From Candidatus Nitrotoga sp. HW29 (GTDB lineage Bacteria; Pseudomonadota; Gammaproteobacteria; Burkholderiales; Gallionellaceae), in contig NZ_CAKMAA020000005.1 in NCBI RefSeq assembly GCF_924101635.2, positions 1-64,000 of the forward strand: 64,000 bases of DNA. Reading direction: 5' to 3'. A program made the translations under genes and the position numbers. Under the pieces are notes generated by a model. That model was given only the letters and a program-made list of their open reading frames with translations, was not told where the DNA came from and made no database searches. Each line of letters starts with the position of its first letter. Within the stretch, counting starts at the first letter, position 1. Below, one piece after another: positions 1-64,000 of the stretch.

Positions 1-140
1 CACAGCCCTGTTTCTTGCCAACGCCTTTCGGCCTGCGGGCGAATATCATACTCAGGATGAACGGATTTTTAATTGCTATTTATGGTTGTTAATCTTGCGC
101 TGGTTGAAGAATTGTCTACTATGAATTACATGGAGTCTTG

Positions 141-929
141 TTATGACTTGCCAAATAGATGCATGACATGCTGTACAGTGTCCAGGCCGGTGTGGGTGAT
201 GTTTTCCAGTAGCGGTACTAGATGAGGAAGTAACAGCATCAATGTTGCGAAGCCGATTGTTAAAGTAATCGGAAAGCCGACTGCAAAGATGTTCAGTTGT
301 GGTGCGCTACGGGTTAGGATGCCAAGTGCGAAATTAGAAATTAGCAGCGCGCCGATTACCGGCAAGCTTAGTTGTAGCGCGTTAGCGAATATGCTTCCGC
401 CCCATGAAGTCAGAGTATGCAGTGCGATTGCCGCAGGAACTGCGCTATTAACGGGAAAAGCGTGAAAGCTGTCTGCTAGTGCTTCCAGCATGATGAGATG
501 ACCGTTGAAGCTGAGAAAGACGAGCATAGCGAGGATGCTTAAAGTTTGCGCTATCACTGGCGTATATGACATATTTTGCGGGTCATAGAAGATAGCGAAA
601 CCTAATCCCATTTGAATTCCAATTATGTCTCCGGCCATTTCTATGGCCGTGAAAATCAGGCGCATGGTAAAACCGATAGCCAGTCCGGCCAGAAGTTGCT
701 GGATCAGAATAAGAAAACCAAGCGCAGAAGCGGGGTCGACATTGGACTGTATAGTTAATGTAGGCGCCATAGTTATGGTCAACAGTATGGACAAGCCGAT
801 CTTTATACGTACCGGAACATGTTTATGACCCAGAATAGGCGAACTGGCGATCATGGCCAGGATGCGCACAAATGGAAAAATGAATAGAGCGAGCCAGGAA
901 GATAACTGGGCGCTGGTGACAGTAATCAT
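141..929 (-). CDS. fliR: Flagellar biosynthetic protein FliR
   Basis: FliR is an inner-membrane part of the flagellar type III export gate, together with FliP and FliQ. The 262-residue product is hydrophobic throughout with about six predicted membrane helices and has the usual family length. It is the last gene of a long minus-strand run in the order fliF-G-H-I-J-K-L-M-N-O-P-Q-R. The gap to fliQ upstream is about 50 bases. Nothing recognisable follows in the 140 bases to the window edge. Assignment rests on hydropathy, length and strongly conserved gene order. Confidence 0.95.
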   Translation of the reverse strand: MITVTSAQLSSWLALFIFPFVRILAMIASSPILGHKHVPVRIKIGLSILLTITMAPTLTIQSNVDPASALGFLILIQQLLAGLAIGFTMRLIFTAIEMAGDIIGIQMGLGFAIFYDPQNMSYTPVIAQTLSILAMLVFLSFNGHLIMLEALADSFHAFPVNSAVPAAIALHTLTSWGGSIFANALQLSLPVIGALLISNFALGILTRSAPQLNIFAVGFPITLTIGFATLMLLLPHLVPLLENITHTGLDTVQHVMHLFGKS

Positions 930-981
930 TGCGATTATTTAACGGGTGAGATCGTTATCGCGCACTTATCGGGAAACATCA

Positions 982-1251
982 TTACCCAACCAGCCACGGA
1001 ATGCTGCTGAACAGGCGTTGAATATAATCCAGCATCATACCTACCATCCACGGACCGGTGATGATCAGCACTCCAAACATACCGATCAATTTTGGAATAA
1101 ACGACAGAGTCATTTCGTTGATTTGGGTGGCGGCCTGGAAAATGCTGATCAACAGCCCGATGATTAAAGCCGTTAACAGTGCAGGAGCTGATACCATCAG
1201 GGTTAGCTCCAGTGCCTGGCGGCCAAGTGTCATTACGCTTTCAGGGGTCAT
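982..1251 (-). CDS. fliQ: Flagellar biosynthetic protein FliQ
   Basis: FliQ is a small two-helix subunit of the flagellar export gate in the inner membrane. The 89-residue product begins MTPESVMTLGRQAL, typical of the family, and has two hydrophobic stretches at roughly residues 15-40 and 50-75. It sits between fliP and fliR with short spacing, so it is almost certainly co-transcribed with them. Confidence 0.95.
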   Translation of the reverse strand: MTPESVMTLGRQALELTLMVSAPALLTALIIGLLISIFQAATQINEMTLSFIPKLIGMFGVLIITGPWMVGMMLDYIQRLFSSIPWLVG

Positions 1252-1263
1252 CGTTGTTAGGCC

Positions 1264-2010
1264 TCAAGTATAAAAACTATGTACTAGAGATCCGATCAGC
1301 AGGTTCCAGCCATCTGCCAATACGAATAGCATGATTTTGAAGGGCAATGAAATCATCGCTGGCGATACCATCATCATACCCATAGACATTAGGACGCTGG
1401 CCACCACCATATCGATGATAAGGAATGGGATGAATATTACAAAACCAATCTGGAAGGCAGTTTTTAGCTCGCTGATGACATAGGCCGGTACGAGGATTTT
1501 TAGGGGGACTTGATCTGCGCTTTGCAGCGGCTCGCTATTGGAAATCTGAACAAAAAGAGCGAGGTCTTTTTCACGTGTTTGCCTCAGCATAAATGCCTTG
1601 AGCGGTACGCTGCCGGTATCGAATGCTTGTGCCAACGTTAATTTGTTCTCACTGAATGGCAGGTAGGCGTCAGTATAAATTTTATCCAGCACCGGTGACA
1701 TAACGAAGAAAGTGAGGAATAAAGCGAGTCCGATCAATACTTGATTGGGTGGAGAGGAGGGCGTACCGAGAGCGGAGCGTAATAGTGATAGTACGATAAT
1801 AATGCGAGTAAAGCTGGTCATCAGCAGCATTACGGCCGGCAAAAAACTTAGTGAAGTAAGCAGTAGTAGTGTTTGTAAACTAAGCGAGTAAGTCTGCCCG
1901 CCCCCTGATGTGGCGGTGCTGGTAAAGGCGGGCAGGCCAAGATCGGCCGCAAATGCTGCGGGGATTAGGCTAAATAGCAGAGCTGTTCCTAGAAGTGAAC
2001 TAAGGCGCAT
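1264..2010 (-). CDS. fliP: Flagellar biosynthetic protein FliP
   Basis: FliP forms the core of the flagellar type III export gate. The 248-residue product starts with a cleavable signal-peptide-like segment ([21 protein letters not shown]), followed by the conserved membrane region with [20 protein letters not shown] and the C-terminal [15 protein letters not shown] motif. Length is normal. Its start overlaps the end of fliO by a few codons, indicating translational coupling within the operon. Confidence 0.96.
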
Positions 2011-2482
2011 TACGCTTTTCCATCATTTGTTTCAGCCAACCTTGGAATTTTCCATGGGTATTGATAGCCATACTCATTTGTGCGGTGGGTAATTCGGCTT
2101 TGGGCATGCTGTGCAGAGTGCGCACTTGTCCGGGAGCAATGCCTACTACCAGCCAGGTATCGTTGATTTCTACTAGTACGATGCGTTCGCGTTGGCCTAC
2201 TGCCACCGCGGCTTGTACTTTAATCAGATTGCCGGCGGCATGTTGAGGTAGATTGATGCGTTTTAATATCCATGCAACCAATACGACAGCCGCCAATACC
2301 AGTAGCAAGCTGAAAATAACCTGCATTATGCTACCGGACGACATTGTTGCAGGTGGTGGTGGCGTGTAAGCAGGGCGTGTGTTTTGTGCTGTTGCGAGCA
2401 GAGGTATGTAAAAATAGACGATAAGGCAGAGACGTGCGCAAGCGAATTTTGATTGCTGAAATAGATTGCCGAACATTTTCAT
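2000..2482 (-). CDS. fliO: Flagellar protein FliO
   Basis: FliO is a small membrane protein that helps assemble the FliP-FliQ-FliR export gate. The product has a hydrophobic N-terminal segment, a short proline-rich linker, one strong membrane helix ([20 protein letters not shown]) and a soluble C-terminal domain with [14 protein letters not shown], characteristic of FliO. The start at 2482 was chosen because it lies directly after the fliN stop; longer in-frame starts would lie inside fliN. An ATG at 2476 is an alternative. It overlaps fliP at its 3' end. Confidence 0.88.
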
Positions 2483-2483
2483 T

Positions 2484-2897
2484 TTAGCGGCTGAGGCGGC
2501 GTAAACGTTCAGATGGGGTGATAACGTCAGTGAGACGGATACCGATTTTTTCATTTACGACTACGACCTCACCTTGTGCGATCAGAAAGCCATTGATCAT
2601 TACATCGAGCGGTTCCCCCGCCTGACCGGTCAGTTCTACCACCGATCCTTGCGCCAGTTGTAGCAAATTTTTGATGGGCATCTTGGTGCGGCCCAGCTCG
2701 ACCGTTAATTGAACCGGGATGTCCATGATCATATCAAGATCGTTGTGTACGTTTGTACCCGCTGCGCTGGTGAATTGCGAGAATGCATGGGGTTGAGCAG
2801 CGGGTTGTGATTCGCTTGGCGGTGTGCTGGAAGTCTGTTCAGCCATTGCCGCACCCCAATCATCGGCGCTAATCTCATCCATATTGTCGTCAGTCAT
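2484..2897 (-). CDS. fliN: Flagellar motor switch protein FliN
   Basis: FliN forms part of the C-ring switch complex with FliM and FliG and also docks the export ATPase complex. The product has an acidic variable N-terminus and a C-terminal SpoA domain (about residues 60-135) with VQLTVELGRTKMPIKNLL and GEVVVVNEKIGIRLTDV. The start at 2897 has a GGAGAC ribosome binding site just upstream and lies inside the fliM stop region; an ATG four codons upstream is also possible. Length is normal for the family. Confidence 0.95.
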   Translation of the reverse strand: MTDDNMDEISADDWGAAMAEQTSSTPPSESQPAAQPHAFSQFTSAAGTNVHNDLDMIMDIPVQLTVELGRTKMPIKNLLQLAQGSVVELTGQAGEPLDVMINGFLIAQGEVVVVNEKIGIRLTDVITPSERLRRLSR

Positions 2898-3891
2898 TAT
2901 TGTCTCCATTAGCCAAATCGCCCTTTGCGTTGCTGAGCATTTGTTCTACTTTAAGGGCGTACTGGTTGTTGAAAATACCGTATTTGCATTTCATTACGGG
3001 TACTTCATCCACGAGCGCTGTAATACTGTCTGCTATATCCAGTGGAATGAAATCGCCGTTGCGCATTCCCAGCACCTGTTCAAATGTAATCTGAGCGTGA
3101 CCAAGAGTCGCAGTCAGTTCAATTTCTGCAGATTGTATTTGTTTGGATAGTGTACGCAGCCACCGCTTGTCTACAATCATATGGTCGCCTTGCATGCTGC
3201 TATAGAGTAATTCGCGAATGGGCTCTATCATGGAATAGGGTATCAATATATGAAATGCACCGCCTATGCCGCCGAATTCAATGTCGAAAGTGGTGGTCAC
3301 AACGACTTCATTTGGTGTGGCGATATTGGCGAACTGCGGGTTCAATTCCGATCGCACAAACTCAAATTGCAATGGATATACGGCTTGCCAAGCTTTGTTA
3401 TAGGATTCGAATACAGCGGTGAGTAGCTGCTGAATGATGCGCTGTTCGGTCTGGGTGAATTCGCGTCCTTCAACCCGAGTGTGAAATCGTCCATCACCAC
3501 CGAACATGTTGTCTACTACTAAAAAAACCAGGTTGGGATCGAAAATAAACAGTGCGTTGCCCCGTAAAGGCTTGGCTTGCACGATGTTGATATTGGCAGG
3601 TATCGGCAGATTGCGGAGGAATTCGCTGAATTTCTGTACGCGTATGGGCCCCACTGAAATTTCCGCAGTGCGCCGAATCAAGTTGAATAAAGTTATTCTG
3701 AACAGACGTGCAAAACGTTCGTTGAGGATTTCCATCGTGGGCATACGCCCACGCACGATTCGTTCCTGCGTACCCATGTTATACGGGCGCACGGTGCCAG
3801 GTGCCTCGGTTGGGGCTGCAACCTCATCTTGTTCTCCGGTGACGCCTTTGAGCAGTGAGTCAACTTCGTCCTGGGAGAGAAAATCGCTCAT
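2890..3891 (-). CDS. fliM: Flagellar motor switch protein FliM
   Basis: FliM is the middle C-ring protein that binds phospho-CheY and controls rotation direction. The 333-residue product begins MSDFLSQDEVDSLLKGV, the conserved CheY-binding peptide, followed by the CheC-like middle domain and a C-terminal SpoA domain. Length is normal. It overlaps the fliN start and follows fliL by seven bases. Confidence 0.97.
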   Translation of the reverse strand: MSDFLSQDEVDSLLKGVTGEQDEVAAPTEAPGTVRPYNMGTQERIVRGRMPTMEILNERFARLFRITLFNLIRRTAEISVGPIRVQKFSEFLRNLPIPANINIVQAKPLRGNALFIFDPNLVFLVVDNMFGGDGRFHTRVEGREFTQTEQRIIQQLLTAVFESYNKAWQAVYPLQFEFVRSELNPQFANIATPNEVVVTTTFDIEFGGIGGAFHILIPYSMIEPIRELLYSSMQGDHMIVDKRWLRTLSKQIQSAEIELTATLGHAQITFEQVLGMRNGDFIPLDIADSITALVDEVPVMKCKYGIFNNQYALKVEQMLSNAKGDLANGDNND

Positions 3892-3898
3892 GATCTGA

Positions 3899-4567
3899 TC
3901 ATTGAATGATGAAAGAGGTAAACAGAACGTCCACGATGCTGCTCTCTTTTTCGCCGCCGGGTTTGGCGGATTCCACTTTCGAATCTGGTGGGGCGGATGA
4001 CTCCTCGGAGTCTGCCGCCTCTACGGGGCTGGTTGCTTCTACGTCGGATACAATATTAGGTTTTGTATGTGCATCAGCAATCACACGGGGGGCGGCAGGC
4101 GCGGTACGCAGGCCAAGCACGATTTCGGTTTCGGCAATAATTTCATTGATGAGTTTTTTTTTGCCTTTGGATGCAGTCAATTCTGAAGGGTATTTGCCGG
4201 ACAGTAGCACTAACAGGCGGCTGCGAATTTCTGGAAGATTTTGCTTAATTTTTTCTTCCAGTTCCGGTTGAACGATTTTTAGCGTGATGCCGATTTGTAA
4301 AAATTGGTCAGCTGTTTCGCGTTGCAAGTTAACCGTAAAAGGCTCCAGCGCAATAAATATTACGTGCTCAGATGCTTTCGCAGCTTTTTTTTCGCTCTTG
4401 CCGTCGTGATTGTTGCCTTTGGTAAAATACCATCCTGCGCCGCCTGCAATTCCTAAAATTAAGACACTGCCCAGAATGATAAACAACATTTTTTTACTTT
4501 TGGGTTTTGCCTTGGCGTCATTAGGCAGAGAATCCGACTCTGTTTTTTTTGCGACCGGTTTTACCAT
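3899..4567 (-). CDS. fliL: Flagellar basal body protein FliL with an acidic insert
   Basis: FliL is a single-pass inner-membrane protein that associates with the stator units around the basal body. The product has a lysine-rich cytoplasmic start, one membrane helix (MLFIILGSVLILGIAGGAGW) and a periplasmic domain with FIALEPFTVNL. At 222 residues it is longer than most FliL proteins. A low-complexity stretch rich in Ala, Ser, Glu and Pro (about residues 150-205) lies just before the conserved terminal VLFTSFIIQ. Assignment is firm; the role of the insert is unknown. Confidence 0.93.
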   Translation of the reverse strand: MVKPVAKKTESDSLPNDAKAKPKSKKMLFIILGSVLILGIAGGAGWYFTKGNNHDGKSEKKAAKASEHVIFIALEPFTVNLQRETADQFLQIGITLKIVQPELEEKIKQNLPEIRSRLLVLLSGKYPSELTASKGKKKLINEIIAETEIVLGLRTAPAAPRVIADAHTKPNIVSDVEATSPVEAADSEESSAPPDSKVESAKPGGEKESSIVDVLFTSFIIQ

Positions 4568-4777
4568 TGCAGCTCCTTAATTTTCTGAGTTGAATTATCA
4601 GAGGAATTCAATCGGTATGATAAATGGAATAAAGCGGAGAATTCCCGTCAACTTGGCCTTTAGTAATGTTCTGGTTCGGTAACACAGTTTTCTTTTCTGT
4701 TGCGGGGATAAAATCGTGGCTATTTTTAACCTCTAAAAATAAAAATTCGCATAACGACCGTTTGATTGCGTTGTTCA

Positions 4778-5920
4778 TCAGGCAAATGTATCCACTGCTC
4801 CCAGTTGATAGCGCCCAGACCTGATTTGGGTGTTACCGATAAGAATGGGTTCATCGGTTTTTTCTTGCCGGTTTTCCTTTCTATGCTGTTGGTCTGTTTG
4901 TTTTGTTTGCTGTTCTCTGGGAGATTGGTCGCTGACTGTGGCATTGCTCAGCATAATCCCATTATCGGCCAGCATTTCACGAAGCTTAGGCAGTGCCTGT
5001 TCTATTGCATCGCGTACAACGGCATGTGCTGACGTGAAGAGTGTCGTAGCTTGGTCACCATCTATTTTTATTAATACGTCCACCGGGCCGAGTTGCGGCG
5101 GATTCAGGCGTAGTTCTGCACTTTGCCCCTGCTGGGTAGTCACCCAAACAATCTGTTGGTTAAAATCATCGGCCCAAGCCTTATGTGCAAAGGGCACGTC
5201 TACAGAAAGCGGTATCGGTGAATTTAAGTGCGTAACATTGGGTACTGGGGTTTGTACTGGAACCAAAGTCGTTACATTAGGTTGCGGCGCGCTTGTCTGA
5301 GTGGAGGCTTCGGATGTGAGTTGCGCATCGGCCAATAATGTCATGTTTTTGCTATCAGTGCCGGAATTAAAGATTCCCAGTGTGGTGGCAGATGTGTCAT
5401 ACGATGGTGCTCGATTGTTTGAGAGCGCTTCTGATTGAATCGACTGCGCAGCGCTGATTGATATTTGCCGTGAAGGGTTAGGTGGTAACAGAGCTGACAG
5501 CATATCGTTGGGTAATGCGCCGAGACTATCCAGTGTTGATGCTTGTCGTTTGGTTCGATTGTTTGAGAGCGCTTCTGATTGAGACGGCTGTGTAGGGTTT
5601 GATATTTGCGGTGCAAGGTTGGATGGTAATAATGCTGCCAGCATATCGTTGGGTAATGTGCTGAGGCTATCCAGTGCCAGTGTTTGTGGTTCGAGAGATT
5701 GCTCATTGCCGAGAGTAGCAGTGAGTAGAGTATCCGATGCGGAAAATGCAGGTAGACCAGCATCAGAAGTATTGGTTTTTGTAGACTGGGCTATATCCGT
5801 GAGCTGACGCGCTAGTACGTTGCCGAAAGTTTTCGTCGACGATGTACAGTCGTTTGCTATAGCTGTGGTCGTAGGCGCCGCAACGGCAGGCGAGGTTACC
5901 GGGGTGATTATGTTTTGCAT
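4778..5920 (-). CDS. fliK: Flagellar hook-length control protein FliK
   Basis: FliK is a secreted ruler that sets hook length and switches the export gate from hook to filament substrates. The 380-residue product has a long disordered Ser/Thr/Gln-rich N-terminal part and the conserved C-terminal domain (about residues 250-340) containing LRLNPPQLGPVDVLIKI, which acts on FlhB. Two near-copies of a 40-residue segment lie in the N-terminal part (residues about 83-122 and 130-170). The tail after the conserved domain is Gln-rich. It sits between fliJ and fliL. Confidence 0.93.
   Translation of the reverse strand: MQNIITPVTSPAVAAPTTTAIANDCTSSTKTFGNVLARQLTDIAQSTKTNTSDAGLPAFSASDTLLTATLGNEQSLEPQTLALDSLSTLPNDMLAALLPSNLAPQISNPTQPSQSEALSNNRTKRQASTLDSLGALPNDMLSALLPPNPSRQISISAAQSIQSEALSNNRAPSYDTSATTLGIFNSGTDSKNMTLLADAQLTSEASTQTSAPQPNVTTLVPVQTPVPNVTHLNSPIPLSVDVPFAHKAWADDFNQQIVWVTTQQGQSAELRLNPPQLGPVDVLIKIDGDQATTLFTSAHAVVRDAIEQALPKLREMLADNGIMLSNATVSDQSPREQQTKQTDQQHRKENRQEKTDEPILIGNTQIRSGRYQLGAVDTFA
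5411..5674 (-). repeat. Tandem 40-residue repeat inside fliK
   Basis: Two consecutive coding repeats share the pattern LDSL-x-LPNDML-ALLP and QSEALSNNR. They are divergent but clearly related at both protein and DNA level. They lie in the ruler part of FliK, where length matters more than sequence. Confidence 0.85.
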
Positions 5921-5933
5921 GATATCTCCTGAG

Positions 5934-6395
5934 TTAGATTTCGTCTTTTTCAGCCATGACCTTGCGTGCGGAGTGACGCCCTGAGTGTTCGTCCTGTTGC
6001 CGCTGTTCTAATTTTTCTTCCAGTTTTTTTTCTTTTTCTATATGGCGTTGGGCCAGCGTATCGAAAGATCTCATTTTACGCTGCGCATTTTCTAGATCAT
6101 TTCGTCCGGCTTGGATGGAGCGACCTATTTGTTCGAGTATATTGCGTTGTTGTGTAACTGCTTCGTCCAGACGGCGAATGAAATTTTGAAAATTACGTAA
6201 ATTAATTTGATTAATACCGTTCTGAATCTCTTGCTGCAAGCGTACCTGATAGTCTTTGCGATATTGCTCCAAGGTTTGTAGCTTGGTTTGTGCGGCCTGC
6301 TGTTGCTGGATTAATTGGCCGAATTTTCGGGTGGCATCTTCGTTTTTCTGATGTGCCAAATGTACCAGTGGCTGCATGGAAAATATCTTGGACAT
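5934..6395 (-). CDS. fliJ: Flagellar export chaperone FliJ
   Basis: FliJ is a coiled-coil protein that links the FliI ATPase ring to the export gate component FlhA. The 153-residue product is almost entirely charged and helical, with Gln/Glu-rich heptads (QLIQQQQAAQTKLQTLEQYR), as expected for two antiparallel helices. It lies 12 bases downstream of fliI and is followed by fliK. Family membership rests on coiled-coil character, length and position. Confidence 0.9.
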   Translation of the reverse strand: MSKIFSMQPLVHLAHQKNEDATRKFGQLIQQQQAAQTKLQTLEQYRKDYQVRLQQEIQNGINQINLRNFQNFIRRLDEAVTQQRNILEQIGRSIQAGRNDLENAQRKMRSFDTLAQRHIEKEKKLEEKLEQRQQDEHSGRHSARKVMAEKDEI

Positions 6396-6407
6396 GGTTT
6401 AGTGACC

Positions 6408-7850
6408 TCAGTGTAGATCTTCAAATAGATGGCTAAAGGCGGTGATGCCATTTGCGTAGGATTCACGCTCGAACATACCTTGTTTGAGGAAGCGTTCCAT
6501 ATGGGGATAGAGCACAATTCCTTCGTCCAATAATGGATCGCTGCCGTTGACATATGCGCCAACACTGATTAAATCGTGGTTACGTTGATAATGTGCATAT
6601 ACGTGCTTGAAACGATGCACCAGGGAGAAATGCTGTTCTGAAACAAGGGAACTCATCGCACGGCTGATGGAAGCTTCAATGTCAATGGCAGGGTAATGGC
6701 CTTGTTCAGCCAAGCGGCGTGATAACACAATATGGCCATCTAAAATGGCCCGTGCGCTATCGGCGATGGGATCTTGTTGGTCATCTCCTTCCGTTAGAAC
6801 AGTATAGAACGCGGTGATCGAGCCGCCGCCTTCTGTACCGTTACCGGCACGTTCCACCAACTGGGGCAGTTTTGCGAATACCGAAGGCGGATAACCTTTG
6901 GTGGCGGGGGGCTCGCCAATTGCCAGTGCAATTTCGCGCTGCGCCATGGCATATCGGGTGAGCGAATCCATAATAAGCAATACATGCTTACCCTGATCAC
7001 GAAAATATTCGGCAATAGTGGTGGCATAGGCGGCGCCTTGTAAACGCATCAGCGGACTGGTATCAGCGGGCGCTGCGACCACAACTGAACGCGCCATGCC
7101 TTCTTCCCCCAAAATGTGAGTGATGAATTCCTTTACTTCACGTCCGCGTTCGCCGATTAATCCCACTACGATGACATCGGCACTGGTGTATCGTGCCATC
7201 ATACCGAGTAACACACTTTTACCTACACCACTGCCCGCGAATAGTCCCATGCGTTGGCCGCGTCCGACAGTGAGCAGATTATTAATCGCCCGTACGCCGA
7301 CATCCAGAACATGCTCGATTGGTGCACGGTTCAGTGGATTGATGGGCCGACTTTGTGAGGGTGCGGTTGTTACTGCCACTAGTGGTCCTAACTGATCCAG
7401 TGGACGGCCAGCTCCATCCAGCACTCGGCCAAGCAACTTGTCACCTACCGGCAGGTGGCGGGTGTGATCAGTCGCACGCCGCCGGAAAGTACGTTGTTTG
7501 CCGCCCAGCAGCGGTGTGCTTACTAGTTCTAGTGGTACTACGCGCGCGCCGGGTATCAGGCCATGAACGTCATTTTCCGGCATGAGAAATATTTTTTCTC
7601 CAGAAAAACCGACTACTTCCGCTTCTATGCGATTGTTGGGTAATTCGATAACGCAGGTGCTGCCAACTGCCATTTTTAAACCGACCGCTTCCATCACGAG
7701 CCCGGTAACCTTGGTCAAGCGGCCACTGATTAATAAAAGTTTGCTCTGTGCAATTAATTTCTGGTTGTTTTGCAGACACGTTTGCCAATATTGGGCATGG
7801 TCGTCCAGTGGCGCCAGAATGGCGGGGGGGGGGATGGTAGAGGAGGTCAT
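6408..7850 (-). CDS. fliI: Flagellum-specific ATP synthase FliI
   Basis: FliI is the cytoplasmic export ATPase related to the F1 beta subunit. The Walker A motif is [17 protein letters not shown], followed by the Walker B region [19 protein letters not shown]. The start at 7850 forms an ATGA overlap with the fliH stop, a sign of translational coupling; an ATG four codons upstream is also open. Length is normal for the family. It works with FliH as regulator and FliJ as central stalk. Confidence 0.97.
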
Positions 7851-8473
7851 GATTCCAGCCATGCGTTGTCTTGCCCGATAGAGGCGACTACTCGTTGCCA
7901 GCGTTTGGGCAAAGTAGCGTCAATCTGGCTATGGGCTGTTTCCACACGGCAACCTCCACGTTCAATTTGGCTATCTTCAAAAATTTTCCAGCCGGTATGG
8001 AGTAATTGCTCACCCATGCTTGTGCGTAATAGCTCTGCATCGTCGGTGTGCAATACAAGGTGGGCATGTTGATTGAAATACGGCAATTCATTAATAGCTG
8101 CACGCACCACATTTAGCAGCAGTTCAGGCTTGATTTTGAGTGCTTGTTGTAGCATCTGCTTGGCAATTTCTAATGCCAGATTCAGCAAGTCCTGGGCAAT
8201 TCGCTGATCCACTTGCTGCAATTCTTTGCTTAGTGATTCCAGTATGTTTGTTATGCGCTGTGCTTCGATGCTGGCTTGTTTCATACCCTCGGCATAACCA
8301 ACTTGATAGCCTTCTTCATGCGCTTGCATATGTATATCTTCAAGTTGAGCTGCAGTAGGCAAGTCGATCGCTGGGGGAGATGTTGCACTCACCTCCTTTA
8401 CCATATCAAATGCGGGTAGTTCCCAGCGTTGATAGGCGGTAAGGTGTTCCTTGGGGGTGACAGCGTCAGACAT
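7847..8473 (-). CDS. fliH: Flagellar assembly protein FliH
   Basis: FliH regulates the FliI ATPase and anchors it to the C-ring through FliN. The product has a variable N-terminus, a Gln/Glu-rich helical central part with the glycine pattern [16 protein letters not shown], and a C-terminal domain resembling the F-ATPase delta subunit. The start at 8473 is chosen because an AGGAGGGG ribosome site lies at suitable spacing; a second ATG three codons upstream sits too close to that site. The start overlaps the fliG stop. Confidence 0.93.
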
Positions 8474-9464
8474 AGGATTCATCCCCTCCTTTTCCACCTA
8501 AAGCGACCTGCCCTTCCTCTGCGAGGCGGTGTACTATTCTGAGGATTTCTTTTTGTTCCGCTTCTACTTCGCTGACCTTGACTGGACCTTTCCCGCTTAA
8601 ATCTTCGCGTAGCATTTCGCCAGCACGTTGCGACATATTTTTGAAGATTTTTTCCCGTAGTTCTTCGCTCGCGCCTTTCAGTGCAACAATTAGAGATTCG
8701 GACTGAACCTCACGCAGAATGAGCTGAATACCACGATCATCTACGTCCAGAAGATTTTCAAAGACGAACATTTCATCAAGAATTTTTTGCGCCAAGTCGG
8801 CATCATGATTACGGACTATTTCAATAACGATACCTTCTTGTACGCTACCCATGAAGTTGAGAATTTGTGCTGCGGTGCGAACGCCGCCCTTGATGCGCTT
8901 CTTGTTGATTGCGTTACCAGTCAACAGCTTGGTTAATACGTCGTTAAGTTCACGTAGTGCGGTGGGCTGCACTCCATCCAGCGTGGCGATACGCAATAGT
9001 ACGTCGCTGCGCGTCCGTTCGGTCAATAAACCCAGAATGCCGGCAGCCATATCGGGCTCGAGATGTACCAGAATAGCGGCTATGATCTGCGGGTGTTCGT
9101 TGCAGACCAGTTCAGCGACCGATGCCGGATCCATCCACTTCAGACTTTCAATACCGCTAGTATCACTATTGTGCAAGATACGATCGAGCAAGCCCGCCGC
9201 TTTGTCGTCTCCCAGTGCCTGGGTTAGCATGCTGCGGATATAATCGCTTGCATCCATACCGATGGTTGTTTTCTGTGCGGCAATTTCGTGAAATTCTTCG
9301 AAAACATTGCTAACCTGTTCGCGCGTCAGATTTTTGAGCGTTATCATCGCGGAACTGATTTTCTGCACCTCTCTTGGTTCGAGATATTTAAGCACTTCTG
9401 CTGCTTCACGCTCACCCAGAGTCATGAGCAGAATGGCACTTTTGGTAATGCCTGCGTCACTCAT
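8466..9464 (-). CDS. fliG: Flagellar motor switch protein FliG
   Basis: FliG is the C-ring protein that contacts the stators and generates torque. The 332-residue product shows the conserved N-terminal domain (KSAILLMTLGEREAAEVLKY), the EHPQIIAAILVHLE motif of the middle domain and the charged C-terminal torque helix region (VDDRGIQLILREV). Length is normal. Its start overlaps the end of fliF by eight bases. Confidence 0.97.
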   Translation of the reverse strand: MSDAGITKSAILLMTLGEREAAEVLKYLEPREVQKISSAMITLKNLTREQVSNVFEEFHEIAAQKTTIGMDASDYIRSMLTQALGDDKAAGLLDRILHNSDTSGIESLKWMDPASVAELVCNEHPQIIAAILVHLEPDMAAGILGLLTERTRSDVLLRIATLDGVQPTALRELNDVLTKLLTGNAINKKRIKGGVRTAAQILNFMGSVQEGIVIEIVRNHDADLAQKILDEMFVFENLLDVDDRGIQLILREVQSESLIVALKGASEELREKIFKNMSQRAGEMLREDLSGKGPVKVSEVEAEQKEILRIVHRLAEEGQVALGGKGGDESYV

Positions 9465-11094
9465 TATTCACCCATCCTTGAACAACTGATGCCACGATCT
9501 TGGGGTCTTGTCCTGCTATTTTTTTTGCGGCTTCTAAATTATTTTCATAGGAGTGGTTCGCTTGCTGTGCTGCATTTTGCGTTGCAACGCGTTCTTGAAC
9601 TGCAATTTCCTCGGCATTTTCAGTCTTGCTCGCTACTGGTGGTGGTACAGGCACGGTGGAAAAATTTCTGATGGCTGGACGAATGACACCGAATAACAGA
9701 TATAACCCAATGCCTGTGATTAATAGATACTTCAGTAAATCTTTCGCCAACGCGATCGTTTCTGGTTGTTTCCAGAAGGGGATTTCTGGAGCTATCGTCT
9801 CCTTTTCAACATTGAAGGCGCTGTTTAGAATGTTGAGACTGTCACCGCGGCTAACATTGAAGCCCATAGCGTCTTTCACGAGTGCGGTGATTTGTTCCTT
9901 CTCGCTGTCATTAAGCGGTTTGGAGCTTTTCTTTCCGTTTTTGTCGGTAAGGGTGCGATTGTTTACCACCACTGCAACCGATAAGCGTTTAATACTACCT
10001 ACGGGCAATTTGGTGTGGCGGATGGTACGGTCCACTTCATAATTGACGGTAGATTCTTTGAGGGAACTCGTCACACCACCACTAGCCGCGGCAGGCACAG
10101 AGCTGGATGGGGCGACGATGGGTGCGGTGGCAGGAACGGGTGGCTGATTTGATAAAGCTCCTGGTACGCCAGATGCATTTTGGTTTCCGCCACTTGTTGA
10201 CGCCGTAGTTTGCTGGCTGCGTAAAGTAGACTCTTTGGGATCTTGGTTGGGTTTGTAGCTTTCGGCGGTCTGCTCAGTTTGTGCGAAATCGACGTCTGCC
10301 GTCACTTGCGCACGTACATTGCTGGCGCCGATCAACGGTGCGATGATGGCTTCAATACGATTGATATAGGCCTGTTCAATTTGCCGTACATAATTGATTT
10401 GAGTAGCGTCCATCTGCCCGGTACTGCCTTCCTTGGCAGAGCTCAACAGAGAGCCGCTTTGGTCAACTACGGTAACATTTTTGGCCGGCATATTTGGCAC
10501 ACTGCTGGAAATCAGATGGACGATGCCGCTTATCTGGCTGCCATCTAAAGTACGGCCAGGATGCAGTGTCAATACCACGGATGCGCCGGGTTGCTGTTGT
10601 TCTTTTACAAATACCGTCGGTTTTGGTATGGCCAGGTGGACGCGTGCGCTTTGCACTGAAGCCAGTGTTTGTACCGAGCGTGCTAACTCACCTTCCAAAG
10701 CACGTTGATAATTCATCTGTTCGAGAAATTGACTGGTGCCGAATTTTTGATTTTCCATTAATTCGAAGCCGGCCACACTTCCTTTTGGCAAACCTTGTGA
10801 AGCCATGCGCAGACGCACTTCATGTACTTGATCAGCGGGTACCAGCAGCGCGCCGCCGCCCTCAGCAAATTTATAAGGTATGTTCATTTGTTGTAGCGAT
10901 TCGATGATAGCACCACCATCGCGATCGGAAAGATTGCCATACAATACGCGGTAATCAGGCGTTTTACCCCACGTCCACATTCCAAAGATTAGCGCAATTA
11001 TGGCCGCAGTAGCGACCAACAGTCCTATGCTTTGCTTGCTACTGAATCCTGAAAATGTTTGTATCAATGTAGGGGGTGAATTGAGCTCTGCCAT
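9457..11094 (-). CDS. fliF: Flagellar MS-ring protein FliF
   Basis: FliF forms the MS ring in the inner membrane, the base on which the motor and export apparatus assemble. The 545-residue product has an N-terminal membrane helix (about residues 22-42), the ring-building motifs with YRVLYGNLSDRDGGAI, a long low-complexity periplasmic part and a second membrane helix near residues 445-465, followed by the FliG-binding tail. It is the first gene of the minus-strand flagellar operon. Confidence 0.97.
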   Translation of the reverse strand: MAELNSPPTLIQTFSGFSSKQSIGLLVATAAIIALIFGMWTWGKTPDYRVLYGNLSDRDGGAIIESLQQMNIPYKFAEGGGALLVPADQVHEVRLRMASQGLPKGSVAGFELMENQKFGTSQFLEQMNYQRALEGELARSVQTLASVQSARVHLAIPKPTVFVKEQQQPGASVVLTLHPGRTLDGSQISGIVHLISSSVPNMPAKNVTVVDQSGSLLSSAKEGSTGQMDATQINYVRQIEQAYINRIEAIIAPLIGASNVRAQVTADVDFAQTEQTAESYKPNQDPKESTLRSQQTTASTSGGNQNASGVPGALSNQPPVPATAPIVAPSSSVPAAASGGVTSSLKESTVNYEVDRTIRHTKLPVGSIKRLSVAVVVNNRTLTDKNGKKSSKPLNDSEKEQITALVKDAMGFNVSRGDSLNILNSAFNVEKETIAPEIPFWKQPETIALAKDLLKYLLITGIGLYLLFGVIRPAIRNFSTVPVPPPVASKTENAEEIAVQERVATQNAAQQANHSYENNLEAAKKIAGQDPKIVASVVQGWVNNE

Positions 11095-11382
11095 TTTATT
11101 CGCCGCATGTTATGCATAATAGATTTTTGAACATTTAAAGATGAAAGACCGTAAGTTATGCCAACACGCTGAAAGTAAAGTTTTGTGCTGGCGCATGTAA
11201 TAAAAACGCTGTCGCTTGTAAATGTACCTTTAAAAATTGTTGATCCAGTAACGCATGCTATGCATTATCACCAGATATTGCAGATGTTGTACGGTGAAAA
11301 GCGAGAGAATTCTGCTGCTTTTCCGGCGCTAACAGAGTAGGGACGGGTGATAAGGTGCATGCTTCAATAGAAGAGGTGAGTC
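11095..11382. promoter_or_regulatory. Divergent control region between fliF and fliE
   Basis: This 288-base stretch separates the divergently transcribed fliF operon and fliE and must carry promoters for both. I looked for sigma-54 (GG-N10-GC) and sigma-28 elements and did not find a convincing match. A GAGGTG ribosome site precedes fliE. No ORF is supported here. Confidence 0.5.
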
Positions 11383-11703
11383 ATGAATGTCTCTGGGATG
11401 GGTAATTTATTGGCTGAAATGCGCGCAGCAATGGTTGCCGCGCAAGGTGGATCTGCACTGAAAATTGACACAGTTGCAACGACAGATTTTGCCAGTGTGC
11501 TGAAATCTTCACTGGATGGAGTGGCTCAGGCGCAGAATCAGGCTGAAACCATGCAAAAGGAATTTGTACTGGGTAATGATAAAGTTGGTTTGAGCGATGT
11601 GATGATCGATATGCAAAAAGCGAATATTTCATTTCAGGCTACTGTACAGGTTCGCAACAAGGTGATTGCTGCTTATAACGATATTATGAACATGCAAGTG
11701 TGA
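11383..11703 (+). CDS. fliE: Flagellar hook-basal body protein FliE
   Basis: FliE is the adaptor between the MS ring and the rod. The 106-residue product contains the conserved C-terminal half KVGLSDVMIDMQKANISFQA followed by VRNKVIAAYNDIMNMQV. Length is normal. It is transcribed away from fliF, whereas in many genomes fliE is the first gene of the same operon. Confidence 0.95.
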   Translation: MNVSGMGNLLAEMRAAMVAAQGGSALKIDTVATTDFASVLKSSLDGVAQAQNQAETMQKEFVLGNDKVGLSDVMIDMQKANISFQATVQVRNKVIAAYNDIMNMQV

Positions 11704-12057
11704 AACAGCATGTATATTTACCTTCTCGTCCAGATGTTTCGCTAGCCATACCTTAACCAGCTAGTATGGTGGATTCGCAAGTTATCCAAAATCAGGAATA
11801 CCTTGCGCTTGGCATCTTTTCCAACCGCTTTGGAAATGTGATAAGTTGATCTGGATTCAACGCGCTGTTCAGCAGTCAATCTTCGCCCTACTCTTTCTAT
11901 TGGTATTCAGTAGTAAAAGTATGCAAAGTTCGATCCCCCGTGCTTTGAAACATAGTTGATTTCGTTCTAATGGATAATTTTGGTTTATTAGACACGACTA
12001 TAGCTCAAAAAAAATTTGCTACACTATATACCTCATGCATAAGTATGGAGATACATA
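11704..12057. other. Intergenic region without a supported gene
   Basis: I find no plausible ORF, RNA gene or repeat in this stretch between fliE and ubiK. The last 60 bases before ubiK are AT-rich and end in a GGAGA ribosome site. Confidence 0.6.
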
Positions 12058-12297
12058 ATGTTCAATACAAAATTCCTCGATGAAATTTCCGACAAGTTAA
12101 GCAAAGCAGTCGCTAATAGCCCGGCAAAAGATGTTGAGAAAAATGCCCGCGCTTTGCTGGCGCAAGGTTTTACCAAACTGGATCTAGTGACGCGCGAAGA
12201 ATTCGATGTACAAACCCAACTGTTATCACACACAATCGAAAAATTGACGGCACTGGAAGCCCGAGTCGCCGCGCTTGAAGCACAACGTAATCCCTAA
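12058..12297 (+). CDS. ubiK: Ubiquinone biosynthesis accessory factor UbiK (YqiC/BMFP family)
   Basis: UbiK is a small helical protein that helps the soluble ubiquinone-synthesis complex. The 79-residue product has an amphipathic N-terminus ([17 protein letters not shown]), the central [11 protein letters not shown] motif of the BMFP family and a C-terminal coiled coil ([14 protein letters not shown]). Length is normal. It lies directly before comM, a common arrangement in betaproteobacteria. Confidence 0.92.
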
Positions 12298-12298
12298 A

Positions 12299-13336
12299 AT
12301 GAGCCTCGCGGTTTTATATAGCCGCGCTCTCTCCGGCATGGATGCAGCGCTGGTCACGGTCGAGGTGCATCTTGCTAACGGCCTGCCCAGCTTTACCATT
12401 GTCGGCCTGCCGGAAACCGAAGTGAAAGAAAGTAAGGATCGCGTTCGTGCGGCTTTACTCACTTGCCAGTTTGAATTTCCTAGCCGTCGTATCACGGTTA
12501 ACCTCGCGCCAGCCGACCTGCCCAAAGAAAGTGGACGTTTTGATTTACCCATCGCACTAGGCATTCTCGCCGCATCCGGACAGATACCCTCAAACCGCCT
12601 TGCTGAATATGAATTTGCCGGTGAATTGGCGCTTACCGGCGAGTTACGACCGATACGTGGCGCGCTTGCAATGACCTATCACGCAGCATCCAACGGACGG
12701 GCATTTATTCTTCCTGAGATAAATGCTGTCGAAGCGGCGCTGGTAGAAGATGCAGCGGTATATCCTGCGCAATCCTTGTTGCAGGTTGCAGCACATTTAT
12801 CTGGTCGTGCTGCACTCACCCGTCAAATCGCCAGTGCACAGCCTGCTATGCCGTACTATCCTGATATGTGCGAAGTGAAGGGGCAAGGGCACTCTAAGCG
12901 CGCGCTTGAGATTGCAGCCGCTGGGGAGCATAGCGTGCTGATGTGCGGTCCGCCCGGTACCGGAAAATCAATGCTGGCAGCGCGTTTCCCCGGTATTCTG
13001 CCGCAAATGACTGAAGCGGAGGCATTGGAAAGTGCAGCCATGCAATCGTTAGGCGGCATATTTGATGTAAGTTGCTGGAAAACCAGGCCATATCGATCAC
13101 CGCATCATACTGCATCAGCAGTAGCTATGGTCGGCGGTGGCAGCAATCCGCGCCCCGGTGAAATCTCTATCGCGATGCACGGCGTGCTGTTCCTTGATGA
13201 ATTGCCGGAATTTGAGCGCCATGTACTGGAAGTATTGCGCGAACCACTGGAGAGTGGGCGCATTACCATCTCGCGCGCGACGCGCCGCGCAGATTTTCGT
13301 GCGCAATTTCAATTGCTTGCTGCAATGAATCCTTGA
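12299..13336 (+). pseudogene. comM: ComM (YifB-type Mg-chelatase-like AAA ATPase), 5' part, cut by the element
   Basis: ComM is a hexameric helicase that extends recombination branches during natural transformation. This fragment encodes the first 345 residues: the Lon-protease-like N-terminal domain, Walker A ([14 protein letters not shown]) and the Walker B region ([12 protein letters not shown]). The start at 12299 lies one base after the ubiK stop. The reading frame stops at TGA 13334-13336, formed by the junction with the inserted element, inside the conserved NPCPCG motif. The remainder lies at 57273-57734. The truncated product lacks sensor residues and the C-terminal domain. Confidence 0.96.
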
Positions 13337-14886
13337 GGATTCGTTGCCCAACCGCCACGGTTTTCGAAGGTGGTACAAGGAGGATTATTTCCTCCTTGAT
13401 TTGATAATGACCCACCGACTGAACCCGTAGGGGAAGGCGGTGGGGTGTAATACAAGTTAATCTCTATCTCGCCATCACCAATAGTGATTCTCTCTACAAT
13501 TGCCTCAGCGATACGACGTTTCTCCTCGTAGGGAAGTGTTGGCCAGCGACTATGAATGTCTCGAGCTTCCTCAATGGCAACTTCTTGGGAGAGGTGCGAA
13601 ATTTTGAGAATATCAATCTCGGCTTGGAGTTCCGGAATTTTGTTATCCAACTGGTCACGGCGCTCGGCAAGTGGTTTGTATTTTGTGCCAAATCCAGACT
13701 TATCAATCATTCCAGATTGGTAGAGGTCGTAAAGCTTATCAATCTCATGGGCGATCTTTACGACTTCTTTTTCAAGGACTGAAAGAAGCTCAGATTTTTC
13801 CTTTACCGTCTTATTAGCTTGTTCAAGATGTGCATTAATCTCCTGATCCGAGATAAGGAAGTTCTTGATCTGCTCATGGAAAACTGCTTCGAGGTCATCG
13901 AGAGGCATCTTGTTACGACATTTTTGGCAAGTGTATTTGGGGCTGTTTGAAGGTACGTACATTTTTGTACCACAAGCACAGTAGGCGAGACCCGAGAAAA
14001 GATAGACAGCTGGTTTCGTGGAGCGCTTAAACTTGCTCCGTTGAGCATCAAGATAATGATTACATTCGCTCCAAAGTTCTTCGGTGATTATGGGTTCAAC
14101 CTCTAAGTGCACCCATTCTGATTCCGGTTTTAGTACCCACGCCCCCTTGTTGCTATCCTGGCTGCGGGTGTAATTCGCACGACGGGTACCCTTGGCAATA
14201 GTGTCTCGCAGGAGGCGATCAACAGTGGTATCAGTGAACTTGCCCCCGTTCCGTGTTCGGTATCCCTGCTCATTGAGAAGTCGAGCAACAACCTTCTTCC
14301 GTTTATGATCTCGAAAGAGCTCATACATATGCTTTCGGACAGGTGCTTCAACAGGATCAATGAGGAGTGCTTTATCTTTCCACTGGTAGCCATAAGGAGC
14401 TTGACCCCCGGTGGGTTTTCCTGCCTTTGCGCGGATAGGTACCGCTGCCGCAACGCGTTCAGATATTTCTTCACGTTCCCACTGCGCCATGGCGGCGATC
14501 ATGGTGTAGAAGAGGCGGCCAGCAGGCGTGGATGTGTCAATAGATTCTGCTAAGGAAATCAGGTCAGCTCCGTACTCTCTAAAAGTTTCGGAAAAATCCA
14601 AGAGCTCCTTGGTGTTTCGGGCGAGGCGAGCAAGCTTTGAGAAGATAAGCCCTGAGATATGGCCTTCTCGCATGTCATTAAGCATTTGCTTTGCTTCGGG
14701 TGTATCCTTGACCGTCTTTCCCGACACAGCATCGAGACGGTACACCTCGACGACATTCCAGCCCTTTGCCTCGGCATAAAGACGGGCACGGCGCTCGTGA
14801 GTCTCTGGACTTTCACCTCTTACTTGGTCCTCCGTGGAGACTCGAATCCAGATACCAACATTTTTGGTTGCGGGAGAGTTTTGCAT
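13309..14886 (-). CDS. Large serine recombinase (element integrase)
   Basis: This 525-residue protein probably integrates and excises the element. It has an N-terminal resolvase domain with the catalytic serine in WIRVSTEDQ, a Recombinase domain from about residue 160 ([11 protein letters not shown]), a zinc-ribbon (CACGTKMY then CQKC) and a coiled coil (about residues 360-430). The last seven codons (GFIAASN) and the stop lie in comM, beyond the attL core, so its C-terminus depends on the integration site. In the predicted circle the frame continues into the HTH gene at the other end. It is the outermost element gene, as expected for an integrase. Confidence 0.93.
13334..13335 (+). other. 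attL core dinucleotide (TG)
   Basis: Left junction of the element. comM sequence continues to this TG; the next base belongs to the element. The same TG occurs at 57273-57274, and joining the flanks at TG recreates the Asn-Pro-Cys-Pro-Cys-Gly codons of comM. A two-base core fits serine recombinase exchange. Confidence 0.8.
13376..13398. repeat. Inverted repeat about 40 bases inside attL
   Basis: Perfect 9-base arms CAAGGAGGA and TCCTCCTTG with a 5-base spacer, within the 3' coding end of the integrase gene. It could be a recombinase-binding arm or an RNA hairpin near the end of the integrase message. Confidence 0.6.
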
Positions 14887-14929
14887 TATTGAATTCCTCG
14901 TAACTTAAATCAGGTCGAAAACTTTGGTC

Positions 14930-15658
14930 CTAAAGAATGTGAACTCCGACCGACTCAAGTTTTTCTTTTTTCTTTTCCCACTTAGGATACTTCTCGTTTA
15001 AAAAAGCAAAGAATTTTTGATCGTGGTTTTTATAGCGCATATGACAGAGCTCGTGAACAATTACATAGTCAATACAGTCTTTTGAAACGTGGATTAGTTT
15101 AGGATGCAAGACAATTTTTTCTTTGCTGACAAAACTACCCCAACGCTTTTTCATGACTCGCATGGACAGTGTCGGCATTTGTTTATAGTCAAATCGCTCC
15201 TTCATCACATCAAACCGATCAGCAAAAATCTTGTCTGTTTTTTTCTTAAACCAGTTGGTCAACAATTTTTTTGTATAGGTGCTATCAGCTATAGATTTAG
15301 TTGTCTGTACCAAAAGAACGCCACGTAGCAACGATACCTTATCTTCAGAACCTTGCTTAACAAGCAGTTGATGTTGGCGACCTAGGTAGTGAAAACTCTC
15401 ACCCGATACGTATTCTTTCTCGTATCGTTTGCGCTGGTATTTACCAAAAAAGTGGAGCTGCTTCTCTAACCAGAACCATTTCTTTTTAAGGAACTGCTCT
15501 ATACGATCTTCAGCAGTGTCATGCGGACACTTCACACAGATCCGCATATCGGGAGTTACTATTAGACTAAGCGTTTTTCTGTCTTGTGTAATAAGATCGT
15601 AGCAATAGACGAATGAGCCAAAAATGAATTCTCTTTGATTTTTAGGCGAAGATTTCAT
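14930..15658 (-). CDS. YgjP-like zinc metallopeptidase (DUF45/M48-like)
   Basis: The product carries the zinc motif HELCHMRYKNHDQKF, where two histidines and the Glu match the HExxH peptidase signature and a third His follows. This is the pattern of the YgjP/DUF45 family, often the last gene of type I restriction operons. The ATG at 15658 is chosen over an upstream TTG. It overlaps the 3' end of hsdR, so it is translationally coupled. Substrate and role are unknown; a housekeeping or regulatory part in the RM operon is inferred from context. Confidence 0.82.
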   Translation of the reverse strand: MKSSPKNQREFIFGSFVYCYDLITQDRKTLSLIVTPDMRICVKCPHDTAEDRIEQFLKKKWFWLEKQLHFFGKYQRKRYEKEYVSGESFHYLGRQHQLLVKQGSEDKVSLLRGVLLVQTTKSIADSTYTKKLLTNWFKKKTDKIFADRFDVMKERFDYKQMPTLSMRVMKKRWGSFVSKEKIVLHPKLIHVSKDCIDYVIVHELCHMRYKNHDQKFFAFLNEKYPKWEKKKEKLESVGVHIL

Positions 15659-18600
15659 AATTATTTTCAGCAAGAGTAAGAGTGCTGTTTATAATCGAAC
15701 GCATATCCGCATCAGACAAATCAATCCCTTTCTCTTTCTGCACAACGTCATATAGATAATCGTCGAGGGAATTCATCATACGACGCTTCACATCAAGATT
15801 TTTATACCAATCAACAATTGCCTTATCTTTCACAATACCGAATATATCGAGGGTAATAGCAATAAATTCATCCTCAGCAATCCCAAATTTCTTGAAGTCC
15901 TCGCGGAGGTTACGGTAAAAGACGTCTGATCCTTTTACGGCCTCAACAGCATCTGGAAGAGTGTCATCCTTTTTATTTACTACATCCTCACCGATAAGCT
16001 TGAGCTGTTTGAAGGCAGCCACGTCAGCAAGTTTTCCGTCCCGCATCTTCTTCAGGATCTCTGAAATCTTCCTTGAGAATCGCTCATAGAATTCAGGGTC
16101 AGAAGCCAGTTTTTCAGAGATAGTCTTTTGGGTCTGGGCTGCAATCGCCTCAGCTTTTGACTTGTCAGAACCGAGGGTTTCAATTGCCTCCTCAAACTGT
16201 TTACGATCTGTGATGTTTATTTGCTTTGTGAGTAATTCCACACCCTTTGCATCTACATACTTATCAAGGATATTCACGAGTGACTGCTTATATTCAGCAA
16301 GGTCAACCCGATCTGCATACTTTAAGCTCGCTGTTTTACGAAGTTCCATAAACTTTTTAAGTTCACGGGTATACATATCGAGGTGTTCAAACTCATGAAC
16401 AAAATCTTGGAGGACGAAGCACTCATTCAAATTCTTAATAAATGCATTGAGAGTTTTGTAGAAAGTCTCACGGATAGGGGCATCATCAAGGAGCTGTAAG
16501 AATGCCTCATCATCCGATGAACCCTTAATGGTTTTAAAAATATCATGCAAAAGACCATAGCTTTGCTCAAGCTCTTCTATCTTGTCAGCAACATCGATAA
16601 GAGTCCCGTGTACGTCAGCTTCGTCATAATTACCGAAGAGCTTCATCGCAGTATCGATATTCTTGGCATTCTCGGAGTAGTCGATAATGTATCCCGCCGT
16701 CTTGGGTAGTTTCTTGTTTTCATGAAGACGGTTTACACGGGCTATCGCTTGCAACAGGTTATGATCTTTCAGATCCTTTGCGAGATACAACACCGTATTT
16801 CTTGGTGCATCAAAACCAGTAAGTAATTTATCAACCACGATAATTACCTCAATACCGTCCTCGTTATACTTGAAACTATCGATAACATCCTTCTCATATT
16901 TCGCCACACTGCTGTGATTCTTTCTGATTCCATCAAGATATTTCACCACCTCGGCTTTATGGGTGTTCGCCTCATCACCGTCATCATGTTCGTCAGAAAC
17001 CACAACAGCAGTACGTATATTCCCACGCTCTTGAAAGAATTTTTGAAACAAAACTGCTGAGAACTTAGACGGAGCTACAATCTGCGCCTTAAGACCAGTA
17101 TCTTGAAAATGTTGAGTGAAATGTTTTTCAATATCATAGCCAATCTCGACGATTCTCTGGGGGTTATCCTTGATGACTTTCGTACCAATATATTTTTGCA
17201 GTTCTATTTTTTTCTTATCGTTTAGACCTTCAGTAATACGTTCGACATGGCGATCAATCTGTTCCTCATTCTGAACCAGGTCGACATACCTTCCCTCATA
17301 GATAAGGGGAAGAATAATGTTATCTGCTAAAGCGTCATCAATCGTGTATTTATCAATATAGCCGCCAAATTTCTTCCAGCTCTCCTTGTCTTTCTTCATG
17401 AGTGGCGTACCCGTGAAGCCGATGTAGCAAGCATTAGGAATGATGCGATTCATCTCAAGACTGGCAATACCACTCTGGCTTCGATGAGCCTCATCAATAA
17501 GTACAAAAATGTTTTGATCAGCATCAACAAAGTCAGCTCTTTTTTTTGCAGCCGATTCAAATTTATCAATGATGGTAGTAATCACACCCAGATTTCGCTC
17601 TTTGATGAGATCAAGAAGATGTTGCCCGCTCGTTGCCTGAATGACCTCTTTTTTAAGATTACAGTTTTTAAAGGTATCTTTAATTTGCTTATCAAGATCC
17701 TTGCGGTCAGTCACAATAATGACTCGCGGATTACTGATGTGAGGACTCTCAATCAGAGCCTTCACAAACATCACCATGGTGAGCGACTTGCCTGATCCTT
17801 GGGTATGCCATACCAGCCCGCCTTTACGTCGTGTGATACCAGATTCTAAAGTCTCGGCCTGATCAACTTGTACAAGCATCTTGTGAATCGCAAAGTACTG
17901 CTGATAGCGAGAGAGTTTCTTTACTCCGGCATCAAAAAGGATGTAGTTCTTGGTAAGATCAAGTAGTCGGGCTGGTTCAAATAATGCCAAAACGCCTCGA
18001 TCCTGCTCGGTCGGTAGTCGCTTAGTTTTCTGCTTATGGCCGTCTGTGTATCCATTAAGATCTTTCAGGACTTTCTCATACACCTCATCATCAATCTTTT
18101 TAGCAATGAGCTCTTTTGCTCGCTCATTTATTTCTTCAGCGGTCACGTTTTTCTCTTTCCAAACCGCATAAAACTTATTCGGAGTACCCGTGGTACCGTA
18201 CTGCAATTCCTTACCATTGGAACCCATAAGGAGTTGGGCATATGTAAAGAGTTTTGGACAGAATTCAGGACCCTGATTCCTGTTCATTTGATTGATCGCC
18301 TCAATGACTGCCACGCTCGACTTCTTGTTCTCAATGACCGCAAAGGGAATACCGTTAACGAAACACACAATATCAGGGCGGATATTCTGCTTGCCGCTCG
18401 CCACAAACTCCGCAGTCACATGAAATGCGTTCCTTTCCGGGTACTCAAAATCAATAAATCGGAAGTTCTTTGAAACAGACTTTCCACCCATTCGTACCTT
18501 AATAGTCTTCCCACCGGAGGTGGGCATGATGATGTTGTATATCTTTTGAGCCGTATCAATGAGTCCCTCGTACTGAATATGCTCAAGTTCGTCCACCGTG

Positions 18601-18830
18601 TCTTGCACATCTTTCTCGCTAAACTTGTAGCTCTTGCCATCAACGTCATACTCATTAATCTCCATGAGTTTCTTACTGGCAATATTCGCCAAGATGAAGT
18701 TGCTTGTGTCACTACCACGCTCAAGAAATGCTTCTTCTGCGGAGATGTACTCGTAGCCCATCGCCAAAAGCAGCTCGATTGCAGTGAGTTGTGATTGCTT
18801 GGCTTCGTCAAAGTGTACTTTTTCTAGCAT
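15642..18830 (-). CDS. hsdR: Type I restriction enzyme R subunit HsdR
   Basis: HsdR is the motor and nuclease subunit of a type I restriction enzyme. The 1062-residue product has an N-terminal PD-(D/E)XK nuclease with Asp in RPDIVCF and ENKK at about residues 155-170, a Walker A motif HTQGSGKSLTMVMF near residue 347, a DEAH box (LIDEAHRSQSG) near 448 and the helicase C region with LLTGFDAPRNTVLYL. Length is normal. It overlaps the metallopeptidase gene downstream and follows a small KTSC-like gene by six bases. Confidence 0.96.
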   Translation of the reverse strand: MLEKVHFDEAKQSQLTAIELLLAMGYEYISAEEAFLERGSDTSNFILANIASKKLMEINEYDVDGKSYKFSEKDVQDTVDELEHIQYEGLIDTAQKIYNIIMPTSGGKTIKVRMGGKSVSKNFRFIDFEYPERNAFHVTAEFVASGKQNIRPDIVCFVNGIPFAVIENKKSSVAVIEAINQMNRNQGPEFCPKLFTYAQLLMGSNGKELQYGTTGTPNKFYAVWKEKNVTAEEINERAKELIAKKIDDEVYEKVLKDLNGYTDGHKQKTKRLPTEQDRGVLALFEPARLLDLTKNYILFDAGVKKLSRYQQYFAIHKMLVQVDQAETLESGITRRKGGLVWHTQGSGKSLTMVMFVKALIESPHISNPRVIIVTDRKDLDKQIKDTFKNCNLKKEVIQATSGQHLLDLIKERNLGVITTIIDKFESAAKKRADFVDADQNIFVLIDEAHRSQSGIASLEMNRIIPNACYIGFTGTPLMKKDKESWKKFGGYIDKYTIDDALADNIILPLIYEGRYVDLVQNEEQIDRHVERITEGLNDKKKIELQKYIGTKVIKDNPQRIVEIGYDIEKHFTQHFQDTGLKAQIVAPSKFSAVLFQKFFQERGNIRTAVVVSDEHDDGDEANTHKAEVVKYLDGIRKNHSSVAKYEKDVIDSFKYNEDGIEVIIVVDKLLTGFDAPRNTVLYLAKDLKDHNLLQAIARVNRLHENKKLPKTAGYIIDYSENAKNIDTAMKLFGNYDEADVHGTLIDVADKIEELEQSYGLLHDIFKTIKGSSDDEAFLQLLDDAPIRETFYKTLNAFIKNLNECFVLQDFVHEFEHLDMYTRELKKFMELRKTASLKYADRVDLAEYKQSLVNILDKYVDAKGVELLTKQINITDRKQFEEAIETLGSDKSKAEAIAAQTQKTISEKLASDPEFYERFSRKISEILKKMRDGKLADVAAFKQLKLIGEDVVNKKDDTLPDAVEAVKGSDVFYRNLREDFKKFGIAEDEFIAITLDIFGIVKDKAIVDWYKNLDVKRRMMNSLDDYLYDVVQKEKGIDLSDADMRSIINSTLTLAENNYEIFA

Positions 18831-18836
18831 GATAGT

Positions 18837-19058
18837 TTACTTCTTAGACGAATAACGTGGCTTATGTTTATTGATATAGGCATTCAATCCATCACCCCTA
18901 TCAGCAAGATGTTTCATTTGGTCGATCATATACTGGGTGACAGTACCACTTGAATATTCATACTCAGAATCATCTTTGAAATAGACTCGAATCCAACTAT
19001 CTCCGTATTCGTAGCCTTTAATGTTTGAATCGTTGCCGCTGTCTCTGTAAAGTTTCAT
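18837..19058 (-). CDS. KTSC-domain-like small protein
   Basis: The 73-residue product resembles the KTSC fold: an aromatic beta pattern (IKGYEYGDSWIRVYF) then YEYSSGTVTQYMIDQM and a terminal helix. KTSC proteins are small and found in varied enzyme contexts; no biochemical role is established here. It sits six bases from both hsdS and hsdR, so it belongs to the operon. Confidence 0.6.
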   Translation of the reverse strand: MKLYRDSGNDSNIKGYEYGDSWIRVYFKDDSEYEYSSGTVTQYMIDQMKHLADRGDGLNAYINKHKPRYSSKK

Positions 19059-19064
19059 ATTTAA

Positions 19065-20300
19065 TTATTTAGGAATTGATAATGATTCAGGTGTGCGGAT
19101 TGCTCCAGTTACAAGGTTATTGAGGAGATATTTTTTCTGGTCATTAAGAAATGATAACTTTTTAATTAAGATTCTTACTTCATTATCAGCAGCGTCAAGT
19201 ACTCTAACAATTGCTTTTTGCTCATCAATTTTGCCTGGAATTGCAAAGTTAACACTTTTCATATAATCCCAATCAGCTCTCGGCATACGCGACCCAGAAG
19301 ATACATTGGCCACGTTCACAAATTTTGCTGATTGAACTAAGTAGTATGCATAATTACTATCAATAAATTTTGAGGATTTAAGTACCCAAATTTCTGTTGA
19401 ACAAACACCATCAAATTCGGTACGCAAAAACTTCCTCAAATATGGACGAAGCTTCCCAAAAAGTACATCGCCTTTCTTAAAAACATTCTTTATACTTTTT
19501 TGCAAGTTTGAGTCAGTAAACCCGAGTAATTCAGAATCACCCTTTTGTAAATGCTCTAGCTCTATACATTTGAAATAATCACTGTCAGTTACGGGATTGT
19601 GCTTTTCTGAAGTTGGTTTAAGTAAATCTTCTAGCTCATAATTTACCCATTCGTCGTTATGCCTAGCGATCCGAGTCTTACCACTCAACAACTCCTGCAA
19701 CAAACCTTTTTTGATTTCTTTCTTAGCTTCAATCTTTCGCTTCAATTTCTCAATCGTCTGATCCCATGTTTCAAGAACTGCAACAATTCGCTTTTGCTCT
19801 GGAAGAGGTGGCAGATTTATGTTTACATGATTGAGTGAGGTTCCACTGGTTAGAGCTCTCGTGGTATAAGAACTTTTTTCCATTATCTCCTTGCGTGCCG
19901 ATTGAGCTTTAAAGCAATACTGAGCATATCCAGGTACTAATTTTTTTCCTTTAGGTCGTGCTCGAAGCACGAAACCACTAAAGACGGTGTCTTGAAATTC
20001 ATCAAGCGCCACAGCAGAAAATCCTATCTCATCTAATGTCTCGGAGGTTCTAGTGAAAAATACATCACCCTTTTTTACATTGAATCTAGAGAGCTCTGAC
20101 TTGTTTACTTCGACCCTACCAAAAATATTATCTTTATAAAGTCCTCCGCCTCTATTTACATCCATATAATTTATTATAGGAGTACCTTGTCCAAAATACT
20201 TTTTCTCCTTATTAAGCCCATTTTTAAAATCAAAAATACTAGCGAGCTTTATCGCTTCCCATCCATCATGGATATTTGATTGTTTTGTTTTTATTGGCAT
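19065..20300 (-). CDS. hsdS: Type I restriction enzyme specificity subunit HsdS (two target domains)
   Basis: HsdS reads the target sequence for the restriction and methylation complex. The 411-residue product has two target-recognition domains, each followed by a conserved helix (LPPLPEQKRIVAVLETWDQ after the first, IPGKIDEQKAIVRVLDAAD after the second). This is the full two-domain layout. A second, half-size HsdS stands at the head of the same operon. Confidence 0.94.
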   Translation of the reverse strand: MPIKTKQSNIHDGWEAIKLASIFDFKNGLNKEKKYFGQGTPIINYMDVNRGGGLYKDNIFGRVEVNKSELSRFNVKKGDVFFTRTSETLDEIGFSAVALDEFQDTVFSGFVLRARPKGKKLVPGYAQYCFKAQSARKEIMEKSSYTTRALTSGTSLNHVNINLPPLPEQKRIVAVLETWDQTIEKLKRKIEAKKEIKKGLLQELLSGKTRIARHNDEWVNYELEDLLKPTSEKHNPVTDSDYFKCIELEHLQKGDSELLGFTDSNLQKSIKNVFKKGDVLFGKLRPYLRKFLRTEFDGVCSTEIWVLKSSKFIDSNYAYYLVQSAKFVNVANVSSGSRMPRADWDYMKSVNFAIPGKIDEQKAIVRVLDAADNEVRILIKKLSFLNDQKKYLLNNLVTGAIRTPESLSIPK

Positions 20301-20302
20301 AT

Positions 20303-20998
20303 TTATTTCTGCAACCTCTCCTCCATATATTCTTCTAGCAATTTACGTGAATACGCTTCTCCAAAGTATCGAATCACGAACCTACCAAAAACCACGTACA
20401 TCAAATATGCCAGAATCAAAAATACTCCTAAATAAGTATGGGTATTATTTTTAAAAACTAATACCGACGTTAGAGCAAATGAGAGGATCAGACCTACCAA
20501 CGATGCTCCCCAAAGGTTTCGAAAGAAACCGTATGAAATGTTGTGCTTTAAAACTAAATGCCCGTCACTGACTCGTTTAATAATTAATCCGACAGCTTCT
20601 TTTATCTTCCTTCGTGCCTCATCCTCGTTTCTAACTTCCTCAACTGGGTCAGATAAATTTAGTGAAAAATCACGAGCGACTTTTTTCCTGAACGTATTCT
20701 TGAAATCTGACGAGTATTCCTTGTCAGTTGAAAGCAAAAATCTTGTCGTTGGAAAGTCGCGCTTATTCTTAAATATCTTGTCTTCCAGAAGCTTGCTTGG
20801 AAAACGCACAAAAAATTCTGAAACCAAGTACAGAATCACGACTGCAAAAGTAGCGTTTCCGACGAGTTTCACCGTAAATACTTCACTCGGAATCAGGTCG
20901 GCTAAGTAGTAGTACTGGAGGATATAGAACGGCACCAAACCAATTATGGTTGGATACACTCGTGCTTCCCTTGAATACTTAGAAAAGAAATCTTTCAT
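20303..20998 (-). CDS. Membrane protein with four predicted helices, unknown function
   Basis: The 231-residue product has two predicted helices near the N-terminus (YPTIIGLVPFYILQYYYL and ATFAVVILYLVSEFFV), a charged segment of about 100 residues and two more helices (SLVGLILSFALTSVLVF and YLGVFLILAYLMYVVFG). I do not recognise the family. It is packed between the MBL-fold gene and hsdS with gaps of two to five bases, so it is part of the RM operon. The 2+2 helix layout resembles small membrane effectors of some defence systems; that is inference from shape only. Confidence 0.7.
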   Translation of the reverse strand: MKDFFSKYSREARVYPTIIGLVPFYILQYYYLADLIPSEVFTVKLVGNATFAVVILYLVSEFFVRFPSKLLEDKIFKNKRDFPTTRFLLSTDKEYSSDFKNTFRKKVARDFSLNLSDPVEEVRNEDEARRKIKEAVGLIIKRVSDGHLVLKHNISYGFFRNLWGASLVGLILSFALTSVLVFKNNTHTYLGVFLILAYLMYVVFGRFVIRYFGEAYSRKLLEEYMEERLQK

Positions 20999-21003
20999 AT
21001 CTG

Positions 21004-21846
21004 TTATATGTTAAGCGTGGTGTATGACCGTCCACCGTTTACATCCAACTCAATCAAAAGATGACCATCATTACGAGTCGTGAGAACTTTTCTTTTTGTG
21101 GCAAGCGGACCAAACGGGACGCCAGTTCCAGAGACATGATTAGCATATGTCTGCGCCATTTCTTCCTGTGTTCCATACATAATTTCTTTGTCAGAAATAA
21201 CCACAACCTCAGGAGCACATGACTGAAAAATATCTTCATGATAGCCATTATCACGACCATGATGAGGAGCAACAAGAATGTGAGTTCCTTTCAGATGTGA
21301 TATCACTTCTTGATTATTTAGTATTTTCTCCCACGCTGGTCGTTCAAGATCACCAGAAATACATATCTTTGAGCCTCCATACTCAATAAAAACCATTTGA
21401 CTAAGATGATTAGTGTTCAGATCACCGTCGAGGTCAGCTTGCCGTAGATGATATGTATAGGTCTGATAGATTGGCTTAAAACCAACTACCGGACTTATAT
21501 ATGTATCTTTCAGGTGGCAGACGTGGTTAAGAGCATCAGTAACTTCATATTTATGATATTTAAGTTCTTGGCTAGTGATGTTTTTTGGAAGTCGAGTCGT
21601 CCAAATATCAACTCGAGAGCGTAAATCAGGTAACCAAGAAAAGTGATCGTGATCATAGTTCGTTAAAATCAACCCACCAAGTTTGTTGTTTGGTAGAAGA
21701 TTATTGTCCACAATAAAATCAACTGGTGAAAAATCTCCATCACCACCACAATCAATCAATTGCGCATGATCCTTTTGATCAACAGGGTACAAAAGTATTG
21801 ATTGTCCTGCGCCTACGTTAAAAACCGCAATTTGTAATTTACTCAT
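21004..21846 (-). CDS. Metallo-beta-lactamase-fold hydrolase, ComEC-like
   Basis: The 280-residue product opens with a beta strand pattern (LQIAVFNVGAGQSILLYP), then LIDCGGDGDF, the metal motif TNYDHDHFSW, GDLERPAW and APHHGRDNGY. These are the ordered motifs of the MBL fold as in the soluble domain of ComEC/Rec2. The first His of the usual HxHxDH motif is replaced (NYDHDH), seen in a subset of the family. It lies between hsdM and the membrane protein gene with four-to-five-base gaps. It is not a normal part of a type I RM system. Confidence 0.8.
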   Translation of the reverse strand: MSKLQIAVFNVGAGQSILLYPVDQKDHAQLIDCGGDGDFSPVDFIVDNNLLPNNKLGGLILTNYDHDHFSWLPDLRSRVDIWTTRLPKNITSQELKYHKYEVTDALNHVCHLKDTYISPVVGFKPIYQTYTYHLRQADLDGDLNTNHLSQMVFIEYGGSKICISGDLERPAWEKILNNQEVISHLKGTHILVAPHHGRDNGYHEDIFQSCAPEVVVISDKEIMYGTQEEMAQTYANHVSGTGVPFGPLATKRKVLTTRNDGHLLIELDVNGGRSYTTLNI

Positions 21847-21850
21847 AAAA

Positions 21851-23362
21851 TTATTTGTTAATTCCTAGTTCCTTTAAGTATTCGACCATCTGCTTTTCAA
21901 GCTTCTGAAGCTCTGGCTCAAGCTCAGCCAGCTCTTTAAGATTTGCTTTAATATCCACAGGAACCTCTTCCTCAAACGTATCAACATACCGTGTTATATT
22001 GAGGTTGAAGTCGTTCTCTTCTATTTCGGCCAGATCCACTTTGCGAGCAAATTTCTCTACATCCTTTCGTTTGGTGTATGTGTTGTGAATCTTCTCAATA
22101 TTTTCGGAAGTCAAAACATTCTGTGCTTTTGCTGACTTAAACTCCTTTGATGCTTCAATGAAGAATATGTCTTTCTTCTTTTCGTTCGCTCCACCTTTTT
22201 CACGTGAACGATCAATAACAAAAATTGCCACCGGAATGCCTGTGGTTTGGAAGAGTCCTGCCGGTAGACCAATCACTGCCTCAATAATGTTTTCTTTAAT
22301 AAGCTGTTCTCGAATCTTGCCCTCAACTCCACCACGGAAGAGCACGCCGTGCGGAACAATGACTGCCACACGGCCTGTCTTGGGCTTTGCGGATTCGATC
22401 ATGTGCGTAATGAATGCAAAGTCACCTTTGTCTTTTGGTGGTACTCCTCTCCAGAAACGATTGTATGCGTCTGACTCAGCGTGCTCAGCACCCCATTTTT
22501 TGAGAGAAAACGGAGGATTGGCAACAACGACATCAAATTTCATGAGTTGGTCGTTTTCGACCAACAGTGGGTTGTTGAGCGTGTCACCCCATTCAAGACG
22601 AGCCGAGTCCTTTCCGTGGAGGAACATGTTCATACGGGCGAGCTGGAACGTCGAGCCTGTCGATTCTTGACCATAGAGCGCGTAGTTCTTCGAACCTTTC
22701 TTTTCCACCTCTTCACCTGCCAAGAGAAGAAGACCCCCCGAGCCACAAGCTGGATCACAGATACGGTCGCCCTCCTTTGGTTCGGCAAGCATAGCGACCA
22801 GCTGAGCCACTGAACGAACCGTGAAGAATTCACCCGCTTTTTTGCCCGCATCAGCACCGAAGCGTTCAATCATGTACATGTATGAGTTGCCGATGATGTC
22901 GTCACCCACATCCGATAGGTCAATTTTTGCAAAGTCCTGAATGAGGTGGCGCAGCATTTTGTTACGCTGGGCCAACTTACCCAGTACCGACTCAGAGTTG
23001 AAATCTACACTAAAAACACCTTCGAGTTTTTCACCGTTTGCATCTTCGATACGGCGCAACGCTTTGTTGATTTCATCGCCGATATTGTCTTCCTCAATCT
23101 TGTTGTATATGTAATCAAACGATGATTTTGGGGGGAGATAAAAGCGATCGAGTTTCATCTTCTCCTCGATACGCTTTTCGTTACTTCCAAAGCGCGCCTT
23201 GTATTCGTTATGACGCTTTTTATTAAGGTCACTCAGATACTTGAAGAAGAGCATGGTGAGTGCATAGTCTTTATATACACCTCCATCCACGCTACTTCGT
23301 GAGGAGTCGGCGGCGGCCCAGAGAATTTTATTGAGTTCTTCCTGAGTGAATAGCTTAGTCAT
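21851..23362 (-). CDS. hsdM: Type I restriction enzyme methyltransferase subunit HsdM
   Basis: HsdM methylates adenine in the target sequence and protects host DNA. The 503-residue product has the N-terminal helical domain (EELNKILWAAADSSR), the SAM-binding motif CDPACGSGGLLLLAG near residue 200 and the catalytic NPPF motif (VVVANPPFSLKKW) near residue 280. Length is normal. It overlaps the half-size hsdS upstream by eight bases. Confidence 0.97.
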   Translation of the reverse strand: MTKLFTQEELNKILWAAADSSRSSVDGGVYKDYALTMLFFKYLSDLNKKRHNEYKARFGSNEKRIEEKMKLDRFYLPPKSSFDYIYNKIEEDNIGDEINKALRRIEDANGEKLEGVFSVDFNSESVLGKLAQRNKMLRHLIQDFAKIDLSDVGDDIIGNSYMYMIERFGADAGKKAGEFFTVRSVAQLVAMLAEPKEGDRICDPACGSGGLLLLAGEEVEKKGSKNYALYGQESTGSTFQLARMNMFLHGKDSARLEWGDTLNNPLLVENDQLMKFDVVVANPPFSLKKWGAEHAESDAYNRFWRGVPPKDKGDFAFITHMIESAKPKTGRVAVIVPHGVLFRGGVEGKIREQLIKENIIEAVIGLPAGLFQTTGIPVAIFVIDRSREKGGANEKKKDIFFIEASKEFKSAKAQNVLTSENIEKIHNTYTKRKDVEKFARKVDLAEIEENDFNLNITRYVDTFEEEVPVDIKANLKELAELEPELQKLEKQMVEYLKELGINK

Positions 23363-23939
23363 AGTGTTTTGTTAGGTTTGTAAAGGTGGCATCGAGTATT
23401 TGTTGCTTTAATTCATTCTTGCGATCCAGTATTTTCTGTTGCATCTGCATATTGTGATAAAGGTTGATAATGGCACTTTGTTTCCGTAGGTCGGGCACTG
23501 GTATTTTCAGTTGTTCAAGCAGGCGGCGGGGAAGTGCACCAATGTATGAACCTGTCACAATCTCCGAAAGTGAATCCTGTCCATTTTTTGAATTAAGATA
23601 GTAGGAGACGTACTCAGGCAATACTTTAGGAGCTGTGATGCGGATAATATGCACCGATGACGATGCAATCACATTTGATGCATCCGACTGGAATACGGTT
23701 GATCTAAATGCTCCTGTTTTCATACCTCTTGCAATAACAAGTACATCATCCTTCTTGAGGTAGCCCGCATAACCAGTGGGATCAAAGGCGATTGGAGTGA
23801 GTGTGCTCACGTCGGTAATAAACGCACCACGAACCAGATCCTTCGCCTGAAACACAAGAAGACCACCATTTTTGTCTGGCGTGATGGCACCTCGGAAGGT
23901 GTATCCAGCAATGATAGTAGCGATGTCATGTAATTTCAT
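23355..23939 (-). CDS. Half-size HsdS-like specificity protein
   Basis: The 194-residue product has one target-recognition domain (KLHDIATIIAGYTFRGAI, then LKIPVPDLRKQSAIINLYHN) followed by one conserved helical segment. That is half of a normal HsdS. It is the first gene of the operon and overlaps hsdM. The ATG at 23939 is chosen because the likely promoter ends at 23947, which leaves no room for the ATG at 23945. It may dimerise or compete with the full HsdS. Confidence 0.85.
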   Translation of the reverse strand: MKLHDIATIIAGYTFRGAITPDKNGGLLVFQAKDLVRGAFITDVSTLTPIAFDPTGYAGYLKKDDVLVIARGMKTGAFRSTVFQSDASNVIASSSVHIIRITAPKVLPEYVSYYLNSKNGQDSLSEIVTGSYIGALPRRLLEQLKIPVPDLRKQSAIINLYHNMQMQQKILDRKNELKQQILDATFTNLTKHYD

Positions 23940-23946
23940 GTGCATG

Positions 23947-23975
23947 AGTATAAGTTACTGCACATAAATTGTAAA
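23947..23975 (-). promoter_or_regulatory. Probable promoter of the type I RM operon
   Basis: On the minus strand TTTACA and TATACT are separated by 17 bases, close to the sigma-70 consensus. The expected start point falls at or next to the first hsdS codon, so the message may be leaderless. Confidence 0.5.
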
Positions 23976-24104
23976 GTTAACGCCTTGCAAATTTAACTAT
24001 TTGAATAATATAACATTAATTTAATCACCATTGATAACTTAAAGCACACCATGATGTCACCTTCTCTCCAGATCGGGAGTCTGGCGGTATGAAGGAAAAA
24101 TGCA

Positions 24105-24134
24105 TATAAAAAACCCGGCTATTCCGCCGGGTTT
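24105..24134 (-). terminator. Intrinsic terminator after the ardC-like gene
   Basis: Nine-base arms AAACCCGGC and GCCGGGTTT with a six-base loop, followed on the minus strand by a run of T. The stem overlaps the stop of the frameshifted ardC reading frame. Confidence 0.85.
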
Positions 24135-25068
24135 AAAAGAACTCTTCGTCATACAGTCTTTTCAATACTGCTTTTGTTAGACAAGGTCTCCAAGAACTGA
24201 CTCGCCGCAGATGCCGCACTCGCTGCCACAAATATCGCCGTTTTCTGTTCTTTAAGCACACGAAGCCAGCTTGCAATGTATGCAGCATGATCTGGCCTCG
24301 GATATGTCTGATGCCAAGAGAAGCACACAAAAACGCAGCACCAAGTTCGGCAATAAGCTCTTCCATGGCATAGGCACTTGATCCAAACCGTCCAGACAAA
24401 TCACGCTTGAGACGCGAGGGATGCCCTGACCAATGAATATGCTCATGAAAGAGTACTGCATAGAATCCCTCAATTGCTCTTCCAGATTTTGTATCATGGA
24501 AATTCGCTCGATGAGGCATAAAGACGCGATCTAAAGTCAAGTTGTAGTAGGCGGAGTCACTCCCATATCGTATATCACTCGAAAGTGCGTCAACGAACTC
24601 ATCAACCGCACTAAGCGTGCTGTCGTCAACTTCGTGAGGTGATTCCTGGGATGACCATCCATCCACTTGGTCACTGTTAAATACGAACGAGTGGCGGAGC
24701 ACCGCTCGCGTTTTTTCTGGTTCATCGGTGTCATCGGATAGGTTGTCAGCTGTCTTCTCTTCACGTTTATAAAAGACGACAACAGAACCACGCTCTTCCT
24801 TCCGTACCTGTGCACCAAGTGATTGCCATTGACGGTAAGACGCCCAATATGAACTTGCGTATCCGTTTCGTTGGCCTGCTACCCAAAGTACAAGGGTATT
24901 CACACCACGGTATACATTGCCTGTCGCCGGATTTCGAGGTAGTCCAGCCTGCGCACGTCTATGCCACGGCATCTCAAATACCGATACTCTTGTTTCAATT
25001 GCCTGTACGATTTCATCCGTTACCCGTGCATGGATATCAGACCTATTGCTTGCTTGTGTGTTATTCAT
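24133..25068 (-). CDS. ArdC-like antirestriction protein, 3' frameshift
   Basis: ArdC-type proteins protect incoming DNA from restriction; they join an N-terminal ssDNA-binding domain to a zincin-like domain. Seen here: the N-terminal domain (MPWHRRAQAGLPRNPATGN), the metal motif FHEHIHWSGHPSRL and IAELGAAFLCASLGI. After this, near 24298-24304, the family C-terminus DHAAYIASWLRVLKEQKTA continues in another frame and stops at 24149. The 311-residue frame given here ends in unrelated residues. One missing base would explain it. The gene has an AAGGAGAT ribosome site that is part of a hairpin. Confidence 0.85.
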   Translation of the reverse strand: MNNTQASNRSDIHARVTDEIVQAIETRVSVFEMPWHRRAQAGLPRNPATGNVYRGVNTLVLWVAGQRNGYASSYWASYRQWQSLGAQVRKEERGSVVVFYKREEKTADNLSDDTDEPEKTRAVLRHSFVFNSDQVDGWSSQESPHEVDDSTLSAVDEFVDALSSDIRYGSDSAYYNLTLDRVFMPHRANFHDTKSGRAIEGFYAVLFHEHIHWSGHPSRLKRDLSGRFGSSAYAMEELIAELGAAFLCASLGIRHIRGQIMLHTLQAGFVCLKNRKRRYLWQRVRHLRRVSSWRPCLTKAVLKRLYDEEFF

Positions 25069-25076
25069 TTCTATCT

Positions 25077-25125
25077 CCTTGCCACGTGAGGAATACCGAG
25101 GATTCGGTACTCCTCGATGGCAAGG
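25077..25125 (-). promoter_or_regulatory. Long hairpin overlapping the ardC ribosome binding site
   Basis: Nested arms TTGCCA/TGGCAA, GAGGA/TCCTC and TACCGA/TCGGTA with small internal loops. In the minus-strand RNA the outer arm runs into the AAGGAG site before ardC, so folding could hide it from ribosomes. It lies between the RuvC-like gene and ardC. Confidence 0.65.
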
Positions 25126-25138
25126 AGGGATGTGCTAT

Positions 25139-25672
25139 TTAGTTTGATACAACATCATAGGGACTCGGCACCCCCCTACTCCCATAGTAGACAAGCCCGA
25201 GTGCGGCGGCATCAAAGAGACTCTGTCTTGGGTCTGCACTCATCCACGCTTTTCGAACCCGTGGCAGGCGATGCCCAAAAGCAGGTAGTTGTCTGCCGAT
25301 TGCGAGTGCGATTTCGTACTTTGTCACCGCGCCCACTGAAGCAAAATACTTCTTCACCTCAGTGTTCGGAAAACGACAAAGATCAATGTACTCCGCAGCA
25401 GCGAGATGCGTGAGCATACGGTAGAGTTTCTTTATACGAGAGCTTCTTCTGCTGGAGCGGTCATCGGTATCTTCAATGACGAGCACTTCTGGACAATAGC
25501 GATCAATCAATTCCTTAATCGCCTCGAGTGTTTTTATGTTCCTATGCTTCTCTTTAATTTCCTTTACGCCCCAATCAAATGGATTCTCTGGACCTTCAAA
25601 GAGTACAAATGCGAACCCGCGACTGAAGGGGTATACCGCGAGTATGAGATCCCCCTGACATTCTGACTTCAT
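25139..25672 (-). CDS. RuvC-fold nuclease-like protein
   Basis: The 177-residue product follows the RNase H/RuvC pattern: a first strand (LILAVYPFSRGFAFVLFEG), an acidic motif at the end of a strand (VLVIEDTDD, about residue 64) and a C-terminal helix (LFDAAALGLVYY, about residue 155). In RuvC the first strand carries a catalytic Asp; here that position reads Tyr, so activity may be lost or altered. The start overlaps the XRE gene stop by four bases. Function is inferred from fold pattern only. Confidence 0.6.
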   Translation of the reverse strand: MKSECQGDLILAVYPFSRGFAFVLFEGPENPFDWGVKEIKEKHRNIKTLEAIKELIDRYCPEVLVIEDTDDRSSRRSSRIKKLYRMLTHLAAAEYIDLCRFPNTEVKKYFASVGAVTKYEIALAIGRQLPAFGHRLPRVRKAWMSADPRQSLFDAAALGLVYYGSRGVPSPYDVVSN

Positions 25673-26037
25673 ATTGCTTTGCGTAAACGGGGTGAACGCA
25701 CTGCGCGCTTGAGAGCGAGGGCAAACAGCTCTCGCTTGCGGAATCCCGAAAGGCTGGTAGTGTTGCTGAGCGCCTGGTCCATTTGATACATATTTCGCAT
25801 GACTTCTTCCTCGACCAAGGCGTAGGCATCGGGAAACATTATCGAGGGGGGAACCCCAAAAATGGACTGGCAGGCAAGCGCGACCTCAATTTTGGGGGCG
25901 CGCTTGCTGTTTTCATAACGACTGATTTGCACACTGCTCACGGTACCGACCAAGCCCGCAAGTTCTTTTTGGGTTAAACCCCAATTGCGCCTGTGCATGC
26001 GTAGATAGCACAGAGTGCTATTGCTTTTTTTATGCAT
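25669..26037 (-). CDS. XRE-family helix-turn-helix regulator
   Basis: The 122-residue product has an HTH of the XRE/Cro type at about residues 12-65 (NWGLTQKELAGLVG, then VQISRYENSKRAPKIEVALA). It leads the XRE, RuvC-like and ArdC genes on the minus strand and probably regulates them. The C-terminal half is basic and unrecognised. Confidence 0.85.
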   Translation of the reverse strand: MHKKSNSTLCYLRMHRRNWGLTQKELAGLVGTVSSVQISRYENSKRAPKIEVALACQSIFGVPPSIMFPDAYALVEEEVMRNMYQMDQALSNTTSLSGFRKRELFALALKRAVRSPRLRKAI

Positions 26038-26266
26038 GGTGAATATTGCTTCTGTGATTACTAATCAGAAGCCTAATCATTGTCTCGCTATCGCCACAAT
26101 CCTAGAAGAGGTGAAAATTTTCCAGGGTGGATAATTGGGGGGACGTGGGGAGATGGGGACCAACGTACGAGCTCACAGGAGATTCAATACTCACGTAAAG
26201 ACAAGGTATAAAACAAAGGGCATCGATTGCTCGATACCCACAGAATACGTCCCCAAGTCCCCAAGT
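26038..26266. promoter_or_regulatory. Intergenic region with G-runs facing C-runs
   Basis: Runs of four to six G at about 26136-26161 (GGGGGG, GGGG, GGGG spaced by four bases) are matched about 90 bases on by ACGTCCCCAAGTCCCC (26249-26264). The two could pair, or the G-runs could form a quadruplex. It likely holds the promoter for the XRE operon. Confidence 0.5.
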
Positions 26267-27622
26267 CTACCCGAGCGTCGGATTTTCTTCGTCTTTATGA
26301 TCAATTACACCGTATCGGATACAAAGCTCAGCAACTTTTGATTTTTCAGTGATAGGCAAGACATACACTCCGTGACTCTTGTATGTGAGAAGGCGCAGTC
26401 GCTTACGCAGAATGCCACCGATAACGCGTGCTGATACAGGTCGATCAAATTCCTTTGAAAACTGATTTATGAACGTAGAGGTGATTTCTGAAATTGAAAT
26501 GGCACTGTCTACTCCTCGGCTATACATTGATTGGAGTATTTCGAGCACGCCAGCCTCCATCGACGATGACCGCTCGGCATACAGCTTCTGATCAAACGAA
26601 CGCACCGCTTCACGAATGCCGTTCCTCAGGCTTTCATCTTTGATGATTGAAAGAAGCGGCATGAGTATCTGGTTGAGTCGGGGCGACAGAGACGGATCAG
26701 CCAATGTCACATCAATTTTGATGTCGTGAAGCATGTTGAAACGGTACATGAGCAGTTGATTTCGCAGTAACTTAGCTTCGTATTTTTGTATATCAGGCAG
26801 ATTGATGGGGATGTCTCGTCGCAGACTGCGTTGACCCATTTCCTCAGTGAGAAATCTACTCTCCAGGGCGGCATCTTCAAATGCTTTACGCATTGCCACC
26901 ACCTTTGGCCCATACACATTGAATGCCTGCGGATTAAATTCTCGTTGGGCTGTCATTGCGGTACGCAGGACAGGAAAACCTCTAACGTTGCCATTGTTGA
27001 ATATTTTCACTAGCTCGCTCTTTTCGTCACTGAAGCGGAAGTCTGCTTCGTCGAAGATGAGTGTTCCCCTGAATGTATCGAGTGTATGGAAGATGGGGGA
27101 AACCGTAGAGGCTCCACTCGCAAAGAAAGCTTTGTTGCAAAGGGAACCGATCACGAACAGGGCACGTGTTTTTCCTGAACCGTAATCTCCCCGAAGTCGA
27201 AGGTATGGCAGTTCATTGAAAGCATCGTATATCCAGGTGAGAAGGACGTAGTAGCTCGCAATCTCGCGGAAATGATCCGAGATGTCCACGTATCGGTAGA
27301 TGTATGCCTGGATGTCGTATATGAGCTGCTCGACCGAGTCATAGGGTTCTGGGTTCTCTGCAAAAACTACGACGCCGTGCTTGATGAGATTGTTGGTGGC
27401 GGGGATTGGCTCCACCTTTTCTCCAGTTGGTCTGATGTATGAGGTGTCAATTGAAATGGCACCATCTTTGTATGCGGCAAGAGAAGTTCTCTGTGTGGCA
27501 TGAATTAGGATCGTTTCAACAATGGTTCCGTCAGCAAGGTGCTCAGACACTACCTTGCGAATATTGGCCTTGGTATGAAGTGGTTTCGAAGTCATCAAAA
27601 TAGCATATCGAACCCTTGTCAC
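26267..27622 (-). CDS. AAA-type ATPase, replication-helicase-like
   Basis: The 451-residue product has a Walker A motif in RLRGDYGSGKTRALFVIG (about residue 145) and a Walker B motif LIFDEADFRF (about residue 190), followed by a region with FPVLRTAM and a C-terminal winged-helix-like part. The spacing resembles ATPase domains of plasmid or phage primase-helicases. I cannot name a family with certainty. The annotated start is GTG; an ATG at 27595 is an alternative. It lies divergent from the recombinase genes. Confidence 0.65.
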   Translation of the reverse strand: MTRVRYAILMTSKPLHTKANIRKVVSEHLADGTIVETILIHATQRTSLAAYKDGAISIDTSYIRPTGEKVEPIPATNNLIKHGVVVFAENPEPYDSVEQLIYDIQAYIYRYVDISDHFREIASYYVLLTWIYDAFNELPYLRLRGDYGSGKTRALFVIGSLCNKAFFASGASTVSPIFHTLDTFRGTLIFDEADFRFSDEKSELVKIFNNGNVRGFPVLRTAMTAQREFNPQAFNVYGPKVVAMRKAFEDAALESRFLTEEMGQRSLRRDIPINLPDIQKYEAKLLRNQLLMYRFNMLHDIKIDVTLADPSLSPRLNQILMPLLSIIKDESLRNGIREAVRSFDQKLYAERSSSMEAGVLEILQSMYSRGVDSAISISEITSTFINQFSKEFDRPVSARVIGGILRKRLRLLTYKSHGVYVLPITEKSKVAELCIRYGVIDHKDEENPTLG

Positions 27623-27703
27623 CTGAAGGAGAGGTGAATACTTTCTGTCAGTGCATGTTTCATTCCCTAGTGCTACACATTGATATCAAACAAAATCAAC
27701 AGA

Positions 27704-27922
27704 ATGAAAGAAAAATCACCAATTCCAGAAATTGCAGATATTGTGAGGCACTGGATGCCTGAAGCTAGTGACGATGAGCTGAAGGAGGCAACAGTGAATT
27801 TTCGTGAGTATCTAGCGGTAATTTACCGTATTTTTTTGCGACTTGAAGCTGAGAATCGGCTTGATGATATTTGTGTTATTTCGGATGTGGATGGTAGAGT
27901 GAATGAATCTAACAATAAATAA
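27704..27922 (+). CDS. Small protein upstream of serine recombinase, unknown
   Basis: A 72-residue acidic helical protein (MKEKSPIPEIADIVRHWMPE) whose stop lies two bases before the recombinase ATG. I do not recognise it. Tight spacing suggests it is co-translated with the recombinase and could be an accessory factor. The ATG is preferred over an upstream TTG. Confidence 0.6.
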   Translation: MKEKSPIPEIADIVRHWMPEASDDELKEATVNFREYLAVIYRIFLRLEAENRLDDICVISDVDGRVNESNNK

Positions 27923-27924
27923 GT

Positions 27925-29475
27925 ATGAGATATGTATATGCATACATTCGTGTATCTACACTAAAGCAAGGTGAGCATGGCTCATCACTGACAGAACAAC
28001 GTTTCGCTATAGAGAATTACGCGAAGCGTCACAATCTCACCATTACCGAATGGTTTGAAGAGAAAGAAACCGCCGCCAAGCGTGGCCGGACCATATTTAC
28101 CCACATGCTCGCCTTGCTCATCAAGGGACGAGCGCACGGAGTAATTATTCATAAGATTGATCGAGGTGCGAGAAATCTTCGGGATTGGGCAGACCTCGGC
28201 GGACTTATCGACAAGGGTATAGAAGTACACTTCGCACATGAAAGCCTTGATATGCAGTCACGCGGGGGTCGCCTGGCTGCCGACATACAGGCAGTTGTCG
28301 CTGCCGACTTTATTCGCAATCTTCGGGATGAAGTAAAAAAAGGCTTCCAGGGAAGACTAAGACAGGGTTTGTATCCATTGCCTGCCCCTCTAGGATATAA
28401 GGATCAAGGACGAGGGCTGCCAAAAATTCCCGACCCCTTAATGGCTCCGCTGGTACAACAGGCTTTTCGTCTATATGCCTCTACTCAATACAACCTTTAT
28501 ACGCTTGGCAAGGAGATGCATCAGGCAGGTTTGAGAAACCGCCGTGGCGGAGTCGTATCTCGAAATGGACTTTCAACCATGCTTAATAATGAATTCTATA
28601 TCGGAATTATTCATATAGTGAGAACAGGGGAACGTCATCAAGGAATTCATGAGCCTCTGATTAAGAAAAGCCAGTTTGATCGCGTCCAGGATGTTTTGCA
28701 TGGAAGGACCAAGAATACCGGGTTGAAGCATGATTTTCGCTATCGCAAGTCGCTGCGGTGTGTTCATTGCAAATATAATTTGATTCCTGAACGCCAAAAA
28801 GGGAATGTCTATTACCGTTGCCATACACGTGACTGTCCTAGGGCATGCGTGCGAGAAGATTCCATCGATGAACAAATGAAACAGGTTTTGGATTCTCTAT
28901 GGATGCCCAATGAAGAAATCATCGTGATCGAAAGGGAACTGTCCCATCTTAAGGAGGAGCGTTTCAAAAGGAGCAAAGAATTGCTAAATGCGGCAGAACT
29001 GAACGTCTCCAATATTGATGCGCGAATCAGCCGACTCACCGATGCCTATATTGATCGCATGATTGATAAAGCTACTTTTGAAGAAAAGAATCAAAAACTG
29101 CTTCATGAGATAGTGAATGCACGAGAGTCATTAAATACTATATGCAAGGAATTCGAAGAAAAAGACGGTCGAATTCAAATTTTCCTCGAACTGATAAAAG
29201 CTATATCTACCAACAGGGATTACGCAAATGAGCTTGAGAATCGTGATTTACTTAAATCAGTCACCTCGAGCTTTCAAGTAGACGGAAAAAACCTTGTAGT
29301 TAATTGGAAAATTCCATTTGAAGCGGTCGCATCTCGCACTAAATCACCTTATAGTGAACCGTATCGATACAGACCTCGAACTCGCCACCCAAAACCAAAG
29401 CATTTCTCAAAACAATTATTCCACCTCCTCCACGAACAAAAACCACCCGACGAACCAAAGAAGTTCATCCTCTAA
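27925..29475 (+). CDS. Large serine recombinase 1
   Basis: A complete 516-residue serine recombinase: catalytic domain with AYIRVSTLKQGEHG, the conserved KIDRGARNLRDWADL segment, Recombinase domain (about residues 150-260), zinc ribbon (CVHCKYNL then CHTRDCPRAC) and a coiled coil from about residue 325. It differs from the element's left-end integrase and is closest to the recombinase that follows it. Its 3' end is repeated at 34870-34991. Confidence 0.93.
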   Translation: MRYVYAYIRVSTLKQGEHGSSLTEQRFAIENYAKRHNLTITEWFEEKETAAKRGRTIFTHMLALLIKGRAHGVIIHKIDRGARNLRDWADLGGLIDKGIEVHFAHESLDMQSRGGRLAADIQAVVAADFIRNLRDEVKKGFQGRLRQGLYPLPAPLGYKDQGRGLPKIPDPLMAPLVQQAFRLYASTQYNLYTLGKEMHQAGLRNRRGGVVSRNGLSTMLNNEFYIGIIHIVRTGERHQGIHEPLIKKSQFDRVQDVLHGRTKNTGLKHDFRYRKSLRCVHCKYNLIPERQKGNVYYRCHTRDCPRACVREDSIDEQMKQVLDSLWMPNEEIIVIERELSHLKEERFKRSKELLNAAELNVSNIDARISRLTDAYIDRMIDKATFEEKNQKLLHEIVNARESLNTICKEFEEKDGRIQIFLELIKAISTNRDYANELENRDLLKSVTSSFQVDGKNLVVNWKIPFEAVASRTKSPYSEPYRYRPRTRHPKPKHFSKQLFHLLHEQKPPDEPKKFIL

Positions 29476-29712
29476 GAATAAGGCAACGGCAGAATAAAAG
29501 TAGGAGGGAAAATATGCACGAAGTGAATCTTGTTCTAGCATAGAGATACCCTATACAGGGCTAACACAACCTCATCTATGTCACACACATACATCGCCTA
29601 TGTTCGCGTCTCAACCACCAAGCAATTCATCCAAGGGGTCTCAATAGCTGAACAACGTCGGGCCATTACCAAATATTCAGCAGAGCATCACTTCAATATC
29701 GTAGAGTGGTAC
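29354..29712 (+). repeat. Direct repeat, left copy (recombinase 3' end, spacer, next recombinase 5' end)
   Basis: The last 120 bases of recombinase 1, the spacer and the first 45 codons of recombinase 2 recur at 34870-35226 in the same order and strand, with scattered differences. The two copies flank recombinase 2 and the Gabija genes. The spacer includes a 29-base identical block (29536-29564). Confidence 0.88.
29536..29564 (+). promoter_or_regulatory. Conserved 29-base block before a recombinase gene, copy 1
   Basis: Identical to 35051-35079. It contains the near-palindrome CCCTATACAGGG and ends about 14 bases before the recombinase start. It may be an operator or a recombination site. 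Confidence 0.6.
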
Positions 29713-30600
29713 GAAGAAATACAGAGTGCGGCCAAAGGTCGACGGCCAGTGTTTAGCGAAGTTATCAAAATACTGAAGCAACGGCACTATGGTCTAATCA
29801 TGCATAAGATTGATCGCGGAGCGAGAAATCTCCGTGACTGGGCTGATATTGGAGATCTGATTGATGCCGGAATTGAAGTGCGCTTTGCTCATGACAATCT
29901 GGACCTCGATACCCGTGGCGGTCGTCTCACCGCTGACATTCAAGCCGTCATTGCCGCTGACTATATCCGCAATCTAAGAGAGGAAGTACGAAAGGGAATC
30001 CAAGGTCGATTGCAGCAAGGCATCTATCCGTTCCGAGCACCCCGTGGCTACCTCAATCGCGGTGGTGGTCGAGTAAAGATTCCTGATCCTATCTATGCAC
30101 CCCTAATCGTGACCGCCTTCCATCGTTATGCTACCGGTGCCTATACACTGAAGAAGCTGACGGATGAGTTGCTGATTATTGGCCTTAGCAATCCTAATGG
30201 GAACAAACTTACCCCGAGTACCTTGTCGAGAATATTCCGCTGTCATTTCTATGTGGGTGAGTATCGAGTACGAGGAGTGACCTACCAAGGACTTCATCAA
30301 CCACTCATATCAAGAGACCTCTTTAACTCCGTACAACGAATGCTGAGCCTGCGGAAACATAGCAAGCATCTCAAGTATGCCTTTCGCTACCGTCGACAAT
30401 TAAAGTGCCAGACCTGCCAACACCACCTGATCGGGGAAAGACAGAAAGGAAGAACATACTACCGTTGCCATAATTGTCCGCGAGTATCAGTGCGGGAGGA
30501 TCGTGTTCCGGCCTTGGTAGGGAGGGAAGATTCCACCTTTACCGTCGTTACTGAAATTAAGCCTGAATTAACGCCGTTTGATCAGTTTGGTTCACTGTAA
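29578..30600 (+). CDS. Serine recombinase 2, C-terminally truncated
   Basis: The 340-residue product has the catalytic domain (AYVRVSTTKQFIQGVSIAEQ), KIDRGARNLRDWADI, the Recombinase domain and the zinc ribbon (CQTCQHHL). It is clearly related to recombinase 1 up to SVREDR near residue 305. After that it reads about 35 unrelated residues and stops, so the coiled-coil part is missing. The original 3' end seems to survive at 34870-34991, beyond the Gabija genes. It is probably inactive or altered in function. Confidence 0.88.
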   Translation: MSHTYIAYVRVSTTKQFIQGVSIAEQRRAITKYSAEHHFNIVEWYEEIQSAAKGRRPVFSEVIKILKQRHYGLIMHKIDRGARNLRDWADIGDLIDAGIEVRFAHDNLDLDTRGGRLTADIQAVIAADYIRNLREEVRKGIQGRLQQGIYPFRAPRGYLNRGGGRVKIPDPIYAPLIVTAFHRYATGAYTLKKLTDELLIIGLSNPNGNKLTPSTLSRIFRCHFYVGEYRVRGVTYQGLHQPLISRDLFNSVQRMLSLRKHSKHLKYAFRYRRQLKCQTCQHHLIGERQKGRTYYRCHNCPRVSVREDRVPALVGREDSTFTVVTEIKPELTPFDQFGSL

Positions 30601-30796
30601 AGTAAATCGTTGTGGTCTAAAAATTATCAAATGGTTCTACTATCTATATTTTCATTACTGCATGTAATGTTATTGAAATGCACTAAAGTTAGATAAGGGT
30701 GTGTGCTGGCTATTATTTCTTAGTTTGCTAGACTGATTTAGATAGGTAGGCAATTAGATTTCGCACACCATCTCGCTTAAGAAAAACGGGGAAGAA

Positions 30797-32785
30797 ATGA
30801 AAATAGAATCACTCACATTACAAAATTTCCGCTGTTTTGGAACAAATCCACAAACATTTTCGTTGTCTGAGGATATTACAGCGTTTGTGGGAAGTAATGG
30901 TACTGGAAAAACGGCTGCAATGCAGGCTCTGTTGAGAATGTTTGGTATATCGGAAGAACAGCGTCGAATTCGACTTCAGGATTTTCACGTGCCTCGTGAT
31001 GAAAAGATCCCACCTCAGCAGCGTGATCTGGTAATTGAAGCTATTCTAGTTTTTCCAGAACTCGAGAATGAAGATGATGATGTTGCCGATAAAGCAGCAA
31101 CGACAGTACCTAGCTTCTTTAAGCATTTGTCTGTATCAGAAGATGGAAAATTAAAGTGCAGATTTCGCCTAGAAGCGAAGTGGGTGGATGATGGATCTGC
31201 AGAAGGAGCTATAGAACCAGCACGATTTTGGGGTGTGCGTAAATTGTCTGGAATCCCCGAAGACGATGAGAAAGAAAGTGTCAGTGTGTTGGATCGGGCA
31301 GCTATACAGGTAGTATATATACCTGCGACTCGTGATGGTGCGGCTCAAGTTAGCCAACTCTTACGCGGTCGACTTTGGCGCGCAATAAAGTGGACTGAAG
31401 AGACCAAGGAAAAAATTAGTAAGTTTGGGGAAGAAATTAATAAACAGTTTTCAGCTGTGTCAGCCATCAAGGAAATCACAGAAAATTTAACCTGCCGTTG
31501 GCGGGAGGTGCACGGTGGAGGAACTCATTCAACACCAACATTGCGCCCAGTTGAGCCGAAATTTGAGGATTTAGTGAGAAAGATTGGTGTGTCATTTTCA
31601 CCAGATGAAGCGGGAAGAGAGGCTGAGATTGATGATCTTAGTGACGGACAACGTTCTCTTTTTCATGTGGCGCTGACCACAGCAATACTGGATGTGGAAG
31701 CAGCTATATTAAGTGGCAAGCATAAAAAATCCTTTGAGCAGGATTCGATTATGTTGCCGGTACTTACAATTGTTGCCCTCGAAGAACCTGAAAATTGCCT
31801 CGCTCCATTTTATCTTTCCCGTATTCTCCATCAGATGAAGGAGCTGGCTCTGCGGCCTGGCGCGCAGGTTGTTGTTTCCAGTCATTCTGCAAGTATCTTG
31901 AGTCGCATTACACCTGAGGCCGTTCGCTATTTCCGACTCGATGAAAAACATAACGCCCAAGTACGTTCGCTCACTCTTCCACCTACAGAAGGTGAAGCCG
32001 GAAAGTATGTCCGTGAGGCAGTGCGCGCGTATCCAGAATTGTATTTCGCCCGATTCGTGATTTTCGGCGAAGGTGATTCTGAAGAAATTGTATTACCTCG
32101 TATCGCATCAGCCATGAGTTTACCTATTGACCGTTCATTTGTTGCTATTGTTCCGTTAGGAGGAAGGCATGTTAATCATTTTTGGCGGTTAGTACACGAT
32201 CTAAAAATACCTCACGCAACTCTTATTGATCTTGATCTTGGAAGGTTTGGAGGTGGTTGGGGACGAATCAAGTATGTAATGGAGCAGTTGATAGAAAACG
32301 GCTATGAGTCAGCAAAGCTATTGGGTGTAGCAGATAATAATAAAGCAATCGAGCAATTATCCGCCATGCCCACTTGGGGCTATGATGATTATAAGATTTT
32401 AAGTGATTGGATGACGTACCTTGAAAACAAGGCAGACGTATATTTTTCTGGGAAGATTGATCTCGATTGGTCAATGCTTAAACGCTTTCCAACCTATTAC
32501 CAAACCCTTGAAGACGGAGAAAAGGGCCCAAAAGGGAAAGCAGAAGCCGCGAAGATTGCTGTCTTAGGTGATGAAGGTAATCCCGATTTATACAAAGATA
32601 TCGACGACAATGATTTTCGTTGGTATCGCTATTTATTTCTTGGTCGAGGGAAGCCAACTTCTCATCTTCGAGCTTTGACACTAATCCCAGAAGCAGAACT
32701 AAAGGAAAAGGCTCCTCCTGTGTTAAAGCGATTATTGACAAACGCAGCTCTGAAATTAGAACTAATTGAAGATATTTCAAAATAA
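30797..32785 (+). CDS. gajA: Gabija-type GajA (OLD-family ATPase-TOPRIM nuclease)
   Basis: GajA senses nucleotide depletion during phage infection and cleaves DNA. The 662-residue product has Walker A (VGSNGTGKTAAM, about residue 32), ABC signature LSDGQRS (about 281), Walker B VALEEPEN (about 326), an H-loop (VVSSHSASIL) and a C-terminal TOPRIM domain with FGEGDSEE (about 421) and LIDLDLGRFGG (about 475). The next gene, a UvrD-like helicase, overlaps by one base, as in class 2 OLD/Gabija pairs. A GGGGAAG ribosome site precedes the start. The block is AT-richer than the host backbone. Confidence 0.88.
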   Translation: MKIESLTLQNFRCFGTNPQTFSLSEDITAFVGSNGTGKTAAMQALLRMFGISEEQRRIRLQDFHVPRDEKIPPQQRDLVIEAILVFPELENEDDDVADKAATTVPSFFKHLSVSEDGKLKCRFRLEAKWVDDGSAEGAIEPARFWGVRKLSGIPEDDEKESVSVLDRAAIQVVYIPATRDGAAQVSQLLRGRLWRAIKWTEETKEKISKFGEEINKQFSAVSAIKEITENLTCRWREVHGGGTHSTPTLRPVEPKFEDLVRKIGVSFSPDEAGREAEIDDLSDGQRSLFHVALTTAILDVEAAILSGKHKKSFEQDSIMLPVLTIVALEEPENCLAPFYLSRILHQMKELALRPGAQVVVSSHSASILSRITPEAVRYFRLDEKHNAQVRSLTLPPTEGEAGKYVREAVRAYPELYFARFVIFGEGDSEEIVLPRIASAMSLPIDRSFVAIVPLGGRHVNHFWRLVHDLKIPHATLIDLDLGRFGGGWGRIKYVMEQLIENGYESAKLLGVADNNKAIEQLSAMPTWGYDDYKILSDWMTYLENKADVYFSGKIDLDWSMLKRFPTYYQTLEDGEKGPKGKAEAAKIAVLGDEGNPDLYKDIDDNDFRWYRYLFLGRGKPTSHLRALTLIPEAELKEKAPPVLKRLLTNAALKLELIEDISK

Positions 32786-34665
32786 TGGTTTTAATTTCTC
32801 AAAAAGACTGGAAGACTGTTGGTGTAGCTGGATTAGAACCCAATGCTTGGGAAGCACTGCGTGCCCTGCATAACACATGTGTGACTGCTGGCCCAGGGGC
32901 TGGAAAAACTGAATTCCTCGCTCAACGGGCTACTTACTTGCTTCAAACGGGTTTATGCCCAGATCCTCAGCGCATCTTAGCAATTAGTTTCAAACGGGAT
33001 GCGGCGCGTAATCTACAAGAACGGGTTAATAAACGCTGTCCGCCAGAACAAGCGCGACGATTTGTCTCCATGACATATGATGCTTTTGCAAAGAGCTTGT
33101 TGGATCAATTTATTAACGGGATTCCAGCTATGTGGCGTCCGAAGTCGGACTACATTTTAGAGCCATTGGTAACACAAGATGTAAAGTCTATCTTAGAATC
33201 AGCCAGACATGCAGTAAGACCAGAATGGGGGGCATTTATTGCTGGAGTACCAGAAGGAAACTTTGAATCTCTTTGGCTTGGACGCCAACATCTTCAAAGC
33301 GATCCTTCAGTCAATTCGGCTCAGATCGAATGGCTTCTCCAGTATTGGTGGAAATCCATGAACGTGACAAAAAATGGTGGACAGCTTACTTACACGATGG
33401 TGAATAGATTAGCTGAATTTATCCTACGAGCCCGCCCCAATATTCGTAAAGCATTACGACTAACATATCCTTTCGTTTTTCTCGACGAATTTCAAGATAC
33501 AACATACGCACAATATGGACTCGTTACGACTGCATTTCACGGTAACACTTCTGTCCTTACAGCAGTTGGAGATGATAAACAGCGCATAATGGTATGGGCA
33601 GGTGCGATGCCTCATGCCTTCAAACAATTTTCGAAAGACTTTAACACAGCGCCAATTTCATTACTTTGTAATTACCGTTCGCGTCCTGAACTGGTCGATA
33701 TCCAACATGTTGTTGCTCAGGCCCTTGAAATTGGATCGCCAGTCGTTGAATCACGCGCCTTAGCAAATATTGGCGGCACATGTTCAGAAATCTGGAATTT
33801 CTCCAATCAAAGCTCAGAAGCACATTATCTTGCAACATGGCTTGCTGATGATGCGCAAATGCACGAACTTAAACCGCGTGACTATTGCATATTAGTGCGT
33901 CAAAAAGCGGATGATTTTGAGAATCAACTTTACCCGCACTTTGAGAAACTTGGATTGAAGTTACGTAATGAAAGTAGATTGATTGAAGGTGTTCCTCTAC
34001 AAGATTTACTAGTAGAGGAAATTTCCAAAATAGTGCTACATATCCTCACTGCTGCTATTAAAACACGAGTGCCAGAGTCGTTAAATTTTTCTTATGATGC
34101 AATTTGTGAAATTCAAGGAATTGATAAACAAAATACTTTTGCAGTGAAACAAGCAAGGGGTTCGGTTGAATTACTAATAAAAAAACTTAAGCCAACCCTA
34201 AATAAATCACCCTCAAAAGAGCATGCCCAACTTGTTGTTCAGACAGTTATTGATTTCATTGACCCTGATAACTTACGTAGGTCGTCCCCACGATATGCGT
34301 TAGGTGATACGCTGGACAAAATAATTGCCGCACTCATTATGTACGTTACGGAATCGAGTCAAAGTTCTGACACATGGGAAGGATGGTTAGATGAGATATC
34401 TGGAGAAAATCACATACCTCTAATGACCATCCACAAGAGTAAAGGACTTGAGTTTCACACAGTATGTTTCCTCGGTCTTGACGATACGCAGTGGTGGAGT
34501 CACAAATCTGGGGATCATGAAAGCCTAGCGACCTTCTTCGTTGCCTTATCTCGGGCAAAGCAGCGAGTCTTTTTTACCTATTGTAGAAATCGTATTAAAG
34601 CGAAAGTTTCTGATCTTTACTCCTTGCTGAGTGATGCCGGAATTGGGGAAGTAACGTATGAATAA
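32785..34665 (+). CDS. gajB: Gabija-type GajB (UvrD-like helicase)
   Basis: GajB is the UvrD/Rep-like partner that activates GajA after DNA termini appear. The 626-residue product shows the SF1A motifs in order: Walker A AGPGAGKTEFL (about residue 36), FKRDAARN, FLDEFQDTTYAQYG (about 232), GDDKQRIMVWAGA (about 262), NYRSRPELV, HKSKGLEFHTV (about 550) and VALSRAKQRVFF (about 586). Its ATG overlaps the gajA stop. A repair helicase is less likely given this coupling. Confidence 0.88.
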   Translation: MVLISQKDWKTVGVAGLEPNAWEALRALHNTCVTAGPGAGKTEFLAQRATYLLQTGLCPDPQRILAISFKRDAARNLQERVNKRCPPEQARRFVSMTYDAFAKSLLDQFINGIPAMWRPKSDYILEPLVTQDVKSILESARHAVRPEWGAFIAGVPEGNFESLWLGRQHLQSDPSVNSAQIEWLLQYWWKSMNVTKNGGQLTYTMVNRLAEFILRARPNIRKALRLTYPFVFLDEFQDTTYAQYGLVTTAFHGNTSVLTAVGDDKQRIMVWAGAMPHAFKQFSKDFNTAPISLLCNYRSRPELVDIQHVVAQALEIGSPVVESRALANIGGTCSEIWNFSNQSSEAHYLATWLADDAQMHELKPRDYCILVRQKADDFENQLYPHFEKLGLKLRNESRLIEGVPLQDLLVEEISKIVLHILTAAIKTRVPESLNFSYDAICEIQGIDKQNTFAVKQARGSVELLIKKLKPTLNKSPSKEHAQLVVQTVIDFIDPDNLRRSSPRYALGDTLDKIIAALIMYVTESSQSSDTWEGWLDEISGENHIPLMTIHKSKGLEFHTVCFLGLDDTQWWSHKSGDHESLATFFVALSRAKQRVFFTYCRNRIKAKVSDLYSLLSDAGIGEVTYE

Positions 34666-34869
34666 GGCAAATACATATGTGGTTGCGGGTAATTTCACAA
34701 CCGTTATTGTCATCACTTCATTTGAGCCTTAAATACAGCCGTTAAATCAGTTCGAGTATCCTTAGGGTGTAAAATTTAGAGCAAAATTTCGTCCGTTAAA
34801 TCCTCAAAATATGGCTTATTTTAAGGGTTTGGTGACTGCGATCTGAGCTAAAAATAGCTGTTTCCTTAT

Positions 34870-34991
34870 GTGAACCGTATCGATACAGACCTCGAACTCA
34901 CCACCGAAAACCAAAGCATTTCTCAAAAAAACTATTCAACCTCCTCCACAAACAACCACCACCAGACGAAACCAGAAAGCTCATCCATTAA
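34870..34991 (+). pseudogene. Remnant of a recombinase 3' end
   Basis: This fragment encodes EPYRYRPRTHHRKPKHFSKK and ends in TAA at 34989-34991. It matches the C-terminus of recombinase 1 and has no start. It is probably the original end of recombinase 2, separated from it by the Gabija insertion. Confidence 0.85.
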
Positions 34992-35050
34992 GCATAGTTC
35001 AGTGTCGGGATTGATCATAGGAGGGAAAAGGTGCTCATGAAGAATATTGT

Positions 35051-35079
35051 TAGCATAGAGATACCCTATACAGGGCTAA
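35051..35079 (+). promoter_or_regulatory. Conserved 29-base block before a recombinase gene, copy 2
   Basis: Identical to 29536-29564, again about 14 bases upstream of a recombinase start. Conservation is higher here than in the flanking spacer. Confidence 0.6.
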
Positions 35080-35092
35080 TTCATCCATCACT

Positions 35093-35226
35093 ATGTCAAA
35101 CACCTATATCGCCTATGTTCGCGTCTCCACCACCAAGCAATTCATTCAAGGAGTCTCAATCGCTGAACAACGGCGAGTCATCACTAAGTATGCCATTGAT
35201 CATCATTTCAGTATCGATAGATGGTT
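35093..35226 (+). pseudogene. Remnant of a third serine recombinase (5' end)
   Basis: The first 40 or so codons (AYVRVSTTKQFIQGVSIAEQ) match recombinase 2, then similarity stops abruptly after HHFSIDRW. The frame runs on through unrelated sequence. The break marks the left border of the metal-resistance block. Confidence 0.85.
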
Positions 35227-35279
35227 AACCAATTCTGAAAAATATTTATGTAGCCTCACTGGATCGTTTCCGAAATTAT

Positions 35280-36101
35280 TTAAGGGGCATGCTGGAAAGT
35301 TTTTACCGCTGAGATCAGCAAGATGACACCTAGTAAGGTAATCAACACACGCTGAGGCACTATTCCTAGCAACAACCCGCCTATACCTGCGCCAAGAATT
35401 GATCCAGCCACCATCCAACGAAACAAGAGACGCTCCTGACGCAGTACTGCAAAGGCATTTGAACTGCTATAGCGGGCAAAACCAACGATCACGGTGGGTA
35501 GGCTGACCATCAGGGAGAGACTTCCAGCCAGCTTGATATCCAATCCGTATAACAACACGATGGTAGGTATCAGTAATTCGCCACCTGCTACACCCAAGAG
35601 AGCCGCAACCATACCGATACTGAGTCCGGCCGCTAAGCCTACGATGAAACGAATAGGGCCAGCATCAATGAGTGGCGTACCTCCATTGTTGAATTCAAAT
35701 ATAGCCTCAGACAGCATCAACAACGCCAATCCAATCAGCAATACCATGATTATTCGATTTAGCAATTGACGCGACATCTTGATAGCATGGCCTGCCGCCC
35801 ACCACGCTCCAAGAAGACTGCCCGCCAGGAGATTTACGGCAACATCCAGATGAGGAAGTAATTGATCAAAAGGAACTGCCTCTGCTCGAAAGATTAATGC
35901 AGCAGTTACCACAACCAAGCTAACAGCCTTGTTGAGTATGACGGCCTCCAACGAAGGCAGATGGAAGAATCCCACTAGCACCGGCAATCGAAACTCTGCC
36001 CCGCCCAAACCGATCAATCCGCCGAGGGTGCCAATCAGAGAGGCAGCGAGAAAGCCCCACCAGGCGCGTGCACGTGGGCTCACTGACGTTCTATCACACA
36101 T
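35280..36101 (-). CDS. TauE/SafE-family membrane permease
   Basis: The 273-residue product is a multi-pass membrane protein with the internal duplication typical of the TauE/SafE (sulfite/sulfonate exporter) family: GTLGGLIGLGGAEFRLPVL in the first half and AALLGVAGGELLIPTIVLL in the second. The substrate is not known. It is the last gene of the arsenic cluster and overlaps a small ORF upstream; a role in anion export is inferred from family only. Confidence 0.85.
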   Translation of the reverse strand: MCDRTSVSPRARAWWGFLAASLIGTLGGLIGLGGAEFRLPVLVGFFHLPSLEAVILNKAVSLVVVTAALIFRAEAVPFDQLLPHLDVAVNLLAGSLLGAWWAAGHAIKMSRQLLNRIIMVLLIGLALLMLSEAIFEFNNGGTPLIDAGPIRFIVGLAAGLSIGMVAALLGVAGGELLIPTIVLLYGLDIKLAGSLSLMVSLPTVIVGFARYSSSNAFAVLRQERLLFRWMVAGSILGAGIGGLLLGIVPQRVLITLLGVILLISAVKTFQHAP

Positions 36102-36271
36102 GCTCGCTTAAGTAAGAAATCATCGTCCTTTAGGTGGATTTCAAGCATGCTATGCCAGTTCATCCAGTGAGGCAAAATGAGAGCAGCCACGGATTCCACG
36201 TAATAGGGCGTACCATCCTTGACGAAGTGCTGGGGGTACGCCCCGACCTTATTGAACAACAGTTCGCGCAT
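36080..36271 (-). CDS. Small hypothetical protein in the ars cluster
   Basis: A 63-residue protein (MRELLFNKVGAYPQHFVKD) between acr3 and the TauE/SafE gene, three bases after acr3 and overlapping the permease start by 22 bases. I do not recognise it. Tight coupling on both sides supports that it is translated. Confidence 0.5.
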   Translation of the reverse strand: MRELLFNKVGAYPQHFVKDGTPYYVESVAALILPHWMNWHSMLEIHLKDDDFLLKRACVIERQ

Positions 36272-36274
36272 GCT

Positions 36275-37321
36275 CTAGTGTCCTGAACTGAGCCGCACGT
36301 TGTTCCTATTTTCATACCACCCTTGGCTGCGTTTCACTATTGCCACTACCGATAGCATCACCGGTACTTCAACCAGTACCCCAACTACCGTTGCCAAGGC
36401 AGCCCCGGATTCAAAACCGAACAAACTAATAGCGGCAGCTACTGCCAATTCAAAAAAGTTACTCGCACCAATTAGTGCCGACGGACCTGCTATGCAATGC
36501 GCCTCACCGAAGCGGCGATTCAGCCAATATGCCAAGCCTGAGGTGAAATACACCTGAATGATGATTGGTACGGCAAGCATGACAATGATGAGTGGCTGCT
36601 CGATGATAGCTTTTCCCTGAAAAGCGAACAGCAAAACCAGCGTTAGTAGCAGAGCCGCGATTGAAACAGGATGGAGCGCAGCCAAGGTGCGCTTCAATGA
36701 TTCTTCGCCACGCGCCAATAGCAGTTTGCGCCATGCTTGTGCCAGTAACACAGGCAGCACAATGTACAACACCACTGATACTAGCAGCGTATTCCACGGA
36801 ACGATGATCGATGAAATGCCGAGCAACAATGCCACCAGCGGAGCGAAGGCAAAAACCATGATGACATCATTGAGCGCAACTTGGCTTAGTGTAAACAATG
36901 GGTCACCATTCACCAGGCGACTCCACACAAACACCATCGCAGTACAAGGTGCAGCGGCAAGCAATATAAGTCCTGCCATATAGCTATCGAGTTGATCTAC
37001 AGGAAGATACGATGCGAACAGTTGCCGGATAAATAGCCAGCCGAGCAGCGCCATGGAAAATGGTTTTATCGCCCAGTTGATAAATAACGTAACGCCTATG
37101 CCCCGCCAGTGTTTGCGCACTTCATGCAATGCCCCGAAGTCGATGCGCAACAGCATGGGAATGATCATCACCCAAATCAGCAAGCCAACGGGCAGATTAA
37201 CCGAAGCTACTTTTAATTCACCGAGCCAGCGGAACGGAGCAGGGATCAATTGTCCCAATACCACTCCAATAATGATACACATGAAGACCCAAATGGTCAG
37301 GTAGCGTTCAAAAATACTCAT
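36275..37321 (-). CDS. acr3: ACR3-family arsenite efflux transporter
   Basis: ACR3 exports arsenite across the inner membrane. The 348-residue product has ten predicted helices and the family motif LAAAPCTAMVFVWSRL, which contains the conserved Cys, plus GPSALIGASNFFELAVAAAI late in the protein. Length is normal. It lies just after arsA, and ArsA may energise it. Confidence 0.95.
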   Translation of the reverse strand: MSIFERYLTIWVFMCIIIGVVLGQLIPAPFRWLGELKVASVNLPVGLLIWVMIIPMLLRIDFGALHEVRKHWRGIGVTLFINWAIKPFSMALLGWLFIRQLFASYLPVDQLDSYMAGLILLAAAPCTAMVFVWSRLVNGDPLFTLSQVALNDVIMVFAFAPLVALLLGISSIIVPWNTLLVSVVLYIVLPVLLAQAWRKLLLARGEESLKRTLAALHPVSIAALLLTLVLLFAFQGKAIIEQPLIIVMLAVPIIIQVYFTSGLAYWLNRRFGEAHCIAGPSALIGASNFFELAVAAAISLFGFESGAALATVVGVLVEVPVMLSVVAIVKRSQGWYENRNNVRLSSGH

Positions 37322-37340
37322 TTTTCATCCTTGTTTATCG

Positions 37341-39092
37341 CTAGGCGGGGTTAGTCAATGCAAGCAACGCTTTGATTCCCACTGGCTCATCAGCCTTAGC
37401 AGGCACGACTGCAATACGTTGTGCACACTGTTGTTGCACTATTTGAAGATGTTCCCATTCCTGCTCGGCGCGCTTTGCCAGTAGTGGTGAGGTGTGCTGT
37501 GCCGCAGCCAGACTCTGATTGACGATCCATGCCCAAGGTTCGATCCCAGCACGCCGCAAATCCTCCTGCAAATTAGTGGCCTCCAGTACCGGCGTGGTTT
37601 CAGCCAAAGTCACAATGAGCACACGCGTGTGTGTTTGGTTTTGGAGATACATCATCGGTGTGGTGAAGTGCAGCGTTTTGTCCTTCAGATTGCGAGCAAC
37701 TTCATGGTGATAGGCTCCGGTAGCATCCAGGAGCAACAGTGTGTGCCCGGTCGGTGCGGTATCCATTACCACAAAAGCGTGATTGGCATCGTGGATAGAG
37801 CGTGAGAATGCCTGAAACACCGCGATCTCTTCGGTACAGGGTGAACGCAGGTCTTCTTCCAACAATGCACGTCCTTGCGTATCCAGATCCTTTCCTTTTG
37901 TTTCCAAGACATATTGACGATAGCGCTCAGATTCGACGTGCGGGTCAATGCAGCTCATTTTCAGGTTCTTTATTTCACCCTGCAACGTTGCTGTTAAATG
38001 AGCCGCCGGATCAGACGTGGTGAGCTCTACAGTGTGTCCACGAGCCGCCAATTCAACAGCAATCGCTGCCGCCAGTGTTGTTTTCCCTACACCACCTTTA
38101 CCCATTAGCATAATTAAGCCATGTTCGGCTTTCTCAAGCTCGTCGATCAAAATGGAAAGCTTGGGCAGCTCGACTTCATGTTGCGAAATTGCATTCGGAA
38201 CGTTGATTGGCTGGTCACTGATCAAGGCACGCAATGCTTTGACGCCTACCATGTTAAACGGCATCAACTTGCGCACATCCGATGTCAATTTGCTCAGCAC
38301 ATTGGGCATAGTATTAATGGCATTTTGTTCGCGTCGATAAATGGCTAACGCTACTGGATCGCTCGTTTCATTTGCGGGCATGCATCCGTTAACCACCAGA
38401 TATTGATGCGTTAGGCCAATATGCTCCAATTCTTTGCTGGTGCGCGCCGCTTCCAGCAAAGTGGATCGTTGCGCGCGCGCAACCAATACCAACCGTGTGC
38501 GGCGGAAATCTGCGAGTACCGCTACGGCATCGCTGTAGCGCTGACGCTGCTTTTCCAATCCGGCCAATGGCCCAAGGCAGGATGCACCATCTGGGTTGTT
38601 ATCCAGAAAGCCGCTCCATGCGCCAGGTAATTGCAGCAAACGAATGGTGTGGCCGGTGGGAGCGGTATCGAAAATAATATGGTCGAATGGCTCAATTAGA
38701 GCAGTATCTGTGAGCAATCCGGTGAATTCGTCAAATGCTGCGATTTCCGTCGTGCATGCACCAGAAAGCTGTTCTTCAATTCCTCTGATGACCGCTTCGG
38801 GCAGACTCCCTCGTACCGGCTCGACTATGCGATCTCGGTACGCTTGGGCCGCCGCCTGGGGGTCGATCTCCAATGCAGACAGCCCCTTCACTTCTGGAAT
38901 GGGGGTGATCTTGTTGCCAATACTGATGCCCAATACCTGACCAACATTGGACGCTGGATCGGTGCTCACCAGTAGTACGCGCTTGCCTTCGTCTGCTAGC
39001 CGCACTGCGGTAGAACATGCCAATGAAGTCTTGCCCACCCCACCCTTGCCGGTAAAAAATAGGAATTGAGGAACGTCTTTCAGCAATTTCAT
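37341..39092 (-). CDS. arsA: Arsenite-stimulated ATPase ArsA
   Basis: ArsA is the cytosolic ATPase that drives arsenite efflux. The 583-residue product has two homologous halves, each with a deviant Walker A (FTGKGGVGKTSLACS near residue 15 and GKGGVGKTTLAAAIA near residue 333) and a DTAPTGHT signature. Cysteines of the metalloid site are present (GACTTEIAAFDEF, GASCLGPL, RSPCTEEIAVFQAF). It follows arsD, its metallochaperone. Confidence 0.96.
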   Translation of the reverse strand: MKLLKDVPQFLFFTGKGGVGKTSLACSTAVRLADEGKRVLLVSTDPASNVGQVLGISIGNKITPIPEVKGLSALEIDPQAAAQAYRDRIVEPVRGSLPEAVIRGIEEQLSGACTTEIAAFDEFTGLLTDTALIEPFDHIIFDTAPTGHTIRLLQLPGAWSGFLDNNPDGASCLGPLAGLEKQRQRYSDAVAVLADFRRTRLVLVARAQRSTLLEAARTSKELEHIGLTHQYLVVNGCMPANETSDPVALAIYRREQNAINTMPNVLSKLTSDVRKLMPFNMVGVKALRALISDQPINVPNAISQHEVELPKLSILIDELEKAEHGLIMLMGKGGVGKTTLAAAIAVELAARGHTVELTTSDPAAHLTATLQGEIKNLKMSCIDPHVESERYRQYVLETKGKDLDTQGRALLEEDLRSPCTEEIAVFQAFSRSIHDANHAFVVMDTAPTGHTLLLLDATGAYHHEVARNLKDKTLHFTTPMMYLQNQTHTRVLIVTLAETTPVLEATNLQEDLRRAGIEPWAWIVNQSLAAAQHTSPLLAKRAEQEWEHLQIVQQQCAQRIAVVPAKADEPVGIKALLALTNPA

Positions 39093-39111
39093 AGTATCTA
39101 ACCTGTGCTCT

Positions 39112-39486
39112 TTAACAGCACTTGCTGCCAGAACCGCATGCCTCCGCTTTCACGTCAGAAACGGCTCTTTCATCCAAAGCACTGGATATACCCGCGAAAC
39201 GCGCTAATTCCTTACGTCCTGGGTAGCGTCCTGCTAAAGCAATTTCCCCATCCACCAACACTAGTGGCAATCCCTCCATCCCTGATCGTTCCAGAAAAGA
39301 TTTCACTATTGAATTTTCAGCAAAAGCCATGGGTTGCTGAGCGAGATTGAATCGCTCTATCAGTCCTCCTGCGCGCTTCAGCCAATCCACATCGGCGCTG
39401 AAATCTACCAATGCTTGATCAACCTCTGTCCCACATACACCTGTGCTACAACACAGGGCTGGATCAAAAACTTGTAGCTTGCTCAT
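39112..39486 (-). CDS. arsD: Arsenite metallochaperone ArsD
   Basis: ArsD binds arsenite and passes it to ArsA. The 124-residue product has the vicinal pair and third cysteine (DPALCCSTGVCGTEVDQ) needed for chaperone activity and a C-terminal CGSGSKCC. The start at 39486 has an AAGGAGAA ribosome site; an upstream in-frame ATG would overlap arsC. Confidence 0.95.
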   Translation of the reverse strand: MSKLQVFDPALCCSTGVCGTEVDQALVDFSADVDWLKRAGGLIERFNLAQQPMAFAENSIVKSFLERSGMEGLPLVLVDGEIALAGRYPGRKELARFAGISSALDERAVSDVKAEACGSGSKCC

Positions 39487-39496
39487 TCCATTCTCC

Positions 39497-39997
39497 TTAA
39501 TCCTTAATGCGACCGATTTCGGCAAGTTTTTCTTTCAAAGTAAGTTTGTCCAATTGTTCGATCGGCAAACTCATAAATAACTGAATGCGACGCGACAATT
39601 GGGTGTATGCAATTTTGAACGCAGCACGTTTGGCGTTATCATCCCCCTCTACATGCGCCGGGTCTGGAATCCCCCAGTGTGCAGTGGCAGGTTTCCCTGG
39701 CCAGATCGGGCAAGTTTCTCCCGCTGCGTTGTCACACACTGTAAAGATGAAATCGATATCAGGAGCACCGGGCGCGGCAAACTCTTCCCAGCTTTTGCTG
39801 CGTAGTCCTTCAATGCTGAGTCCAGTTTCCTGTAACAGCTCAAGCGCGAACGGATTGACGCGTCCGACAGGTTTACTACCAGCGCTGTGTGCAATAAACT
39901 TCCCCTTTCCCAATACATTGAAAAGTACTTCACCCAAGATGCTGCGTGCCGAGTTACCGGTACACAGCACCAACACGTTATATTTCTTTTCAGTCAT
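39497..39997 (-). CDS. arsC: Arsenate reductase ArsC (low-molecular-weight phosphatase fold)
   Basis: ArsC reduces arsenate to arsenite. The 166-residue product has the CX5R loop (VLCTGNSARS) and two further cysteines (FTVCDNAAGETCPIW) in the positions used for the disulfide relay of thioredoxin-coupled enzymes. The start at 39997 leaves a 20-base gap to arsR with a GGAGAGAC site. Length is normal. Confidence 0.95.
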   Translation of the reverse strand: MTEKKYNVLVLCTGNSARSILGEVLFNVLGKGKFIAHSAGSKPVGRVNPFALELLQETGLSIEGLRSKSWEEFAAPGAPDIDFIFTVCDNAAGETCPIWPGKPATAHWGIPDPAHVEGDDNAKRAAFKIAYTQLSRRIQLFMSLPIEQLDKLTLKEKLAEIGRIKD

Positions 39998-40017
39998 TCG
40001 TCTCTCCTTAGATATCT

Positions 40018-40341
40018 TCAACATTTCTTACTTGGCACCTTGCAGGCCTCTGCATTACCGCCGCAACAATTCTCCGTCAGGTATTCCACTATGCCATTCA
40101 TGACTTCAAAATTTGCCGCATAGTAGATAAAGCGCCCATCCTGTCGGCTTTCAATCAATTCTGCGTGACAAAGTGTCTTGAAGTGAAACGACAGTGTGGC
40201 GGGGGACACCTTCAATTTCTCTGCTACTTGTCCCGCCGCTATTCCTTCTGGCCCAATGGCCACCAGGAGATGGTAGATCGCCAAACGGGTAGGTTGCGCC
40301 AGTGCCGCTAATGCCTTTACCACTTGAGCTGGTTTCATCAT
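40018..40341 (-). CDS. arsR: Arsenic-responsive repressor ArsR
   Basis: ArsR represses the operon until arsenite binds. The 107-residue product has a winged helix (VSPATLSFHFKTLCHAELI) and a C-terminal cysteine cluster (C92, C93, C100 and C107). This layout resembles ArsR proteins that bind arsenite at the C-terminus, not in the DNA-binding helix. It is the first gene of arsR-C-D-A-acr3. Confidence 0.94.
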   Translation of the reverse strand: MMKPAQVVKALAALAQPTRLAIYHLLVAIGPEGIAAGQVAEKLKVSPATLSFHFKTLCHAELIESRQDGRFIYYAANFEVMNGIVEYLTENCCGGNAEACKVPSKKC

Positions 40342-40352
40342 TCTATAATTCC

Positions 40353-40365
40353 ATTGTTAAACAAT
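40353..40365 (-). promoter_or_regulatory. Probable ArsR operator
   Basis: Perfect inverted repeat ATTGTT-A-AACAAT 12 bases upstream of arsR, in an AT-rich promoter-like stretch. Confidence 0.6.
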
Positions 40366-40469
40366 TATCAAAATGATATTTGCAATTAAAACAGAAATTC
40401 GTGGGTCATTCAACTCCTATTAACATAATGCTCTACCTTAAAATTGAAACTAATCATCTGTTATAGGCG

Positions 40470-40511
40470 AGCTTGAGTGAAAACTAATTACAGTCAGTTT
40501 TCTCTCAAGCT
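40470..40511. terminator. Strong hairpin between ars and cus blocks
   Basis: Sixteen-base arms (AGCTTGAGTGAAAACT and AGTTTTCTCTCAAGCT) with one mismatch and a ten-base loop. It may be a terminator or a leftover end of an older insertion. The surrounding 40366-40944 has no gene I can support. Confidence 0.55.
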
Positions 40512-40772
40512 TTCTTAGATTGCCAAGTATAGAGCGCTGATTAAATGGATAAGCCAGTTATTAGAATGCGTTGACCTGTTCATGCCATTCATCAAAAATA
40601 TGCCCACTCAAGATCGTCCCGCAATGGAGTAGTTTATTATAGTCTGCAAGTGGATCCGATAATTGGGTGAACAGATAGACAGCGTAGCGGGCAACATGAA
40701 GGCCTGTATCAGTTTACTTATCTACAGTTTGATGTGGCATGGTGGCGGCAAAATGAAATTGCGAGCTTGGGT

Positions 40773-40788
40773 GGGGGCTCTAGCCCCC
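40773..40788. terminator. Short GC-rich hairpin
   Basis: GGGGGC-TCTA-GCCCCC. It lacks a clear T-run, so a terminator role is only possible. Confidence 0.35.
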
Positions 40789-40944
40789 TATGTAGGTACA
40801 TACACGGACTTATGAGTCACGGGTGGAAATTAAAATAGAACATTGCAATTTCATACCGGTTCCTAGGCGGTCGTGCTGCTGTGTTATACGATGCGCCGCC
40901 AAGTTATCTACTGTCATTGCTATATATAGGCGTTTTGAAGGATG

Positions 40945-41107
40945 GATGATGGCGGATTGTTGCAACGACAAAGCTGACCAAATAGAGTCACTTCGTGATC
41001 GCCAACGCTCAACACTTGAACTACAGCTCCACAGTCTCGCCTGCCAGTCTGAGGAGCACTGCTGCCACAAAAGCATTGCAGTTTTTACTCCCATCAGGCA
41101 GAGATGA
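40945..41107 (+). pseudogene. Possible remnant of a cation diffusion facilitator gene
   Basis: The frame starts MMADCCNDKADQIESLRDRQ, which resembles the cysteine-rich start of cation transporters often linked to metal operons. After about 27 codons the sequence no longer matches and soon stops. It may be the 5' remnant of a transporter cut away at the boundary between ars and cus. A free small Cys-rich protein is an alternative. Confidence 0.35.
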
Positions 41108-41139
41108 TGCTTAACTCAAAAAAGTGCATTTTTAATCAT

Positions 41140-41499
41140 TTATTTAACAGAGGTTACAATGTAAATATTGTCTTGTTTTATGAACTCGAAGTTGATTTTT
41201 TTGTCGATGGAAATTTTGTCGAAAAGCCCTTTGTCTTTCACAACGAAGTTCATTGTCATTACAGGCCATCCCAAACTTTTGACAGGTCCATGCGCTAGCG
41301 TCACAGAACCCTTCGACGAATCGACTGCCTTCACCACTCCAGCTGCCTTGTGGGTTATTAACTTAGGGAGCGCGACTTGGCCCTTTTTATCCACCTTCAT
41401 ATCTTGCATATCCATATCTTTCATGCCACCAGATTGAGCGATGGCAAGGCTGGATGCGGACAAGACGAGGATCAGGGGTAGAGTTGTGATAAGTTTCAT
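41140..41499 (-). CDS. cusF: Periplasmic copper/silver-binding protein CusF
   Basis: CusF binds Cu(I) or Ag(I) in the periplasm and delivers it to the CusCBA pump. The 119-residue product has a signal peptide (about residues 1-22), a Met/Asp-rich linker and the CusF domain with the ligand pattern AHGPVKSLGWPVMTMNF (His, Trp and two Met). An AAGGAAAT ribosome site precedes the start. It follows cusA by 60 bases. Confidence 0.93.
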   Translation of the reverse strand: MKLITTLPLILVLSASSLAIAQSGGMKDMDMQDMKVDKKGQVALPKLITHKAAGVVKAVDSSKGSVTLAHGPVKSLGWPVMTMNFVVKDKGLFDKISIDKKINFEFIKQDNIYIVTSVK

Positions 41500-41559
41500 G
41501 ATGATTTCCTTCGTTGGTTTAAGATGAGTGGGTAAAAACTTATTTATCGTGTCACAGCT

Positions 41560-44500
41560 TCATAAAATTTGTCTCTCAATTGGCGACGCCATGCTTTCGG
41601 CGCAAGTCTGACGCCGTCGCAACAACAGATACACAGCAGGTACCACAAACATCGATAGCAGCGGCGCAGTAATCATCCCACCGACCATCGGTGCCGCGAT
41701 GCGTTGCATGACTTCCGACCCCGTACCCGTGCCAGTCATGATCGGCACCAGACCGGCGATGATGACCGCCACCGTCATTGCTTTCGGTCGCACCCGCAGT
41801 ACAGCACCTTCTCGGATCGCATCGAGCAGATCGCTCTCACTGGTTTTTCCATGTGCAATACGCGCTTCCCAGGATTGTTTCAGGTACAGCAGCATGATCA
41901 CACCAAACTCGGCCGATACCCCCGCCAGCGCAATGAAGCCAACACCACTTGCGACCGACAGATTGTGATCGAGGAGCCACAGCAGCCAGATGCCGCCAGC
42001 CAGTGCGAATGGCAGCGTCGCCATGATCAACGCAGCCTCATCGAATCGTTTGAACGTCAGATAGAGCAGCACGAAGATGATGAGCAATGTTGCTGGCACG
42101 ACGATTTTCAGTTTGGCAGTGGCGCGCTCCAAATATTCGAACTGCCCTGACCAGGCAATCGAATAACCGGCTGGTAACTTCACTTCCTTGTCGATCGCTT
42201 GCTGCATGTCGTGCACCACAGAGCTCAGATCGCGCCCGCGAATGTCGATATAGACCCAGCCCGACAGGCGCGCATTCTCGCTTTTCAGCATCGGCGGTCC
42301 GTCGTTGATACGGATCGCAGCCACATCACCCAAGCGGATCTGCGCACCGCGCTCGGTCAGCACCGGCAACTGGCGCAGCTTCTCGACCGAGTCGCGCACC
42401 TCGCGCGGATAGCGCACGTTGATCGGGAAGCGCTGCAGACCTTCGACCGTTTCGCCGATGTTGTCGCCACCGATCGCTGCCGATACGATGCTTTGCACAT
42501 CGGCGATGTTCAATCCGTAACGTGCGGCCGCGTCGCGATCAATGTTGATATCGACATAACGTCCGCCGTTGAGCCGCTCCGCCAGCACTGACGAGACGCC
42601 TGACACTTTTTTCACCACGCTTTCAACATCGGCTGTAATGCGGTCAATTTCCTGAAGGTTCATCCCTGCAACCTTGATTCCCACCGGACTCTTGATGCCG
42701 GTAGCCAGCATGTCGATGCGGTTGCGAATCGGCGGCACCCAGATGTTAGATAGTCCCGGTACCTTGACGGTGCGATCCAGTTCCTCGACCAGCTTGTCGG
42801 TGGTCATGCCGGCGCGCCACTGGTCACGTGGCTTGAACTGGATCGTGGTTTCGAACATCTCGAGCGGTGCGGGATCGGTTGCAGTTTCGGCACGGCCTGC
42901 CTTGCCGAACACGCTTTGTACTTCCGGTACGGTTTTAATCAATCGGTCCGTTTGCTGTAGCAATTCGGATACTTTACCTACCGACAAGCCGGGCAGCGCC
43001 GAAGGCATGTATAGGAGGTCGCCTTCATCCAATGGCGGCATGAATTCACCGCCCAGTTGCGACATTGGCCAGAATGTCACGACAGCAATTAGCCCCGCCG
43101 CCAGCAAGGTTGACTTCGGGAAACGCAGCACGCCTTCCAGGAGAGGACGATACAACGCGATCAGAAAGCGATTGAGCGGATTCTTGTGTTCGTCGGGAAT
43201 CTTGCCGCGAATTAGATACCCCATTAGCACCGGAATTAGCGTCACCGACAAGCCGGCGGCCGCTGCCATTGCATAGGTCTTGGTGAAGGCCAGCGGTGCG
43301 AACAGTCGCCCTTCCTGCGCTTCCAGCGTAAAAACCGGGATGAACGACAGGACAATGATCAACAACGAAAAGAACAAGGCGGGACCGACTTCGGCTGCCG
43401 CTTCGCCGATCACGTGCCAATGCTCATCGCCTGTCAATTTCTCGCCGGGATGCGCATGATTCCAGGCTTCAACATGCTTGTGGGCATTCTCGATCATCAC
43501 CACTGCCGCATCGACCATCGCGCCAATCGCAATCGCGATGCCTCCCAATGACATGATGTTGGCATTGATGCCTTGGTAATACATGACGAGGTACGCCACC
43601 AGGATACCCAGTGGCAGCGACACGATGGCTACTAACGCCGAACGAATATGAAACAGGAAGATCATGCAGACCAGTGCGACGACAATGAATTCTTCGATCA
43701 ACTTGTGTTTGAGATTGGTGACTGCGCGCTTGATTAGATTGGAGCGGTCGTAGACCGGGATGATCTCGACACTTGGCGGTAGACTCACTTTCAGCTTTTC
43801 CAGTTTGGTTTTCACCGCATCGATGGTTTCCAGCGCATTCTTGCCTGAGCGCATGATGATTACGCCGCCAGCAACTTCGCCTTCACCATTGAGTTCAGCA
43901 ATACCGCGCCGCATTTCCGGCCCCACCTGGATACGCGCGACGTCACCCAGCCGCACCGAGACACCGGCGTCGGTGGTCGATAACGGAATCTTGCGAAAAT
44001 CGTCGAGCGATTTCAGATAACCGGACGCGCGCACCATGTATTCGGCTTCGCCCAGTTCCAGCACTGAGCCGCCAGTTTCCTGATTGGCCTTCTGCACCGC
44101 CTCGATCACCTTGCCATGTGGGATGTTGTAGGCGCGCATCCTGTCTGGATTAAGCACGATCTGGTATTGGCGCACCATGCCGCCGATACTCGCAACTTCC
44201 GAAACGTTCGGCACTGCTTTCAGCTCGTACTTGAGAAACCAGTCCTGCAACGCCCGCAACTGCGATAGATCCATCCTGCCACTGCGATCAACCAGCGCAT
44301 ATTCATAGACCCAGCCGACGCCGGTGGCATCCGGCCCGAGTGCTGTTTTTGCTTGCGGTGGCAGGCGCGATTGCACCTGATTCAGATATTCGAGCACACG
44401 CGAGCGCGCCCAGTACGAGTCAGTGCCATCCTCGAACAGAATGTAGACGAACGAGTCCCCAAAAAATGAATAGCCACGCACTGTCTTTGCACCGGGTACT

Positions 44501-44724
44501 GACAGCATGGTGGTAGTAAGTAGATAAGTGACCTGATTTTCGACAATCTGCGGGGCTTGGCCCGGATAGCTGGTGCGGATGATGACTTGCACATCCGATA
44601 GGTCGGGAATTGCATCCACCGGCGTGCGCGACAGCGACCAGATGCCCCAGGCGGTGATCATCAGCGTTGCTAACAGTACCAGAAAGCGGTTGTCGATTGA
44701 CCAGCGGATCAGTTTAGCGATCAT
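41560..44724 (-). CDS. cusA: Heavy-metal RND efflux pump CusA
   Basis: CusA is the inner-membrane proton-driven pump of a tripartite copper/silver exporter. The 1054-residue product has the RND layout: an N-terminal helix, two large periplasmic loops and two six-helix bundles, with the HME-RND segments [20 protein letters not shown] and [17 protein letters not shown]. Its start overlaps the cusB stop by four bases. Cu/Ag specificity is inferred from the CusF partners. Confidence 0.95.
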
Positions 44725-46331
44725 TTGGCGGCTCCAGCGGGTTTGGCCGGCATCTTCATTTCACCCTTCATCGCGCCATCCATCGCTTTATTTTTCATAT
44801 CGTGATGGGGCACGGCGGTAATCGGGGTTATTGTTGTAATCTCGAACATGCCGTCCTTGATCGGACGAATCTTGAAAGTGACGGCGTCTCCCACCGCAAC
44901 GTTCTTGGGCAAACCGGTCGCCGGCAACTTGAAGTTCATCGTCATCTCACCCCATTGCAAAGCGGGAATCGGGCCGTGGGAAATCGTGATGTCGTCGTTG
45001 TCAATACTCTCCACCTTGCCTTCGCCGCGATGCGTCGGCGCTGCAGCCTTGCTGCTTTCCGGTGTTGGCATGGCGCTCATGCGCGTCGTAGTACCCTTCA
45101 GGCTTGCTTCAGAATCGATCAGGAATTGGCCGGAAACGACAACTTTTTGTCCGACTTCCAATCCCTTTCTGATCTCTGTCTGGCTGTTCGTTTCAGTTCC
45201 AATTTCAACGTCTACCGTGACAAACTTGCCATCTCCTTGTGCCACCATCACCACGCTGCGTGTTCCGGTCTGGATCACCGCTTCCGTGGGCACGAGCAGC
45301 ACGTCTTCGCGAGTAGCAGACGTAAAATTGATAGTGGCAAACATGCCTGGCACAAGCTGGCCAGACGGATTGGCCAGTTCGACGCGCGCCTTCAGCGTAC
45401 GCGTGGCAGGATTAACTTCAGGCAGAATCGCACCGACCATGCCTTTGAATATGGTACCTGGCAATGAAGGCGTGCGCGCTTCAACGGCGTTGCCCGGTCG
45501 CACCTGCACGGAAAGGCTTTCCGGCACTTCGGCATTCACCCAAATAGTGCCAAGACCATTGATACGGAACAAGGAAGCACCAGCCATCACAGTCATGCCT
45601 TCGCGGATGGCGAGTTCAGTCACCACCCCGCCTATTGGCGCAGTAATGGTGAGACGAGGCTGCACCTTGCCCTTCGATTCCACCAGACGGATTTGTTCAT
45701 CAGTCATGCCCACCAGGCGCATGCGTTGACGTGCACCTCCGATCAGCGCATCTCCGCCGATTTCCTTCATGTGCCAGACCGTCAGGTACTCTTCCTGCGC
45801 CGCCACCCACTCGGGCACATACAGTTCGGCCAGAGCTTGACCCTTGTGCACCGGATCAAGCGGCGCCCGCACATACAGGCGTTCGACGAAACCGTTGCTA
45901 CGAGCTTGCACGAGCGCTACGTCGCGTTCATTATAGGCAACGCCACCCACGGCCACGATGGTCGAGGCCAGGCTGCCTTTGGTCACTTCGGCTGTACGTA
46001 TTCCTAAATTCTGCTGTACGCGAGGACTGATGGTGACTTTTCCTTCAGCGCCTGCGTCGTCCGCATAGACTGGCACCAATTGCATATCCATGAAAGGCGA
46101 CTTGCCCGGTTTGTCGAATTTTTGACCCGGGACCATCGGGTCATGCCAATGCAGCACTTTTTTATCGGAATTGCTGGCTTTCTGTCCACTGTCTCCTGAG
46201 GATTCAGTCGCGCTCGTCATCGAGGCGACTTTTTTCATACCCTGGTTCATGCCGACCCAATACAGACCATATCCAACTGCACAGAGGAAACCTGCCGCAG
46301 TGAGTGCGAAAAGGATGTTCTTGATTGTCAT
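44721..46331 (-). CDS. cusB: Periplasmic adaptor CusB with a fused CusF domain
   Basis: CusB links CusA to the outer-membrane channel. The 536-residue product has one membrane anchor, a metal-binding segment ([20 protein letters not shown]), the barrel-sandwich and hairpin domains and a C-terminal CusF-like domain (from about residue 440) with the ligands [19 protein letters not shown] CusF domain at this end is found in some CusB proteins. It overlaps cusA and cusC by ATGA junctions. Confidence 0.95.
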
Positions 46332-47671
46332 TTCGTATCCTTATTCATGATCATCGCCGAGTGCGCAGCAAACCCATTCGTGGGAAATAAGAAATTGATT
46401 CCTGCCCACAATCGATCGGTGTCAGTTGCGAGTTGCAGTGCCTGGATGCGCACGTCGATTTCGTTGCGACGGGCCACAATTACGTCGGCAAGGCTGGCCT
46501 TGCCACCACGGTAGGCAGCTGTCGAAGCTTGCGTGCGTGCGTTTGCCAGAGGAATCAATTCGCGCTTGTAGCGGTCATGACGCTCGCGATTATTTTCCCA
46601 TTCGTTGATCATTGCGCGGGTCTCGGCAATATGTGCGCGCAGCATATCCTCTCGCTCGGCCTTCGCCTGTTCGACCAGCGCCAGCTTGGCTGATAGTTCC
46701 CGATCCTGGCGGTTCTTCTGATGCCACTGCAACGGAATCGAGACGCCGACAGAAATCATGTTGGAGAAAGAGGGGCCGCGCTGTTGGTACGCCAGTTCCA
46801 TGCTCCAGTCGGCTTTTCTGTTGGCTTGTGCGAGCTTCGCTTCCATCGCAGCGATTTCTTCCTGCTTGGTGAGCACGGCAATTTGTGGATGATGGGCAAG
46901 TTGGGTATCGAGCGTGGCTGGATCTACACGGAGGGTGTCTGTTGCAGGTTTGTCGGCCAAGGGCATGTCAGCGGTATCACCTATCCAGCGCGCCAGCATG
47001 GTCTTGGCATTGCGAACGCGGCGCTGTACTTCACTCGCCCGATCATCTAATGCAGCCAGCGCGCCACGAGCGGCGAAGATGTCGGCCAGATTGCCACGAC
47101 CCCCACGATACGCGCCTTCGGCTGCCTTTATTTCCAGCTTGGCTTGCCCACTTTGTTCTGCAATGGCGGCAGCCATCGCTTCCGCATAGTAACGGTCAAG
47201 CCAGGCCAGCGCGGTATCGCGTTCGATTGCAGCAGCCATTGCGGATTTCTCGGCAACGGTCTTTTCCGCTTCACGCTCGAAACGATCGGCACGCAATTGG
47301 CGCTTATCAGCGCGCGTGACTTCCTGCATCATGCCAATCCGGCGCATCGTCATGAAATCGTTCGTAAGACTGAAACGGTCCATGCCATTGAATGGCAGGT
47401 TGTCGATGCCAATCCTGAGAACAGGATCAGGCAATTGGCTGGCAGCAACCGCCAGGTCACGCGAAGCACCGACGCTGAAATCCTGCGCAGCGAGTTGACG
47501 CGAGTGCTCGATGGCGCGGCGCTGGGCCTCGGCCAGTGTAAGTGGGGTCTCAGCAGCGTAGACGTTGGCGAAAAACGCGAGCGTGCCTATCGATGTGGCT
47601 AAGCCGATTTTTTGGGAAAGTCGAAGAACCGAATTGCGCACCAGACAAAGCGCGGTAAACGAGGATGACAT
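46328..47671 (-). CDS. cusC: Outer-membrane channel protein of the cus system (TolC family)
   Basis: The 447-residue product is an outer membrane factor forming the exit channel. It has a signal-like N-terminus ending in FFANVYAAETPL and two long helical repeats rich in Ala, Gln and Arg. The start at 47671 is supported by a TGGAGG ribosome site; an upstream ATG lacks one. It lies first in the operon and overlaps cusB. Confidence 0.9.
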   Translation of the reverse strand: MSSSFTALCLVRNSVLRLSQKIGLATSIGTLAFFANVYAAETPLTLAEAQRRAIEHSRQLAAQDFSVGASRDLAVAASQLPDPVLRIGIDNLPFNGMDRFSLTNDFMTMRRIGMMQEVTRADKRQLRADRFEREAEKTVAEKSAMAAAIERDTALAWLDRYYAEAMAAAIAEQSGQAKLEIKAAEGAYRGGRGNLADIFAARGALAALDDRASEVQRRVRNAKTMLARWIGDTADMPLADKPATDTLRVDPATLDTQLAHHPQIAVLTKQEEIAAMEAKLAQANRKADWSMELAYQQRGPSFSNMISVGVSIPLQWHQKNRQDRELSAKLALVEQAKAEREDMLRAHIAETRAMINEWENNRERHDRYKRELIPLANARTQASTAAYRGGKASLADVIVARRNEIDVRIQALQLATDTDRLWAGINFLFPTNGFAAHSAMIMNKDTK

Positions 47672-47746
47672 AAAACCTCCAGATAGCAATGAACAACATC
47701 GTCCGCGCAAGACACGCGACGATGACTGACTAAGCGATCTGGAAAG

Positions 47747-48154
47747 TTAAATCTGGAAACAACAATTACGAATAGAGAGCGGGGGCGCTACGGTCCGCGT
47801 CAGTAGAAGGGAGTCGGGCTGTATGGCACTAGGGCTATATGCAACTTCAATATCATGGAGTACCAGCATTAGTGCTGTAGCGATGAATGGTTGAACATGC
47901 GGCAACTCAGGTTTATCAAGAGACTGGTTGCCCACTTGATCGTGCGCATGACATAGATTGGGTTGTTCCTTATCCATCCCCTCGCACCCAGGCATACTGT
48001 GTTTGTCATTATGTGACGACATCATGAGCGGTTCATTGAGATCACTGATCTTCAGGCTTGGACACGCGTAGCCCGCCACAGCAAGCTGCATAAACAGCAT
48101 GCTCAACAACGCAATGAACGCGGCAACGAAGCGGGATGAAGGGGATAGTTTCAT
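47747..48154 (-). CDS. Secreted Cys/His/Met-containing protein upstream of cusC
   Basis: The 135-residue product has a signal peptide (KLSPSSRFVAAFIALLSMLF) and a mature part with His/Met/Cys clusters (MMSSHNDKHSMPGCEGMD, then LCHAHDQ). I do not recognise a named family. Its place 75 bases upstream of cusC suggests a periplasmic metal-binding role. The start was moved from an upstream ATG because the signal peptide begins here. Confidence 0.65.
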   Translation of the reverse strand: MKLSPSSRFVAAFIALLSMLFMQLAVAGYACPSLKISDLNEPLMMSSHNDKHSMPGCEGMDKEQPNLCHAHDQVGNQSLDKPELPHVQPFIATALMLVLHDIEVAYSPSAIQPDSLLLTRTVAPPLSIRNCCFQI

Positions 48155-48766
48155 AAATTGTTTGGTTTCACTTGAGTAATGGTAGATAGTAAGGATGTCT
48201 GTTGTCAAGTGCAGAGGCAAGACGGTCTTAGTAATATCAGTAAAATTCTATAACTTTGAGTGGGGGCGTTTTAGAGCGGAAGCCTTGGCGTCAACTCTCG
48301 ACCTGTGAGAGCATGAAATCCCGCCACATTCCAAGCGGTTCGCCTGCGACAGGCTGGAGCTAGCCCAACGCTCCATCCACGATGCGCCCGAATGCTTGCG
48401 CAAGATTTACTGAGGTGCGCTGTTGCATGATATGGAAAGATCGGCATCCCGGATGCGATATTGGTCAAGGAAGGTCCGTTGACCGATAGCGAGTGGCAGG
48501 AAAAATGCGCACGCATCCGGAAAAAGGGTTCCACATTGTGTCAAGAATACTTGGCATGTACGATGCGGCGGAAATCGTCCTGAGACATGAGGCGCGTTTC
48601 GAATCGTGGCGCATAACGTAATTGCTGGATGTGGCGAGCCAAACTACTACAATAATTTACCCGTTTTAATGGCAAAATAGAACCAGCATTTTTTACCGCT
48701 CTAGTTTTAACCTTAATTTCACACCATCATTTTCATTAACGAACCCACCATCAAAATATTACTGTT
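48155..48766. other. Region without a supported gene
   Basis: Between the cus operon and the next ORF. Short ORFs on either strand have no recognisable content. The stretch 48300-48600 is GC-richer than its flanks and may be a decayed fragment, but I cannot identify it. Confidence 0.5.
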
Positions 48767-49093
48767 TTGTCTGCCCTTGGTTTATTAGCTTCGTGCGTGC
48801 AGATGGATCCTCACCCGATGGACATGACCCAAGCTGTTCAGAGCGCTACAACTCGCCCCGATCACCATGCATTGGCTAAACATTATGAAGATACTGCCAA
48901 AGAGATGCAAAGCAAAGTGCAAGAGCATAAGAAACAGCTCGAAGAATACGAAAATCACAGCTACAACTATGGTAAACGAGCTCAAGACTTGCAGGGGCAT
49001 TGTAAAGGTTTGATACACTATTATGGGCAAGCTGCAGAGGCAAACAGCAGAATGGCTGAAATTCATCGTCAACTGGCTATGGAAATAAATTAG
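48767..49093 (+). CDS. Probable small lipoprotein with charged helix
   Basis: The product has a lipobox-like LGLLASC at its start and a charged helical body (DTAKEMQSKVQEHKKQLEEY). The only start in frame is TTG and no basic n-region precedes the lipobox, while another frame just upstream reads IKILLFCLPL; a frameshift in the signal peptide is possible. It is found near metal-resistance genes but has no assigned role. Confidence 0.5.
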   Translation: MSALGLLASCVQMDPHPMDMTQAVQSATTRPDHHALAKHYEDTAKEMQSKVQEHKKQLEEYENHSYNYGKRAQDLQGHCKGLIHYYGQAAEANSRMAEIHRQLAMEIN

Positions 49094-49203
49094 CCATGGC
49101 TTTAATAAATTTCATTTGCAGAAAAGCATTAGCTCATAACAAAATAAAACGCACCTAATTTTTCTATTCTGCTGCTAGCCCTGTGCTAGCCAGCTAAAAA
49201 ATA

Positions 49204-49229
49204 AAAGGCCTACATTGCTGTAAGCCTTT
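49204..49229 (-). terminator. Terminator belonging to the tRNA-Arg fragment
   Basis: Hairpin with arms AAAGGC..TAC and GTA..GCCTTT followed on the minus strand by a T-rich run. It lies seven bases downstream of the tRNA fragment's CCA end. Confidence 0.65.
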
Positions 49230-49236
49230 GATTTAC

Positions 49237-49290
49237 TGGTGCGCCCGGAGCGATTCGAACGCCCGACCCCTTGGTTCGTAGTCAAGTATA
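49237..49290 (-). pseudogene. 3' two-thirds of a tRNA-Arg(ACG)
   Basis: On the minus strand the segment has an anticodon loop CTACGAA, a T-loop TTCGAAT and an acceptor end GGGCGCACCA. The D arm and 5' acceptor strand are missing, replaced by unrelated sequence. The T stem has mismatches, so it has decayed. Tyrosine integrases commonly use the 3' end of tRNA genes, so it is probably an attachment-site relic of another island. Confidence 0.8.
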
Positions 49291-49305
49291 CCGACTCCGA
49301 GTCGG
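49291..49305. repeat. Perfect 15-base palindrome next to the tRNA fragment
   Basis: CCGACTC-C-GAGTCGG directly where the tRNA similarity ends. Confidence 0.5.
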
Positions 49306-49465
49306 ACACTTCTTAAATCTCGGGATTTATCATTTCAGGTTCTATTTGCATACGCTCACCCATCGCAAGCAAATAGTAGGGTCATGTGACAAAATACTAT
49401 ATTTTTAAATATATGCCGAATGATATAAAAAATGGCCACCTGTCTTAGTGGCCACAGTTTACTAT

Positions 49466-50029
49466 TTACAACAACCCTCGTTCAGCAAAACTCATTGCTA
49501 CTGCTCCTCCGATCACAAAATGATCAAGGACGCGAACATCCACAAGTGCCAACACGCGCTTGAGATTCTCGGTTAAGTTTTCGTCACACCTGCTCGGTTC
49601 TGCAAGCCCCGATGGGTGGTTATGGGCAAAAATACACGCTGCTGCATTACGCTTCAATGCGGCTTGCACCACTTCTCGTGGATATACTTGCGTACTACTT
49701 AACGTTCCTCGGAACATCTCATCAATAGTAATTACGCGATGCTGGCTATCGAGGAAGATCACCACGAATGACTCATACTGCCTTCCGAGGAAATGAGCGA
49801 TAAGATATGCACTCACGTCTCTTGTTGATATCAGCGCAGGGCCATAGCAGATTTCTTCACGCATCAATCTGCGGGTGAGCTCTAAGGATGCAGCGAGTTT
49901 CGGGTGTGGCTTTTGGCTATCTTCACCAAGCATAAGCGGGGTGAGACGACCGTGATACAGCTTTGTAGCTGTTTTTGCGCCAATGATGTAAGCGATTAAT
50001 TCTTGATCGGACAGTGTAGTTGGTTCCAT
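49466..50029 (-). CDS. radC: RadC-family JAB/MPN-domain protein
   Basis: The 187-residue product has the RadC signature HNHPSGLAEPSRCDENLT with the zinc ligands of the JAB/MPN fold, and a preceding IVITRE-like strand region. RadC proteins on mobile elements are common, but their role is unclear; a DNA repair function is not established. An AGGAGG ribosome site fixes the start at 50029. It is divergent from the ATPase gene. Confidence 0.93.
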   Translation of the reverse strand: MEPTTLSDQELIAYIIGAKTATKLYHGRLTPLMLGEDSQKPHPKLAASLELTRRLMREEICYGPALISTRDVSAYLIAHFLGRQYESFVVIFLDSQHRVITIDEMFRGTLSSTQVYPREVVQAALKRNAAACIFAHNHPSGLAEPSRCDENLTENLKRVLALVDVRVLDHFVIGGAVAMSFAERGLL

Positions 50030-50087
50030 GTTGGCCTCCTGTTGGTTAAAGAACATCCAACATCTATAAAATCGCACATTGGGCTTC

Positions 50088-50146
50088 TTGCCACGGACAG
50101 GGAAGTTGCCGTTACGGTAACTCCCCGCTTCGTGTGTATTACCGAA
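50088..50146. promoter_or_regulatory. Inverted repeats between radC and the VirD4-like gene
   Basis: Starts TTGCCACG like the hairpin at 25079. It contains AGTT-G-CCG/CGG-T-AACT (50104-50122) and CTTCG/CGAAG (50129-50146). It lies in the divergent promoter region. Shared motifs with the ardC hairpin suggest a common element-encoded regulator. Confidence 0.5.
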
Positions 50147-50166
50147 GTACCTCCTATGCTGTCCTC

Positions 50167-51363
50167 ATGAATTTAAATTCTTCAATTTCGTACTTCGCAA
50201 AAACAAATGCACGTCTTCCACACCAAAATTTTGGTATCAAGCAAAATGATCGTTTTACTCATATATATGTGATGGGACGTACAGGTGCAGGGAAGACCAC
50301 TCTGCTCGAATCGCTCGCGCTTCAGGACATCAGGCATGGTCGCGGTCTCTGTGTGATTGATCCTCATGGTGATCTCGCCGAGCGATTGGTAGCGGTGGTG
50401 CCGGACTGGCGTAAGTTGGAACTGTGCTATTTCAATGTCCCTGATCCACTGCAACCATACGGATATAACCCTTTGCGCCGTGTGCACCCATTGCATATAC
50501 CACTCGCTGTCTCGGGACTCATGGAAGCATTCAAAAAGCTATGGGACGAAGCATGGGGCGTGCGTATGGAGCATATACTCAGGAATACACTTTATGCCCT
50601 GATAGAGGCAGGAGATGCCACGCTGCCGGACATTTTACGAATGCTCTCAGACAAAGAATACCGTTCGACCATATTGAGCAAGGTCAAAAATGAACAGGTA
50701 CGCACTTTCTGGACAGAGGAGTTCAAAGCATATAATCCCCGCTACCGCCAAGAGATGATTGCGCCAATCCAGAACAAGGTCGGCGCATTCCTCGCTGATC
50801 CAAAGCTCCGCCGTATCTTTACCGCCCCGCCCGTCGATCTTCATTTCCGTTCAATAATGGATGAAGGAAAGATCTTGATTGTGAATCTAGCTAAGGGGCG
50901 ATTGGGAGAGGACAGCGCCACACTTTTAGGCGCACTTCTTGTTACAACACTCGGGCTGGCCGCCATGAGCCGTGGTGACATGGCTGAATCACTGAGAAGA
51001 GACTTCTTTATCTATATTGATGAATTCCAAAGCTTCACCACACTTTCGGTCGCCAATATGGTCTCGGAACTGCGTAAGTTCCGTGTGGGACTTGTCTTGG
51101 CGAATCAGCATCTCCATCAACTTGAGCCTGATGTGCGTCATGCCGTATTAGGTAATTCTGGTACATTAATTTCCTTTCGCATCGGGCCAGAGGACGCGCC
51201 GCTTATAGCGCGAGAGTTCGAGTCAGTTTTTGAGATACGTGACCTAGTGAGCCTTCCTAATTATAATATTTATCTGAAACTGATGATCGATGGTACACCA
51301 AGCAGGCCGTTTAGTGCTACTTCGCTTCATCCACGTGACCTTGTCTATCATGAACTGCATTAG
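50167..51363 (+). CDS. VirD4/TraG-HerA-like ATPase
   Basis: The 398-residue product has Walker A in VMGRTGAGKTTLLESL (about residue 36), CVIDPHGDLAERL, Walker B FIYIDEFQSFTT (about 281) and the arginine-finger region (ELRKFRVGLVLANQHLHQL). These place it among DNA-pumping ATPases of the VirD4/HerA group. It has no N-terminal membrane helices, unlike a normal coupling protein. It is followed by a 126-residue gene and a larger ATPase of the same group. The ATG at 50167 is chosen over one 11 codons upstream. Confidence 0.8.
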   Translation: MNLNSSISYFAKTNARLPHQNFGIKQNDRFTHIYVMGRTGAGKTTLLESLALQDIRHGRGLCVIDPHGDLAERLVAVVPDWRKLELCYFNVPDPLQPYGYNPLRRVHPLHIPLAVSGLMEAFKKLWDEAWGVRMEHILRNTLYALIEAGDATLPDILRMLSDKEYRSTILSKVKNEQVRTFWTEEFKAYNPRYRQEMIAPIQNKVGAFLADPKLRRIFTAPPVDLHFRSIMDEGKILIVNLAKGRLGEDSATLLGALLVTTLGLAAMSRGDMAESLRRDFFIYIDEFQSFTTLSVANMVSELRKFRVGLVLANQHLHQLEPDVRHAVLGNSGTLISFRIGPEDAPLIAREFESVFEIRDLVSLPNYNIYLKLMIDGTPSRPFSATSLHPRDLVYHELH

Positions 51364-51464
51364 GAGAGCTAATGCTCTGTTTTTACCCTCTTTCCAGCTT
51401 CGTTTATTTTCCGGCTATACTTCAACGGTTCATCAAAACTCAATTTTCTAAGGAAGTTAAAATA

Positions 51465-51845
51465 ATGAAATTGCTACTGAGGCGTGACCAGAAATCTGGA
51501 ATGTTAGGAAAAATAACCTTTACACTTGCCGTACGAGCAGAACTCACTGACGAAGAAAAAGCCAACATCAAGAAATACAAGCTTGGCGAAACCATGCTCT
51601 ATGAGCGTTTGAAGACGATTGACCCTGGCAGTGGGCTACTTGGTATGGCCTCACGGATGGCATTCAAAATGATCAATCTCACCATATCAGTCAAAGATCT
51701 CGAGGGAGGGAAACAGGTTGATTGCAAAGATATTGTTGAGATGCTTGCAGTCGAAGAGCAGATCAAGGAAGCTGCGCAAATTTTCCGCTCGGTATTAAAC
51801 GCTGCCAGCACCTTTGGCGGTGAGGAAGTCATAGAGATAACGTAA
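51465..51845 (+). CDS. Hypothetical protein between two ATPase genes
   Basis: The 126-residue product (MKLLLRRDQKSGMLGKITF) has an AAGGAAG ribosome site 9 bases upstream. No domain is recognised. It has a basic start and an amphipathic helical C-terminal part. It ends one base before the next start, so the three genes are probably one operon. Confidence 0.75.
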   Translation: MKLLLRRDQKSGMLGKITFTLAVRAELTDEEKANIKKYKLGETMLYERLKTIDPGSGLLGMASRMAFKMINLTISVKDLEGGKQVDCKDIVEMLAVEEQIKEAAQIFRSVLNAASTFGGEEVIEIT

Positions 51846-54569
51846 GTGTCTTGGAATTGGTTGAGTTGGATTAGGCCTTCGCCGCGTAATGCGGAGCGGG
51901 CGGAAATGCTCGCCTTGCTGCAACGAGTAAGGTGGGCACAGAGAGCTTCACCACTAAGCGATCACGATCAAATTTCCACTTTTATCGTAGATATTATTGC
52001 TGATGCCTGTGAACGCCATGCTACCTTGCCGGGAGTTCCGCTGGGTGGGGGACTCTACGCTGCGATTGAGACGCTGCTTCAAGAAGATGCTTTCATAGGC
52101 GAGATTGCTGAAGATTTAGTGGTGACTGATCTTACCATCGATGAAGGGGTACGGCTTCGTGCCGCTCTTAAGCGGCGTGAGCGTTTTTTGCAGTCCCATA
52201 ACCGTCTGTTGCCCATTTGGCGTGAAAAGTTGGTATGGCTTTTCAAAGGGATGCTCGAATATTTCCCTGATTCCGCGTTCATCGATGTTGATGAAAATGG
52301 TCATGCGGATGACGATTCTGTAGTGTTTCCAGCAGCACGGGCTTATGACCTGTGCCAGAACTTGCCTGAAGTCATTCAGCGAACAATGCTTACCTTTTAC
52401 GACGACGATGTATCTGAAGCAGGTCTGTTTGAGGTTTTACGCGACTCATGTGAGGATAATTTGAGTGCGGCATCGGGTATTTCTCGTGGTGCACACTTTA
52501 ATCGCCCTCCCAAGGTAGTGTTGCCCATAGAAAGCAAACTCACAGAACCTGCGGCATTAGTGGATATGTATCTGTATGGCACTCCGTTCCATCAATTCTT
52601 CTATAAGCCATTACCATTTGCCATTCCGTTTCCAGCACGCTTTGAGCATACCCATATTGTGGGAGGTACTGGACACGGCAAAACCCAATTAATGCAATTC
52701 CTCATTCATCATGATCTGGTGCGGGCACAGGAGGATGGGCGGTCTGTAGTGGTGATCGATAGTCAGGGGGACTTGATACGTGCCATATCCCATCTTGATT
52801 ACTTCAGTGATCCAGCCTTTGCTGAGCGGTTCGTCCTCGTCGATCCGAATGATATTGAACATCCCGTATGTCTCAATATGTTCGACTTCAATCGGAATCG
52901 GCTCAGTGGCTATGCACCTGTTGACCGTGAAAAAATCCTCAATGCAACGATTGAACTCTATGAGTACTTCTTTGGCGCATTACTTGGCGCAGATCTAACA
53001 CAGCGCCAGGGACTCATCTTTAGGTACCTTGCACGACTCCTTGTCGAAATACCAGACGCAACCATCCATACCCTCAGAGAACTTATGGAAGATGGGGAAC
53101 GATTCCGCCCCTACATGGAGAAGCTTACGGGTACGGCACGAAGCTTCTTTGCAACTCAGTTCTTTGAAAATAAATTTGGGGAGACCAAGAAGCAGATATT
53201 GACCCGCCTCTGGGGGGTATTATCAAACTCGTCCTTGGAGCGGATGTTCTCCCATTCAAGGAACAGAATCGACATTTTTGAGCTTTTGAATCAAGGCAAG
53301 ATCATACTAATTAACACCGCCAAGGACTTGCTGGGTCAGGATGGCGCGGCAATATTTGGACGCTTCTTTATCGCACTGATTGCTCAAGCTTCAGTACAAC
53401 GGGCGGCGATGCCACCCCATACCAGACGGCCAGCCTTCGTCTACATAGATGAGGCACAGGACTATTTTGACGACAACATTTCGCATCTTCTAAACCAAGC
53501 GCGGAAGTATCGCGTAGGACTCATCTTCGCGCATCAGAACCTTGATCAACTCGGTGCAAGTCTTCGTGCCAGCGTTCTTGCCTCTACAACGATCAAATTT
53601 GCGGGCGGGCTCAGTGCCAAAGACGCCGCTACTCTCGACTCAGAGTTTCGTTGTGACACTGACTTTTTGCTCAGTCAGCGCAAGGAGAAGAAACAAACCG
53701 AGTTCGCCTGCTACGTCAAAAATTACACGGCAAAAGCCCTCTCAGTTTCTATTCCATTGGGATTTATGGAAGAAAGACCGCAGATTGCGTCGTATGACTA
53801 TAAAAATCTTCTTGATCGGAATCGCGAGCTATATAGCGAGCCACCGATGCTGCCAGACGATATGCCATTCCCCACGCGCACTCCTCGACTGGAGCGCAAG
53901 GTGCCAAAAGATATCGCTCCTGTAGCTCAGGTATTCAAGGAGCAGCCTTCCACTGAATATATTCGAGAGGAACCAAGGGTCGGGGTTTTACCACCTCTGG
54001 TTCGTACAAAAGATCAAGAACAGCGACATCTACCGCCAAAAGAAGAGCCATCGCCTGGTCGTGGCGGAAGGCAGCATAAGTATTTACAACATTTGATTAA
54101 ACAACTCGCAGAAGAGCGAGGGTTTCGCGCAACCATCGAAGAAACAATTCTCGATGGTGCTGGCCGAGTCGATGTGTCACTAGTACGCGATGGTTTAAGG
54201 GTTGCCTGTCAGGTATCGGTAACAACTACAAAGGATTGGGAACTAGGAGGAATTGAAAAATGCCTGGCTGCTGGATATGTAGAAGTCATATTGATCGGGA
54301 GTACTGAACGGCATATAAAAGGACTTTCTAAGTTCATTGAAGAAAATCTTGATCCCAAAGATCAGGGACGAGTACGCTACATGACTTCAGAGACTATTCT
54401 CGAATATCTAGATAGTCTTGGAAAACCAGCCCCAACTGAGCAAGTGGTTCGTGGATACAAAGTGCGCACCGTACAACAGAGCGTGACTTCAGAGGAAGTA
54501 ACGTCGAGACGAAAGGCAATTTCGGAAGTGATTGCTAGGTCGCTTCAGAAAGGACAAAAGGACACTTAG
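51846..54569 (+). CDS. Large HerA/TraG-like ATPase with C-terminal nuclease-like domain
   Basis: The 907-residue product starts with GTG. An N-terminal helical region (about 1-240) precedes the ATPase core with Walker A VGGTGHGKTQLMQF (about residue 273), VVIDSQGDLIRA and Walker B VYIDEAQDYFDD (about 531), then QNLDQLG. The C-terminus (about 740-870) has a pattern resembling PD-(D/E)XK nucleases: GRVDVSLVRDGLRVACQVSV, but the usual final Lys is replaced by Ser, so it may bind DNA without cutting. It is cytosolic by sequence, with no clear membrane helices. Partner of the ATPase upstream. Confidence 0.78.
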   Translation: MSWNWLSWIRPSPRNAERAEMLALLQRVRWAQRASPLSDHDQISTFIVDIIADACERHATLPGVPLGGGLYAAIETLLQEDAFIGEIAEDLVVTDLTIDEGVRLRAALKRRERFLQSHNRLLPIWREKLVWLFKGMLEYFPDSAFIDVDENGHADDDSVVFPAARAYDLCQNLPEVIQRTMLTFYDDDVSEAGLFEVLRDSCEDNLSAASGISRGAHFNRPPKVVLPIESKLTEPAALVDMYLYGTPFHQFFYKPLPFAIPFPARFEHTHIVGGTGHGKTQLMQFLIHHDLVRAQEDGRSVVVIDSQGDLIRAISHLDYFSDPAFAERFVLVDPNDIEHPVCLNMFDFNRNRLSGYAPVDREKILNATIELYEYFFGALLGADLTQRQGLIFRYLARLLVEIPDATIHTLRELMEDGERFRPYMEKLTGTARSFFATQFFENKFGETKKQILTRLWGVLSNSSLERMFSHSRNRIDIFELLNQGKIILINTAKDLLGQDGAAIFGRFFIALIAQASVQRAAMPPHTRRPAFVYIDEAQDYFDDNISHLLNQARKYRVGLIFAHQNLDQLGASLRASVLASTTIKFAGGLSAKDAATLDSEFRCDTDFLLSQRKEKKQTEFACYVKNYTAKALSVSIPLGFMEERPQIASYDYKNLLDRNRELYSEPPMLPDDMPFPTRTPRLERKVPKDIAPVAQVFKEQPSTEYIREEPRVGVLPPLVRTKDQEQRHLPPKEEPSPGRGGRQHKYLQHLIKQLAEERGFRATIEETILDGAGRVDVSLVRDGLRVACQVSVTTTKDWELGGIEKCLAAGYVEVILIGSTERHIKGLSKFIEENLDPKDQGRVRYMTSETILEYLDSLGKPAPTEQVVRGYKVRTVQQSVTSEEVTSRRKAISEVIARSLQKGQKDT

Positions 54570-54690
54570 CATAGGAACCCGTCGAACTTCGCTTGTAACT
54601 CATTGATTATATTTATTAGCCTACAAATAAAAATATCTTTAATAATCCAACATGTTATTACGTAGCAAAAGAAGTCCGACAGTCTGCTAG
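54570..54690 (+). mobile_element. MITE-like repeat, copy A
   Basis: A 121-base non-coding repeat whose ends are related to those of copy B at 56284. Its left end has lost several bases of the terminal repeat; the right end GAAGTCCGACAGTCTGCTAG is intact. It begins directly after the stop of the large ATPase gene. Confidence 0.8.
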
Positions 54691-54763
54691 ATTCTTCAAT
54701 ATATCAATGCATTTGCAACCCTCCCTGTCTTTTATTTCACTTTTGCATGAAATATTACACATA

Positions 54764-54790
54764 TTTTATGTGAAAATAAAACACATAAAA
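54764..54790 (+). promoter_or_regulatory. Inverted repeat upstream of small HTH gene
   Basis: Arms TTTTATGTG and CACATAAAA with a nine-base spacer, 43 bases before the HTH start; probable operator. Confidence 0.55.
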
Positions 54791-54832
54791 ATGTTTGCTT
54801 ATTAAAACAAAGAGGGTGTAGAATTCGCCGCC

Positions 54833-55045
54833 ATGACGTATACCGAATTTAAGTACGAGATAAAACGTGCAAAGATTTCCATCAAAATGGTTGCAGAACT
54901 GTTAGAGATGAACCCTAACTCAATCACAAATTATAGACGCACCGGTACTGTCCCTCTACATCTTGCAGTAATTGCCGTTATGCTTGCCGAGCTATCCGCT
55001 CGAGGTTGCGGGATAAAGGCTATTGAACAAAAATTAAAGGCATAG
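54833..55045 (+). CDS. Small helix-turn-helix protein
   Basis: The 70-residue product has an XRE-like helix pair (ISIKMVAELLEMNPNSITNY) followed by RRTGTVPLHLAVIAVMLAE. It resembles small phage-type regulators. It has operator-like repeats on both sides with shared ATGTG/CACAT half-sites, which suggests autoregulation. Confidence 0.7.
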   Translation: MTYTEFKYEIKRAKISIKMVAELLEMNPNSITNYRRTGTVPLHLAVIAVMLAELSARGCGIKAIEQKLKA

Positions 55046-55060
55046 CTCAGAGCAATACCC

Positions 55061-55094
55061 AATAATAAACACATGCTTTTATGTGTTTATTATT
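55061..55094. terminator. Perfect AT-rich hairpin after the HTH gene
   Basis: Fourteen-base perfect arms (AATAATAAACACAT and ATGTGTTTATTATT) with a six-base loop. It may be a terminator or a second operator. Confidence 0.6.
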
Positions 55095-55170
55095 GTTTAT
55101 GATAAAGTTAAATGAGAAGTACATTAAATTTTGATGATTTTTTAACCACCTTACTCCTGAAAGGTATTAA

Positions 55171-55356
55171 ATGAATAAAGATGAGCGAGAAGCAGCAAAA
55201 GAAAGATTCAATAGATTTCTGTGTTCACCATCAATGCAAAAAACTCTGGATACCACCATATCAAATGATGATGCCAAGAAATACAATCCCATTAAGATGC
55301 CGTCATCAAAGCGTCTTGAAGCTATCTCCAAGATCTACTTAGGCGCTATCAGATAG
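55171..55356 (+). CDS. Small hypothetical protein
   Basis: A 61-residue basic protein (MNKDEREAAKERFNRFLCSP), possibly translated from an AAAGGT site. No family is recognised. A clean intrinsic terminator follows 26 bases later, which supports it as a real gene. Confidence 0.55.
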   Translation: MNKDEREAAKERFNRFLCSPSMQKTLDTTISNDDAKKYNPIKMPSSKRLEAISKIYLGAIR

Positions 55357-55381
55357 CTCTTTGTTCCAGTCGATCCTAATT

Positions 55382-55411
55382 ATTCCCAAGTTTATCACTT
55401 GGGAATTTTTT
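55382..55411 (+). terminator. Intrinsic terminator
   Basis: Arms ATTCCCAAG and CTTGGGAAT with a seven-base loop followed by a T-run. Confidence 0.88.
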
Positions 55412-55427
55412 ATACCTAAAGCACGCA

Positions 55428-55982
55428 ATGACGAAACCAACAATAATTGATGATGGGTATGCTTCAGCAGAAGAACGCTTCCAATCGTATCTAGAACTTT
55501 TCTTATGCATGAAAAAACAAATGATTCCAGAGCAATATCTGGATCATTTTTGTATTAGCGAACCACAGTTAACCCAAGTGGTCGGGATGTATCTTATTGA
55601 CCGGGCTCGCCTGAAGAAGGAAAACGGTATAGAACGACTTCATCGAAGCAAGGTCGCTGCATATTTAATCAAATGGGTTTTGTGCTACAGGCCGATCTAT
55701 ACGACTGTCAACATAAATACATGGGAAGAGATGGACCAGGAACTTCAAACCATCGTGCTAGACATAAACTATATTTATGCATTTTATATTATATTTCAAA
55801 CGCTTGACGAGTTCCTTCCTCAAGATTTTTACCCGGACGGTAAATTTGCAAGGATTACTGATGATTTACTTATAAGTATGCGAATGGGGATGTTTAGTGA
55901 GCAAACATCCGCTATTCTTTTTGATGCACTTGCCGCTCATTATGTAGACCACGACAACAAACTAGATGCATATACTTGCTAA
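55428..55982 (+). CDS. Hypothetical protein
   Basis: The 184-residue product (MTKPTIIDDGYASAEERFQS) is soluble, acidic and mostly helical, with an aromatic-rich centre (IVLDINYIYAFYIIFQTLDE). I do not recognise it. It stands alone between a terminator and a non-coding stretch. Base composition is AT-rich like its neighbours at this end. Confidence 0.6.
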   Translation: MTKPTIIDDGYASAEERFQSYLELFLCMKKQMIPEQYLDHFCISEPQLTQVVGMYLIDRARLKKENGIERLHRSKVAAYLIKWVLCYRPIYTTVNINTWEEMDQELQTIVLDINYIYAFYIIFQTLDEFLPQDFYPDGKFARITDDLLISMRMGMFSEQTSAILFDALAAHYVDHDNKLDAYTC

Positions 55983-56252
55983 TTTTTGTTTTCAATACGA
56001 TAGTTTTATGCGTTTAAAATGCTAATCATCGCCGCCGAGTGATTTAAAAACAAATAGCTCTTCCGGCGTCTACATCCATTGCGTTTTCCAAAGACAACCT
56101 CTCTAATTATTGACAGAATCTGTTGATAACCACCAGCCAGAGTAATTGACAATGACGTATTCGTCTAATATGTTGACAGCTTTGCGATTTAACCCCCTTG
56201 GGCATTAGCTTCCATTATTTCGTCCGTTCAGAAAAGGAAGAAGGATAGCTAG
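55983..56252. other. Region without a supported gene
   Basis: AT-rich with a repeated TTGACA-like theme (TATTGACAG, AATTGACAAT, GTTGACAG at about 56108-56180). No ORF is convincing. Confidence 0.4.
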
Positions 56253-56272
56253 CCTAGCAGGCTGTCGACTTC
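56253..56272 (+). repeat. Solitary end of the MITE-like repeat
   Basis: CCTAGCAGGCTGTCGACTTC matches the terminal inverted repeat of the elements at 54570 and 56284, with one base lost, but no second end belongs to it. Confidence 0.65.
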
Positions 56273-56283
56273 GAGTATTGTAT

Positions 56284-56416
56284 CCTAGGAGCCTGTCGGA
56301 CTTCGGTTGTAACTCATTGATTAAATTGATGAGCCTACTTTTTGAGCAAATCAAAGTATTTTTAATAATCAATATGTTATTAAGTAGCAAAACCAGAAGT
56401 CCGACAGTCTGCTAGG
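56284..56416 (+). mobile_element. MITE-like repeat, copy B
   Basis: A 133-base element with 21-base terminal inverted repeats that differ at two positions (left CCTAGGAGCCTGTCGGACTT, right reading inward CCTAGCAGACTGTCGGACTT). The middle is AT-rich and non-coding and aligns with copy A. No transposase for it is present. Confidence 0.85.
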
Positions 56417-56439
56417 CTCTGCAACATATCGATGAAGTG

Positions 56440-56715
56440 CTACCGCTCTTCTCGTGTGTGCCAGAGTCGAAGTACGTAAATAGTGGACTGTTGAATTTCG
56501 TAACGCATTTCATAATGTCCCACCAAAATTCGACGTATTTCACGCGGCTCAAACTCCTCCAGTTTTTCTCCAATACGAGGCTGTGACAGAAGTTTTGCAG
56601 GAGCTGCTGTCAATACTTGTACCGTAGCTATTGCGGTTTTTTTATTCAGCGGAGAGAGAAACTCATACAACCTGACCAAATCGGACAACGCCTTGCTCGT
56701 CCATTTCAACTCCAT
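56440..56715 (-). CDS. ParE/RelE-family toxin
   Basis: The 91-residue product has the RelE/ParE fold pattern: MELKWTSKALSDLVRLYEFL at the start, RIGEKLEEFEPREIRRILVG in the middle and a final strand YVLRLWHTREER. Length is normal. Its start overlaps the antitoxin stop by one base. Whether it acts on gyrase or mRNA is not shown by sequence. Confidence 0.9.
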   Translation of the reverse strand: MELKWTSKALSDLVRLYEFLSPLNKKTAIATVQVLTAAPAKLLSQPRIGEKLEEFEPREIRRILVGHYEMRYEIQQSTIYVLRLWHTREER

Positions 56716-56975
56716 CAGCGCGGTACTGGCAAAGGGATATCGGTACTCAGGCTTTCAGCCCAAGCTTGAACGAACTGATGGTCGATGACATGCCCTGTTT
56801 CAATATCAGCCATTGATTCCAAGGTCAATCGCCGACGCTCTTCTTCTTGATCTACCCAAGCGGACAATGCTTGCTTCATAACCCAGCCACGCGAACGTTC
56901 CAAGCGAGCAGCGATTTGATCAACTTTCTCGGCAAGAGGTAGCGGGACATGTGCAGTTAGCACTTTTGTATTCAT
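56715..56975 (-). CDS. CopG/ParD-family antitoxin
   Basis: The 86-residue product has a ribbon-helix-helix domain (VLTAHVPLPLAEKVDQIAAR, then ERSRGWVMKQAL) and an acidic toxin-neutralising tail. The start at 56975 has an AAGG site at proper spacing. It likely represses its own operon through the inverted repeat just upstream. Confidence 0.9.
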   Translation of the reverse strand: MNTKVLTAHVPLPLAEKVDQIAARLERSRGWVMKQALSAWVDQEEERRRLTLESMADIETGHVIDHQFVQAWAESLSTDIPLPVPR

Positions 56976-56987
56976 GGTAGGCATCCT

Positions 56988-57016
56988 TATAATCAAGTTT
57001 AATCATGGTGATTATA
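56988..57016 (-). promoter_or_regulatory. Operator of the toxin-antitoxin operon
   Basis: Perfect arms TATAATCA and TGATTATA with a 13-base spacer, overlapping the 3' end of the HTH gene and lying 13 bases before the antitoxin start. Confidence 0.6.
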
Positions 57017-57256
57017 TTTGATATTTGCAACCCCAAGAAACAAATTAATTCCCGATATGAAATGGGGAAGCGGCTCAGTTTTACCCTTTTCCCAGTTCAA
57101 AACAGTAAATGATGTTGCCCCAAGCATTTTTCCCACCTCTTTCTGGGTGAGCCCCAACTCCAGCCGTTTTTTCTTGATATACTCGCCCAAGGTATGAGGA
57201 ACAAAATCAAAAGGCTTTTTTCTCAATATGTTAAAGTTCACTTGGACAAATGGCAA
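56999..57256 (-). CDS. Helix-turn-helix protein at the right end of the element
   Basis: The 85-residue ORF has an XRE-type HTH (LGEYIKKKRLELGLTQKEVG, then TSFTVLNWEKGKTEPLP). The only start is TTG 57254-57256, 17 bases inside the attR core, with no ribosome site. The frame is open back through the junction. In the predicted circular element it is in frame with the integrase at the other end (see findings), so it may be the C-terminal domain of that protein and not a separate gene. Confidence 0.8.
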   Translation of the reverse strand: MPFVQVNFNILRKKPFDFVPHTLGEYIKKKRLELGLTQKEVGKMLGATSFTVLNWEKGKTEPLPHFISGINLFLGVANIKYNHHD

Positions 57257-57272
57257 AAAGGCAACGCGTCTC

Positions 57273-57274
57273 TG
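57273..57274 (+). other. attR core dinucleotide (TG)
   Basis: Right junction: comM coding sequence resumes with this TG as the start of the Cys codon of NPCPCG. Confidence 0.8.
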
Positions 57275-57734
57275 CCCGTGTGGCTATTTGGGCCATTACA
57301 ACGGCAAGTGTCATTGCACCCCCGATCAAATTGCACGTTATCGCGGCAAAATTTCTGGTCCGTTATTAGATCGGATAGACATTCAGATCGAAGTTCCTGC
57401 TGTGCCACAAGAAACCCTGCTCAAACAAGCTGATGGAGAATCAAGTAGCGATATTCAAGCGCGTGTCAACGTAGCGAGACAACGTGCATTAATCCGTCAG
57501 AACAAACCAAATGCACAGCTTACAGTAAGCGAGATTGACGTTCTCTGTGCACCCGATGCACAAGGTGCCGCCCTATTGCAACAAGCCATTAACCGTCTGA
57601 ATTTATCTGCACGCGCTTATCACCGTGTACTCAAAGTGGCACGCACTATTGCCGATCTGGCAGGCAACGAAAACATCTTTGCTTCTCACATCGCCGAGGC
57701 GGTACAGTATCGTAGGATGGACAGACAAGGATAA
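57273..57734 (+). pseudogene. comM: ComM, 3' part
   Basis: Encodes the last 153 residues of ComM: CPCGYLGHYNGKCHCTPDQI, ISGPLLDRIDIQIEVP and the C-terminal domain ending in EAVQYRRMDRQG. It has no start of its own; the frame runs in from element sequence. With the 5' part it gives a full-length 498-residue protein. Confidence 0.95.
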
Positions 57735-57956
57735 TTAAAAGCAGTGATTTCATATCGTTATCTTTATTTCAGACTGGTATAATCGCGATTAATTAAGAGG
57801 TAATTAATTTCCATAGTGCAATTCCGGCAATTAGTCTCTAAGCAAAGTTGTTATCGCAATAATGATGTTTGCTTGACACAGTATCTGTACAATCCATACC
57901 ATCGCGAGTTTTATTAATTATCATCGTTTCTTGATTGTCATTATTAGGGGTTTGTT

Positions 57957-58925
57957 GTGTCGTTTGAAACTATAAAACAATCTCTTGCCTCAGATATGTC
58001 CATTGTGGACAGAATCATACGTACCCGTTTACATTCGGATGTGGCACTGGTCAACCAAATGAGCGAGTACATTATCAATAATGGCGGCAAACGACTACGT
58101 CCAGCCTTAGTGGTGTTATCCGCCAAAGCATTAGGGTACACAGGAGAATATCATCATTGTTTGGCAGCGGTAGTGGAGTTCATTCATACCGCCACGTTAC
58201 TACACGATGATGTGGTAGATGAATCCGAATTACGTCGTGGACACGCAACTGCCAGCGCCTTATTTGGTAATGCAGCCAGTGTACTGGTTGGTGATTTTTT
58301 ATATTCGCGCGCTTTTCAAATGATGGTGGAAGTAAATAACATGCGTGTGATGCAAACGTTGGCAGACGCTACTAACACGATTGCAGAAGGTGAAGTGTTA
58401 CAGTTATTGAGCTGTCATGACGCGAGCGTAGATGCAGCCAGTTATTTACGCGTAATTTATTGCAAAACAGCCAAGCTATTTGAGGCGGCGATGCGCTTGG
58501 GCGCTATTTTGGTACAGGTCGATAGCGCCAGCGAGGAAGCTGTAGCAAAGTATGGTATGCACTTGGGAACAGCGTTCCAATTGGTTGACGATATGCTGGA
58601 TTATTCTGGAGACGAGCAAACAACTGGTAAAAACTTAGGCGATGATCTATCTGAAGGTAAGCCCACATTACCCCTTATTTATGCAATGCAGCAGGGTGAT
58701 GCCCGCCAGGTCGCGATGATAAAGCTGGCCATCGAACAAGGTAACATCGAAGGTTTTACCGAAGTACTGCAAGTGATCAAACAAACCGGTGCCCTGGAAT
58801 ATACTCGGCAGCAGGCACAAAAAGAATCCGAGGCGGCATGCGCGGCACTGTCCATTCTGCCCGATACGGCTTACAAACAATCTCTACTGCAACTAGCTGA
58901 TTTTGCTGCCACACGGCAATTTTAA
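57957..58925 (+). CDS. ispB: Polyprenyl diphosphate synthase, octaprenyl type
   Basis: This enzyme builds the side chain of ubiquinone by adding isopentenyl units. The 322-residue product has both aspartate-rich motifs (LLHDDVVDESELRRG and QLVDDMLDYSGD) and GGKRLRPALVVLSAKA. It starts with GTG. Homology to IspB is clear; chain length cannot be read with certainty. It ends in a terminator hairpin. Confidence 0.93.
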   Translation: MSFETIKQSLASDMSIVDRIIRTRLHSDVALVNQMSEYIINNGGKRLRPALVVLSAKALGYTGEYHHCLAAVVEFIHTATLLHDDVVDESELRRGHATASALFGNAASVLVGDFLYSRAFQMMVEVNNMRVMQTLADATNTIAEGEVLQLLSCHDASVDAASYLRVIYCKTAKLFEAAMRLGAILVQVDSASEEAVAKYGMHLGTAFQLVDDMLDYSGDEQTTGKNLGDDLSEGKPTLPLIYAMQQGDARQVAMIKLAIEQGNIEGFTEVLQVIKQTGALEYTRQQAQKESEAACAALSILPDTAYKQSLLQLADFAATRQF

Positions 58926-58957
58926 TTAAGCTAAATCTTGAGTAAATCATCTCAACG

Positions 58958-58995
58958 AAGCTGAAGTCTGTCATTGAGTGCAGCCTTCAGCTTTT
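58958..58995 (+). terminator. Terminator after ispB
   Basis: Stem AAGCTGAAG-t-CTG paired with CAG-c-CTTCAGCTT, then TT. It ends transcription of the prenyl synthase gene. Confidence 0.75.
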
Positions 58996-59266
58996 ATCCA
59001 TCACTTATAATTAATCAGCCTGATGTACGGCTATTAGATGAATTTATAAAACAATCACGGTGAATTACAGCAGAAATCTGCTGCTAATCCTAGCTTAGCT
59101 GCCCACTACATACCCTACAATGGGCACCATTCGATGATAATCAACAATGTTTTGAAATTTCTCGTGTTAACACTGCTTACGCACACTAAAATTAGTATTT
59201 TCCCGACTTTGTAAAGGGAACTATAAGGAAGAAGATTTTTCGTCTATGTAATTTTTAATTAAAATT

Positions 59267-60973
59267 ATGACTAATCACATTACCCCTTCTCAAATTGCGC
59301 GAATGACTCTAAGTACTCTGGCCGCACGCAAGATCGCTCCAACGCCAGATAATTATATGCGCTTGTATCATGAAATTAGCGGCAAACCCGATATCAATAG
59401 CGCAGACAAAATTTTGACATCAGAGGCGCAGATACTTCAAAAATCAACTGACGATAAATTGAAATTGGCATGGTCAAATTTGATTCGTGATCTGCTCACA
59501 CAAATGGAAGCCTCGCACAAGGGTATTACTATTTCACGCAAAAAACAAAGCGTTGTAACCGTACTAAATAGATTTAATAATGACTCCGATGTCCTGTTTA
59601 CAAAATTACAGAGCCTAATAGACTCATGGAAAGAAACAACTTCGTCTAATCCTCGCGAGCTAATTCCGGCCAAGCTTGAATCAGAAGAGGGAAGTAACGA
59701 TTTACCACTTGCCCCGGTACACGTTGATAGCATTATTAACACCAGCATTCCTGACGTAGCTATTGATACGACAATAGATGTTGAGCTGGTGGAACAACTT
59801 CGCGAATTGCTGGCGCAGTCGCTTGAAAGCATACACAACGAAGATTCCGATTTGAAAAGTGTAATTCAGGCACTAGCCCAACAGGTACGTACCACCAATG
59901 ATTACGATCAAGCCATTAAGCTGAATAAGCAACTACGCGAGCTGTGGATAAAGCTGGAATTACGCGACAATGATCGTTTAAACATTCAGGAAGGATTGAT
60001 GCGTCTATTTCGTCTGTTGGTGGATAACGTCGGCGAACTGGTGACCGAAGATCAGTGGCTACACGACCAAATTGTTAATCTGCAGGAAATTATCGAAAAT
60101 CCTATCAGTAAACACATAATCGCCACTGCGGAGCGCAATTTGCGTAGCACGATCATTAAGCAAGGTTTGCTAAAACAAAACATGATCGATGCCAAAACCA
60201 CGCTTAAAAGTTTGATGACCACCTTTATTGACCGCCTTAGCGAAATGACGGCTAGCACGGGAGCGTACCACACTAAAATTGAAGGCTATAGCCTGGAAAT
60301 TGGGCGAGCAGATAACTTAACTGAATTAAGCCACATCCTGGGTGACATCATGCAAGACACGCGCATCATTCAGGCTATCTCAATGCGCTCACATGAAGAG
60401 CTGGTTAGCACACGAAAACAGGCGCATATTGCCGAAGAACGTGTCAAACAACTGGAGCAAGAACTCGAACAAGTAAGCGAATTAGTACGCGAAGACCAAC
60501 TTACCGGGGCACTCAACCGACGCGGACTCGATGATGTGCTGGAGCGCGAAATAAAACGCGCTGATCGGCAGCAAACGCCAACCAGCATTGCACTGCTTGA
60601 TATTGATAACTTTAAACAACTTAATGACTCCTTGGGCCACCAGACCGGCGACCAGGCACTAGTGCATTTAATTCAGGTAATTAAAAATGCCCTCCGACCG
60701 ACCGATGAAGTGGCACGTTATGGCGGCGAAGAATTCCTTATTATTCTAATAGATACAAGCCTGGAGGAAGCAATGGCAACCATAGTCCGTCTGCAGCGCG
60801 AGCTCACTAAAAATCTTTTTCTACATAACAATAACCGACAGCTAATCACCTTTAGTGCCGGAGTTGCGCTACATGCTAGCGGTGAAGATCCTGAATTAAC
60901 AATCGGGCGGGCAGATAAAGCCATGTACAACGCTAAACGAGCTGGTAAGAATCGTGTATTTGCGGCTGATTGA
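59267..60973 (+). CDS. Diguanylate cyclase (GGDEF domain)
   Basis: The 568-residue protein makes cyclic di-GMP. The C-terminal domain (about residues 405-565) has LTGALNRRGLDDVL, LLDIDNFKQLNDSLGH and the active motif RYGGEEFLII, with an RxxD inhibitory site five residues before it (RPTD). The long N-terminal part is helical with a coiled coil before the catalytic domain and no clear membrane segment. It sits next to flagellin genes, where c-di-GMP often affects motility, but regulation of that kind here is inference. Confidence 0.93.
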   Translation: MTNHITPSQIARMTLSTLAARKIAPTPDNYMRLYHEISGKPDINSADKILTSEAQILQKSTDDKLKLAWSNLIRDLLTQMEASHKGITISRKKQSVVTVLNRFNNDSDVLFTKLQSLIDSWKETTSSNPRELIPAKLESEEGSNDLPLAPVHVDSIINTSIPDVAIDTTIDVELVEQLRELLAQSLESIHNEDSDLKSVIQALAQQVRTTNDYDQAIKLNKQLRELWIKLELRDNDRLNIQEGLMRLFRLLVDNVGELVTEDQWLHDQIVNLQEIIENPISKHIIATAERNLRSTIIKQGLLKQNMIDAKTTLKSLMTTFIDRLSEMTASTGAYHTKIEGYSLEIGRADNLTELSHILGDIMQDTRIIQAISMRSHEELVSTRKQAHIAEERVKQLEQELEQVSELVREDQLTGALNRRGLDDVLEREIKRADRQQTPTSIALLDIDNFKQLNDSLGHQTGDQALVHLIQVIKNALRPTDEVARYGGEEFLIILIDTSLEEAMATIVRLQRELTKNLFLHNNNRQLITFSAGVALHASGEDPELTIGRADKAMYNAKRAGKNRVFAAD

Positions 60974-61126
60974 TAGAGAGAATGTATTTCAAATTTAGTG
61001 GTGCTATTATACGATTGTTTAAAATAATATTATAATATACAGTGTCTTGTGGGTATATTGAGATGTTTGCCAAAGATCAATTGTCATGAGCTTTGCCACA
61101 CTTCAGACAAAAACACAAATATGTTC
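60974..61126. other. Upstream part of the flagellin leader region
   Basis: No gene is supported between the GGDEF gene and the flagellin promoter. Confidence 0.5.
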
Positions 61127-61153
61127 TAAAGTTTTCTTAGCCCTTTCCGTTAA
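61127..61153 (+). promoter_or_regulatory. Sigma-28 (FliA) promoter of flagellin
   Basis: TAAA followed after exactly 15 bases by TCCGTTAA, matching the FliA consensus TAAA-N15-GCCGATAA at all four -35 bases and six of eight -10 bases. It lies about 95 bases before the flagellin ATG. Confidence 0.75.
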
Positions 61154-61248
61154 CTGTATTAACCGAGGTTGATGCGCCTAAAAAATCTGGCCAGCCAAAG
61201 TAAATGGCAATCATGCCGTACAACAAATACAGTTAAAGGAGTATTAAA

Positions 61249-62742
61249 ATGCCCTCATACATTAATACCAACATTTCATCTTTAAATGCACAACGCAATC
61301 TGAATGCATCGCAAAGTGTACTGCAAACCTCCTTGCAACGTTTGTCTTCTGGTTTGCGCATCAATGGCGCCAAAGATGACGCAGCGGGGTTAGCAATTTC
61401 GAACCGCATGACTTCACAAATCAACGGCAACACCCAAGCCGCACGTAACGCCAACGACGGCATCTCCTTGGCACAAACAGCTGAAGGTGATTTGTCACAG
61501 ATTGGTGCCAACTTACAGCGGATGCGTGACTTGGCAATTCAATCAGCCAATAGTACCAATTCCGTGTCTGACCGTGCCGCCCTAAATAGCGAATTGCAAT
61601 CGCTAAGCGCTGAAATTGACCGTGTAGCACAAAACTCCTCATTCAACGGCGTGAAATTGTTGGATGGTACGTTCACTGCACAAAATTTCCAAGTCGGCGC
61701 AGGTGCAACTGTCAACGACCAAATTGCGATTAACACGATCTCCAGCGCACGTATCTCACAACTGGGTAGCGCTGGAGCAACAACTTCCGCCACTGTAACC
61801 GGAGGACCCACAACAGCCGCGCTTGCGGCGGGTGATGTAACGCTAAATGGTTTCCAGGTAGGCGCATCAAATGTCGGTACAGCACCCGGCCAGAGTGCCG
61901 CTAGTGCCTATTCCATCGCAGCGGCCATCAATGCCGTTTCCTCTCAGTCTGGTGTCACTGCGACAGCGAATGCAACCACTCTCACTGGCGCTGCAGCATC
62001 GGTATTTACGGGCGTTACTGCCGCCAATAGTTTCACTGTAAACGGCATCTCAGTGGGCGCGATTGCTGGCGGTGCTACGGCCGCAGGTCAAGGTGCCAAC
62101 GTTGCGGCAGCCATCAACTCCGTTGCTAGTCAATCCGGAGTAACAGCTACAGCAGATGCGTCTACTGGAGTGGTTACTCTATCGGCTGTGGATGGGCGTG
62201 ACATCAGTCTGCTAGCACAAGGCACTACTACTGCTGCTGTTGCTTTAACAACCTTCGGTTTGACAACCGGTGACACTGTAGGCCCAGTTGCCGAGGTAAC
62301 AACTCACGGTACAATCACGCTGAACAGTACCAATGCAGCGGGCATCGTGCAGGGCGGCGGCAATGCAGCAAATGCCGGACTTACAGCTGCCGGCCTTGTT
62401 ACAGCAGCCACTACTGTCTCTTCGGTCTCCTCCATCTCGGGATTGGATATTTCAACTGCAGCAGGTGCAACTAAATCACTATCTGTTCTTGACGGTGCGC
62501 TGGTTTCAATCAATAGCTCACGTGCTTCACTTGGTGCTTTTCAAAACCGTTTTGCATCGGTGGTAACCAGTCTGCAAACCACTACCGAAAACTTGACTGC
62601 ATCACGCAGCCGTATCGTGGATACTGACTTTGCTGCCGAAACCGCTTCATTGTCTCGCAGTCAGATCTTGCAACAAGCTGGTACAGCGATGTTGGCACAA
62701 GCGAATCAGATCCCGAACGGAGTGTTGGCACTATTGAGATAA
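61249..62742 (+). CDS. fliC: Flagellin
   Basis: Flagellin is the filament subunit. The 497-residue product has the conserved N-terminal D0/D1 region (NTNISSLNAQRNLNASQSVL, LSSGLRINGAKDDAAGLAIS) and C-terminal region (ENLTASRSRIVDTDFAAETA, GVLALLR end). The central variable part is Ala/Thr/Gly-rich and contains two related segments with AAAINAVSSQSGVTATA and AAAINSVASQSGVTATA, of the type called flagellin IN repeats. An AAAGGAG ribosome site precedes the start. Confidence 0.97.
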   Translation: MPSYINTNISSLNAQRNLNASQSVLQTSLQRLSSGLRINGAKDDAAGLAISNRMTSQINGNTQAARNANDGISLAQTAEGDLSQIGANLQRMRDLAIQSANSTNSVSDRAALNSELQSLSAEIDRVAQNSSFNGVKLLDGTFTAQNFQVGAGATVNDQIAINTISSARISQLGSAGATTSATVTGGPTTAALAAGDVTLNGFQVGASNVGTAPGQSAASAYSIAAAINAVSSQSGVTATANATTLTGAAASVFTGVTAANSFTVNGISVGAIAGGATAAGQGANVAAAINSVASQSGVTATADASTGVVTLSAVDGRDISLLAQGTTTAAVALTTFGLTTGDTVGPVAEVTTHGTITLNSTNAAGIVQGGGNAANAGLTAAGLVTAATTVSSVSSISGLDISTAAGATKSLSVLDGALVSINSSRASLGAFQNRFASVVTSLQTTTENLTASRSRIVDTDFAAETASLSRSQILQQAGTAMLAQANQIPNGVLALLR

Positions 62743-62751
62743 GTTAGTTAT

Positions 62752-62784
62752 ATAAACCTGGCCGAGCAATTCGGCTAGGTTTAT
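62752..62784 (+). terminator. Hairpin between flagellin and flaG
   Basis: Stem ATAAACCT-g-GCCGA paired with TCGGC-t-AGGTTTAT, loop of five bases. It may stop most transcripts after flagellin and let some read into flaG. Confidence 0.8.
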
Positions 62785-62802
62785 AAAAGAAGGAGAAGCA
62801 CA

Positions 62803-63195
62803 ATGCTCATCCCAAACGTAAGCAACACGACTCAGGCTCAACAGTCTGCCAGTCTTACAAACGACAGGCTCACCAGTACTGGTAAGCCTGATGTGGTCTT
62901 GCCCGCACCTAGTATAGCCCCAGAATTACCTGAAATTGCGGCACAACAAGTCGCCAAACAGCAGACCTCCGCAACACAATTGAAAAATGCGGTAGCAAAC
63001 ATCAATCAAATGTTGCAGCAAGCTAATAAGGACGTTGAGTTCAGCGTGGATGACAGCACCAAGAAATCTATAGTTAAAGTGGTTGATGCGACAAGTGGCG
63101 ATCTGATTCGTCAATTCCCTACTGAAGAAGGATTATCACTTACTCGTGCAATAGATCGTATTCAAAATGGTTTATTGTTAACACAGAAGGCCTAG
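62803..63195 (+). CDS. flaG: FlaG-family protein
   Basis: FlaG affects filament length. The 130-residue product has a disordered Gln/Ala-rich first half and the conserved C-terminal domain (ANKDVEFSVDDSTKKSIVKV, DLIRQFPTEEGL). It lies between flagellin and fliD, the typical position. Confidence 0.92.
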   Translation: MLIPNVSNTTQAQQSASLTNDRLTSTGKPDVVLPAPSIAPELPEIAAQQVAKQQTSATQLKNAVANINQMLQQANKDVEFSVDDSTKKSIVKVVDATSGDLIRQFPTEEGLSLTRAIDRIQNGLLLTQKA

Positions 63196-63207
63196 GAGAA
63201 ATCCAGA

Positions 63208-64000
63208 ATGGTGACTACCACCGCATCTGCAACGACTGGAACAAGTATCGATGTCAACAGTATTGTCAGTCAGTTGATGTCGGTAGAACAGCAACCCATT
63301 GCCAAACTAAATGTCAAAGAAGCCAGCTACCAGGCCAAACTTTCCGCCTTTGGGACAATAAAAAGTGCTTTAGCGACCTTCCAAACTGCTTTGCAAGGGC
63401 TCAGCAATGCCAGCAAATTTCAAACGGTCAATGCTACTCCCTCCGATGCCACTATTTTTTCCGCCACCGCCGCCAGCACTGCGATAGCTGGCTCTTACTC
63501 TTTGGATATTGCTAGTCTAGCTCAGGCACAAAAGTTGGTGGCCTCGGGGCAAACCAGTAGTACCGCTGCAATTGGCGCAGGTGCTGCGACTACAGTGACA
63601 TTTGATTTTGGTTCCATCAGCGGCGGCACCTTTAGTGCTGCGACCGGAGTTTATACCGGTGCAGCGTTTACTAGCAATGGTAACGCTACCAAGAGCATTA
63701 CTATAGACAGCACTAATAATTCGTTGCAAGGTATCCGTGATGCTATCAATGCCGGCAAAATGGGCGTAACAGCAACCATCATCAATGATGGTAGTGGCAC
63801 CCCCTATCGTCTTGCTCTCTCTTCGGATAACAATGGTGTGAACAACAGCCTCAAGATTAGTGTGGCGGGCGATACCGCGGTAAGTAACTTACTGGCCAAT
63901 GATCCGGCTGGCATACAACAACTTGCCGAGACTGTCACTGCTCAAAATGCCAACTTCAAGGTGAATGGCGTAACAGTGAGTAAAAACTCCAACACTGTTT
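63208..64000 (+). CDS. fliD: Flagellar filament cap protein FliD (partial, runs off the window)
   Basis: FliD caps the filament and folds flagellin into place. The first 264 codons are present, with the family start ATTGTSIDVNSIVSQLMSVE and coiled-coil region KLSAFGTIKSALATFQ. The C-terminal part lies beyond the window. It starts 12 bases after flaG, with an AGGAGAA ribosome site. Confidence 0.95.
   Translation, partial: MVTTTASATTGTSIDVNSIVSQLMSVEQQPIAKLNVKEASYQAKLSAFGTIKSALATFQTALQGLSNASKFQTVNATPSDATIFSATAASTAIAGSYSLDIASLAQAQKLVASGQTSSTAAIGAGAATTVTFDFGSISGGTFSAATGVYTGAAFTSNGNATKSITIDSTNNSLQGIRDAINAGKMGVTATIINDGSGTPYRLALSSDNNGVNNSLKISVAGDTAVSNLLANDPAGIQQLAETVTAQNANFKVNGVTVSKNSNTV

Follow-up and report, generated by a model that had tools for sequence, protein, structure and literature searches.

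A proposed integron-like platform in which a large serine recombinase probably moves the cassettes, the Gabija system among them

The window, that is the whole 64-kb stretch of DNA analysed here, carries a gene for a large serine recombinase (rec1), followed by a shorter serine recombinase gene (rec2), both members of the GajA and GajB pair by which Gabija systems are recognized, and a second, incomplete set of recombinase sequences (Table 1). Rec1 possesses the Resolvase and Recombinase domains, the Zn ribbon and the coiled coil of a large serine recombinase, which reach to about residue 469, and its residues ~477-516 are encoded by cassette 1. A genome scan for relatives of the rec1 family gave 59 loci from several phyla, and rec1 was found in the tree as the sister of the L010 recombinase (support 100/100). 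Homologues of the RuvC-like-looking protein occur in 32 loci, usually adjoining the HTH gene, and those of the P-loop helicase-like protein in 17 loci, as a rule ~1.6 kb 5' of the recombinase gene, while a TraD/HerA-like ATPase accompanies the recombinase in 40 loci. All four of these platform proteins (XRE, RuvC-like-looking, P-loop helicase-like and TraD/HerA-like) are present in the window.

Table 1. Features of the recombinase locus, in coordinates of the window
Feature	Position	Strand	Basis or remark
RuvC-like-looking small protein, 177 aa	25139..25672	-	fold name guessed from sequence; no Pfam hit
XRE-type helix-turn-helix protein, 122 aa	25669..26037	-	Pfam HTH_3; homologues in 31 loci
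P-loop helicase/ATPase-like protein, 451 aa	26267..27622	-	function guessed from P-loop-like motif; no Pfam hit
rec1, large serine recombinase, 516 aa	27925..29475	+	Pfam PF00239 (Resolvase) and PF07508 (Recombinase)
Putative recombination site 1 (attI-like), in rec1 3' end	29347..29392	+	PWM 31.3; presumed core ~29354-29356
Cassette 1	29355..34870	+	5,516 bp; tail codons, spacer, rec2, Gabija; flanked by two direct-orientation sites
rec2, short serine recombinase, 340 aa, cassette-borne	29578..30600	+	Pfam Resolvase and Recombinase
gajA, Gabija ATPase-TOPRIM	30797..32785	+	PADLOC GajA 2e-242; Pfam OLD-like TOPRIM
gajB, Gabija UvrD-like helicase	32785..34665	+	PADLOC GajB 9.4e-214
Putative recombination site 2 (cassette junction)	34863..34908	+	PWM 29.6; presumed core ~34870-34872
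Cassette 2 start: second recombinase tail CEPYRYRPRTHHRKPKHFSKKLFNLLHKQPPPDETRKLIH	34870..34994	+	40 codons and stop, rec1 frame
rec2' fragment, ~45 first codons of a second rec2	35093..35226	+	82% aa identity across 44 codons

Two pairs of direct repeats connect the two sets of recombinase sequences. Positions 29354-29480 match 34870-34996 over 127 nt (87% identity) and positions 29536-29701 match 35051-35216 over 166 nt (83% identity), the offset between the copies being constant at 5,515-5,516 bp across both pairs. Each copy contains, in this order, the final ~40 codons and the stop codon of a rec1-type recombinase, a spacer of ~100 bp, and the initial ~45 codons of a rec2-type recombinase. 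The repeats are far above chance expectation; a 27-base pattern of the site described below has two matches in the 3.0-Mb genome, which are the two window sites only, and a DNA-similarity search of plasmids for the window repeats gave no match. An earlier sequence-only reading had recognized in each repeat the end of one recombinase and the start of the next, and the repeats with both of these parts were borne out, but the tandem genes it described proved to be two complete genes (rec1 and rec2) and two fragments. Of the latter, the 3' piece at 34870 belongs to the rec1 type (73% aa and 87% nt identity with the rec1 tail) rather than to rec2, and the start at 35093 has 83% nt identity with that of rec2, so that the rec1-rec2 junction occurs a second time in the second repeat. 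The same reading had placed a recombinase start, cut at about codon 45, beside a metal-resistance block, and as an observation this was correct: the similarity of rec2' to rec2 stops after codon ~44-45, where this block begins, and the remainder of rec2' was found nowhere else in the 64-kb window. Directly after the cut, positions 35280-47710 hold arsenic genes (ACR3, ArsA, ArsD, ArsC, ArsR) and genes of the copper/heavy-metal efflux type, all named by eye.

Rec2 has no coiled-coil or C-terminal region. It forms a clade of three with the short recombinases of the Roseobacter loci L052 and L043 (support 100/99), all of which end shortly past a shared VREDR motif, the two Roseobacter members within ~20-46 residues, and are without a coiled coil. 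Like rec2, both Roseobacter short genes lie behind a long recombinase. Since its clade mates end at a similar position, rec2 is short by nature and was not split by the Gabija genes, as had been supposed. The rec2-type gene of L043 (12677-13663) resembles a hybrid, in that its start matches the adjoining long recombinase and the first ~43 residues are absent. With rec2 as the query, the only match among 369 genomes of the class (E<=1e-60) was to the window's own genome; a search of 389 other genomes from the order to which L052 belongs (E<=1e-105) gave no further rec2 relatives, and none were found in viral contigs. Likewise, no member of the rec1 family was found in 60 relatives of the window genome (E<=1e-40).

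The left edge of both window repeats coincides with a DNA motif of ~30 bases, roughly GGTGnnCCnnnnCGGGnCnnnnCTCGAAC, that is common to most rec1-family recombinase 3' ends. Sites were treated throughout as double-stranded sequence motifs. At a score of at least 20 the motif was found within the gene in 37 of 54 loci, the other 17 having no recognisable motif, and with leave-one-locus-out training in 34 of 53. For the conserved Arg of the motif, 25 of 27 genes use CGA, versus 15% elsewhere in the genes (p 6e-19), and for the Gly 18 of 20 use GGT, versus 18% elsewhere (p 6e-12). This codon usage rules out that the motif is merely a protein motif, and indicates that it is constrained as DNA. In the window, site 2 has 30 bases identical to site 1. 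When in-gene sites were compared with cassette sites (13 loci, 22 sites), identity was ~0.25-0.4 through base -2 and then 0.92-1.00 at -1 to +3; the similarity begins in a step, at one base, at the presumed core. In rec1 the position of the site corresponds to residue ~477, past the folded integrase part. Given that the similarity of rec1 to A118 integrase (residues 210-463) ends at 463 and that the predicted fold stops at ~469, with low confidence thereafter, an exchange of the tail should spare the enzyme.

A PWM trained on the in-gene sites only detected 24 further sites (score at least 20), all of them 3' of the recombinase and in its orientation, with none downstream on the minus strand and none upstream on either strand (0.46 Mb). 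Leave-one-locus-out training gave 21 further downstream same-strand sites versus 0 elsewhere, and the permuted PWM control gave 2-11 matches at a lower cut-off of 13. Cassettes are thereby delimited by site-like motifs in one orientation, as in the arrays of integrons, with up to four sites per locus (four each in L011, L025 and L059, three in L047). An extra site at a score of at least 18 was present in only 15 of 54 loci; within ~10 kb, most platforms have one site. Two additional platforms, L098 and L122, had a second site as well. With just two sites, and with its second cassette broken, the window is a modest member of the array class. The 23 intervals measured between sites have a median of 1.4 kb and range from 114 bp to 5.5 kb, six being below 200 bp. 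Read in the frame of the recombinase, the cassette starts are open and give tails whose lengths match, for example 39/39/39/39 in L025 and 28/28/28 in L050, with 50/53/50/50 and 48/44/49 as further cases. The tail frame is off by one base in three Roseobacter loci (L043, L062 and L100), which, like the single site of most platforms and the 17 loci without a recognisable in-gene motif, counts against the cassette model. Mini-cassettes of 114-159 bp, apparently consisting of a replacement tail only, were seen in L050 (11408-11750) and L059 (11408-11567 and 12392-12551).

Many of the cassettes carry defence genes. The cargo between sites comprises, besides Gabija in the window, an OLD-like ATPase-TOPRIM (L011), an AriA/OLD-like ATPase (L047), PifA (L062), a PDC-M36A candidate (L017) and a PemK-like toxin (L015). 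Patatin and TIR genes lie 3' of the last detected sites of L062, and SIR2-HerA is found behind the second site of L122. Several cassette genes are without a known family, and cassette genes occur on both strands.

Three genomes of the genus Parvibaculum share one platform and are colinear at 99.05-99.9% identity. Two of them (G372 and G805) carry one site each and the third (G370) carries four. G370 and G372 are 99.87% identical across 7.1 kb on the left and 99.05% across 16.4 kb on the right, and the excess of G370 at the site is 5,891 bp, exactly three cassettes measured from site to site. From a reading of the aligned site sequences, the crossover falls inside the 7-base stretch TGCTGCC. 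In these relatives, all of one genus, cassettes appear to be naturally gained or lost at the site. Position 4401 of L011 was considered as the left end of the Parvibaculum platform but was dropped, since a run of N lies there.

We propose, with a probability of roughly 0.8, that the locus is an integron-like cassette platform run by a large serine recombinase, and that Gabija is one of its cassettes. In the sequences, a short conserved DNA site, attI-like in position, lies in the last codons of the recombinase gene; behind it cassettes follow head-to-tail, each of which opens by repeating the right part of the site, and each cassette start encodes an alternative C-terminal tail in the recombinase frame, so that the recombinase gene stays open whichever cassette comes first. 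The enzymes of the rec1 family, rather than rec2, would perform the crossover at a TG/GT core of ~2 bp, inserting and excising circular cassettes, and the site of such a circle would recombine with the in-gene site. The tail would be the segment whose swapping the enzyme tolerates. Rec2 may aid the movement of its own cassette. In the window, cassette 2 would begin at 34871 with the second tail, followed by rec2', and it breaks off at ~35226 beside the arsenic/copper block. It also appears likely that such platforms form a widespread serine-recombinase counterpart of the integron (Proteobacteria, Acidobacteria, Bacteroidota, Patescibacteria-type), which gathers and swaps anti-phage defence cassettes at a site within its own recombinase gene, each cassette bringing a replacement C-terminus that keeps the gene intact. 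The earlier suggestion that such islands may generally grow by capturing cargo at recombinase genes gains support in a sharper form, since the recombinase 3' end holds an apparent site-specific recombination site and cassettes look to have been gained or lost there in relatives.

The history first put forward for the window assumed three recombinase genes in tandem, of which Gabija had split the second and the metal-resistance block had cut the third. A recombinase end and start in each of the two repeats, and the truncated third start, speak for it, but the short clade of rec2 occurs in unrelated loci, and the bodies of rec1 and rec2 are ~52% identical in their residues, yet the tails are rec1-like and the starts rec2-like at the nucleotide level. 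In addition, many relatives have the same repeats beside a single recombinase, which had been named beforehand as counting against an ancestral trio, and we regard this history as extremely improbable. An origin by segmental duplication or by homologous recombination between repeated recombinase 3' ends, with the motif as conserved coding sequence, is hardly more credible. That the repeats lie within coding sequence and are 83-87% identical would fit, but the constraint at the motif acts at the level of codons, and the window tail is not protein-constrained, since 12 of the 14 codons that differ between the second tail and the rec1 tail are nonsynonymous. Boundaries sharp to one base, the strict orientation and one-sidedness of the sites, and the exact length difference in Parvibaculum also argue against it.

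Unlikely, too, is the accretion of once-autonomous elements, as in composite SCC islands, which later lost their own recombinases and left tandem att sites behind. For SCC/ECC, tandem att sites with regeneration of the target gene have been described (PMC6222049), and locus L036 carries two full recombinases. Accretion predicts, however, a recombinase body directly to the left of the next core, and at the 22 extra sites of 13 loci the identity on the left is at chance (~25%); moreover, the cassettes are small.

Integrons are the textbook platform for gene capture and are based on a tyrosine recombinase: next to the fixed IntI gene lies attI, followed by small attC cassettes in a head-to-tail arrangement and one orientation, with anti-phage genes among their cargo. 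The rec1 platform resembles them in its fixed recombinase gene, its attI-like site, its junction sites in one orientation and its anti-phage cargo. It differs in that the enzyme is a serine recombinase (PF00239 and PF07508) rather than IntI, that the site is inside the recombinase gene so that each cassette brings a new C-terminus, and that cassettes may hold several genes on either strand, the sites sharing a right half of ~30 bases. In SCC/ECC (PMC6222049), CcrAB large serine recombinases act with att sites that recur in the rlmH 3' region and with variable cargo, and complex islands have multiple att sites. The rec1 platform shares the large serine recombinase, the recurrence of sites in a gene's 3' region and the variable cargo, but SCC-type elements target the rlmH 3' end and carry the ccr recombinase inside the element, whereas here the recombinase gene is itself the target, at its 3' end, and most cassettes are without a recombinase. 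An exchange of the integrase 3' end upon integration, as proposed for the rec1 platforms, is described for streptococcal ICEs in rumA (PMC4701971) and for phage Mx8, whose att is inside the integrase gene (PMC6070905); these are single elements with one tail exchange and with no cassette array or series of replacement tails.

Among openly licensed PMC papers, judged by title and abstract, no description of a serine-recombinase cassette array was found. If the proposed platform is real, cassette capture evolved twice, the second time independently on a serine recombinase. Defence islands would then have a concrete route to gain and lose systems, and the sites behind these recombinases would offer a simple handle for discovering new defence genes. 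A C-terminus that each cassette replaces is an uncommon way of keeping a recombinase gene that is its own target. Large serine recombinases serve as genome-engineering tools, and the rec1 family may be of practical use because its sites can be read from its own genes.

In Patescibacteria-type genomes the 3' end of the recombinase abuts or overlaps, in antisense, the 3' end of a tRNA gene (L016 10282-10355, L024 9802-9888, L032 11417-11489), which suggests tRNA ends as a chromosomal target. The right half-sites resemble tRNA 3' ends, but mimicry of such an end is only suggestive, with a differing spacing to TCGAAC of ~21 versus ~15 bases. In the window an island of ~44 kb splits yifB/comM into halves at 12275-13336 and 57228-57734, and the joined flanks match an unbroken gene in most genomes of the genus. 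Another serine recombinase (13309-14886, minus strand) is located at the left junction of this island, and its 3' end reads into comM. Two relatives carry the 3' part of comM once more (G813:C1 59267-59447 and G817:C21 28469-28650), 10-14 kb away from the main match, as though an element using the same site had rebuilt the end of the gene. The same island contains type I restriction-modification genes, named by eye, at 15642-23945 and an ArdC-like antirestriction gene at 24133-25068.
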